Below, piece after piece: positions 1 to 44,055 of a stretch of 44,055 bases of DNA. Position numbers and translations under genes: made by a program. The first letter of the stretch is position 1. Each line of letters starts with the position of its first letter. Below the pieces are notes generated by a model that had not been told where the DNA came from, searched no databases, and was given only the letters and a program-made list of their open reading frames with translations. This DNA is from Puniceicoccales bacterium (GTDB lineage Bacteria > Verrucomicrobiota > Verrucomicrobiia > Opitutales > UBA953), in NCBI GenBank assembly GCA_031273045.1, contig JAISSQ010000244.1:1-44055 (forward strand). Direction: 5' to 3'.

Positions 1-248
1 AGGACGGCATCACCGGTTGGGAACGCCACGCGAAGAACCCGATTATCACGAACGGCGCAAAGGGCGAATGGGACTTCTCCGCCGTCTATAAACCGTTCGC
101 GCTCTACGACGCCGACGCCCAAAAATGGCGCGTCTGGTTCAACGGTCGCAACGGCGCCCCCGAATACATCGGCATGGCAACCAAAGACGGTCCCGACTTG
201 GGCTTCGTGCCGGCAGCGGCGACGGCAGCGACGGCGGCGACGAAGTAA
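1..248 (+). CDS. C-terminal fragment of a beta-propeller glycosidase-like protein (partial)
   Basis: An open frame enters from the left edge (first full codon at base 3) and ends at TAA 246-248, leaving about 81 residues. The fragment reads like the last blade of a five-bladed beta-propeller of the GH43/GH32/GH130 type: a WERHAKNPII strand, a WDFSAVYKP segment, then a WRVWFNGR segment and YIGMATKDG. Such proteins cleave or phosphorolyse plant or host oligosaccharides. The last 12 residues are an Ala/Thr run (AAATAATAATK) encoded by a GCGACGGC-type repeat, like low-complexity tails elsewhere in this window. The catalytic residues lie outside the window, so the family cannot be fixed. It is not in the ORF track because its start is missing. 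Confidence 0.6.
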   Translation, partial: DGITGWERHAKNPIITNGAKGEWDFSAVYKPFALYDADAQKWRVWFNGRNGAPEYIGMATKDGPDLGFVPAAATAATAATK

Positions 249-331
249 GATTTCCCACGGAACACACGAAATACACGGAAAGAGAAATTTTTCTTTCCGC
301 CGGTTTTCCGGCGCGTTCCCTCGACGGTCGC

Positions 332-1471
332 ATGCCTGTCCCTTCCTCTCCCCAGCCGCGCCGTCCCGTCGCGCCGCAGCGTCCCCAGCCCCAGCGTCCG
401 GGCGTCCCCCAGCAGATGACCCCGCAGCAGTTGGCGGCGCAGCAACAGGCGCAGGCGGCGGCTTATTACGCCCAGCAGCAACAGGCGGCCTACTATGCCC
501 AGCAACAGCAACAGGCCTATGCCGGCCAATACGCGCAACAACAGCAAGCGGCGGGGCAACCGGAGGTCGCCGGTGCCGGCGACCAGACCGACCCGAACGC
601 CGCCGCCGCTGCCGCCGCGCAGCAGCAACAGGCCGCTTACGAGGCGGCGCAGCAGCAATACGCGGCGCAACAAGCCGCCTACGCCGAGCAATACGCCCAG
701 CAGCAAGCCGCAGCCCAACAGCAAGCCGCAGCCCAACAGCAATACGCCGCCCAGCAGCAAGCGGCGGCACAGCAAGCGGCGGCGCAACAGGCGGCGCAGC
801 AGCAATACGCCCAGCAGCAGGCCGCTTATGCGGCGCAACAACAAGCCGCCTACGCGCAGCAGCAACAGCAGCAATCTTACGGCGGCGGTTACGGGTATCC
901 GCAATCGGCACCTTCGGGACCGGTCGGCTACGGCTCGTCGCCGGTCGGTTATTCCTCGGTTCCGGGACCGATTGGCTACGGTGCCTCCGCGCCGGTGGCG
1001 GCGCCCATGAGCCAAATCGAGTTGCTCAAGGCGCAGAAGCGCAAGCGGCGCGCCATCACGCTGGGCGTCACCGGCGGCGTCGTTCTCATCGCGCTCATCG
1101 CGCTGTTTATTGCCATCGCGATGACCGGCGGCATCGGCACTTCGGGCGAGAGCGTCGCCATCAAATACATGGACAAGAAGGATCCGAAGGGCAGCGGTTA
1201 CGTGGCGCGCAAAGCCGCCGGCACCGGCATTTTCTTCACCGACTACGTGTTCATCACGCGCGCTGCGGAGAAGAAGGCACTCGCGGAATACCGGCAGTTG
1301 GTCATCAGTCGCATGTTCCTGTTCGGTTGGTCGGTGAAGCAGGACGCCGCGTTGAGCGGCTACACCTCGGAGAACGACCTGCGCAACCATGCGGAGGAGA
1401 AAAAGTGGACACTCGGTCCGTGGATGAACGCCGACGGCGAAGTGGTCACATTCTCGGAGAAGGGGAAATGA
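332..1471 (+). CDS. Q/A-rich single-pass membrane protein, unknown function
   Basis: I start this 379-residue protein at ATG 332. The longer track ORF (from 125) overlaps the preceding gene and its extra N-terminus looks non-coding. No clear Shine-Dalgarno sequence is visible. Residues 1 to about 30 are Pro/Arg/Gln-rich. About 30-180 is a long Gln/Ala tract with many AAQQQ and YAQQQ units. A Gly/Tyr/Pro/Ser linker follows, then a basic stretch (KAQKRKRR) just before one strong hydrophobic segment (GGVVLIALIALFIAIAM). The last 95 residues form a globular-looking C-terminal domain with several Lys and Trp residues. Basic residues before the helix suggest a cytoplasmic Q-rich N-terminus and an external C-terminus. 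Its TGA overlaps the murI start (ATGATG), so the two are probably translationally coupled. I do not recognise the family. Confidence 0.75.
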   Translation: MPVPSSPQPRRPVAPQRPQPQRPGVPQQMTPQQLAAQQQAQAAAYYAQQQQAAYYAQQQQQAYAGQYAQQQQAAGQPEVAGAGDQTDPNAAAAAAAQQQQAAYEAAQQQYAAQQAAYAEQYAQQQAAAQQQAAAQQQYAAQQQAAAQQAAAQQAAQQQYAQQQAAYAAQQQAAYAQQQQQQSYGGGYGYPQSAPSGPVGYGSSPVGYSSVPGPIGYGASAPVAAPMSQIELLKAQKRKRRAITLGVTGGVVLIALIALFIAIAMTGGIGTSGESVAIKYMDKKDPKGSGYVARKAAGTGIFFTDYVFITRAAEKKALAEYRQLVISRMFLFGWSVKQDAALSGYTSENDLRNHAEEKKWTLGPWMNADGEVVTFSEKGK

Positions 1472-2358
1472 TGGCGGAGCGCGCCGCCGGTGACGCGCCA
1501 ACCGCGTCCGCCGCCGCTGCCGGTGACGCGCGCCGGTTGCGCGTCGGCGTGCTGGACTCCGGCGTCGGCGGCCTGTCCGTGTTGCGCGAAATCATCGCGC
1601 TGCTGCCGGCGGTGGAGACGCTTTACGCTGGCGACACGGCGCGCTGTCCCTACGGCGGGCGACCGGCGTCGGAGGTGGCGGCGTTCTGCGGGGAACTCAC
1701 GCGCGGGCTGCTCGCGAGCGGCTGCGACCTCGTGGTCGTCGCGTGCAACACCGCCACGGCACTCGCCGTTGACGCCCTGCGCGCGGCGCATCCGGCGGTT
1801 CCCATCGTGGGCATGGAGCCGGCAATCAAGCCGGCGGCGCTCCATTCGCGGACGGGTGTCGTGGGCGTGCTCGCCACCGCCGGCACGCTGCGGGGCGGAC
1901 GCTTCCGGCGGACGAAGGAGCGGTTCGCGGGCGCGACGCGCGTCATCGAGGTTGTCGGCGCGGGCTTGGTGGAACTCGTCGAGCGCGGCGCGGCGGACAC
2001 GCCGGAGGCGGACGCGCTGCTACGTCCGTTGCTGGCACCGGTGCTCGAAGCCGGCGCGGACAAACTTGTTCTGGGCTGCACGCATTTCCCGTTCTTGCGC
2101 GAAGCGATTCGGCGCGTTGCCGGTGACGCGCTGGAACTCGTGGACTCCGGCGCGGCGGTGGCGCGGCGCGTCCGCGATTTGTTGCCGGCGACGCCCGCCT
2201 CGTCCGCCACCGGCAGCATCACCGGCAGTGCCACCGGCAACGCTCCGCCGGCGCGCCTGTTTTTCGCCACCGGCGACGGCGGAACGCTATCGCGCCTTGC
2301 CTCGCGCTTGCTGACTGGCGCGCCGGTTCAACTCCTGCCCGCCTTGCCCGCCTTGTAA
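1468..2358 (+). CDS. murI: Glutamate racemase
   Basis: MurI interconverts L- and D-glutamate in the cytoplasm to supply D-Glu for peptidoglycan. The family signatures are clear: VGVLDSGVGGLSVL with Asp30, the AGDTARCPYG loop, VACNTATA with the first catalytic Cys93, and LGCTHFPFL with the second catalytic Cys204. At 296 residues it is somewhat longer than typical (about 265) because of an Ala/Thr-rich N-terminal leader of about 24 residues and a C-terminal insert (SSATGSITGSATGNA) made of repeated accggca blocks. Start is ATG 1468 or ATG 1471, both in frame; 1468 gives the ATGA overlap with the upstream gene. The 3' end overlaps the convergent sugar permease gene by 31 bp. Confidence 0.95.
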   Translation: MMAERAAGDAPTASAAAAGDARRLRVGVLDSGVGGLSVLREIIALLPAVETLYAGDTARCPYGGRPASEVAAFCGELTRGLLASGCDLVVVACNTATALAVDALRAAHPAVPIVGMEPAIKPAALHSRTGVVGVLATAGTLRGGRFRRTKERFAGATRVIEVVGAGLVELVERGAADTPEADALLRPLLAPVLEAGADKLVLGCTHFPFLREAIRRVAGDALELVDSGAAVARRVRDLLPATPASSATGSITGSATGNAPPARLFFATGDGGTLSRLASRLLTGAPVQLLPALPAL

Positions 2359-3848
2359 CCGGCGAGCGCGTAGTAGAGCACGTAGCAGTAGCACGGCAGC
2401 ATGCAAATGAGGAACGCGAGTTGGAAGTTGATGTGGAACCAATCTTGCGAGCGGGCGTAGAACTGCGGGATGAGTGCGCCGCCGGCGATTGCCATAATCA
2501 GGAACGCGGAGCCGAGGTTCGTGAACTTGCCGAGACCGGCGATTGCCAGCGGGAAAATCGCCGGCCACATCACGGAGTTCGCCAAGCCGAGCAGCGCAAC
2601 AAAGAGCACCGACACCGGCAGCCACCCGAAGAGCGTGAGCGTCGAGCCGCCGGTGAGATAGGCGCCGGCGGTGAACAACGCGCCGAGCACAGCGCACACG
2701 GCGAGGGCGCGTTCCTGTTTGATGAAGCGCGGAATCGCGATGATGCCGCCGATGTAGCCGACGACCATTGCGCCGAGCGTGAACGATGTCAGGAAGCCCG
2801 CCTTCGCCGTCGGCACGTGCATTGCCTTGCCGTAAAGACCGATGGCGTCGCCAGCCATCACTTCGGCGCCGAGATACAGGAACAGGCACAACACGCCGAG
2901 CCACAGGTGCGGATAACTGAAAATGCTTTTGCGCGAACCACCGGCGGCGGCACCGGCGGCGGCGGCGGAGTCGTCGGCGTTGCTCTTTTCAACGTCAATC
3001 TCCGGCAGCGGCGAAAACAGGACGCCGATGGCGAGCAGCGCGAGAATTATCGCGAGGACGGTGTAGGGCTTGATGACGTTCTGCGCCAGCGCGTCGAGCA
3101 ACGCGGCGCGTTTGGCTTCGACCTCGGCGAGTGTCGCCTTCGCGGTGGCAAGTGCCTCGACTGCGGCGCCGGCGGCGTCAACAGCGGCGTTTGCCTTGGC
3201 GGTGCCGGTGGCGATGGTCTTGTTCAACTCAACAATTTTTTCGCCGAGCGCGACGACCTGCGGCTCGATGTCCTTCGCACCGCCGAGCAACAACACCGTG
3301 AACAACGCCGCGCCGATGACGCCGGCGGTCTTGTTGCAAATGCCCATTATGCTGATGCGCTTCGCCGCGCTTTCGAGCGGGCCGATGATTGAAATGTAAG
3401 GGTTCGACGCCGTTTGCAGAAACGCGAGGCCGGTGCCGATGATGAACAGCGCGGTCAGGAACAGCCCGAACGAGCGCCCATACGCGGCGGGAATGCACAG
3501 CGCGGCGCCGGCAGCCATCGCCGCCAACCCGATTGCCATTCCGCGCTTGTAGCCGGTGCGCGCCAGAATCGCCGCCGCCGGCAGCGCGAGCACGAAATAC
3601 GCCATATAGAACGCGAACGTCACGAAGAGCGCCTGCGCGTCCGTCTGCAAATCGCAGGCGAGTTTGAGGAACGGAATGAGCGCGCCGTTGAGCCACGTCA
3701 CGAACCCAAAAATGAAAAACAGCGCACCGATGATGGAGATGCTGATGAGGTATTGGGTGCCGGTCTGGTGGGCGGAGTTCGCGGAGGTCGCGGCACCGGC
3801 GGTGGCGGCGTTGCCGGCGTTGCCGGTAGCGGAGGCGGGTTGGGACAT
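2328..3848 (-). CDS. FucP-like sugar:H+ symporter (MFS)
   Basis: This 506-residue polytopic membrane protein matches the FucP / glucose-galactose branch of the major facilitator superfamily: after a 30-residue Ala/Asn/Thr leader, TM1 reads ISIIGALFFIFGFVTWLNG and continues into ALIPFLKLACDL, a typical FucP opening. Further segments include FYMAYFVLALPAAAI, the YKRGMAIGL loop, SNPYISIIGP and, near the C-terminus, MWPAIFPLAI. It probably imports a hexose or deoxyhexose with a proton. An unusual loop of about 60 residues (AKANAAVDAAGAAVEAL and onwards) looks helical or coiled-coil and lies in a normally shorter extramembrane loop before IKPYTVLAIILALLA. The gene is divergent from ispH across 83 bp and overlaps murI tail to tail. 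The exact sugar cannot be told from sequence. Confidence 0.87.
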   Translation of the reverse strand: MSQPASATGNAGNAATAGAATSANSAHQTGTQYLISISIIGALFFIFGFVTWLNGALIPFLKLACDLQTDAQALFVTFAFYMAYFVLALPAAAILARTGYKRGMAIGLAAMAAGAALCIPAAYGRSFGLFLTALFIIGTGLAFLQTASNPYISIIGPLESAAKRISIMGICNKTAGVIGAALFTVLLLGGAKDIEPQVVALGEKIVELNKTIATGTAKANAAVDAAGAAVEALATAKATLAEVEAKRAALLDALAQNVIKPYTVLAIILALLAIGVLFSPLPEIDVEKSNADDSAAAAGAAAGGSRKSIFSYPHLWLGVLCLFLYLGAEVMAGDAIGLYGKAMHVPTAKAGFLTSFTLGAMVVGYIGGIIAIPRFIKQERALAVCAVLGALFTAGAYLTGGSTLTLFGWLPVSVLFVALLGLANSVMWPAIFPLAIAGLGKFTNLGSAFLIMAIAGGALIPQFYARSQDWFHINFQLAFLICMLPCYCYVLYYALAGYKAGKAGRS

Positions 3849-3931
3849 GTTGGGACAAGAAAGCGCCGCCGGCGCAAAGTTCCGCCTTTCGCATTTTCGC
3901 GGGAACGGTTCGCGCTAACATGCGCCGCCGC

Positions 3932-4810
3932 ATGAAAGTTATCCGCGCCAAAAGCGCCGGCTTCTGCTGGGGAGTCGAACGCGCAATAGACATCGCCAAG
4001 GAATTCGCGACCAAGGGGCGGCGTCCGGTTTTCACCGACGGTCCGCTTATCCACAACAGCCAGATGATGGAAAAATTGGAGTCCGAGGGGATTCGGGAGG
4101 TCGGCGACTATGAGAGCCGCAGCCAACTGGACTTGAACCTCGACGACTCGCAGCGCGGCAAGGCGGTCATGGTGGTGCGCGCGCACGGGGTTTCGCCGGA
4201 GCGGCGCAAATACCTCAAATCGCTCGGAATGGAGTTTCGCGACGCCACCTGCCCCGACGTGGGCACCATCGCCGGTCACATCAACACGCACGCCAGCAAG
4301 GGCTTCTCGACGGTGATTTTCGGCGACCCGAAGCACCCTGAGGTCATCGGGCTGATGGGCTACACGCGCGGGCGCGGGCACGTCATCAAGAACGAGGGCG
4401 ACATCGCCTCGCTGCCACCGTTGGGCGACAAGGTGTGCCTCGTGTCGCAGTCCACGATGTTCACGTTCGAGTTCGAGCGGCTCGCGGAGTGCCTCAAGCG
4501 GGTCTATCCCGGCGTGCTCGTGTTCAACACGATTTGCGGCGCGACGCGCGAGCGGCAGGGCGATGTGCGCGTGCTCGCCGAACAGGGCGCGGAGGCAATC
4601 GTCGTCATCGGCGGTCGCCACTCGGCGAACACGGTCAAACTCGCCGCGCTCGTCGAGAAATACGGCCTGCCGTGCTTCCACGTCGAAACCGCCGAGGAAC
4701 TCGACCTGAACCGGTTGCGCCAATACAGCGTCGTGGGCGTCACCGCCGGCGCCTCGACGCCCGGTTTCCTCATTGACGAGGCGTGCGCGAAACTCACCGC
4801 CGCGCAGTAG
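3932..4810 (+). CDS. ispH: 4-hydroxy-3-methylbut-2-enyl diphosphate reductase
   Basis: IspH (LytB) performs the last step of the MEP isoprenoid pathway, reducing HMBPP to IPP and DMAPP with a [4Fe-4S] cluster. The three cluster cysteines are present: Cys12 in GFCWGV, Cys107 in ATCPDV and Cys202 in NTICGAT. Other family motifs are RAHGVSP, HPEVIG, the VSQSTMF segment and TAGASTPG near the end. The length (292 residues) is normal. I choose ATG 3932 (MKVIRAKSAG) because family members begin there; an in-frame ATG at 3920 would add only MRRR. No strong Shine-Dalgarno decides between them. A thioesterase gene follows 118 bp downstream on the same strand. Confidence 0.95.
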   Translation: MKVIRAKSAGFCWGVERAIDIAKEFATKGRRPVFTDGPLIHNSQMMEKLESEGIREVGDYESRSQLDLNLDDSQRGKAVMVVRAHGVSPERRKYLKSLGMEFRDATCPDVGTIAGHINTHASKGFSTVIFGDPKHPEVIGLMGYTRGRGHVIKNEGDIASLPPLGDKVCLVSQSTMFTFEFERLAECLKRVYPGVLVFNTICGATRERQGDVRVLAEQGAEAIVVIGGRHSANTVKLAALVEKYGLPCFHVETAEELDLNRLRQYSVVGVTAGASTPGFLIDEACAKLTAAQ

Positions 4811-4928
4811 CGGCGGCAGTGACGGCGTCGTCACCGGCGACGCGCCGCCGGCGTCACCGGTGGTTGCGAAACTTTTTCCGCATGCCGTCTTGCCGCAACG
4901 CGGCGGCGCGGGTTCCCTCGGCGGCGTC

Positions 4929-5351
4929 ATGATTTCCGCCACTGTGCCCATTCGAGTCCGCTACGCGGAGACCGACGGCATGTCCGTCGCCTATCACGCG
5001 AATTACCTGACATGGTTTGAGGTCGCGCGCACGCAGTTGCTGGAGGACATCGGCGTCACCTACCGGAGTTTGGAGGAGGCGGGCTTCCTGCTGCCGGTGG
5101 TGGAGGCGAACCTGCGCTACCTCGCGCCGAGCCGCTACGACGACCGCCTCGAAGTGCTCGCCAAGGTCGTCGAGCCGCCCCGCGCGCGCATCCGAATCGA
5201 ATACGAAGTGCGGCGCGACGGACGCCTCCTGACCACCGGCTACACCGTGCACGCCTTCATGAGCCGCGAGGGGTTGCCGCTCAAGCCGCCCCAAATCGTT
5301 CAGGACGCCTTCGCGAAGGCGTTCGCGGAAGCGGCGAAGCAGGAGGGCTAA
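4929..5351 (+). CDS. Acyl-CoA thioesterase, YbgC/4HBT hotdog family
   Basis: This 140-residue protein is a single hotdog domain of the YbgC/FadM type, which hydrolyses acyl-CoA thioesters. The signature RVRYAETDGMSVAYHANYLTWFEVART contains the family aspartate and the H-x-N-Y-L helix start; the second half (PSRYDDRLEVLAKV ... RIRIEYEV) supplies the central sheet. ATG 4929 is chosen over the track start at 4773 because the domain begins immediately after it and the upstream sequence is repeat-rich and Ala/Pro-biased. The gene lies downstream of ispH, possibly co-transcribed. Its stop codon overlaps the stop of the convergent histidine kinase gene. Many relatives act with the Tol-Pal envelope complex, but no tol genes are visible here. 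Confidence 0.88.
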   Translation: MISATVPIRVRYAETDGMSVAYHANYLTWFEVARTQLLEDIGVTYRSLEEAGFLLPVVEANLRYLAPSRYDDRLEVLAKVVEPPRARIRIEYEVRRDGRLLTTGYTVHAFMSREGLPLKPPQIVQDAFAKAFAEAAKQEG

Positions 5352-7042
5352 CCCCGCTTCTTTCCCGCCCCCTTGCCGACGGGGAGCGTGAGCCGGAAGG
5401 CGCAGCCGGAGACGTCGGCGAGATGAACGAGTTCGCCGCCGAGTTGGCGCGCGAGTTGGCGCGAGATGGCGAGACCGAGCCCGACCCCCGGCTTGCGCCC
5501 CGCCGCCGCCTCGGCGGAGCGGTGGAAGGGATTGAAAATCTTGCGGCGCGAGGCGCGCGGAATGCCGGGACCGTCATCGCGGAAATCGAACACCGCCAGC
5601 CCGTCGCGGACGTTGATTTCGAGTTCGGCGCGCCGCCCCTCGCCGGCGTATTTGGCGGCGTTGTCGGCGAGGTTGAAGAGGATTTGCTCGACGGCGGTGA
5701 TGTCGGTGCGCAACCGCGCGTCACCGGCGCCGGCGGCGGTGCTCTCGGCGAACGTCATGCCCGCGCCCTCCAAACGGGCGCGCAGACGGGGCGCGACGCG
5801 CTCCGCGATTTCGGAGAGTGCGAGCACGTCGTCGCGCCGCATCTTCTTGCCGCGTTCGAGGCGCGCGAAGCCGAGGACGTTTTCGACGAGGTGCGTCAGG
5901 CGCGTCGCCTCATCGCGCAGCGTGGCGATGTATTTCTTCGCGCCCTCCGGCGGCACCATGCCCTCGGCGAGCATTTCGGTGTAGAGTTGGAACGTGGTCA
6001 GGGGCGTGCGCAGTTCGTGCGTGACGGCGGAGACGAACGCGGCGCGCCGCTCGCTTAACGCGAGGATGGCGAAGAAGACGGAGGCACCGCCGGTGAGCGC
6101 GAGGATGGCGAAGAACCAGCACACGACGAGCACGAGGCGCGCCGAGGTGACAAGGGGCGTGGTGTCGGGCGGACGCGCGCCGGCGCAAAGCGTGAGCGGC
6201 ATCGGGAAGAGCGAGCGCGCCGCGCTATCCGCCGCGCCGGCACCGGCGGCACCACCGGCGGTGCCACCGCCCGCGCCGGCGGAGGAGGATTTGCGGATGT
6301 CGGCGGCGGGAAGTTCGCCGGTGACGCCTTCGAGGAGTGCCTCGCGCAACGCCGGCCAGTCCACCCACACGCCCTGAATGCAGTCGCCCTGCGGCGTGTC
6401 CGCGGCGCGCAGCAGAAAGAGGTCGTTTCCAATCCAGACCGGCAGCAGGGCGGAGACGCCGCCGAAGCGCCGCCGCTCGGAGGAACCGGCGCGCCCGCCA
6501 CCGGTGGCGGCCCCGCCGAGCGCGCCGCCGGGAATCTTGCCCAGCCCGCGCATGTGCGCGCTGACGGCGTGGAAGAACGCCGCGTGAAACTCGCCGGCGT
6601 TCGGGAAACGCGCGCGCAGTTCGGCGAGAACGCCCTCGGCGGCGACGGCGGCGGCGGTGCCGGCGAGAATGGCGGGCGTGGCGGCGACGAGGTCGGAGGA
6701 AATCTGGAAATGCAACCGCACGTAGGGCGGCGGCAGCGTCGGCAACGGCTGCGCGAAGGGCGTCTCCGGCGGCGTCTCGAAGAGCGCGTCCATGCGGCGG
6801 GTCTCGATGGCGACCCACTCGGCGAGGCGGACGGTGGTGTTGCGCGTGGCGACGTCGAGGGAGCGACCGAGGGCGCACTCGCGCAGTTCGGCGCGGCGCG
6901 CGGTTTCGATTTGGAGCAAACTCGCGCTGGTCCAGCCCAGCGCGAAGAAGACCATGACAAGGCACAAAGCAAAGACCGCCCGCGCCGAGGGGCGCGGCGC
7001 GGTCTTGATTTTCAGGGCGAGCAGTTGAAGGTGTCGGCGCAT
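5348..7042 (-). CDS. Sensor histidine kinase (transmembrane)
   Basis: A 564-residue inner-membrane kinase, partner of the response regulator encoded 30 bp upstream. TM1 lies at about residues 22-45 (AVFALCLVMVFFALGW). A periplasmic sensor region of about 250 residues follows, and TM2 is at about 302-330. The HisKA domain has the H-box THELRTPL with His342. The ATPase domain has the N-box FNLADNAAKYA (Asn461), the G1 box DDGPGIP (Asp490) and the G2 box GVGLGLAIS. The sensor region resembles no domain I can name. It holds two Gly/Ala/Thr inserts (GGALGGAATGGG and AGAGGGTAGGAAGAGAA) encoded by ccggcggcacc-type repeats. The stop codon overlaps the convergent thioesterase stop. The signal sensed is unknown. 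Confidence 0.93.
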   Translation of the reverse strand: MRRHLQLLALKIKTAPRPSARAVFALCLVMVFFALGWTSASLLQIETARRAELRECALGRSLDVATRNTTVRLAEWVAIETRRMDALFETPPETPFAQPLPTLPPPYVRLHFQISSDLVAATPAILAGTAAAVAAEGVLAELRARFPNAGEFHAAFFHAVSAHMRGLGKIPGGALGGAATGGGRAGSSERRRFGGVSALLPVWIGNDLFLLRAADTPQGDCIQGVWVDWPALREALLEGVTGELPAADIRKSSSAGAGGGTAGGAAGAGAADSAARSLFPMPLTLCAGARPPDTTPLVTSARLVLVVCWFFAILALTGGASVFFAILALSERRAAFVSAVTHELRTPLTTFQLYTEMLAEGMVPPEGAKKYIATLRDEATRLTHLVENVLGFARLERGKKMRRDDVLALSEIAERVAPRLRARLEGAGMTFAESTAAGAGDARLRTDITAVEQILFNLADNAAKYAGEGRRAELEINVRDGLAVFDFRDDGPGIPRASRRKIFNPFHRSAEAAAGRKPGVGLGLAISRQLARQLGGELVHLADVSGCAFRLTLPVGKGAGKKRG

Positions 7043-7072
7043 GGCGGAGTGGGCGGCTCGCTCGGACGCGCG

Positions 7073-7897
7073 TCAGGTATTCGGGGGCGCGGACGGAACT
7101 GCCGGCGGAACGACGGCAGTGGAAGTGACCGAAGCCGCCGACGCGCCGACGCCACTGGCGAAGGCGACGGAGGACGCGGAGGAAGTGGCGGCGGACACGG
7201 CATCGTCGGAGCCCGGACGGATGAACTGGTAGCCGCGGCTACGGACGGTCTGGATGACCTGCGCGCTCTTGTCGCGAATCTTTTCGCGCAGCCGCGCGAT
7301 GGTCATGTCAATCGTCCGCGTCTCGGTCTTCGGGTCGAGTTTCCACACGCGCAGCAGGATTTCGTCGCGGCTGACGACGCGCCCCGGGTGCGAGCCAAGG
7401 TAACGCAACAGGCCGAACTCGCGCTCGGTCAGCGGCGTGCGCGTGCCGTCATCGAAGATGAGGACGCGCTTGTTCATGTTGGCGATGCCGCCCGGAACGG
7501 GCAGGTCTTTGCAAATGACGACGCGACCCGGGCTGCGGCGCAGGACCGCCTCGATGCGGGCGAGCAGTTCCTTCGCGCTGAAAGGTTTCACAACGTAATC
7601 GTCGGCGCCGAGTTTGAGACCTTCGACGCGGTCGCCCTCGGCGCCCTTGGCGGTGAGGAGGATGACGGGAATGCCGGGGCGCTCCTCCTGAAGGCGCTCC
7701 ATGATTTCAAGGCCGCTCATGCCGGGGAGAACGATGTCAAGGAGAAGGAGGTCGAACTCGTCGTCGAGGGCGATGGCAAATCCCTCGGTTCCATTGGCGG
7801 CTTGGGTAACAGTGTAACCCGCGAAGGTGAGAGCGTCGGACACCCCGCGGCGGATGGCTTCGTCGTCTTCGACGACAAGAATCTTGTAGTTGCTCAT
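7073..7897 (-). CDS. OmpR-family response regulator
   Basis: A 274-residue two-component regulator. The receiver domain (1-120) has the acidic pair Glu10/Asp11/Asp12 (ILVVEDDE), phospho-acceptor Asp54 (LLLLDIVLPGM), Thr82 and Lys104 (VVKPFSAKE). A winged-helix DNA-binding domain follows (TPLTEREFGLLRYL ... DMTIARLREKI ... VIQTVRSRGYQFI). The last 40 residues are a Ser/Ala/Val low-complexity tail not needed for the fold. ATG 7897 is preferred because the receiver fold begins at once; the track start at 7936 adds 13 residues without domain content. The kinase gene follows 30 bp downstream, so the pair should form one operon that phosphorylates and activates this regulator. Targets are not evident. 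Confidence 0.93.
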   Translation of the reverse strand: MSNYKILVVEDDEAIRRGVSDALTFAGYTVTQAANGTEGFAIALDDEFDLLLLDIVLPGMSGLEIMERLQEERPGIPVILLTAKGAEGDRVEGLKLGADDYVVKPFSAKELLARIEAVLRRSPGRVVICKDLPVPGGIANMNKRVLIFDDGTRTPLTEREFGLLRYLGSHPGRVVSRDEILLRVWKLDPKTETRTIDMTIARLREKIRDKSAQVIQTVRSRGYQFIRPGSDDAVSAATSSASSVAFASGVGASAASVTSTAVVPPAVPSAPPNT

Positions 7898-8083
7898 TGG
7901 AGATGAAGTGCTTGGTAGTTGAATGATAGACGACACCGAACCTCGGCGTCGGCGGGGAATTAAACACCACCGGCGGGTTCTGCAAAGCCGTAGTTTTCTT
8001 AATTTTCAGAAAAAAATCGTAAGCGGTCGCATGCGTGTTTGAGTTGAATTTTTTCACGAACGGTGCACCGGCGGCGCACCGGT

Positions 8084-8124
8084 GGCGCGGGTTGAAAAAT
8101 CCGCCGGCGGCGCGGGTTGAAAAA
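8084..8124. repeat. 16-bp direct repeat upstream of tRNA-Met
   Basis: GGCGCGGGTTGAAAAA occurs at 8084-8099 and again at 8109-8124, separated by a GCCGGCGG-rich spacer. It lies in the 278-bp intergenic region between the response regulator and tRNA-Met. The TTGAAAA cores could be mistaken for -35 boxes; I see no convincing partner -10. Confidence 0.6.
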
Positions 8125-8175
8125 AGTGCTTGCGCTTTTTCGCGCGGGGCTGTTTCCTGCGTCCCATCACTTGAT

Positions 8176-8252
<77 letters not shown>

Positions 8253-8264
8253 ATTTTCCGAGGG

Positions 8265-8295
8265 AGCCCGCCAGACAACGGCGGGCTTCTTTTTT
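8265..8295 (+). terminator. Rho-independent terminator after tRNA-fMet
   Basis: An 8-bp perfect stem AGCCCGCC/GGCGGGCT with a 7-nt loop is followed by TTCTTTTTT, starting 12 nt past the tRNA CCA. It should end the tRNA transcript before the sigma factor gene. Confidence 0.88.
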
Positions 8296-8403
8296 GAGCA
8301 CCACCGGTGACGCCGCCGGCACCGGTGCCGGCGCGAAAGAAAAGACAAACCCGACCGCCGGCGGCGCTCTTTCCGCAAAACACCCAAGAACTCCCAATCG
8401 AAC

Positions 8404-8946
8404 ATGAGCATCGAAAATCCAGACGACGCGCGGGCATGGCGGGAATGGTTCGCCCAGAACGGGGCGCGCTTCCTGCTGTGCGCCCGCCAATGGACGCGCT
8501 CCCACGCCGACGCCGAGGACGTCCTCCAAGACGCCTTCGCGCGCTTCTGGCGCAAGCAACGCCATCTGCCCGGCGACCCCGCCGCCCTCCTCATCACCTC
8601 AATCCGCCGCGCCGCCCTCGACCACGTCCGCCGCGAAACGCGACGCATCAACCGCGAGCAGGCCGCGCTCGTCCTCGACGGCGAGCCGGTCTCGTGGTTC
8701 GAGGCGCCCGACAGCGCCGAGGACAAACTTCTCGCCGACGCGCTCGAAAAACTGCCCGACGCCCAGCGACAGGTCGTCGCGCTCAAAATCTGGGGCGAGT
8801 TGACCTTCGACGAAATCGCCCGCCAGTTGGACTGCTCGCTCAACACCGTCGCCTCCCGCTACCGCTACGCCCTCGCCAAACTGCGCGAGACGCTCACCGC
8901 CAACTCCAACAACTTCGACAACCATGACCGCAAAGGACGCCTATAA
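8404..8946 (+). CDS. ECF-type sigma-70 family RNA polymerase sigma factor
   Basis: A 180-residue extracytoplasmic-function sigma factor. Region 2 includes SHADAEDVLQDAFARFWRK (about 36-54), the core-binding helix, followed by an RRAALDHVRRETRR stretch. Region 4 includes LPDAQRQVVALKIWGELTFDEIARQLDCSLNTV (about 117-149), a helix-turn-helix that reads the -35 box, ending with ASRYRYALAKLRE. The length is typical and no extra C-terminal domain is present. Its 3' end overlaps the next gene by 23 bp (ATG 8924), a common arrangement for a sigma factor and its membrane regulator. No Shine-Dalgarno is evident before ATG 8404. The upstream terminator insulates it from the tRNA. Confidence 0.92.
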   Translation: MSIENPDDARAWREWFAQNGARFLLCARQWTRSHADAEDVLQDAFARFWRKQRHLPGDPAALLITSIRRAALDHVRRETRRINREQAALVLDGEPVSWFEAPDSAEDKLLADALEKLPDAQRQVVALKIWGELTFDEIARQLDCSLNTVASRYRYALAKLRETLTANSNNFDNHDRKGRL

Positions 8947-9577
8947 TTCCAACGACGATTTCGCCGACATCGAGAGCGCGCTGCGCCGCCTGTCCCCGCG
9001 CGCGCCGAGCGAACGCCTGAACCGCGCCGTCGCCGCCGAAATCGGCACCGGCAACGCCGCCGCGAACATCATCCGCGTCGCGCGCGACTTCTTCCTCAAC
9101 CACCGCGCGCCCGCCGCCGCCGCCGCATGCCTCGCGCTCGCCGCCGGACTGCTCGCCGCCACCGCCGGCGTCGTGCTCCAGACGGGCGACGCGAACCGCA
9201 CTGCCACCGGCGGCACGCAAGCGACGCCGCCGGTGTCGCCGGCGCCGCCGGCAACGCTCGTCGCGACGAACACGACGGGCGCGGCGAATGCGGCGACACC
9301 GCCGGCGGCGGCGTCGGTTCCGAACGCCGGTGCCGCCGGTGCCGCCGGTGCCGGCGCGAACGCGCAGAGCCGGCGTGTCGTGCGCAGCGTGGAGCCACTC
9401 GAACTGCGGCGCGCGCCGGACGGACGTTTCTTCCGCCCGTGGCGCGTTCAGTATCAGACCCGTCCCGCGCCCGCCGCCGGTGCCACCGGTGGCGCGCGTC
9501 CCGCCGTCCGCTTCGGTCAGCCCGCCGCGCAAAACGGCGAGGAGGAAATCCACTTCGTCAAACTGGACCTGATTTAA
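8924..9577 (+). CDS. Single-pass membrane protein, candidate anti-sigma factor
   Basis: A 217-residue protein overlapping the ECF sigma gene by 23 bp. Residues 1-50 are acidic to mixed and helical (DDFADIESALRRLSPRAPSERL). One transmembrane segment follows (about 64-87, AACLALAAGLLAATAGVVL). The rest is a periplasmic Ala/Thr/Gly/Pro-rich region with repeats encoded by gccggtgcc blocks, ending in a more structured tail (RRAPDGRFFRPWRVQYQTR ... EEEIHFVKLDLI). The topology and overlap suggest an anti-sigma factor that holds the ECF sigma factor at the membrane. I see no zinc-finger H-x3-C-x2-C motif, so it is not a ZAS-type protein. The role is inferred from context only. Confidence 0.8.
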   Translation: MTAKDAYNSNDDFADIESALRRLSPRAPSERLNRAVAAEIGTGNAAANIIRVARDFFLNHRAPAAAAACLALAAGLLAATAGVVLQTGDANRTATGGTQATPPVSPAPPATLVATNTTGAANAATPPAAASVPNAGAAGAAGAGANAQSRRVVRSVEPLELRRAPDGRFFRPWRVQYQTRPAPAAGATGGARPAVRFGQPAAQNGEEEIHFVKLDLI

Positions 9578-9607
9578 CCGCCGGTGGCACCGCCGCCGGT
9601 GGTGGCG

Positions 9608-10408
9608 TCAGAACGCCACGCCCGGAACGGAGAAGCGCAGGCCGGCGCCGTCGTGGAAGGTGGCGTATTCGGTGACGACCGCGCCTTCGGGGCCGCCCAT
9701 CATGAAGTGCCAACTCTCCGGCGCGGCGAGTTTGCGCACGGTGCCGTCGGCGGTGAATTTTTCGACGTGCACGCTTTTCAGGTGCGGCGTCTGCACCTTG
9801 GAGAGCAGCGCCTTCACTTCGGGGAATTTGTCGAGGTTCGGCTCGCCGATTTCGCTGAACGTATAGACGGTGCCGCGGCGCACGCGCCAACTCTCGATTT
9901 TGCACGGCAGCGTCGAGCCGTCGGCGTCCTTCGTCGGCAGGTGCTTGTGCTCGGCGATGCTCTGTCCGGGCAGGAGGAAAATTTCGTGTCCGAAGTAGCC
10001 CTCTTTCTTCTCGTTGACCCAGATGACGCCGCCCATTCCGAAGCGCGCGAAGTCGCCCTTGGCGAAGTCCACCGCCCAGAAGAAGTCCTTCCCCAAGCCG
10101 AACTTTTCGGGCTGCGTGAGCACGGCGTAAACCGGCTCGTGGTGCCGGCGCATGAGGTCGAAGTAGGCCTGCTTCGCCTTGGCGGGGTCGAACTTGCCGT
10201 TCGTGTAGAAGTCGGCGTTGCGGACGGGCGTGATGGGTTTGTCGCTCTCACCGGCGGCGGCGCAACAGGTGTCACCACCGGCGGTGCCGGACTTGTGGCA
10301 GCAGCCGGCGAGGGCGAGCGAGCCGGCGGCTGCGGCGAGCGCAAAGAGCGCGGTTAACGGGGCGCGGGATTTCGCTTTTTGGGCGTGGGAGGAAGGCGAG
10401 TGGTTCAT
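9608..10408 (-). CDS. Lipoprotein with a cupin domain related to D-lyxose isomerase-type sugar isomerases
   Basis: The N-terminus is a lipoprotein signal: a basic start, a hydrophobic core and lipobox LALAGC with Cys36. The mature part (about 230 residues) has a cupin-like core: HEIFLLPGQSIAEHKHLPT provides an E-H-K-H metal site, RVRRGTVYTFSEIG the next strands, and WHFMMGGPEGAVVTEYATFHDGAGLRF a second conserved block seen in D-lyxose ketol-isomerase-type cupins. An extracytoplasmic sugar isomerase or sugar-binding cupin is therefore plausible, but activity is unproven. The start ATG overlaps the stop of the HAD phosphatase (ATGA), making this the last gene of a coupled operon. A short Cys-rich stretch (GCCHKSG...DTCCAAAG) follows the lipid-modified cysteine. 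Confidence 0.8.
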   Translation of the reverse strand: MNHSPSSHAQKAKSRAPLTALFALAAAAGSLALAGCCHKSGTAGGDTCCAAAGESDKPITPVRNADFYTNGKFDPAKAKQAYFDLMRRHHEPVYAVLTQPEKFGLGKDFFWAVDFAKGDFARFGMGGVIWVNEKKEGYFGHEIFLLPGQSIAEHKHLPTKDADGSTLPCKIESWRVRRGTVYTFSEIGEPNLDKFPEVKALLSKVQTPHLKSVHVEKFTADGTVRKLAAPESWHFMMGGPEGAVVTEYATFHDGAGLRFSVPGVAF

Positions 10409-11265
10409 CGGCGCGGGAGGGAATGGCTCGCGGCGGCGGCGTCAAGGAGTTCGCCGAGGGCGCCGGTGTTTTCGAGGACGAGGTCGGGCGCGCCACCGGT
10501 GCCGGCGGCGGCAGCGGCGTCGGCGCGGGTCGCCTCGCCGGAGAGGACGAGGACGCCGAGGCAGCCGGCGCGTTTCGCCATCGCGATGTCGGTGTAGATG
10601 CGGTCGCCGACCATCGCGACTTCGCCGGCGCGCAGCCCGTGGCGCGCGAGGATTCCGGCGAGCATCGAGGGGTCGGGCTTGCCGAAGACGCGGTCGGGCG
10701 CGCGACCGGTGGCGGCGGTGATTGCGGCGCAGATTGAGCCGCAGTCCACGAGCACCGTCGGCGCGTCGGTCGGGCAGACGAAATCGGGGTTCGTCGCGAA
10801 GTAGGGCAGTCCCTGTTTGACCCACCACGCGGCGCGGCACAGGCGGCCGTAGGTGAGCGAGAGGTCGAAGCCGGCGATGACGGCGTCGGGGCGGTCGGCG
10901 GGGTCGTCGGCGGTCTCGGCGAACCCGCTGCCGGTGAACTCGGCGCGCATTCCGGCGGTGCCGAGCAGGAAGAGGCGGCGCAGTTCGGGGCGTTCGGCGC
11001 GGAGGAAATCGCGCAGCGCGAGCGCGGAGGTGTAGAGACGGTCGGGCGTCGCCGGCAGTCCCAGCGCGGCGAGTTTCGCGAGGTATTCGGCGGCGGACTT
11101 CGACGGGTTGTTCGTGAGGAACGTGAAGCCGATTCCGAGCGCGTCGAGCCGCGCGAGGAACGGCCGCGTCCACGGGAAGAGCGTGCCGCCGTTATAGACG
11201 GTGCCGTCGAGGTCGAGCACGACGTGGCGAATGCCGGCGAGCGATGCGAGGGTGTCGGTGTTCAT
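10405..11265 (-). CDS. HAD-superfamily phosphatase, NagD-like (class IIA)
   Basis: A 286-residue HAD hydrolase. Motif I is HVVLDLDGTVYNGG (Asp18 nucleophile, Asp20 acid), motif II lies in FTFLTNNPSKS, the lysine is in VFGKPDPSM and motif IV is AMVGDRIYTDIAMAKRAG. The large cap between motifs II and III is the C2 type of NagD and phosphoglycolate/glycerol-phosphate phosphatases, which dephosphorylate nucleotide or sugar phosphates. ATG 11265 is chosen over the track's 11889 because the domain begins here and ATGA overlaps the upstream transporter stop. Its own stop overlaps the next start in the same way. Downstream of an organophosphate transporter, it could dephosphorylate the imported substrate. 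The C-terminus carries an AAAAAGTGG insert. Confidence 0.92.
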   Translation of the reverse strand: MNTDTLASLAGIRHVVLDLDGTVYNGGTLFPWTRPFLARLDALGIGFTFLTNNPSKSAAEYLAKLAALGLPATPDRLYTSALALRDFLRAERPELRRLFLLGTAGMRAEFTGSGFAETADDPADRPDAVIAGFDLSLTYGRLCRAAWWVKQGLPYFATNPDFVCPTDAPTVLVDCGSICAAITAATGRAPDRVFGKPDPSMLAGILARHGLRAGEVAMVGDRIYTDIAMAKRAGCLGVLVLSGEATRADAAAAAGTGGAPDLVLENTGALGELLDAAAASHSLPRR

Positions 11266-12773
11266 GCGGTTTGGGGATTGGCGGCACCACCGGCGGCGTC
11301 CTCCTCCTCCGCGTATCCGGTGGCTTTGGCGTTCCACATGAGGAGGAAGACGGCGCCGCCGGCGAGGGTCATCGCGAGCATGGCGGCGTAGGTGAAGTTC
11401 CAGCCGTAGTGCTGCGCGACGTAGCCGAAGCCGATTCCCGAAAGCGCGGTGCTCGCGTAGCCGAAGATGCCCGTCAGCCCGTTGGCGGTGGCGGCGGCCT
11501 TCTTCGTCGCCTGATTCGCGGCGGCGATGCCGACGAGCGCCTGCGGTCCGTAGATGAAGAACCCGACCGCGCACAACGGCGCGAGCAACGCCCAGAACGG
11601 CGCGCCGGCGGGGATTTGCCAGAACACGAACGCGAAGACGGCGGCGCCCGCCATGCACACGACGCACGCGCGGTGGGCGCGGCCTTTGAAAAAGCGGTCG
11701 GTCGCCCAGCCGGCAACGAGCATGCCGACGACGCCGGCGACCTCGAAGAGCGCGACGAGCCAGCCGGCGTTCGCCATGTCCACGTGCTTGGACTGGCGCA
11801 GGAGCGTCGGTCCCCAGTCGAGCACCGAGAAGCGCGTCACATAGACGAAGAAGTTTCCCGCGCCGAGTAGCCAGATGAGCGGGTTGCAAAACACCTTCTC
11901 GCGCAGCAACGCGCGGTGGCGGGCGGCGTCGTCATCACCAGTGCCACCGGCGGCGTCCTTCGCGGCGGCGCGCAGTTTCACGGTGGTTCCGGGCAGTTCG
12001 GGGAGGCCGACGGACGCGGGCGTGTCGCGCAGCAAAAACAGCAGCGCGATTGCGCCGCAGAACGCGATGGACGCCGGCAGCCAGAAGCACCACCGCCACG
12101 CGCCGGCGTGCGTCACGGGGTCGCCGAGGTTGCCCATGATGTAGCCGCACAGGATGACGACGAGACCGGCGCCGATGGAGTGCGAGGTGTTCCAGACGGA
12201 CATCTTGGTCGCGAGTTCGCGCGGCGGGACCCAGTGCGTGAGCAGCCGCGCGCACGGCGGGAAGCCGCTGCCTTGCAGGAAGCCGTTCACGAGCCACGTG
12301 ACGCCCATGAAGCCGATGAGCGTCGCGCCGACGCGCGCGCCGGCAACGGACGCGGCATCGCCGCCGGCGGTGACGGCACCGGTGGCACCGGCGGCGGTGG
12401 TGCCGGCGAGCCAAGCGGCGATTTCCGGCGCGAAGCCGAACACGGCGTTGGAGAGCGCGCACAGTGCCAGTCCCGCGCTCATGTGGACGCGCGCGTTGAA
12501 GCGGTCGGCGAGGAAGCCGTTCGCGAAGCGCGACAGCCCGTAAACGAGCCCGTTGGCGGTGAGGAACGCACCGAGGGCGGTCTTCTTGATGCCGAGGTCC
12601 GCCTCAATCCCCGGCATCGCCATGCTGAAATTTTTGCGGACGAAGTAGAACAGCGCGTAGCCGAGCATCGTCGCCAGAATCGTCCGCAACTGCCACCGGC
12701 GGAACCGCGCGCCGGCGGTGTCGCCTTCGGTGGCGCGCGGGGAGTCGTTCGTGGCGTGGGCGGGAGGAGGCAT
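11262..12773 (-). CDS. Organophosphate transporter of the OPA family (GlpT/UhpT-like MFS)
   Basis: A 503-residue inner-membrane antiporter of the OPA branch of the MFS, which exchanges glycerol-3-phosphate or hexose phosphates for phosphate. The diagnostic opening LATMLGYALFYFVRKNFSMAMPG is close to GlpT/UhpC TM1, followed by a KTALGAFLTANGLVYGLSRF segment and FLADRFNARV. FIYGPQALVGIAAANQATKKAAATANGLTGI matches the TM10-11 region. Inserts rich in Ala/Gly/Thr (AGTTAAGATGAVTAGG; AAGGTGDDDAA) lie in loops and are encoded by accggcggc-type repeats. The gene begins 10 bp after the autotransporter stop and ends with an ATGA overlap into the HAD phosphatase. The substrate cannot be decided between glycerol-phosphate and sugar-phosphate. 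Confidence 0.92.
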   Translation of the reverse strand: MPPPAHATNDSPRATEGDTAGARFRRWQLRTILATMLGYALFYFVRKNFSMAMPGIEADLGIKKTALGAFLTANGLVYGLSRFANGFLADRFNARVHMSAGLALCALSNAVFGFAPEIAAWLAGTTAAGATGAVTAGGDAASVAGARVGATLIGFMGVTWLVNGFLQGSGFPPCARLLTHWVPPRELATKMSVWNTSHSIGAGLVVILCGYIMGNLGDPVTHAGAWRWCFWLPASIAFCGAIALLFLLRDTPASVGLPELPGTTVKLRAAAKDAAGGTGDDDAARHRALLREKVFCNPLIWLLGAGNFFVYVTRFSVLDWGPTLLRQSKHVDMANAGWLVALFEVAGVVGMLVAGWATDRFFKGRAHRACVVCMAGAAVFAFVFWQIPAGAPFWALLAPLCAVGFFIYGPQALVGIAAANQATKKAAATANGLTGIFGYASTALSGIGFGYVAQHYGWNFTYAAMLAMTLAGGAVFLLMWNAKATGYAEEEDAAGGAANPQTA

Positions 12774-12783
12774 TCGCGGGCGG

Positions 12784-15700
12784 TCAGAACCGGATGCGGA
12801 AGGAGGCGTTGAAGCGGTGGATTGTGAGGGAGCCGAAGTCGGTCTCGTAGGTGTAGCCGATGTTGAGGGACTTGTTGCCGCCGAAGGTGAGTTCGACGCG
12901 CGGACCGGCTTGGAGGGTGTGCTCGGGCAGGGCGGGCGCGGTGATGCGGAAGGAGTTGCCGGAGGTGTCGTTCGCGAAGCGCGCGGTGATGGAGGCGTCG
13001 GTGTCGAGCATTTCGACGGTGTAGGCGACCTCGCAACCGAGGCGCAGGACGGCGCCGCTCCACGGGTTGATGAGCCAATTCAGACCGCTGCCGATGCGGA
13101 TTTGGAGCGAGTCCTGCGTGATTTCGTCGAGGTGCATGGCGGCGGCGGAACCCTTCTCGGAGAAGTTGCTGACGGTTGCGGAGACGTAGTCGAAGCCGGC
13201 GAAGGGCGTGAAACTGATGAATTTCGGGAGTGGGATGACGCTGCCGACGTAGAGGCCGGCACCGATGTCGGTGCCTTCGGGCTTCGCCGTCTTGCCGCCG
13301 AAGACGTCGTGTCCGCGCGTCTCGTAGGAGGAGTATCCGCCGTGGAACTGGGCGTCGAAGAAGAGCCAGTTGCTGGCGCGCAGGGAGGCGTAGAGCGTTC
13401 CGCGAATGTTTTCGCTGGTCGCCTTGTCGCCGTTGGAACCGCTGTGGAAGCGGGCGCGGGCGTTGTTGTAGCCGACGTTCGCGCCGAGGGTGAAGTGGGT
13501 GCCAAGGTCGGAGTCGAAGCCGACGAGCGCGCCGTAGGAGTCGATGTCGAACGCGGGGTCGTTCGCGCCCGGATTTTCGTATTTGGCGTAGGCACCGGTG
13601 CCGACGATGTAGGGTGCCCAGTTGATGGTGGTGTTCTGGACGCCGCGTTCGTAGCGCAGGGCTTCGAGGTGCTCGCGCAGCGAGGAAGCCGCGTCGTGCG
13701 CGGCGGAGATGCTCATCGTCGGCAGTGCGGCATGCATGCTGGGGACGGTGGACTTGAACGCCTCGCCGGCGGTGCTGGCGTCGCTGCCGAGCAATTGGTA
13801 GATGGTCTCGCGGGCGGCGGCGGCACCCGGATTGGAGGACTTCAGGACGGTGTTGAGGTAGCGGGTGAAGTCGGAGAGCGAGTCGGGCAGGTCGAAGCCG
13901 GGGACGTCGCTCAGGTCGTCGGCGAAGATGACGGCGACGCCGTTGCCGGTCTTGTAGAAGAAGAACTTGCCGATGATTCCGAGGGCTTCGAGTTCGTTGT
14001 AGTTGCCGATGGTGTAGTTGCCGGCGATGGAGGGTTTGCCGTCAGCGGTGTTGTCATCAATGAAGAGTTCGAAGGTGGTGCCGGTGGCGGGCAGGTTGGT
14101 GTCGGCGGAGCCGAGTTCGGAGAAGTCGAGCGAGATGGTGGCGCCGGGCTCGAAGGTGACTGTGCCCGTGTAGTGGACGGCGTCGGAGATGTAGCCGCTG
14201 TCCGAGTAGTGCGTGGGGGTGGAGTAGGTGACCTTGAAGCCGACGTCGCCGGCGGTGGTGATGTCGCCGTTGACGGTGATTTTCCCGACGGGCGTTGTGT
14301 TGGAGAAGACGCTGGCACCGGCGGCGACGACGAGGTTGCCCGCGACGGTTCCCTGACCGGAGAGCAGGGAGTTGCGCGCGAGCGAGATGGTCTTTACGCG
14401 GATGAGCGTGTCCGCCTCGGCACCCAGCGAGAGGGACGCCCACGACTGGACTTCGAGCACGTTGAGCGAGGAGGAGGAGCCGCCGGCGACGAATTCGTAG
14501 GCGGCGTAGGCGCCGGCGAGCACGGTCTCGTTCGGGGCGAGCGAGATGATGCCGGTGCCGCGAATGCTGTCGCCGATTTGGAACGCGGGCGTGGTCACGC
14601 CGGCCTGAACGGGGACGGCGCCGTGGCGCAGTTCGAGCACGCCGGAGCCGGTGGCTTCGAGGTAGGCGTAGCCGTTGGTGTCGTAGGTGGCGGGGTCGCG
14701 CAGCGGCAGCGGCAGGTTCGCGGTGTCAATGATGAGGCGGCCTTCCTCGACGATGGTGCCGCCGGTGTGCTCCGAGACGCTGTCGAAGACGATTTCGCCC
14801 GGACCGCGTTTGACGATGTTGCCCTGTCCTTTGACGGTGACCTTGGAACCGGTGGTGACGCCGGTGCCGTCGCGGTTGAAGATGAGTTCGGCGTTGCGGA
14901 AGAGGAAGACCTCGACGGGGTTGATTTCGACGGCGTTGATGGCGCCGGAGTGGCCGCCGGAGCCGATTTGCAGTTTGGCGACATTGGCGGCGCTGGTGTC
15001 GCCGGTGTTGTTGCCGACGTAGATGTGGCCGGCGATGGCGTTGCTCTCGGTGAGCGTGACGAGGCCGCGCTCGACGGTGAGGAACGCGCCGGAGTCGGCG
15101 GTGATTTTCGACGAGACGACGGTGCCCAGCGCGTCGCCCGCCACGTAGGGTTTGCTGAAGCGGAAGTGGCCGCCGTTGTTGATTTGGATTTGCGCGCCGC
15201 CGGCGATGGTGCCCTTCGCGTCGCTGCCGTTGCCGAGTTGGAGAATGCCGGAGTTGACGACGATTGTGCCGTTGATGGAGATGTCGCCGGTGATGATGGC
15301 GAGCGAGGAGGGCGAGGTGCCGTTGACGGTGATGCTGGCGCCGACGCCGGAGACGTTCGCGCCGAGGTCGAGGTAGTGGTCGCGCGGTTCGGTGCCGGCG
15401 GGGGCGTCGCCCGGAACGAGGCGCAGTTCGCTGTTGGTGACGACGATGTTCGAGGCGGAGTAGGTCTTGGTGCGGGTCATCTCGGAGCCGTCCCAGATTT
15501 GGAACACGCCGTTCGAGATGTTGGTGATGCCGGTGGAGAGGTTGTCGCCGGTGAAGATGAGGCGACCCGGGTCGAGTTTCTGCAGTTCGCCGTCGCCGCT
15601 GATTTTGTTGGCGATGGTGTAGGTGCTGTCCCCGCAGTCGAAGATGAGCGCGCGGTTGTGCTCGCCGCCGTTGTCGTCGTCGCTGCCGAAGCGGATTTCG

Positions 15701-18700
15701 GCGTCGCCGAGAACGTTTCCGCCGTTGAGCACGTTCTGTCCGTCGCCGATGCGGATGGAGCCGTTGAGGATTTGGACGGTGCCGTGGATTTCGGGGTTCT
15801 CGGTGGTGAAGACGAGGGCGTTGGTGTTGTCCTTCGCGATGGTGCCGTAGGAGAGAATCTTGTAGTCGAAGATTTGTTTTTCGACGCGGTCGCCGTTGAA
15901 GAGCAGGGTGCCGTTTTGCTCAATCACGACGTCGTAGCCGCCGTTGGGCAGGGCGCCGACGGCGTATTGGGTGAAGGTGGTCGGGTTCGCGAAGGCGTCG
16001 AAAACGCCCGGATTGACGGCGTTCTCGTAGGTGCCGGCGACGATGACCGGCTTGGGCGCGTCGGTGCCGGTGTCAATCGAGTAGATGCTTCCGTCCGCCG
16101 CGTTGACTTGGACGCCGGTGACGCCGCGGTAGTTGCCGCCGCCGTCGGCATAGACGCCGAACGCCTTGACGCGTCCGATTGAACCTTCGGCGAGACCGGA
16201 GCCGACTTGGAGGGTGCCGTTGCGGATGATGGTGCCGCCGGTGTAGGCGTTGCGCTCGGAGCCGAGTTTGAGCGCGATGTTCGCGGTGGAGTCGTCAATG
16301 ACGAGGGAGATCTTCGCGCCCGCCGCACCGTCGGTGATGTAGCCGTAAAAGACGCCGGCGGCGGTGGCACCGGTGGTCGAGACGCCGTCCTTGCCGACGA
16401 CGAGTTGGATGGCGCCCGGAACGTCGCTGCTCACGACGGGGGTGTTCGGTCCGGCGGCGGTGCCGGAAGCGCCGCCCGCGAGCGAGCCGATGCGCACGGC
16501 GCCGCCGAGGGTTCCGGCGGCTTTGTAGCGGTCGAACACGGTTTCGCCGACGGTGCCGTTGCGGTCGAGGTCAATCTTGAGGGTCGTCCTGTCGGCGAGG
16601 GAGAAGTTGGCGGAGCCGAAGTTGGCGATGATGACGCCGCCGATTGTGGCGGTCTTATAGTTCGTCACCGTCTCTCCGTTTTCATCGGTATAAACGGACA
16701 TCACCACCGGCAGTCCGTTGTTCTCGGAGTGGGCGTTCTTGTTCTTCTTCGCGCGGAGGAGTTTCTCGAACGCGCTGTCCCAAACGGGACCGAGCCAGAC
16801 CTTGCCGTCCTCGGAGACGGCGCTGGCGGAGCGGACGATGACTTCGTCGTCCATCTTCGCGATTTGGGTCGCCGCGCCGTATTGCGTCGGGTCGAGCGCG
16901 GCGGCGGAGCCGAGGGCGGGCAGGCGGGCGATTTGGTCACCGGTGGCGCCGATGGCGACGCTGCCGGAGTCAACGCGGATGGTTCCCTCGAAGCGGCTCA
17001 CGTCGTCGCTCTCGTCGCCGGTGGCGTAGTTGCCTTCCTGCGTGAGGCGGGTGTTGGCGGCGAGGAAGAGCGTGTCGGTGTATCCGAGCGAGGGGTCGTT
17101 GTGGGTGGTGCCGTCCTTGATGAGGGTTCCGCGGTCGCCGCTGCCGGTGCTGTAGAGCAGACCGGTGATGCGCATGTCGCCGCCGGAGGTGTCGAAGGTG
17201 CCGGTGCCGCCGGAGAAAAAGTTGAAATCGTAGTCGAGGTAGCGCGGTGTGCCGGAGATGAGGGTGCCGCCGTAGAAGTCCACGCGGCCGGCGCGGACGT
17301 TGACGTCGGAGGAGGTGTCGCGCCGGCGGTTGAGGCCGAGGGCGAGGTCGGTTCCGAGGTAGATTGTGCCGTCGTAGATGATTGTGCCGCCGGCGTATTC
17401 GTTGTCGGCGAGCAGGTTGAGGACACCGGTGCCGCTCTTGACGAGGTAGCCGGTGGAGCCGCTCATGGGGCCGCTGTCGGCGGTGATGGTGTAGTCGCGC
17501 CCGATGCTGTTGTCGAAGCGCGCCTCGCCGAGGGTGACGCCTTCGGGGACGATTGTGACGAGGCGGCGCAGCGGGTCGCTGACTTGGTCGTCAAAGATGG
17601 CGGTGTCTCCGGGCGCGTAGGAGGTCTTTCCGACGCGCGAGATGGTGCCGTCGGGGTTCACGACCTCTTGGAAGAAGTTGGCACCGGTGGAGGCGGGGTC
17701 GCCCCACTGCTGGTTGGGGTCGCCGACCCAGTAGAGTTCGTTGCCGTAGGCGGTGGCATAGACGTCCATGTAAATCATCTTCCCGGCGGCGTCGTCGCGG
17801 AAGAGGATGGTGTAGCGCGGGTCGGTGAACTTGGACTGGTCCCAGCGGAACTCGACGAAGGAGTTGAGGATGGCGAGGCGTTCGGCGGCGTCGGCGGCGT
17901 CGGCGAATCCGTCCACATAGAGGGTGTTGTATTTGATGACTGGGTAGGAGACGGGAGTGTCGCCGGTGCCTTTTGCGAGGCGGTATCCGGCGCGCTCGTC
18001 GTCGCTGGATGGCATTACGGGGGAGATGATGAGTTCGCCGCCGATGGAGAGGTTTGTGACGACGAGGAGGTCGTTGGTCTGCGGGATGCGGGCGATGAGG
18101 GTTTCGCGGAGGGCGATTTCATCAGAGGTGAGCGTCGCGGGGTCGCGGGCGAGGAACTGCCGCTCGTCATAGGTGAGCGTGGAGGAGTTGAGGTTGGGGT
18201 CAACGGTCGAGGCGAAGGTGAACAGGATGGTCGAGGACGGGACGCCGACTTCGGTGCCGGCGGCGTTCTTGACGGAGGCGACGGTGGAGAGGGTGCCGTC
18301 AATGGTGAGCGTGGCGGCGCGGTCCACGACGATAATTTGGTTTCCGACGGGTTCGCCGGTGTAGGAGTCAATGATTGGCTCGGTGCCTTGGGAGCCGCCG
18401 ATATACAGGACGCCGCCCTGCAACTGGAAGTCGCCGATGAGGTCGGGCAGGGCGTCGTAAACGCCGGTGGTGAGGGTTCTGCCGGCGACGAGCGTGGAGC
18501 GGTTCAGGTAGTCCTCGCCGGAGATGGTGAAGTATTTCGGCGAGGCGGTGCCGCCGGCGTTGGAGCGCAGCAGGGAGACGTCGAGCACGGGGCGGTTCAC
18601 CTCGGAGACGGGCGCGTTCAGCCCCGGGTCAACGAAGATGTATTCGGACAGGAGCGAGGTGACGCGGCCGCCGAGGCGCAGGGTGCCTTCCTTGACGAGG

Positions 18701-21700
18701 GTGTTGCCGGTGTGCACGTCGCGTCCGCTCAACGTGAGGGTGCCGCCGCCGGTCTTGGCGAGGGTGAACTGGGAGAGCGATTTGCTGGCGGAGTAGGGGT
18801 CTCCGATGGAACCGGAGAAGGAGCGGTCGGCATTGCGGACGATGTTGAAGGTGAGGACGGAGTAGTTCTGCGGGTCTTCGACGAGCGGGCCGCCGTTGAC
18901 GATGCGGTTGAGGACGGCGGTGGTGGGGTCGGTGTCGAGCACCTCGAAGTTGCTCAACGTCTGGTTGATGCCGGTGGATGTGCCGAGGGAGAGGATGCCG
19001 TAGGGTTTGCGACCGGTTTCGGGGTCAACCGCGCTGGCACCAAAGACGATTTTGGAGGCGGAGTGGATGGCGTCGGTGATGGCGAGGCGCAACGTTCCTT
19101 CAACGAGCAGGGTGTCGCCGGTGTAAGTGTTCTTGGCGCCGAGAATCCATTCGCCGGTGCCGGTCTTTTTGAGCGTGGTGCGCTTGCGTCCGGTGGAGTC
19201 CGGCGGGTTCGGGAGGATGAAGCCGAGGATGTTCGAGTTGGTGTAACTCGTGGTTTTGCGGTCGCCGGTGAGTTCGAGGGTGACGGTCTGGACCGCCGAA
19301 CTCAGGTCAATCTGGATGATGAAGTTTTGTCCGGCGGGAGAGGTGAACTGCAGACCGCCGCCGGAGGTGACGGGGCGTCCGGGGTTCGAGTAGGAACTTT
19401 CGATAATCGCGCCGCCGTCGCCGATGGTGAAAAGGCGTTGGAAGACGGAATTGTTGACCGTCACCGTCCCGGACGGTTCGTAGGTGCTTTTGAGGCGGGC
19501 ACCGCCGGAGATGTAGAGTTTGCTGGCTTGACCGTCATTGCCCGGGGTCGGGTCGCCCAGAACGCCGGAGGTGGCTGTATAGGTGAGCGGCGCGGTGAGG
19601 ATGAGGGTGCCGGCAAGGATGCGCGTGGCACCGGTGTAGTTGCTGGCGGCACCGCCGAGGGTGAACTCGCCAAGACCGGTCTTCACGATGGAGATGTTCG
19701 CGTCGTAGGCGCCAGTATCTATCGGGTTGATGATGTTGTAGCCCTCCGTGACGGCGACGCCGGAGGTATTGGTGTCCCGCAGGTCGCGCGCCTCATCGTA
19801 GATTTCCTCGTTCACGCCGAGGAAGGCGGTGCCGAAATTGGTGAGGCGGCCGATGGTTCCGCTGAAGATGTTGTAGTTTTCCTTTCCTTCCGGCCAATCG
19901 GGGATGGTGGTTGTCGCGGGGTCGCTGTCGTAGAGCGCGATGTCGAGGTAGAGGGTGCCGGTGATGGAGTTTTCCGTGCCGGCGATGTCGCTCATGTCGG
20001 CGTGATACGTCGTGTGGGCGTGCGCGATGTGGCTGTAGGAGTCGCCGGAGAGGAAGTGCAGGGTCTGGCGGGTGCCGTCCACGAGGGTCAGCGCGCCGGC
20101 GGAGAGGGTCAGCGCGGTGGATTGCGCGCCGCGCGTGGCAAGTTGCTCGGCGGAGAGCGGGGTGCTGGCGTAGTGCTGCAACGGCTTCGCCTGCGGGATG
20201 ATGTTCGTGACCGCGACGGCGTCCTTCGCGCGCAAAATCAGGTTGCCGTATTGGCGGACGCGGATGCCGCCGGGGACGTCGAGGGTCTTCACGCCGTTCT
20301 GACCGGCGGTGTCTTGGTCGTTGGCGTGGATATAGACGAACGCGCCGTCAATGATGAGTTGCCCGGAACCGTCGGTGTAAGTGCCGTCCGAGTTCTTCTG
20401 GCTGGCGGAGAGTTGGATGACCGGCGCCGCGCCGCGAAACACGAAGAGCGAGGAGGGGGCGTTGCCGTTGCCGAAGGACTCGGAGGTGTCCACGAAGGCG
20501 TCGTCCGGCAGGTTGTTTCTCGGCACCGTGTCCACGCGCCGGATGGTGAGGTCGCCAAGACCGGTGACGCGCACGATTTCCATGTTCGCGTAGGCACCGA
20601 TGGTCGCCGAGCCGAGGAGGCGGACATCGCTCACTCGAGGCAGATTCTCGGCGAGGTAAATGTCGGCACCGTCCTCCACCAAATACTCCAAATCAAGGAG
20701 ACCGAGGACGGTGAAGTCGTTGAGGTAGCCGGCACCGAGCAGGTTGGAGAGCGCGCCCGCCTTCTCCGTGCGCTCGCGGACGCGCGACCCGGCATTATTC
20801 ATGCCATAAACGTCAATGCTCACGCCGTCGCCTTTGATTTCGATGGGGGCCGTGATGTCGTTATTGCGGATGTCGAAGGTGCTGCCGGCGGCGGTGGAAG
20901 TGCCGGAGGAAGAGGGGCGGACGGTGATTCGGCTGGTGCTGCCGACGGGGTTTGTCGAATTGCCAAGCAGCGAGACGCGCCCTTGCTCGACAAGCAACTG
21001 CCCGTCGAAATTCGAGCCGTCTTCGAGTTCGAGGTAGAACGCGCCGGTGCCGGTCTTGAGGACGCCTATTTTCGCGCCGTTGGTGTTGGACAGCGTGCCG
21101 TAAAAGTAGAAATTCCGCGTCCCCTCGCCGAGGGTCAGCCAACTGGATGTCTCCGCCGCCGGCTCGTCGCCGCCACCGCCGGCACTGATGTTGTCATAGA
21201 CGGTGCCGCCGCCGATGAGCGCGTTCATCGAAACGCTCGTGCCGTTGATGTTCAGTTCGGCACCCGTCGCGACGGAAACATAGGAGGACGCCTTGCTCGT
21301 GCCGTGCGGAATGGCCTCCGTGTTGTCCACGACCACGCGCCCTTGGCTGATGAGAAGCGGACCGTTGAAGGAGTTCGCGCCGGCGAGGACGAGCACGCCG
21401 TAGCCGGTCTTGGTGACGCCGGCGGTCGAAGAGGTCGAGGGGGTGATGGAGCCGTTGATGATGAACGCCATCGTGTCGGTCTCACCGTTCCAGATTGAGG
21501 CGCCGCCCATCCGGTCCTCGGGAATGGCGTTCAGCGTCGGCGAGACGCGCAGCGTCAGCGAGACGTTTCCAAGCAGGATGCCGCGATTGGCGTGCAGCGA
21601 GACGTGCGTGTCCTGATACGTGATGCCGTTGAACTTCACGTTCGACAGGACGGGCGCAGAGGAGGAGCCGGTGCTGGACGTGGGGGTGTTGACGTAGATG

Positions 21701-24700
21701 TTGTCCGCATCCACTTCCGACGGCTCGGCACCGAGCGACCGGTCACCGGCAATGCCGAGGAAGCCGGATTCGAGGCGCGTGCCGCCGCTGAACGTGTTGT
21801 TCGCCTCATTCAGGAACCATGCGCCGGTGCCGGTGGACGCGCCGTTGACGGTGCCGGGGAAGAGCGTGTTGTTGTCCAATGTCGCGCTCTTGATGAGGGT
21901 CAGCACCCCGTTTTCGGGGTCATTCAGGGTGAGCGAGAGAATGCCGCCTTCGATGTTGCCGGACTGGAACGTCGCATAACCGACACTGCCGGCGTTCTGA
22001 CCGGCGGCACCATAAAGGTAAATCTCACGGTTGCCGCTGCCGGCGAACTCAACAGCGCGGTCCTTGTTCGAGAACCACACACGACCGTCCGCGATTTCCA
22101 GATAGTATTTCTGCACACCGGCGGCGTCGCCCGACGAACCGGGCAAGCCGAGCGTGAAGTTGCGGTTCGTCATGATGTTCACCGACGGCACCGACGCCAC
22201 CGGCGTGTCGAGCGGTGTGCCGGTGGTGAAATCCTGCGCGCTCTGGCGGATGCGCAGGCGCGTGCCGCTCGCCAGAACAAGCCAGTCCGAGGGAGCGGTG
22301 GCGGCGGCGGCGTTGATTTCCGCCTGCGTCGCGGTGTCGGCAAGCAGGGCGACACCACCGGTGCCGAGTGCCGAGGGCTGCCCGAAATTCGTCAGCAACG
22401 GGCGGATGCGCACTTCGGCTCCGGGATCGTTCCAGTCCGCGGGAACGGGGCTGCCCTCGGCGTCCAGCGCGCCAATCCATTCGCCCGGAACGCCGCCGTC
22501 GTCGAGGTCGAGTGTGTTTTTCTCAACGATTGTTTTGCCGGTGAAGGTGTGCGCGCCGGAGATTTGCAGAATGCCGGAGTCGGTTTTGCGAATGCCGGCG
22601 ACACCGGCGATGCGCCCGTTGTAGTAATTCTGGCTGTAACGGTAGTCAAAGACGCCGTCGGGCTCGTTCTCCCCCACATCCGCCGTGCCGTCGGTGTATT
22701 CGATGGTGAGATTGAGTTTTGACGGCGTGATTTGCGTGACGCCTTCGGAGCCGGTGATGGTGATTTGGCGCGGCTTGACCTCGCCGCTGACGTTGGCGAC
22801 CACCGAGGAACCGTTGGTCTGGAAAATCACCGAGTCGTAGTTGTAGAAGCCGTCGTAAATGGGGGTGCCGGTGACGGAATTCAGCCCCGCCGTGTTGTCC
22901 TGCCAGAAGAGGTCGCCGTCGGTTTCCTCAACGCGCCAGAGTTGCGGCGTCTCGTTGCGCCAGACGAGTTCGTGGTTGCCGGGACCGTTCACCGCAAGGG
23001 AGACGGTTTTCTGCGCGGCACTGTAGGCGAGCGAAAGCGAGGTGATGCCGCGCGGGGTCTCCTCCGACGAAAGGGTCTGACTCTCGTAACCGGCAACGGT
23101 GGTGACGACGCCGGTCAGGGTGTCGGTGTAGGAGAACGTGAGCCGCTGCAGCACGGTGTTGGTGGAGCCGGCGGTGGCGGCGTCGTCGAGCGTCGAAGTG
23201 CTCCAAGTCAGCACGGGGAACGAGACGGTGCCGCCAACCTCCGCCGCGCCGGGGACGCCGCTGGGGAAGGCAAAGTCGAGGTTCAGCGCGCCGGCGGCGT
23301 CGGGCACGACGAGGTTGCGCACGAGCAGGTAGCCGTGGCGGGCGAGGCGGACGTCGTTGTCGTCAACCTCCACCGCCGGCGCGTTCACAGCGAAGCGCAA
23401 CGAGCCGCCGGGGACCGCCACCGCGCCGTCGGTCACGAGCGTCTCGCCGGCACCGCGAATGGTCAGCGTGCCGTCAATGGCGAGTCCGTAGCGCGAGGAC
23501 GAGGTGGTGTCGCCGACGGCGAGCAGGTGGTTGTTCGACAGGGCGATGTCGCCGTAAATGGTCGGTTCATCGAGGGAGACGGTTCCGCCGTCCGCGAGCA
23601 GGACTCCGGCGCGCGAGACGTAGTCCTCGTTGTTGCGACCGGTGAGGGCGGGCGAATTGTCCACGCGCAGTTCGAGCGTGTGCGTCGCGTCCTCGGCGTA
23701 GCGCAGGTCGAGTTGTCCGCCCGACTCGATGACGAGCGAGGAGGTCTGCGGGCGGATGAAGCCGCGCAACGGGGTGTAGGTGGTCGTGACGCCGGCAGCG
23801 TCAGTGCCGCTGATGGCGTCCGAGACGTTCAAGATGCTCGTTTGGGTCGTCACGGTGACCGCGCCGGGGTCTTCCTCCGTCCCTGCCGGTGTCCTGACTT
23901 CGACCTGATAGAGGGCGGTCTCCGGCGTGAGCGCGACGTAGCCGGTCTGCGGGTTCGCCCCGGTGATTTCCGAAGGCAGAATCAGCGGCGCGCCAAAAAT
24001 CAGCGTGCCCAGCGCGACGGTGGTGCGTCCGGTGTAGGACGCCGAGGCGAGCGCGAACTGCCCCAGTCCCTGCTTGGTGAAATTGCCCGCGCCGAAAACG
24101 TCCTGCCGGAAGTATTCGACGACGTTCATGTAGGCGGGCAGCGGCGGGTCGGCGAGCGACGCGATGGACGCGGGCTCGGTGCCCCATTTCGCGAAGAAGT
24201 CCTCGCGGTGGATTTCGAGCGTGGCGTTCGCGCGCACCTCGAACGATTTCAGGTTGTCGCCAAGGTCAACGCCGTCGGTGAGTTTGAGCGTGCCGGACTG
24301 GACGACGGTGCCGCCTTTGTAGTCGAGATTGCCGCCGAGGGTGAGCACGCCGTCGCCGGTTTTGACGAGGTTGAGCAGGCCGTCAATGCGCCCGCTGTAT
24401 TCGCTGTTCACGCCGGCGTAGGAGCCGTCGGAAAGCAGACGCGAACTGTTGATGGTGAGGGTGACGAGGGCGTCCTGCAGGAGCGGGTCGGTGGTCTCGT
24501 AGTAGATGCGCCCGCTGCCGTTGCCGGAGAGCGGTCCGATGGCTTCGGAGTGGCCGTTCATGTTGAGGACGCCGCCATCGAGCGTCACCGGCGCGGTGTC
24601 GTAAATCTGGTCCTCGCCGCTGCCGGCGAGGATGACCGTGCTCGGACCGGAGGTGTCCGCGACGACGGTCAGTCCACCGGCACCGACGGCGTAGGTGTCC

Positions 24701-26454
24701 GTCTTGTTGAGCAGGACGGTGTTGCCGCCTTCGACGCGGATGCCGGCACCGAGGTTCGGCTCGGAGCCGAACAACTCCACGGTGTAGGGCGCGCTCGTCG
24801 TCTGGCGCGTGAAGCGGAGCACGCCGCCGGCACCGATGATGTCGGCGGTGCCGCCCGTCCCGTAGGCGTCACCGGCGGCGGTAACGGGCACGCCGCTGTA
24901 GAAGATGCCGTTGACGGTGCCGCTCATCGCGGTCGCCTCCGGCAGGACGAGCGAGACGACGCGCTCAATCGAGTAGGTGACGGCGGCGGTGCCGGAACCG
25001 CCCGGCGCGTTGAACGTGGCGACGCCGGAGGCGGGAACGTTGATGGTCAGACCGTGGCGCAGTTGTTCGGGGTCGCCGTCGGCGTTGGTCAGCGCGCGGT
25101 TCGCCGCCTTCTCGTTCTCGGTCAGGCCGAGGGTGTGCGAGTAGGCGTTGTAGTCGGTGCCGGTGTCGCGCGCGGGGTCGTAGGCGAGCGTGGCACCGGG
25201 GAAGAGGGAGAGGACGCGCCACTTCGCGGGGTCGCTGCCGGTGCTCGATGCGCCGAGCGAGGAGACGTTGCGCACGTCAATCTTGCCGGTGTCGGCGTTC
25301 GCGGGAGTGTTCGGATATTTGTAGGTGAGCCAGCCCTCACGCACGACGATGTCGCCGGTGAACGCGCTGTTGTCGCCGGTGAGCAGCGAGGGGTCGTCGT
25401 AGTGCCCGTCGGTCATGCCGGCGGGGTCGAGGCGTCCGGTGAGGATGAGGTTCGCGGAGCCGCGCTTGTAGAGGACGCCGTCGCCTTTGAGTGTCGCCGC
25501 GAGGGTGACGGTGCTGGTGGCGGCGCCTCGGAAAATGTCGAGCGCGGGGTGCGCGATGGCGTCGCCCAGAAGCAGGTGCCCGCTGGTTCCCGAAGAACCG
25601 CCGTTGCCGGTGACCGGTGCGTCGTCGCGCCACAGGGTGATGGTCTGCACGCCGGAGAGGTTGCCCTCGGTGCTGCCGGTGCCGACTTGCAGCGTCGCGC
25701 GCGGGAAAATCTCAATGCTGCCGGTGAAGCGCGAGGTGTCGCCGGTGAAAATCAGCCGGCTGAACGCGCCAATCCAGAACGTGGGCGGAGTGCCGCTCGT
25801 CGGTATCGGGTCGGCGCGAAACGCCAGACCGATGGAAAGGGTGTGGTCGCCAATGCCTTCCAACGAAACGAGCGAGCCGGAAATCGTGCCGATGTTGTTC
25901 GTGATATTGCCGCCGCCGACGCCGCTAATCGCCGTAATCCGCGCGTCCCCAAGCAGGGTCACGGTTCCGGTGACGGTGGCGTTGTTCGTGATTTGCAGCG
26001 CGCCGAAAATGCGGTCACCGGTGGCGGCGGTGCTCTCCACGTAGCCGTTGCCGAGAATGAAAAAATTGTTTCCCGCAACATCGCCGTCGCGGACAAGCGC
26101 CGTGGTTTCAGGGTTCACGCCGGCATAAACCAGCGAATCGTCCGCATAAAAATCGTAGCCCCAAATCTCGCGGTCATTGCCCCCGCTGGCAATCGTTCCG
26201 GTGACAACATGGGCTTCGGCGGGAATGGTGTGCGTGACACTCCACGGCGAGCCGTCGGAATTTGCGCCGGTAAGGGTAATCGTGTTGCCGGCGACGACGG
26301 CACCGGCGGCGCTCGGAGCAACGGGGAAAACACTGGCGGCGGCGGCACCAAGGCCGAGGGAGGCGGCGGCGGCGAGAAGGAGTTTGCGCGCGGGGCGGCG
26401 CGACGGGGTTTCCGGCTTGGCTTGGCGGGGGAAAACGAGGGAGGACTTTTTCAT
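12784..26454 (-). CDS. Giant autotransporter with beta-strand repeats (4556 residues)
   Basis: A type V-secreted surface protein. It has an extended signal peptide (basic N-region, then KLLLAAAASLGLGAAAASVFPV), a passenger of about 4200 residues predicted as a long beta-helix, and a C-terminal beta-barrel of about 278 residues (encoded near 12784-13620) ending in the outer-membrane motif RIRF. The passenger contains about 14-15 recognisable autotransporter-associated beta-strand repeats of the form KTGxGxLxLxGxNxYxGGTxVxxGTL; examples are VKTGDGVLTLGGNLDYKGGT, LKKTGTGEWILGAKNTYTGD and VKSGTGVLNLLADNEYAGGT. Roles in such proteins include adhesion and polysaccharide binding; the ligand here is unknown. 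The frame is intact throughout. A 204-bp leader separates it from rsfS, and the OPA transporter follows 10 bp downstream. No protease active site was recognised. Confidence 0.96.
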   Translation of the reverse strand: MKKSSLVFPRQAKPETPSRRPARKLLLAAAASLGLGAAAASVFPVAPSAAGAVVAGNTITLTGANSDGSPWSVTHTIPAEAHVVTGTIASGGNDREIWGYDFYADDSLVYAGVNPETTALVRDGDVAGNNFFILGNGYVESTAATGDRIFGALQITNNATVTGTVTLLGDARITAISGVGGGNITNNIGTISGSLVSLEGIGDHTLSIGLAFRADPIPTSGTPPTFWIGAFSRLIFTGDTSRFTGSIEIFPRATLQVGTGSTEGNLSGVQTITLWRDDAPVTGNGGSSGTSGHLLLGDAIAHPALDIFRGAATSTVTLAATLKGDGVLYKRGSANLILTGRLDPAGMTDGHYDDPSLLTGDNSAFTGDIVVREGWLTYKYPNTPANADTGKIDVRNVSSLGASSTGSDPAKWRVLSLFPGATLAYDPARDTGTDYNAYSHTLGLTENEKAANRALTNADGDPEQLRHGLTINVPASGVATFNAPGGSGTAAVTYSIERVVSLVLPEATAMSGTVNGIFYSGVPVTAAGDAYGTGGTADIIGAGGVLRFTRQTTSAPYTVELFGSEPNLGAGIRVEGGNTVLLNKTDTYAVGAGGLTVVADTSGPSTVILAGSGEDQIYDTAPVTLDGGVLNMNGHSEAIGPLSGNGSGRIYYETTDPLLQDALVTLTINSSRLLSDGSYAGVNSEYSGRIDGLLNLVKTGDGVLTLGGNLDYKGGTVVQSGTLKLTDGVDLGDNLKSFEVRANATLEIHREDFFAKWGTEPASIASLADPPLPAYMNVVEYFRQDVFGAGNFTKQGLGQFALASASYTGRTTVALGTLIFGAPLILPSEITGANPQTGYVALTPETALYQVEVRTPAGTEEDPGAVTVTTQTSILNVSDAISGTDAAGVTTTYTPLRGFIRPQTSSLVIESGGQLDLRYAEDATHTLELRVDNSPALTGRNNEDYVSRAGVLLADGGTVSLDEPTIYGDIALSNNHLLAVGDTTSSSRYGLAIDGTLTIRGAGETLVTDGAVAVPGGSLRFAVNAPAVEVDDNDVRLARHGYLLVRNLVVPDAAGALNLDFAFPSGVPGAAEVGGTVSFPVLTWSTSTLDDAATAGSTNTVLQRLTFSYTDTLTGVVTTVAGYESQTLSSEETPRGITSLSLAYSAAQKTVSLAVNGPGNHELVWRNETPQLWRVEETDGDLFWQDNTAGLNSVTGTPIYDGFYNYDSVIFQTNGSSVVANVSGEVKPRQITITGSEGVTQITPSKLNLTIEYTDGTADVGENEPDGVFDYRYSQNYYNGRIAGVAGIRKTDSGILQISGAHTFTGKTIVEKNTLDLDDGGVPGEWIGALDAEGSPVPADWNDPGAEVRIRPLLTNFGQPSALGTGGVALLADTATQAEINAAAATAPSDWLVLASGTRLRIRQSAQDFTTGTPLDTPVASVPSVNIMTNRNFTLGLPGSSGDAAGVQKYYLEIADGRVWFSNKDRAVEFAGSGNREIYLYGAAGQNAGSVGYATFQSGNIEGGILSLTLNDPENGVLTLIKSATLDNNTLFPGTVNGASTGTGAWFLNEANNTFSGGTRLESGFLGIAGDRSLGAEPSEVDADNIYVNTPTSSTGSSSAPVLSNVKFNGITYQDTHVSLHANRGILLGNVSLTLRVSPTLNAIPEDRMGGASIWNGETDTMAFIINGSITPSTSSTAGVTKTGYGVLVLAGANSFNGPLLISQGRVVVDNTEAIPHGTSKASSYVSVATGAELNINGTSVSMNALIGGGTVYDNISAGGGGDEPAAETSSWLTLGEGTRNFYFYGTLSNTNGAKIGVLKTGTGAFYLELEDGSNFDGQLLVEQGRVSLLGNSTNPVGSTSRITVRPSSSGTSTAAGSTFDIRNNDITAPIEIKGDGVSIDVYGMNNAGSRVRERTEKAGALSNLLGAGYLNDFTVLGLLDLEYLVEDGADIYLAENLPRVSDVRLLGSATIGAYANMEIVRVTGLGDLTIRRVDTVPRNNLPDDAFVDTSESFGNGNAPSSLFVFRGAAPVIQLSASQKNSDGTYTDGSGQLIIDGAFVYIHANDQDTAGQNGVKTLDVPGGIRVRQYGNLILRAKDAVAVTNIIPQAKPLQHYASTPLSAEQLATRGAQSTALTLSAGALTLVDGTRQTLHFLSGDSYSHIAHAHTTYHADMSDIAGTENSITGTLYLDIALYDSDPATTTIPDWPEGKENYNIFSGTIGRLTNFGTAFLGVNEEIYDEARDLRDTNTSGVAVTEGYNIINPIDTGAYDANISIVKTGLGEFTLGGAASNYTGATRILAGTLILTAPLTYTATSGVLGDPTPGNDGQASKLYISGGARLKSTYEPSGTVTVNNSVFQRLFTIGDGGAIIESSYSNPGRPVTSGGGLQFTSPAGQNFIIQIDLSSAVQTVTLELTGDRKTTSYTNSNILGFILPNPPDSTGRKRTTLKKTGTGEWILGAKNTYTGDTLLVEGTLRLAITDAIHSASKIVFGASAVDPETGRKPYGILSLGTSTGINQTLSNFEVLDTDPTTAVLNRIVNGGPLVEDPQNYSVLTFNIVRNADRSFSGSIGDPYSASKSLSQFTLAKTGGGTLTLSGRDVHTGNTLVKEGTLRLGGRVTSLLSEYIFVDPGLNAPVSEVNRPVLDVSLLRSNAGGTASPKYFTISGEDYLNRSTLVAGRTLTTGVYDALPDLIGDFQLQGGVLYIGGSQGTEPIIDSYTGEPVGNQIIVVDRAATLTIDGTLSTVASVKNAAGTEVGVPSSTILFTFASTVDPNLNSSTLTYDERQFLARDPATLTSDEIALRETLIARIPQTNDLLVVTNLSIGGELIISPVMPSSDDERAGYRLAKGTGDTPVSYPVIKYNTLYVDGFADAADAAERLAILNSFVEFRWDQSKFTDPRYTILFRDDAAGKMIYMDVYATAYGNELYWVGDPNQQWGDPASTGANFFQEVVNPDGTISRVGKTSYAPGDTAIFDDQVSDPLRRLVTIVPEGVTLGEARFDNSIGRDYTITADSGPMSGSTGYLVKSGTGVLNLLADNEYAGGTIIYDGTIYLGTDLALGLNRRRDTSSDVNVRAGRVDFYGGTLISGTPRYLDYDFNFFSGGTGTFDTSGGDMRITGLLYSTGSGDRGTLIKDGTTHNDPSLGYTDTLFLAANTRLTQEGNYATGDESDDVSRFEGTIRVDSGSVAIGATGDQIARLPALGSAAALDPTQYGAATQIAKMDDEVIVRSASAVSEDGKVWLGPVWDSAFEKLLRAKKNKNAHSENNGLPVVMSVYTDENGETVTNYKTATIGGVIIANFGSANFSLADRTTLKIDLDRNGTVGETVFDRYKAAGTLGGAVRIGSLAGGASGTAAGPNTPVVSSDVPGAIQLVVGKDGVSTTGATAAGVFYGYITDGAAGAKISLVIDDSTANIALKLGSERNAYTGGTIIRNGTLQVGSGLAEGSIGRVKAFGVYADGGGNYRGVTGVQVNAADGSIYSIDTGTDAPKPVIVAGTYENAVNPGVFDAFANPTTFTQYAVGALPNGGYDVVIEQNGTLLFNGDRVEKQIFDYKILSYGTIAKDNTNALVFTTENPEIHGTVQILNGSIRIGDGQNVLNGGNVLGDAEIRFGSDDDNGGEHNRALIFDCGDSTYTIANKISGDGELQKLDPGRLIFTGDNLSTGITNISNGVFQIWDGSEMTRTKTYSASNIVVTNSELRLVPGDAPAGTEPRDHYLDLGANVSGVGASITVNGTSPSSLAIITGDISINGTIVVNSGILQLGNGSDAKGTIAGGAQIQINNGGHFRFSKPYVAGDALGTVVSSKITADSGAFLTVERGLVTLTESNAIAGHIYVGNNTGDTSAANVAKLQIGSGGHSGAINAVEINPVEVFLFRNAELIFNRDGTGVTTGSKVTVKGQGNIVKRGPGEIVFDSVSEHTGGTIVEEGRLIIDTANLPLPLRDPATYDTNGYAYLEATGSGVLELRHGAVPVQAGVTTPAFQIGDSIRGTGIISLAPNETVLAGAYAAYEFVAGGSSSSLNVLEVQSWASLSLGAEADTLIRVKTISLARNSLLSGQGTVAGNLVVAAGASVFSNTTPVGKITVNGDITTAGDVGFKVTYSTPTHYSDSGYISDAVHYTGTVTFEPGATISLDFSELGSADTNLPATGTTFELFIDDNTADGKPSIAGNYTIGNYNELEALGIIGKFFFYKTGNGVAVIFADDLSDVPGFDLPDSLSDFTRYLNTVLKSSNPGAAAARETIYQLLGSDASTAGEAFKSTVPSMHAALPTMSISAAHDAASSLREHLEALRYERGVQNTTINWAPYIVGTGAYAKYENPGANDPAFDIDSYGALVGFDSDLGTHFTLGANVGYNNARARFHSGSNGDKATSENIRGTLYASLRASNWLFFDAQFHGGYSSYETRGHDVFGGKTAKPEGTDIGAGLYVGSVIPLPKFISFTPFAGFDYVSATVSNFSEKGSAAAMHLDEITQDSLQIRIGSGLNWLINPWSGAVLRLGCEVAYTVEMLDTDASITARFANDTSGNSFRITAPALPEHTLQAGPRVELTFGGNKSLNIGYTYETDFGSLTIHRFNASFRIRF

Positions 26455-26580
26455 GGATGGAAAAGCGAGGAGAGGAAGACGGGTGTGGAGTGCGTGGGAA
26501 AGTGGGAGATGGAAAAAACGGTGCGTCGGGAAAACGAGGGGAGGTTGGAAAATTCGGGACGGGGGGAGTTACAGAAAATG

Positions 26581-26606
26581 CCGCAACGAGGCAATTCAAG
26601 TTGCGG
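26581..26606 (-). terminator. Possible weak terminator or hairpin between rsfS and the autotransporter
   Basis: A 7-bp perfect inverted repeat CCGCAAC/GTTGCGG with a 12-nt loop. On the minus strand it is followed by CATTTTCTGT, a weak U-rich tail. It lies about 50 bp past the rsfS stop and about 127 bp before the autotransporter start, so it could end the adk-like/nadD/rsfS transcript or act in the autotransporter leader. Confidence 0.35.
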
Positions 26607-26658
26607 GAAAAATGAGGGTTTGCGCACCGGTGGCAAGACGGCAAAGCGCGCCCGCGCA

Positions 26659-27336
26659 CTACCGGCGCGCCCACAACTGCTCCAAGCGATAGTTGCTCCG
26701 TTGCGCCGGCAGGAAGAGGTGGAAAACGACATCAAAAGCGTCCACCACGCACCAGCCGCTCTCCGTCCGCCCGTCACTGCCCAAAACCACCTCCTCCATC
26801 TCCGCGAGTTCCCGCTCCAACGCCACGCGCAACGCCCGCAAGTGCGGCTCTGAAGTGCCCGTCGCAATCACCAGAAAATCCGTCACCGGCGACTTTCCGC
26901 GAACGTCCACCACGACAACGTCCTCCGCCTTCTTCTCGTCCAGTGCCCGCAGGCACCGCGAAACCAGCGGCGGATGCGCCACCTCCGGCGAAGGGCCAAC
27001 GGAGCGCGGCGACGAAGGGGCTGCCTTCTTCGGCGAAGCGTTAACGGAGCGCAGCGGAGTTAGCGACGCCGGCACCTTCGGCTCCGCCGCCGGTGCGGAC
27101 GAGGACGAAGCGCGCTTTGCCGCGCCACGCCGCTCGATGACGCCCGTGAGCAGGGACGTCCCCGCCGCGCGCCCGCGAACCTCCGAAACCGCCCGCGCCG
27201 CAATCTCCGCAAGCGTCGGCACCGCGCCGACACCACCGGCAATGCCACCGGCAGCGGCTTTTTGGGTAGCACTTTTGGGGGCGGATTTCGCGCTCGCGCT
27301 CGTCGCGGCGCGCTTTCGGGCTGGGGGGCGGCTCAT
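26659..27336 (-). CDS. rsfS: Ribosomal silencing factor RsfS with a long N-terminal extension
   Basis: RsfS (RsfA/Iojap family) binds ribosomal protein uL14 and blocks subunit joining in starvation. The domain occupies the last 105 residues: CLRALDEKKAEDVVVVDVRG, then SPVTDFLVIATGTSEPHLRAL, and GSDGRTESGWCVVDAFDVVFHLF. Before it lie about 120 residues rich in Ala, Ser, Pro and Lys, absent from typical RsfS (105-130 residues). I choose ATG 27336 because it overlaps the nadD stop as ATGA; an internal start cannot be excluded. The extension includes two copies of an approximately 27-bp sequence, giving the repeated peptide RSVxxSP. The nadD-rsfS order is a widespread bacterial arrangement. Confidence 0.92.
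   Translation of the reverse strand: MSRPPARKRAATSASAKSAPKSATQKAAAGGIAGGVGAVPTLAEIAARAVSEVRGRAAGTSLLTGVIERRGAAKRASSSSAPAAEPKVPASLTPLRSVNASPKKAAPSSPRSVGPSPEVAHPPLVSRCLRALDEKKAEDVVVVDVRGKSPVTDFLVIATGTSEPHLRALRVALERELAEMEEVVLGSDGRTESGWCVVDAFDVVFHLFLPAQRSNYRLEQLWARR
26986..27057. repeat. Two-copy 27-bp direct repeat inside rsfS
   Basis: CGGCGAAG-N4-AACGGAGCGC followed by RGCG occurs at 26986-27012 and 27031-27057. The copies are 45 bp apart start to start, so they stay in frame in rsfS and yield RSVGPSP and RSVNASP. The sequence is unlike the surrounding codon pattern and looks like a dispersed repeat captured by the coding region. Confidence 0.6.
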
Positions 27337-28031
27337 GAGTAAAGGTTGCGCTGTTGAATGATTTTGCGGACGCCAGCGGGCAAGAACAATTCCAGCGACA
27401 GCCCGCGCCGCGCGCGCTCGCGCACCTCGGTCGAACTGATATCCACCCGCCGCTCCGGCAACCAAACCACCACCGGCGACACCGAACCGCTGCCGGCACC
27501 GCCACCGGCGGCACCGACGGCATCACCACCGGCGGTTATCCCTCCGTCCACTGCGGCGCAGCCGCCACTACTTCCCCATTCCCCATTCCCCATTCCCCAT
27601 TCCCCTTGGAGCGAAGCGGCTCTCCGCCCTGCCACCGCGAACCGCACCAACTTTGCGAGTTCCTCGGCGCGGTGCCACCGGTGCAGTTGCGCCGCTTGGT
27701 CGGCACCGACGAGCCAGAACAATTCCGCCTCCGGTCCGAACCGCCGGCGAAGATGGGTCGCCGTGTCGAACGAAAAACTCAGCCCGCCGCGCCGCACCTC
27801 GAAGTCCTCGACTTCGAGCCACGGGAACTCCGCCGCCGCCGCCCGCGCCAGTTCAAGCCGCGCCGCCGCCGGTGCCACCGCCTCGCGCCCTTTCAGCGGC
27901 GACGCCGCCGCCGGCACTAACAGCACCAAGTCCAGCGCAAGGTGCTCGCGCGCGTCCTGCGCCAGAAACAGGTGCCCCGCGTGCGGCGGGTCAAACGTCC
28001 CGCCCAAAATGCCCACGCGATGCGGATTCAT
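27333..28031 (-). CDS. nadD: Nicotinate-nucleotide adenylyltransferase
   Basis: NadD adenylates nicotinate mononucleotide in NAD synthesis. The nucleotidyltransferase signature GILGGTFDPPHAGH (His17, His20) opens the protein; LFWLVGADQAAQLHRW and DISSTEVRERA (the ISSTxxR motif) complete the fold. At 232 residues it is longer than usual (190-215) because about 48 extra residues (139-186) lie between FAVAGRR and VVVWLPERRVD. The insert is made of a heptanucleotide tandem repeat (reading GEWGMGNGEWG) followed by a Gly/Ala run from RCCGGY-type repeats. Start and stop overlap the neighbouring genes by ATGA on both sides, so all three genes should be translated together. Confidence 0.94.
   Translation of the reverse strand: MNPHRVGILGGTFDPPHAGHLFLAQDAREHLALDLVLLVPAAASPLKGREAVAPAAARLELARAAAAEFPWLEVEDFEVRRGGLSFSFDTATHLRRRFGPEAELFWLVGADQAAQLHRWHRAEELAKLVRFAVAGRRAASLQGEWGMGNGEWGSSGGCAAVDGGITAGGDAVGAAGGGAGSGSVSPVVVWLPERRVDISSTEVRERARRGLSLELFLPAGVRKIIQQRNLYS
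27574..27605. repeat. Heptanucleotide tandem repeat (CCCCATT)n in nadD
   Basis: Four full CCCCATT units (27574-27601) plus a CCCC remainder. On the coding strand this is (AATGGGG)n, read through as GEWGMGNGEWG. Because the unit is 7 bp, gain or loss of one copy would change the nadD reading frame. Confidence 0.95.
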
Positions 28032-28756
28032 CGCGGGGAGACGCCTTTCGCGAGCGCGCCGGCAATGCGCGCGGCGACCTCCGGCTTCTCACCGGTGGTG
28101 TTGATTTCGTGATAAGGGAAGTGCCCGCGCAACGCGCGCAACGGCTCGACGGTCTCCGCCATGAAAATGCGGTGCCGCCGGCGGGCGAGTTCCTCGTCGG
28201 TGTCGGTCTTGCGCGCGCCTTGCCCCGCCGCCGCCGCCTCGCGCCCGCGCTGCAACTGCCGGCGCGCGCTCTCGTCCTCGTCCACAAGCAGTGTGCCGAC
28301 GCGGAACTCCGGCGCGGCGAAGCGTCCGCCGGAGTCGCGGGCGAGTCCGGCAAGCCGGTGGTGGAGCAACCGCAGGAACTCCGCCTGAACCGCCGTGCGC
28401 GGAAAGCCGTCCACGATGACGCCCTCGCGGTAGCACGGCTCGGCGAGTTTCTCGAGCAGCAGCGCCGCCACCTCGCTGTCGCCGACAAGTTTGCCGGCGT
28501 CAATGAGCGCGCGCGCCTGCGGACTCTTGAGCAAGTCGCTCGTCACCACCGGTGCCGCCTCGACGCCAAGGTGCCGCTGAATGACCGGCGTGTGCGTCCC
28601 CTTGCCCGCGCCGGGCGCGCCGTTGAGCCAGAAAACCCGCTTCGGAAACGGAAAGCCGCCGGTGGCGGAAAACGCCCCACCGATTTGGCGCCAGACGGCG
28701 TCGAGCAGTTCTTTCGCGGCGACAACCGGTGCCACGCTGGCGGTTGGATTGCTCAT
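28028..28756 (-). CDS. Adenylate-kinase-like nucleoside monophosphate kinase
   Basis: A 242-residue P-loop kinase. The Walker A motif is LNGAPGAGKGTHT (about 45-56); VTSDLLKS resembles the NMP-binding start, and VIVDGFPRTAVQAEFL is the DGFPRT signature of adenylate kinases. The C-terminal half differs from standard Adk: no zinc or short LID motif is obvious, and it contains a charged stretch (DEDESARRQLQRGREAA) in that place. I start at ATG 28756 because the longer track ORF (28834) begins inside the tRNA-Tyr terminator. The stop overlaps nadD by ATGA. It probably phosphorylates a nucleoside monophosphate; whether it is the main adenylate kinase or a divergent paralogue is unclear. Confidence 0.85.
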   Translation of the reverse strand: MSNPTASVAPVVAAKELLDAVWRQIGGAFSATGGFPFPKRVFWLNGAPGAGKGTHTPVIQRHLGVEAAPVVTSDLLKSPQARALIDAGKLVGDSEVAALLLEKLAEPCYREGVIVDGFPRTAVQAEFLRLLHHRLAGLARDSGGRFAAPEFRVGTLLVDEDESARRQLQRGREAAAAGQGARKTDTDEELARRRHRIFMAETVEPLRALRGHFPYHEINTTGEKPEVAARIAGALAKGVSPR

Positions 28757-28792
28757 CTCGGACCGGCAGTGTGCCCGCCGTGCAAATCCTCG

Positions 28793-28832
28793 AAAGAAAA
28801 AAGACCGCGCCCGAAAATCGGACGCGGTCTTC
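28793..28832 (-). terminator. Rho-independent terminator after tRNA-Tyr
   Basis: On the minus strand, AAGACCGCG...CGCGGTCTT extended by CCGA/TCGG forms a long hairpin with a T loop, followed by TTTTTTCTTT. It starts 9 nt past the tRNA-Tyr 3' end and lies upstream of the adk-like start, which supports the start chosen for that gene. Confidence 0.9.
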
Positions 28833-28840
28833 ATTGAAAG

Positions 28841-28928
28841 TGGTGGTGGGGGAGGGAGTCGAACCCCCGAAGCGCGGAGCGCGGCAGATTTACAGTCTGC
28901 ACCCTTTGACCATCTTGGTTACCCCACC
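28841..28928 (-). tRNA. tRNA-Tyr (GTA)
   Basis: An 88-nt class II tRNA on the minus strand: acceptor GGTGGGG/CCCCACC, discriminator A, encoded CCA, anticodon loop CTGTAAA (anticodon GTA) on stem GCAGA/TCTGC, and a long variable arm (CGCGCTCCGCGCTTC region), T loop TTCGACT. Variable-arm size and anticodon both fit tyrosine. Confidence 0.95.
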
Positions 28929-29358
28929 AGAGGACGTGCACACTGTCGCCCCGCCGCCACCGGCGCAAGGATTTTTTTCACGACGGCAGTCAAGGCGTGC
29001 AAGGCGGCAATCAGGGCGTGCAAGGCGGCAAGCAGGGCGTTCAAGCGGACAAATACCTCCCAACCCATCCAAGCGCGGTCTCTACGACCGGACGCCCATT
29101 TCTTCCGGCAACCGAGCGTTCGCCGTCACCCCCAAATCCCAAGCCAAGCCCCGCAAGGGAAACCGCAAAGCGGCAGAGTGGCGAGGTAGCGAGGCGGCGG
29201 CGTAACCGCCAGTGAGTTGGGCTTGCTCCCCGCCACCCCACTTCCACCGTCCCAACATGGCAAGAAGTTACGGACAGGGACACTCGAACCATCGAACCAC
29301 GCCGATGGTCACAACAAACGCCGCAAACACGGTAGCACACATCTGCGTGGCTCTTGTT
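28929..29358. other. Intergenic region without a recognised gene
   Basis: About 430 bp between tRNA-Tyr and the small ORF. It holds the three 21-bp direct repeats listed separately, a TCGAACCA doublet at about 29285-29299, and a 7-bp inverted repeat ACCATCG/CGATGGT (29288-29309) with no T tract. GC content falls gradually toward higher coordinates. The track ORFs here are Arg/Ser/Pro-rich, overlap on both strands and lack ribosome-binding sites; I do not accept any as a gene. Confidence 0.6.
28984..29046. repeat. Three tandem 21-bp repeats
   Basis: Units begin at 28984, 29005 and 29026, each of the form CGGCARTCARGGCGTGCAAGG with a few changes (consensus approximate in the third copy). They lie in intergenic DNA upstream of tRNA-Tyr. 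No spacers, so this is not a CRISPR array. Confidence 0.85.
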
Positions 29359-29490
29359 TTATCTGGTTTGATTCGAAGTTTGGCTCGTTGGACGAATGGG
29401 AGGCCGCGGCGATGTCGCGACTTGTCCCTGTCCTCCCAATTTCACCATCCCTTTGGTTATCAGGATCAGGTTTTTCGATGAATCACTCAT
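29359..29490 (-). CDS. Small 43-residue protein downstream of the DUF6338-like gene
   Basis: This ORF is too short for the supplied track. It begins at ATG 29490, five bases after the DUF6338-like stop, and ends at TAA 29359. Translation: an N-terminal MSDSSKNLILITKGMVKLGG part, then a Gly/Gln turn and a Pro/Thr/Ser-rich tail (SPRPPIRPTSQTSNQTR). A strong Shine-Dalgarno AAAGGAGA sits 9 nt before the start, overlapping the stop codon of the upstream gene, which argues for translational coupling and for a real gene. Composition is lower in GC than the host genes. It has no membrane segment or recognisable domain. Function unknown; by position it is a likely partner of the DUF6338-like protein. 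Confidence 0.65.
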   Translation of the reverse strand: MSDSSKNLILITKGMVKLGGQGQVATSPRPPIRPTSQTSNQTR

Positions 29491-29495
29491 GATAA

Positions 29496-30113
29496 TTATC
29501 TCCTTTCTACTTGGTTGACTGTTGCAGTGATGCTGTAGGAAATATGGCTCTCGTTATCTTGGACGTCAACATTAAATACATTGCCACAAGAGCAATCTGT
29601 TTGAGGGACAACGACAGGGTATTCAATTGATATTTCATTTGGGTTTGCGCTTACGTAAACCAGTTGAATTGCCGTCCCATCATCGACTTTTCCCCCAACG
29701 TCTTTATAGAGAATAACGTCCTGCATTACCAGTTCTTTTGTTTCTGATATCTCAGAAAAGAACAAAATCTTGCCATAATAAACGAGATCAAAATCCTTTT
29801 TCCTAACTCTGACAAACACCCATCCCTTGCTTTGTGTATTCTTGACATTTATTTTCAGAAAAGATGTCCATATATTCTGAGATGCCCCAGTGCCGTTGTG
29901 GAGGAAAAATCCCCAAACTACTCTTCTTGTCCCAATAAAGCACTGTTTCCACAAGAAAGACGGCAAGATATGAAAATGTCGAAAAAGCAAAAATTTTCAG
30001 AAAAACCTGCCAAGATGTTTCGGGGCGTTCGGGAGCAAGACGTTTCAGCAGGCAATAGACGATAATTCCCGGTATCGCCAACTGCAAAACGCGAAAAGTA
30101 TAGGCGTCAAAAC

Positions 30114-30117
<4 letters not shown>
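29496..30117 (-). pseudogene. DUF6338-like membrane protein, split by a one-base frameshift
   Basis: Two overlapping track ORFs (30117-29803 and 29990-29496) are parts of one gene. Frame 1 gives residues 1-86: two membrane segments (LQLAIPGIIVYCLLKRL; IFAFSTFSYLAVFLVETVL) and PPQRHWGISEYMDIF. The sequence continues sensibly only in the next frame as LKINVKNTQSKGWVFVRVRK, then KDFDLVYYGKILFF and LVMQDVILYKD. The switch is at a TTTT run (29859-29862): three Ts instead of four would restore one 206-residue frame. The layout resembles DUF6338, a family of unknown function. The start overlaps the carB stop (ATGA) and has a perfect-looking Shine-Dalgarno AAGGAGGTG. The region is much richer in A+T than the rest of the window. 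It could be a pseudogene, a sequencing error or programmed +1 frameshifting. Confidence 0.72.
29499..29506 (-). promoter_or_regulatory. Shine-Dalgarno of the 43-residue ORF
   Basis: AAAGGAGA on the minus strand, overlapping the stop of the DUF6338-like gene and 9 nt from ATG 29490. Strong Shine-Dalgarno sequences are rare among the host genes of this window, so this site supports the short ORF. Confidence 0.7.
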
Positions 30118-33398
<3,281 letters not shown>

Positions 33399-33509
33399 GA
33401 GTGAAGGAAAGTCGAGTTTCTCCGCGCCGGAGCGCGCCGCCTTGCGCGAAGCGTCCCGTGCTGCCCGCCGAGCAAACCCGCCCCCGCCGGCGCCGGCAAG
33501 AAAGGACGC

Positions 33510-33559
33510 GCCGCGACGCCGCTTTTGATGTCGCCAACCACCGGCGGCGCGGCTTTTTT
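33510..33559 (+). terminator. Terminator-like hairpin just before tRNA-Leu
   Basis: GCCGCG-A-CGCC pairs with GGCG-G-CGCGGC (10 pairs, one mismatch, 22-nt loop) and is followed directly by TTTTTT on the plus strand, 13 bp before tRNA-Leu. No plus-strand gene is annotated upstream of it. Confidence 0.4.
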
Positions 33560-33572
33560 GCGCGTCCCCTCC

Positions 33573-33657
33573 GCCCGGGTGGTGAAATTGGCAGACACGC
33601 TGGATTTAGGTTCCTGTGCCGCAAGGCGTGCGGGTTCAAATCCCGCCCCGGGCACCA
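33573..33657 (+). tRNA. tRNA-Leu (TAG)
   Basis: An 85-nt class II tRNA: acceptor GCCCGGG/CCCGGGC, discriminator A, encoded CCA, anticodon loop TTTAGGT (anticodon TAG), variable arm around TGCCGCAAGGCG, T stem GCGGG/CCCGC with loop TTCAAAT. The anticodon stem CTGGA/TCCTG has a T-T mismatch at positions 28-42; the other four pairs form. Confidence 0.93.
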
Positions 33658-33708
33658 TTTTCCCAATCGCCACCGAACGCCACCGGTGGCGCGCCGGCAA
33701 CGCCCCGC

Positions 33709-34194
33709 CTACGGTTCCAGCGACATCCGCTCGCAGGCGCGTTCGAGCACGGCGCGCACGTGGGCGTAAATCCCCGGCGTGCGCTGCTCGGAGTTGCCGG
33801 CGACGTTGAGCGAGCGCGGACATTGCAGGCGCAAGAACTCGCACAACGCCTCGGTATCCGCCGCGACATCGGGAAAATTCTTCAAAATCACGTGCGGCTT
33901 GCGGTGCCGCCTTATCGCGACAAGCGCGGTGCCGGTGCCGCGCGAGAGCGGCTCGACGGCGTCGAAAATCACCGTCGCGTCCGCAATCGTCGCGTTGAGG
34001 CGCGTCCGTTCGGGATATTCGGCGGTGGCGGTCTCGATGAGTTTGTAGCGCCGGTGGAGCGGTCCGTCGAACGCCAGCCGCCCCAGCGGGCAGTAGCCCT
34101 TGATGCGGATGCCGTGTTCGAGCGCGAAATCAAGGCCGGCGCGGTCGGCACCGGTCTGACCACCGGAAATGATTGTCGTCGGAAAATTTGGCAT
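33709..34194 (-). CDS. Putative molybdenum-carrier / SLOG-family nucleotide-binding protein
   Basis: A 161-residue protein opening with TTIISGGQTGADRAGLDFAL, the glycine-rich signature of the putative molybdenum carrier family, part of the SLOG (LOG/DprA-like) Rossmann superfamily. GYCPLGRLAFDGPL and a RTRLNATIADATVIF segment followed by DAVEPLSRGT are further conserved blocks; the late LNVAGNSEQRTPGIY motif matches the C-terminal part of the family. Such proteins bind nucleotides or nucleotide-derived ligands; a molybdenum-cofactor role is only shown for an algal member. Length is typical. It lies on the opposite strand from tRNA-Leu and 47 bp downstream of the LysR gene, so could be co-transcribed with it. 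Confidence 0.87.
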   Translation of the reverse strand: MPNFPTTIISGGQTGADRAGLDFALEHGIRIKGYCPLGRLAFDGPLHRRYKLIETATAEYPERTRLNATIADATVIFDAVEPLSRGTGTALVAIRRHRKPHVILKNFPDVAADTEALCEFLRLQCPRSLNVAGNSEQRTPGIYAHVRAVLERACERMSLEP

Positions 34195-34241
34195 GCGCGC
34201 GAACCTTTCTGCGAAGACCCCTCAAAATGAAACCGCGCCGC

Positions 34242-35246
34242 TCACGCCGCGCTCCGCTTCCCGCGCTTACTCCGCGCGGAACCGGCAACGGCGACGCCGC
34301 CACCACCGGCGGCACCGGCGGGAACGTCGCCACCGGCGGCAACAGCGCCGTCGCCGGCGGCGAAATCCGACGAGCGCAGCGACTCGATGAACTTGCGCAT
34401 CGCCGGCGTCAGCACGAAGCCGCTGCGATGAATCACCGCCAGCGGGCGCGGCGGAAACGGCGCGCCCTTCACCTCCAGCCCGACGAGCGCGCCCTGCGCC
34501 ACCTCCTGCCGAATCGTCGAGGACGGCACCAACGCCAGCCCGATGCCGACCTCCACCGCGCGCTTGAGCGTCTCCACGTTGTCGAACTCGCGCACGAGCG
34601 AAACGTCCACGTTGTGGTCGCTCAAAATCTGGTCGATTGCGCGGCGCGTCGGCACGTCTTGGTCGAACCCGATGAACCGCTGACCGGCGAGGTCGCCGAG
34701 GTTGATTTCGCGCCGCTCCGCCAGCGGGTGGCGCGGATTGCACGCGACCACGAGCCGGTCGTGCGCGAACGGAATGATTTCGATGTTCTTCGCGCGCGTC
34801 GGATACGCCACCAAGCCGAGGTCCACCTCGCTCTGCAACACGTCCTCAACGACCATGTTCGAGCGCCGGTATTCGACACGCACGTCCACCGCCGGATAAC
34901 TCGCCAGAAAACGCCGCACCACCGGCGGCAACTCGTGGAACCCAATCGTGTAGATTGTCGAAATGCGAATCGCGCCGCTGATTTGGTCGCGCATTTCCTG
35001 CAACGCACCTGTCGCGCGCTCGTGGCAACGCAGAATCTCGCGCACCGCCTCGTTGAGCCGCTCGCCCTCGCGCGAGAGCCGGAAACGCTTCGATGTCCGG
35101 TCCACCAAAAGCACCTTGTAATAGTTCTCCATTGCCCGCAGTTGCTGGCTCACGGCGGACTGCGTCACGCCGTTGAGTTTCGCGGTTTTGGAGAAACTGC
35201 GCGTGTCCACCAAGTCCGCGAAAATCTTCAAACTCTCAATGTGCAT
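34242..35246 (-). CDS. LysR-family transcriptional regulator
   Basis: A 334-residue LysR regulator. The N-terminal winged helix reads MHIESLKIFADLVDTRSFSKTAKLNGVTQSAVSQQLRAME in successive segments, followed by the linker helix. The effector domain begins at ISGAIRISTIYTIGFHELPPVV and includes LVVACNPRHPLAERREI and GIGLALVPSS. ATG 35246 is chosen because LysR proteins start just before the HTH; the track start at 35279 adds 11 residues. The C-terminal 35 residues are a Gly/Ala/Val tail encoded by accggcgg-type repeats. It is divergent from the secreted-protein gene at 35366 with 119 bp between, a frequent LysR-target arrangement, but no T-N11-A operator could be picked with confidence. Confidence 0.93.
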   Translation of the reverse strand: MHIESLKIFADLVDTRSFSKTAKLNGVTQSAVSQQLRAMENYYKVLLVDRTSKRFRLSREGERLNEAVREILRCHERATGALQEMRDQISGAIRISTIYTIGFHELPPVVRRFLASYPAVDVRVEYRRSNMVVEDVLQSEVDLGLVAYPTRAKNIEIIPFAHDRLVVACNPRHPLAERREINLGDLAGQRFIGFDQDVPTRRAIDQILSDHNVDVSLVREFDNVETLKRAVEVGIGLALVPSSTIRQEVAQGALVGLEVKGAPFPPRPLAVIHRSGFVLTPAMRKFIESLRSSDFAAGDGAVAAGGDVPAGAAGGGGVAVAGSARSKRGKRSAA

Positions 35247-35365
35247 TGGGTCGCGCACGATACCCGCCCCCGTCGGCAAGTCGAGACGCGCGTTTCCGCC
35301 ACTGCCGCCACCGGCGGCGCCGGTGCCTGCCGCCCGCGTTCCGGCGCGGTCACACTGCGCCCGCT

Positions 35366-37237
35366 ATGAACTCCCCAACCCTGCCGCACCTGCCGCTCGT
35401 CCCGCTCCTCGCCGCCCTCCTCTCCGCAGCCCCCGCCGCCGCCGTCAAATCCGCCGCCGCCGGTGATGCCGGTGACAACGCCGCCGCCATCGTACGCGTC
35501 CCCCTCCCCGCCGGCGGCGCGTTCTACTTCGCCATTCGCGACCGCCTGCTCTTCCTCTCCACGAACCGAGGCGAACTGCTTCGCGCGCTCGACGCTAAGT
35601 CCACCGGCAACGCGCTCTCCCGCGCCGACGAGTTTCGCGTCATGCGCGCCAAACTCCCACCCACCGCCGCCACGCGCGCCTACGTCTATCTCTCCGACCC
35701 GTTCATCCGCCGCCTCACGTCGCCGGCGGTGAAAATCGGTCAACTGCGCCGCGCCAACACCGCCGCCGTCCTCGCCCGCCTCTCCGCGCTCGCGCTCCTG
35801 CACCGGCGCGACACCGGCACCGACCCCGCCTCAATCGCCGACCTCAAAAACGCCGGCTACCTCGACGCCGACGCGCCGCTCGAAGACGAGTTCTCGCTCG
35901 CGCCGGGCTGCGTCGCCGTCTCCAACAAATGGGGGCGCCTCGCCGCGCTCACCACGCTCGAAGCCAACCCCGCCACCACCGGCACCGCGCAGGAAATCCG
36001 CGCCTACTCGCGCTACCGCAACAACTACGCCTCGTTCTGGCGGCAATACTTCGACCCTATCGCCATCCGCCTCGACGTGGAGCGTGGCAGGCGCAACGCC
36101 AACCGCATCTCGCTCGAAACCTACATCCTGCCGCTCCTCGACAACTCGCTCTACAACGCCCTCGCCGCCACGCTCAACGCCGCCGGTCCGCCGCGCGCCA
36201 TCATGCCGGAATTTGCCACCCAGCCCGTCGCCACGCTCGCGTTCTCGCTGCCCGCCGCCGACACGCGCGGCCAAGGTGCCCAACTTCTGCGCGAAATCAC
36301 CCAGTTCGACCATTGGGAGACACTCAACCGGCACCTCACCGGCGAAGCCGTCATCGCCGTCGGCGACGCCGCCCCCGTCATCCAGATGTGGTTTCCCGGT
36401 CTGACACGCTTCAGCGAAGCCACCGGTCTCGGACGCCGCGACCCTGCGGAATTCCTCATCGCGCCGGTCGTCGCCGCCCTGCTCACGCGCCCCTGCGACC
36501 TCGCCTTGCGCGTGAAACGCGGCTCCACCGGCATCGTTCAAGACCTGTTGCGCTCGCTCGAAAGCAGGAACGTGTTCGACTGGCTGCGCCTCGAAGTCGG
36601 CGAATACTCGCCCAAGCAACTCCTGCTCACGTTCACGCTCGCCGGTGCCGCCCGCTTCGAACTCGGCGTCTCGCTCGAAGGCGAATGGTTGCACTTCTCC
36701 AACCACCCGTGGAACCCGAACCCAATCCGCGGCACCGCACGCAGCGATTCCGGGTGGTTAAGACCCGCCGGCACCGGTGCTGCCGCCCGTGGCGCTCACG
36801 CCGCGCTCGAACTCGTTCCTTCGCAAATCCGCGCCGGACAGGAGCAGGCGTTCACCGCTGCCAACCTTGCCCGCCGAAACTCGCTCTACGCCGACGCCGC
36901 CGCGCTCGCCCCGTGGATTTTCGCTTACGGCTGCTCGCCCGACGAAGCCGTCCGCCTGCGCCGCGCCGCCCTCGGCGAATCCCCAACCCTGCCCGCCGAT
37001 GCCACTCTGCAACTCGTCCCCGCCACCGGTGGCAAGAAACCCGCCGAGAAGACCGACTCCTCCGCCCGCCTCACGCTCACGTCGCACGGCTCATGGCTCC
37101 ACCAGCGCAACACCCCTGTCAAATACGACTACTCCGACCCGGGCTTCTTCGGCGGAATCCATTCCGCTCTGCTCTGGCTGCGCTTCGAGGACACAGGTCT
37201 GCGCACCCGCCTCGAACTGCAAACCACCGGCCGCTGA
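35366..37237 (+). CDS. Secreted protein of unknown function (623 residues)
   Basis: I start at ATG 35366 because it begins a plausible signal peptide (LPLVPLLAALLSAAPAAA, likely cleavage after AAA); the track start 40 codons earlier runs through the repeat-rich intergenic region. The mature protein is mixed alpha/beta with no domain I can name. Noticeable segments: YFAIRDRLLFLSTNRGELLRAL, AYVYLSDPFIRRLTSPAVK, a SIADLKNAGYLDAD segment and RYRNNYASFWRQYFDPIAIR, the last suggesting a helical repeat before a second sheet region. No membrane anchor besides the signal. The gene ends 7 bp before the convergent gene at 37245 and is divergent from a LysR gene. A periplasmic role is inferred from the signal peptide only. 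Confidence 0.8.
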   Translation: MNSPTLPHLPLVPLLAALLSAAPAAAVKSAAAGDAGDNAAAIVRVPLPAGGAFYFAIRDRLLFLSTNRGELLRALDAKSTGNALSRADEFRVMRAKLPPTAATRAYVYLSDPFIRRLTSPAVKIGQLRRANTAAVLARLSALALLHRRDTGTDPASIADLKNAGYLDADAPLEDEFSLAPGCVAVSNKWGRLAALTTLEANPATTGTAQEIRAYSRYRNNYASFWRQYFDPIAIRLDVERGRRNANRISLETYILPLLDNSLYNALAATLNAAGPPRAIMPEFATQPVATLAFSLPAADTRGQGAQLLREITQFDHWETLNRHLTGEAVIAVGDAAPVIQMWFPGLTRFSEATGLGRRDPAEFLIAPVVAALLTRPCDLALRVKRGSTGIVQDLLRSLESRNVFDWLRLEVGEYSPKQLLLTFTLAGAARFELGVSLEGEWLHFSNHPWNPNPIRGTARSDSGWLRPAGTGAAARGAHAALELVPSQIRAGQEQAFTAANLARRNSLYADAAALAPWIFAYGCSPDEAVRLRRAALGESPTLPADATLQLVPATGGKKPAEKTDSSARLTLTSHGSWLHQRNTPVKYDYSDPGFFGGIHSALLWLRFEDTGLRTRLELQTTGR

Positions 37238-37244
37238 CCACCGG

Positions 37245-38600
37245 TCACTTCCGCGCCGCCGCCGTTGCCGCCGGCGGCTTGAGCGTGACGAGTTCGATTT
37301 CGCTCGGACGGCACGAGCCGAGCAGGATGGGCGGCGTGTTGCCGCGCACGAACATCTCCGGCTCCGGTTCGATGCGCGGGAAGCCCTTGCGCTCGCGGGC
37401 GTTGTTGATGCGTCCGAGCATGAGAAAATCGAGCACGAGCGGGTTCGCGCTCAACCACAGGCGCGGCTCGGAGACGCAATGGTTCGCGTCGAACTTCGGT
37501 CCGCCGACGAACTGGTAGCGTTCGAGCGCGAGGACGTGGAAGACGAGCGAGCGCTGGAATTCGGGAATCGCCGCGACCTCGATGGCGACCTTCTGCGCGT
37601 TGGCAGGATTGTCCAGAAAGCGCCGCTGGTTGCTGATGTTCCAGATGGTCGCATTGCCCAGCGCGCCGGAGACGCCGAGCGCCGGACTGTCGAGCGCGAC
37701 GGCAAGGTTCAGCCAGAAGTCCATCTGCAAGAACAGCGACGCCGGCAGCATGCTCTGCTTGTCCGAAAGCATGCGCTCGGCGGCGAAATCGCCCTGCTTG
37801 GCAAAGATTTCGCGCGACGGTAGCGGGTTCTCGTAGAACCACCGGCGGCTGTAGTATTTGCCGGTGTCGAGCGCGAGCACGGGGCAGCCCTCGAAGGTCT
37901 CGACCCCGCCGCCGTCGACGCGCAACGGCGCGAGATAGCCGCTCTCGCGCAACGTCCGCTCGCTCAAGTCCACGATGTAAATGCGCCCGCGCTCGAAGCC
38001 GCGCCGCTCCAGCGCGCGGATGGCGGCGCGCACAAGGTTCTTGGGCGTCGCGATGCCCGGACCGGACTCGGTGTAAATCTTCAGCCCGACGCTGCCGGCG
38101 CGACCGGGCTTGAGCGCGCGACCGGTGCGCGTCTCGAACGCGGTGAACAGACCGGAGACGGCGTCGTCGTAGGAGCGGCGCGAAAAGTTCGGCAGTTGCG
38201 CCTCGAAGAGCAGCCGTAGCGGGTTGACCGGACCGGCGGCGGCGGCGGGCTTTTGCGCCGGCGGCGTCACCGGTGCCACCGGTGGCGCGTCCGTCGCCGG
38301 TCTCGCCGGCTTCGTTTCCTCGGAGACAAGCCCGGGCGCGATTCCGGGCGTGAGTAGCGGGCTGTCGGGAATGTCCGGCGCGGCGGGTTTCGCCGGCTCC
38401 GGTGCCACGGGTTTCACCTCCTCGGTGACAATTCCGGGCGCAATGCCCGGCGCGAGCAACGGGCTGTCCGAAATGTCCGGCACATCGGGCTTCGCCGCCG
38501 GTGACGGTTTTGCCGCTTCCGGCGCGGCGAACAGCGTCCGCGCCGGCGCGAACGCGAGCGCGGCGGCGAGGAGAAGCATGGCTTTCGCAAAGGTCGGCAT
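37245..38600 (-). CDS. Secreted protein, possibly DUF362-like
   Basis: A 451-residue protein beginning at ATG 38600 with a signal peptide (AKAMLLLAAALAFAPARTLFA); the track start 13 codons upstream puts a charged stretch before it. Residues about 30-110 are a Pro-rich linker with two copies of a unit of about 40 residues (D-I-x-DSPLLxPGIAPGxVxEExKP). The folded part follows: VGLKIYTESGPGIATPKNLVRAAI and RGRIYIVDLSERTLRESGYL resemble the metal-binding Rossmann-like core of DUF362 proteins, then ERYQFVGGPKFDANHCVSEP and WLSANPLVLDFLMLGR. No ferredoxin cysteine motifs are seen. Family assignment is tentative. The gene is convergent with the other secreted protein and divergent from hisC across 83 bp. 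Confidence 0.78.
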   Translation of the reverse strand: MPTFAKAMLLLAAALAFAPARTLFAAPEAAKPSPAAKPDVPDISDSPLLAPGIAPGIVTEEVKPVAPEPAKPAAPDIPDSPLLTPGIAPGLVSEETKPARPATDAPPVAPVTPPAQKPAAAAGPVNPLRLLFEAQLPNFSRRSYDDAVSGLFTAFETRTGRALKPGRAGSVGLKIYTESGPGIATPKNLVRAAIRALERRGFERGRIYIVDLSERTLRESGYLAPLRVDGGGVETFEGCPVLALDTGKYYSRRWFYENPLPSREIFAKQGDFAAERMLSDKQSMLPASLFLQMDFWLNLAVALDSPALGVSGALGNATIWNISNQRRFLDNPANAQKVAIEVAAIPEFQRSLVFHVLALERYQFVGGPKFDANHCVSEPRLWLSANPLVLDFLMLGRINNARERKGFPRIEPEPEMFVRGNTPPILLGSCRPSEIELVTLKPPAATAAARK

Positions 38601-38683
38601 GAGGCGGCGGATTACCCCTGAAAAGCGCTCCCGTGGCAAGCGCGGCTTGCTCCGCGCGTCCGCCCGCCGCTACCGTCGGCGGC

Positions 38684-39808
38684 ATGGACGAAGAAGGCAA
38701 CCGCTCCCCGCTCGCTTCCCCGCTCAACCTCGAAACGCTCGGCGTTGACCTCGCCACCGCCGCCGTCGCCGCGTTGCCGGGCTACGTTCCGGGCGAGCAG
38801 CCGCAGGAGGCGGGCTGGCTCAAACTCAACACGAACGAGAACCCTTACCCGCCGTCGCCGGCGGTCGCCGAGGCAATCCGGCGCGAACTCGGCGCCGACG
38901 GCGCGTCGCTGCGGCTCTACCCGAACCCGAGAAGTTCGCCGCTGCGCGCGGCGGCGGCGGCGTTCCACGGGCGCGGGCTGACCGAGCAAAACGTCGTCGC
39001 CGGCAACGGCTCGGACGACGTGCTCAACCTGCTCGCGCGCGCCTACTCCGACGCCGGCAAGTCGGCGGGGATGCTCATGCCGAGTTACTCGCTCTACCCC
39101 GTGATTGCGGGGCAGACGGCAGCGTCGCTGCGCGAGGTGCCGGTGGCGGAGGACGGGGAGTTCGAGCCGGAACGCGTCGCCGGCAGCGGCGCGAACATTT
39201 TCTTCCTGACGAACCCGAACGCGCCGCTGGGCGTCGTGATTGACGCGGAACTCATCCTCGAAACGCTGCGGCGCTTCCGCGGCATTCTGGTCGTGGACGA
39301 GGCCTACGCGCCCTTCGCGCCGCGCGACTGCGTCGGGCTGCTCGCCGAGTTCCCGAACCTCGTCATCACGCGCACGTTCTCGAAGGCCTACTCGCTCGCC
39401 GGACTGCGCGCCGGCTACGCGCTCGCCTCGCCGTCGGTGGCGGCGGTCTTGGACAAGGTTCGCGACAGTTACAACCTCGACCGCCTCGCGCAGGTCGCCG
39501 CCGTCGCCGCCCTCGGCGACCGCGACTACTACGCCGGCACCATCGCCGCCGTGTGCCGCACGCGCGACGCCACCGCCGCCGCGTTGCGCGGACGCGGTTG
39601 GCGCGTCCTGCCCAGCGGCGCGAACTTCATCGCCGCCGAACCGCCGCCGCCGTTCTTTGCCCGCGACGTCGCCGCGTTTTTGCGCGACCGCAAAATCCTC
39701 GTCCGCCACTTCGCGAAAAGCCCGTTCACGGTGCGCCTCCTGCGCATTACCATCGGCACCGACGCCGAGATGGCGCGCTTCTTCGCCGCCCTCGACGAAC
39801 TGCGGTGA
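38684..39808 (+). CDS. hisC: Histidinol-phosphate aminotransferase
   Basis: HisC is a PLP-dependent class I/II aminotransferase converting imidazole-acetol phosphate to histidinol phosphate. Visible features in 374 residues: KLNTNENPYPPSP near the start, LYPNPRSSPLR, the GNGSDDVLNLL glycine loop, TNPNAPLG, VVDEAYAPF (Asp205) and TFSKAYSLAGLRAGY with the PLP lysine Lys234. The C-terminus has RLLRITIGTDAEMARFFAAL. Start ATG 38684 is preferred to the track start at 38633, which adds 17 residues of no domain value. Related aminotransferases (aromatic, cobalamin) can share these motifs, but the N-terminal NENPY and the RITIG end favour HisC. No other his genes are in the window. Confidence 0.92.
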   Translation: MDEEGNRSPLASPLNLETLGVDLATAAVAALPGYVPGEQPQEAGWLKLNTNENPYPPSPAVAEAIRRELGADGASLRLYPNPRSSPLRAAAAAFHGRGLTEQNVVAGNGSDDVLNLLARAYSDAGKSAGMLMPSYSLYPVIAGQTAASLREVPVAEDGEFEPERVAGSGANIFFLTNPNAPLGVVIDAELILETLRRFRGILVVDEAYAPFAPRDCVGLLAEFPNLVITRTFSKAYSLAGLRAGYALASPSVAAVLDKVRDSYNLDRLAQVAAVAALGDRDYYAGTIAAVCRTRDATAAALRGRGWRVLPSGANFIAAEPPPPFFARDVAAFLRDRKILVRHFAKSPFTVRLLRITIGTDAEMARFFAALDELR

Positions 39809-39891
39809 CATGGCTGCGCCGGTGACGGGGCGCGTGGTTGCCGCCTTTGCGCTTCACAGTCCCGCCGCGCTGAACAAAGTCCGCCGGCGAC

Positions 39892-41178
39892 ATGAGCACC
39901 TCCTCCTTCGCCGGCACCACCGGCACCGCTTCCTCCGCCGCTGCTGTTTCCCCCGCCGCCACGCCCGAAAAAGGCGAGTTCGCGCACTTCATGCTGAAAG
40001 AGATTTTCGAGCAGCCGGACGCGCTCCGCGCCGCCCTCGAAGGGCGGACAAAAATCATCCGCAACGGGGACGAGGTAGGAAACGAGATATTGTTGGACAC
40101 TGAGTTTTTCGTTGGGAAGTTCGAGGCGGGCAAAGATCCCTTTAACCTTTGGCTCCGTAGCGTGCGTCTCCTTGGTCACGGCACCTCGCTCTACGCCGGA
40201 ATGGTCGCCAAATACGCCTTCGAGAAATTCACCAAAGTTCTCGTCATAACCAACGACCTCGCCGCCGATTTCCGCGACCGCTTCCCAGAATTCGACCCCG
40301 CGGCCGCCAAGGGAAATCTGCCGGAGCGCGAGGAAGACGACGAATGCGACGGTTTCATCGCTGTTTCGCAGTCCGGCGAAACCACCGACACCGTCGGCGC
40401 CGCCCGCGTCGCCCGCAATCTCGGTTCGCCGGTGCTGGCGCTGTGCAACGTCATGAACTCAACGCTCGCCCGCGAGGCCGACGCCGCCATTGACGTGCGC
40501 GCCGGCAAGGAGGTCTCCATTGCTTCCACAAAGGCATTCACGAACCAAGTCGCCATCCTTCTCGCGCTCGCGCTCAAGTTCGGCGCCTGTCTGCGCTCGG
40601 TCGATGACGGCGCTGATGATTGCGAAGACCTCCAAAAATTTTCCGCCGCCCTTGCCGGCATTCCCGAACTCGCCGCCGCCGTGCTCAAGGAGGCGGGAAA
40701 AATCGCCGACATCGCCGGAAACTACCACGAATACGACGACGTCTTTTTCATCGGTCGCGGTCCGCTCTACCCCGCCGCGCTCGAAGGCGCGCTCAAACTG
40801 AAGGAGACCGCCTGCGTGCATTCCGAGGGCTACCAGTCCGCCGAGGTCAAACACGGCCCCTTCGCGCTGCTCGACCGGCGCTGGGCGGTCGTTGCGCTCG
40901 CCGCTGGCGAGAAGGGAACGAACGTTCGCGACGGCACGCTCGCCGTCGCCGCCGAATGCCGCGCGCAGGGTGCCCGCGTTCTGGGCGTCATCAACGCCGG
41001 CGACACCGAGGCCGCCGCCGTGTTTGACGACGTGATTGAGGTGCCGGCGTCGAACGCGCTCATCGCGCCCATCCCCGTCGTCATCGCGCTCCAACTCTTC
41101 GCCTACAACGTCGCCGTCAAGCGCGGCATGGACATTGACCACCCGCGCAACCTCACCAAAGCCGTCCTCGTGGAATGA
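39892..41178 (+). CDS. GlmS-type sugar isomerase (two SIS domains) without the glutaminase domain
   Basis: This 428-residue protein aligns with the C-terminal isomerase half of glucosamine-6-phosphate synthase. After a Ser/Thr/Ala leader come HFMLKEIFEQPDALRAAL, LLGHGTSLYAGMVAKY, AVSQSGETTDTVGAAR, an EVSIASTKAFTNQ segment, IGRGPLYPAALEGALKLKET, HSEGYQSAEVKHGPFAL with the catalytic Glu and Lys, and the closing HPRNLTKAVLVE. The N-terminal Ntn glutaminase (which would begin with a catalytic Cys) is absent: hisC ends 83 bp upstream and no such domain precedes. It may be an ammonia- or non-amination-dependent ketose/aldose isomerase, a deaminase-type enzyme, or a subunit served by a separate glutaminase. 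An acidic loop (FDPAAAKGNLPEREEDDE) is inserted in SIS domain 1. Confidence 0.88.
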   Translation: MSTSSFAGTTGTASSAAAVSPAATPEKGEFAHFMLKEIFEQPDALRAALEGRTKIIRNGDEVGNEILLDTEFFVGKFEAGKDPFNLWLRSVRLLGHGTSLYAGMVAKYAFEKFTKVLVITNDLAADFRDRFPEFDPAAAKGNLPEREEDDECDGFIAVSQSGETTDTVGAARVARNLGSPVLALCNVMNSTLAREADAAIDVRAGKEVSIASTKAFTNQVAILLALALKFGACLRSVDDGADDCEDLQKFSAALAGIPELAAAVLKEAGKIADIAGNYHEYDDVFFIGRGPLYPAALEGALKLKETACVHSEGYQSAEVKHGPFALLDRRWAVVALAAGEKGTNVRDGTLAVAAECRAQGARVLGVINAGDTEAAAVFDDVIEVPASNALIAPIPVVIALQLFAYNVAVKRGMDIDHPRNLTKAVLVE

Positions 41179-41222
41179 CGCCGCGCGCCGCCACCGCTGC
41201 GGAGCGGCACCACCGGTGACGG

Positions 41223-42254
41223 TCACAGTGCCTTGACTTCGGCAACAGTCAGACCGGTGTAGCGGGCGATTTTGGCGGACGGTTCGCCGTCGGCTTTCAT
41301 CTGGCGGGCAATCTCGACCTTTCCTTCCGCGCGTCCTTCCGCGCGCCCTTTCGCGTGCCCTTTCGCGTGCCCTTCCGCGAGACCTTTCGCCAATGCTTTC
41401 GCCGTGGTGTCGCGCATTCTTCTCTTCATGGCGTTCACGAGGGTTTTTTCGACGCTCACGCTGTCCCAGTAGCGGTCGTAGTCGAAGAGTTGTTCCTTGG
41501 TGTAGGAGGCGCGCTGGAGGCATTCGACAGCGTCGCGCAATTCGCGCTTGCTACGCAGTTCCGGCGGAACGGTCTCCGCGCCGTTGTCAATGGAGGTGAG
41601 AAAGCGCAGCCACAGGTCGCGTTCGCTCAATTTCGCGCCACCACCGGTGCCACCGGCGGCGCTCTTTTTGCCGGTTTTTGCCCCGTTCTTCGCGCTGGCT
41701 TTCGCAACGGTTTTCGCGCCGTTTTTCGCTTCGCCGGCAGTGGCACCGGCACCGGCACCGGCGCACTTCGCCTTGAACTTCGGCAGTTCGACGAGCACGA
41801 ATTCCAATCCCTCGATTTGTTTGTCGGGATGTTCTTTCTCATAGACGCCGTAGGAGTGGTAATAATCGGGACCGTTGTCGAAAATCTCGTTGATGAAGTT
41901 GAGCGAATAGACCGGCCGCAAACTGTCGTAGGATTCGCCGATGTCCACCTGCGAGACAATGGCTTTGCTGGCGTTGAGCAGGATGCGGTTCTTGAAAGCG
42001 GTGGTCCATTCCATCTGCATTTCGACGATGAATTTGCGCCCTGTGGAGTCGGTGCATTGCACGTCAACAATGGTGTTTTTGAGCGGCTTGATTCGGGGCA
42101 ACAACTCGCCGGACTCGAATTCGATGTCGGTGATTTTCTGGTCGGGGCGCAGCGGCAACAGCGCGTTCAGCAACGAGATGCAACGCTCCTTGTGCTGCGG
42201 GTCGGCGAAGACCTTCTTGAAGGTCACATCGGCTTTCGGTGAGAGGTAACTCAT
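41223..42254 (-). CDS. Rpn / PD-(D/E)XK nuclease family transposase-type protein
   Basis: A 343-residue protein with the hallmark opening LSPKADVTFKKVFADPQHKE followed by LLNALLPLR and the nuclease core NTIVDVQCTDSTGRKFIVEMQME (D...E-x-Q). YSLNFINEIFDNG follows, then a Lys/Ala/Gly/Thr-rich insert (about 170-210) encoded in part by ccggcac repeats. The late part (DLWLRFLTSIDNG) and a C-terminal tandem of AKG/AEG repeats (GLAEGHAKGHAKGRAEG) are typical of this family, ending in a helix-turn-helix-like SAKIARYTGLTVAEVKAL. Members are recombination-promoting nucleases or phage-response proteins, often multicopy. It is convergent with the SIS gene. No terminal inverted repeats were found, so I do not call an insertion sequence. 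Confidence 0.9.
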   Translation of the reverse strand: MSYLSPKADVTFKKVFADPQHKERCISLLNALLPLRPDQKITDIEFESGELLPRIKPLKNTIVDVQCTDSTGRKFIVEMQMEWTTAFKNRILLNASKAIVSQVDIGESYDSLRPVYSLNFINEIFDNGPDYYHSYGVYEKEHPDKQIEGLEFVLVELPKFKAKCAGAGAGATAGEAKNGAKTVAKASAKNGAKTGKKSAAGGTGGGAKLSERDLWLRFLTSIDNGAETVPPELRSKRELRDAVECLQRASYTKEQLFDYDRYWDSVSVEKTLVNAMKRRMRDTTAKALAKGLAEGHAKGHAKGRAEGRAEGKVEIARQMKADGEPSAKIARYTGLTVAEVKAL

Positions 42255-42461
42255 GGCGGCGGCGGAAACGGGTGAACGTAAAAACGGCGGCGGTGCGGCG
42301 GCGGCGAAAGTGCCGGCGGCGGTTTGCGGCGCGACAGGAAGCGCGGCACCGGCGGGAAGTCAAACACGGACGCCAACGGAAGCGCAGGTTCCGACCGCAT
42401 CGGCGAACGTCGCTCTCCGACCCGGCAACGCCGCTACCCGCCTGCTACCGGTGGCTGTCCG

Positions 42462-43559
42462 TCAGAGCGGCAGTTTGGAGGTCAGCGGGTCGGAGGAGCG
42501 CGAGGCGGCGGGTTTCGGCGCGGCGGCGGCGTCGCCGGCGGTGTTTCCGCTTCCCGCAAGACCCGGAGCGGTGTGACCGGTTTCGGGCGGGGTGAGCAAC
42601 AACGGCGCGTTTTCCAGCCCGACGATGCGTTCGGAGAATTCGTCCGAACCGGAGGCGTTTCGTAGCAGCCGCTGCACCATGCCCATCTTGGCGTCGAGAT
42701 TGTCCACGAGGGACACGAAAATCGCTTCGGGCGTTGCCGGCAGCGTCGCGGCCCCGAATTCGCGCGTTCCGTGGTGGCTGAGCAGGATGTGTTCGAGGCG
42801 TTCGAGCAACGAGGGCGCGAGTTTGGTTTTCAGACCGTGCTTGCGGACGAGTTGGTAGCCGATGACGAGGTGTCCCTGCAGGTTGCCGAGGCGCGTCACG
42901 CGCGTCGCCAATCCCTGCGAATATTCGAGCACCTTGCCGGAGTCGTGCAGGATGACGCCGGCAAGCGCGAGCGACGGGTCAATCTGCGGATAGAGCGGCA
43001 GTAGAGCGCGCGCGTCCCGCGCCATGTGGAGCGTGTGCTCAAGCAGACCGGCGCGGTAGGCGTGGTGCATGGAAATCGCGGCGGGGCTGACGCGGAAGGT
43101 CTCGCCAATCTCGTCGAAAACCGCGCTGACGGTGGCGCGGATTCCCTCGTGTGGAATAGCGGCGATGCATTCGAGCAACTCCGCCCACATGGCGTCGGCG
43201 TCCTCCGGCGCGACCTCGACGAGCGCGTCGAGTTCGGCGGCGGTCAGTCCGGCGGGGTCGCGCACGCCGGCGTTGTTGAGGCGCGGCGCGAAGCGTCCCT
43301 GATAGGAGTCGGAGACGGCGTCCACGCGCAGAATCGCGCCCTCGACGGCGGCGTTGAGCACCTCGAACGCGGCGGTGTCGGAGAAGACCGTGCTGTTGAA
43401 CGAGCCGGTGCGGTCACCCAGTTCGACGGACAGGTAGGGGTTGCCGTTTTTGGCGGTTTTTTCCGCCTTTCGCCGCAGGATGAAAACGCCCGAAAACGGG
43501 ACGCGTTCGGGCGGCAGGGATTTGGCGGACTGAATCGTGGTCGGGACGCTGGCGGACAT
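42462..43559 (-). CDS. 3'-5' exonuclease, YhaM-type (OB fold + HD domain)
   Basis: A 365-residue protein. Residues about 22-95 form an OB-fold nucleic-acid-binding domain (GVFILRRKAEKTAKNGNPYLSVELGD...). The HD domain follows: MHHAYRAGLLEHTLHMARDA, GVILHDSGKVLEY (His205-Asp206), GHLVIGYQLV, HILLSHHGTREFG and SLVDNLDAKMGMVQ. This is the layout of YhaM-family exoribonucleases, which degrade short RNA or ssDNA using Mn2+. The last 35 residues are a Gly/Ala/Pro tail of repeat type. Start ATG 43559 leads directly into the fold. The Rpn-like gene lies 207 bp downstream on the same strand; that gap holds only repeat-rich DNA. Confidence 0.92.
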   Translation of the reverse strand: MSASVPTTIQSAKSLPPERVPFSGVFILRRKAEKTAKNGNPYLSVELGDRTGSFNSTVFSDTAAFEVLNAAVEGAILRVDAVSDSYQGRFAPRLNNAGVRDPAGLTAAELDALVEVAPEDADAMWAELLECIAAIPHEGIRATVSAVFDEIGETFRVSPAAISMHHAYRAGLLEHTLHMARDARALLPLYPQIDPSLALAGVILHDSGKVLEYSQGLATRVTRLGNLQGHLVIGYQLVRKHGLKTKLAPSLLERLEHILLSHHGTREFGAATLPATPEAIFVSLVDNLDAKMGMVQRLLRNASGSDEFSERIVGLENAPLLLTPPETGHTAPGLAGSGNTAGDAAAAPKPAASRSSDPLTSKLPL

Positions 43560-43632
43560 GGAGCGCGGGAGGTTGAAGAACGCCGCCGGCGCGACAAGCG
43601 TGTTTTCGGTAGCGGCGGCGTGGCGGTGGTGC

Positions 43633-44055
43633 TCAATGCTTGTCCCACGGGAGCGTGACTTTGACGGGTTGGTGTTCCCAGACGTTTGTCACCGAGAAGA
43701 CCTGACCGCGGCCGAGGATGTCGCGCGGGTCGAGAGCGTGTTTGACGGCGAGCATCGCGGCGATTTCGGCGTTGCTGTGTTGCAGGTGCAGGAAGGGGGA
43801 TTTCGTGATGCCGATGCCGTGCTCGCCGGTGATGGCACCGCCGAGTTCGACGACCTTTTTCATCATCAGCGCAATGCCCTTCTCGGCGCGCCGGCACTGC
43901 TCCGGGTCGGCGCGCGAATACATGATGTGAATGTGGAAATTGCCGTCGGCGGCGTGTCCGAAAGTGGGCGTCGCGAGACCGGTGCGTGCGTGGATTTCGC
44001 GGGCGTAGCGAATGAGCGGCGCGTAGCCGGCGAGCGGCACGACGACGTCTTCGTT
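43633..44055 (-). CDS. FAD-linked oxidase C-terminus, GlcD/D-lactate dehydrogenase type (partial)
   Basis: The frame runs off the right edge; only the last 140 codons are present (EDVVVPLAGYAPLIRYAREI onwards), with the stop at 43633. TFGHAADGNFHIHIMY matches the conserved G-H-A/x-G-D-G-N-x-H motif of the FAD-oxidase C-terminal domain, and GGAITGEHGIGITKSPF is the second family block, followed by the usual NPxxILNPGK-like end (ALDPRDILGRGQVF). These enzymes oxidise glycolate, D-lactate or related 2-hydroxy acids with FAD. The track begins it at an internal GTG (44040), which is only an artefact of the window edge. The FAD-binding domain lies outside. It precedes the YhaM-type gene by 73 bp on the same strand. 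Confidence 0.92.
   Translation of the reverse strand, partial: NEDVVVPLAGYAPLIRYAREIHARTGLATPTFGHAADGNFHIHIMYSRADPEQCRRAEKGIALMMKKVVELGGAITGEHGIGITKSPFLHLQHSNAEIAAMLAVKHALDPRDILGRGQVFSVTNVWEHQPVKVTLPWDKH

Follow-up and report, generated by a model that had tools for sequence, protein, structure and literature searches.

Repeats of the PATR kind were described by Doyle et al. (2015), as cited in PMC8111173, and the BmaA, BmaB and BmaC orthologues of Brucella differ in size and in PATR number (PMC8111173). The largest autotransporter in a 2012 survey was BigE, with 10,429 aa (PMC3419190). Our literature search on autotransporters of the Opitutales found nothing on point. The gene described here, from a Puniceicoccales bacterium of that order, extends the PATR autotransporters by a long and intact representative from a gut lineage that has received little study. 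It lies in the window, by which we mean the whole 44,055-nucleotide stretch analysed (contig JAISSQ010000244.1), directly ahead of a gene for an OPA-type transporter (Table 1). We consider it likely that the gene encodes a type Va autotransporter of the PATR kind, probably an adhesin-like fibre, and that the transporter belongs to a separate OPA-HAD-lipoprotein unit without a shared function.

Results

An intact autotransporter with strongly diverged repeats

The autotransporter frame begins with ATG and runs for 4556 codons without an internal stop (gene calls in this analysis combine open frames and base composition, with no gene finder). In 200 shuffles of the same 13.7 kb, the longest open frame had a mean of 284 aa and a maximum of 454; because the shuffles reach 454 codons at most, a frame of 4556 codons is not due to chance. 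Judged by eye from the translation, the N-terminus, MKKSSLVFPRQAKPETPSRRPARKLLLAAAASLGLGAAAASVFPVAPSAAGA, is a long signal-peptide-like sequence. The PF03797 barrel spans residues 4287-4535 of 4556 (133 bits), the C-terminal residue is the aromatic F, and the barrel profile matches the structure of the EstA autotransporter (3kvn, E 3.4e-8). The preliminary description had proposed an intact 4556-residue autotransporter, and the uninterrupted frame, signal-like N-terminus and barrel bear this out. The region preceding the barrel is conserved in nine proteins; together with the barrel, residues 3500-4286 are about 30-39% identical over 1000-1100 aa to the proteins of genus mates. With G at 12.4%, T at 10.3% and two cysteines among its 4556 residues, the protein has a composition that would agree with export and a beta-strand architecture. 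The autotransporter had no Pfam match of the pectin-lyase-like or pertactin kind, and Pfam, NCBIfam and solved-structure searches detected no enzyme domain in the passenger. When the whole protein was searched against solved structures, there was no match and no solved passenger. AlphaFold run without alignment (single sequence) gave a pLDDT of about 30 for residues 2201-2700 and 3901-4556, too low to inform on the fold.

Table 1. Features of the window around the autotransporter gene (positions are those of the window).
Feature	Position	Strand	Basis or remark
Lipoprotein-like protein, D-lyxose ketol-isomerase-like cupin region	9608..10408	-	PDB 2y0o, E 1.9e-8
HAD-IIA phosphatase	10405..11265	-	Start overlaps transporter stop by 4 bp; usual partner of transporter elsewhere
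OPA-type MFS transporter (GlpT/UhpT/SLC37A4-like)	11262..12773	-	NCBIfam models, solved relatives
Gap between autotransporter stop and transporter ATG, 10 bases	12774..12783	-	Coordinates
Autotransporter, classical type Va architecture, 4556 aa	12784..26454	-	ORF and domain matches; collinear homologues
PF03797 beta-barrel translocator, protein end NASFRIRF	12850..13596	-	Profile match
Passenger C-terminal part, residues 3500-4286	13597..15957	-	With barrel, best conserved part in genus mates
PATR/TIGR02601 repeats 11-12	15496-15585, 14728-14820	-	Above cut-off
PATR/TIGR02601 repeats 8-10	18670-18765, 17353-17445, 16201-16266	-	Above cut-off
PATR/TIGR02601 repeats 5-7	21328-21420, 19597-19692, 19084-19167	-	Above cut-off
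PATR/TIGR02601 repeats 2-4	23992-24084, 22504-22596, 21760-21834	-	Above cut-off
PATR/TIGR02601 repeat 1 of 12 above cut-off	24280..24372	-	Profile match
Signal-peptide-like N-terminus, residues 1-50: basic stretch, then LLLAAAASLGLGAAAASVFPVA, then SAAGA	26305..26454	-	Translation, by eye
rsfS, domain at ORF residues 171-265	26659..27465	-	Domain match; 204 bases upstream of autotransporter
nadD, upstream of rsfS	27333-28031		Domain match
PD-(D/E)XK nuclease family transposase-like protein (PF12784)	41223-42254		125 bits

The PATR assignment was well above threshold (PF12951, 180 bits with a cut-off of 27; TIGR02601, 198 bits with a cut-off of 19.85). Twelve TIGR02601 repeats exceeded the cut-off, six PATR stretches were individually significant in the whole-protein scan, and a home-made PATR profile gave 14 stretches when weak matches were included; the earlier estimate of about 15 repeats is therefore fair. 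The repeats are strongly diverged, with hardly any tandem repeat left in the DNA. This divergence, which had been read as a sign of old duplication, is real, but it tells little about the age of the repeats.

Homologues in the genus and the autotransporter load of the genome

Full-length collinear homologues were found in genus mates G001 (3773 aa), G002 (3545 aa), G003 (3624 aa) and G004 (3656 aa), and a partial homologue in G005, so that at least five of the eight genus mates possess one. Identity in these five was 35-39% over the last ~1050 residues and 24-36% further up. The window protein is ~800-1000 residues longer than its genus-mate homologues, and because they measure 3545-3773 aa against 4556, length has not been held constant, contrary to the selection on length that had been suggested. 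None of the homologous autotransporters was followed by the transporter; where the genes behind them were readable, their products looked, by reading of the sequence, like seryl-tRNA synthetase, 3-dehydroquinase, a pseudouridine synthase or a HAD-like hydrolase. Genus mate G004 also encodes a 2238-residue PATR-like protein (L114:5848-12561) that ends in a PEP-CTERM-like anchor (IPEPSTYGLLSGLGLLGLLAYRHRRRK) and has no barrel.

The best relatives within the same genome (C74, C212, C57 and C198) matched mainly through the last 350-1150 residues. This genome, a 3.1-Mb draft of 247 contigs that is 84% complete, contained 24 PF03797 matches in about 23 places, and the barrel-bearing frames totalled ~88,000 residues, a slightly high figure since frames were taken from stop to stop. 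The longest barrel-bearing frame, at G000:C160:3-40652 (+) (loci L130-L132), has 13,549 residues and contains PATR repeats; its 5' side is cut by the contig end, so the real length exceeds this value. Barrel frames with a start and a signal-like region were also present at G000:C132:760-32523 (+) (10,587 residues) and G000:C207:3706-34332 (-) (10,208 residues). Within its own genome, the window autotransporter is thus of medium size. Barrels occurred in 68 of 79 genomes of the family, with the highest count in the window's genus. The larger point is a genomic one, namely that three autotransporter frames exceed 10,000 residues and that barrel-bearing frames take up ~8.5% of the genome; the reason for which a small gut bacterium maintains so many giant surface proteins is a testable question.

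The transporter and its partner genes

The transporter was matched best by TIGR00881 (307 bits), and its top six NCBIfam models were all OPA (PgtP, GlpT, UhpC, UhpT). Solved relatives were GlpT (1pw4, the best, E 1.4e-65) and SLC37A4, and the start position agrees with homologues. All curated equivalog cut-offs were missed (GlpT, 291 of 633 bits; PgtP, 173 of 750; UhpT, 158 of 497), so the substrate is not nameable from a model match. The transporter and HAD-IIA phosphatase form a two-gene unit that is kept, without an autotransporter, in many Bacteroidota and Opitutaceae (loci L009-L088). Some transporter-HAD loci have an Fe-ADH_2 dehydrogenase in front. The neighbours of the transporter in L010 are a dehydrogenase of the Fe-ADH_2 kind and a sugar-binding regulator; those in L073 are a GDPD lipoprotein and an S1/P1 nuclease; in L047 they look, by reading of the sequence, like glpABC. 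The dehydrogenase, GDPD lipoprotein, nuclease and glpABC neighbours point to glycerol-phosphate-like substrates.

In the window, the HAD phosphatase gene shares 4 bp with the lipoprotein gene. The lipoprotein had no Pfam or NCBIfam match, and it was rejected as a member of the transporter cassette on finding that it does not lie beside the transporter in other loci. Most of its relatives (38-48%) come from a single further family of the order.

The transporter was absent from all eight genus mates, and among 70 other family genomes only two encoded it at E < 1e-40, with 35-36% identity; in the tree it was nested among gut Opitutaceae sequences. CarB of the window was 84% identical to that of two same-genus genomes, 68-72% to that of termite-gut Opitutaceae and Ereboglobus, and 42-47% to that of Bacteroidia, values that place the host among Opitutales-like Verrucomicrobiota. 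The absence from genus mates and the grouping with gut Opitutaceae would fit gain by transfer, with repeated loss in the genus mates as a possible alternative. The transporter-HAD unit seems to move between phyla in guts.

The junction and its upstream side

The autotransporter stop TGA (12784-12786) and the transporter ATG (12773) lie on the same strand and 10 bp apart, as the preliminary description had stated. No Shine-Dalgarno-like GGAGG was seen within the gap. A strong terminator or promoter between the genes, which had been named as evidence against co-expression, was looked for at the junction and none was seen: the coding strand had no terminator-like site above shuffles, the sole terminator-like match was on the opposite strand inside the transporter, RNA folding at the junction was no better than in shuffles (z = +0.8), and a sigma-70 consensus scan, which covers the host's phylum poorly, revealed no promoter-like site. 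Between rsfS and the autotransporter there was likewise no promoter-like site, and terminator-like sites were as in shuffles. In genus mate G005, the position immediately behind rsfS, where the window has its autotransporter, is taken by a different large PATR passenger (L113:3-4172). The rsfS-autotransporter arrangement was considered as the ancestral order and rejected, the G005 passenger being ~26% similar in parts and not a collinear homologue.

These observations leave room for regulatory coupling alone, in which an acquired transporter would use the autotransporter promoter by read-through with no shared substrate. The 10-bp gap and the lack of a promoter-like site at the junction favour this idea, but sigma-70 scans are poorly suited to the phylum and a promoter within the 3' end of the autotransporter gene is possible; we give it an even chance. 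Such coupling is a refinement of our preferred reading, an autotransporter next to a functionally separate unit, and not its opposite.

We regard it as very improbable that the junction is an assembly chimera. The draft nature of the genome, with its many contigs, and the absence of the pairing from every other genome of the genus would agree with a chimera, but the contig is continuous, base composition does not break across the junction, and both frames are intact up to it.

Spacing and linkage of autotransporter and transporter genes elsewhere

Among 20 other barrel loci of the window genome, 10 have a Pfam-recognised co-directional gene 17-84 bp after the stop: BacA (17 bp), GLF (21), TatD (24), MlaD (36), QueC (45), VWA (50), thioredoxin (60), aldo-keto reductase (66), CydB (73) and AAA ATPase (84). 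A contig end interrupts an eleventh close downstream gene, which lies 8 bp behind. With unrelated genes so placed behind half of the other autotransporters, a 10-bp gap is normal packing, and the special standing given to it in the preliminary description falls away. Tight spacing behind autotransporter genes is often mere packing, and the transporter looks like a chance neighbour of the autotransporter rather than a partner.

When transporter loci were searched with the barrel profile, one of 80 (L036) had an autotransporter immediately upstream of the transporter; some of the 80 have little upstream DNA. None of 20 further transporter loci of the order had one, and a few of these 20 repeat genes already counted among the 80. 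In L036 (2942-11377), from the termite Opitutaceae MAG Ct408_bin80, a PATR/pertactin-type autotransporter lies 147 bp upstream of an OPA transporter. That transporter is 60% identical to the one in the window, and a second barrel frame lies just before the L036 autotransporter. As in the window, the L036 autotransporter is of the PATR kind and immediately precedes the OPA transporter, with both on one strand; the L036 pair differs in the wider gap, in a pertactin-like passenger of another kind, and in having no HAD gene behind. The autotransporter-OPA pairing has therefore occurred at least twice. We think it very unlikely that gut Opitutales repeatedly put a giant PATR autotransporter before an OPA transporter, as in the window and L036, and that the pair works as a unit for surface binding and import; one L036-type case in about 100 loci, in autotransporter-rich genomes, is weak support for a module.

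Discussion

The co-expression proposed in the preliminary description holds in part, in that read-through is possible with neither terminator nor promoter seen at the junction; its further step, a module of surface capture and uptake, is not supported, the linkage not being kept. In such a module, the autotransporter would bind or degrade, at the cell surface, a polymer that carries phosphate; the OPA transporter would import the ester so released, and one transcript would encode both proteins. The common strand, the short gap without a terminator, the tight downstream unit indicated by overlapping HAD and lipoprotein genes, and the second instance of pairing in L036 all speak for it. Set against these are the rarity of the linkage in other OPA loci, the usual presence of tight unrelated neighbours behind autotransporters of this genome, the lack of a detected enzyme domain in the passenger, and the different partners of the OPA transporter elsewhere (dehydrogenase, GDPD lipoprotein, nuclease or, by reading, glpABC). 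Because the transporter is absent from eight genus mates and the linkage is rare elsewhere, the module is unsupported, and we rate it as highly doubtful.

We favour instead two neighbouring systems. The autotransporter would be exported by Sec through its extended signal peptide, its C-terminal barrel would insert in the outer membrane, and a repetitive beta-strand passenger of roughly 4200 residues would be displayed, probably acting as a long adhesin-like surface fibre or as a spacer fibre. By analogy with the family, the passenger may adopt a beta-helix fold, serve in adhesion and be retained at the surface. The OPA transporter, HAD phosphatase and lipoprotein genes would constitute a metabolic unit of their own, closely packed and of the glycerol-phosphate type. 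Gut Opitutaceae are its probable source, and the unit would have landed in its present position or drifted there. Transcription may plausibly read through to some degree from the autotransporter gene into the transporter gene, without the two sharing a function.

Among known systems, the window transporter is like GlpT, UhpT and PgtP in its family models and unlike them in missing each cut-off. The autotransporter shares with BmaA, BmaB and BmaC of Brucella several PATR repeats and a C-terminal barrel, and its N-terminus resembles a signal peptide as theirs does, but it belongs to the Opitutales, its passenger is without a pectin-lyase-like or pertactin Pfam match, and it has about three times the length of BmaB (1593 aa). 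Like BigE, it places a very long passenger, probably of beta-strands, before one barrel; whereas the BigE passenger consists of eightfold copies of one domain, the window repeats are strongly diverged. The window protein is less than half as long as BigE; two frames of the same genome match BigE in size and the C160 frame exceeds it.
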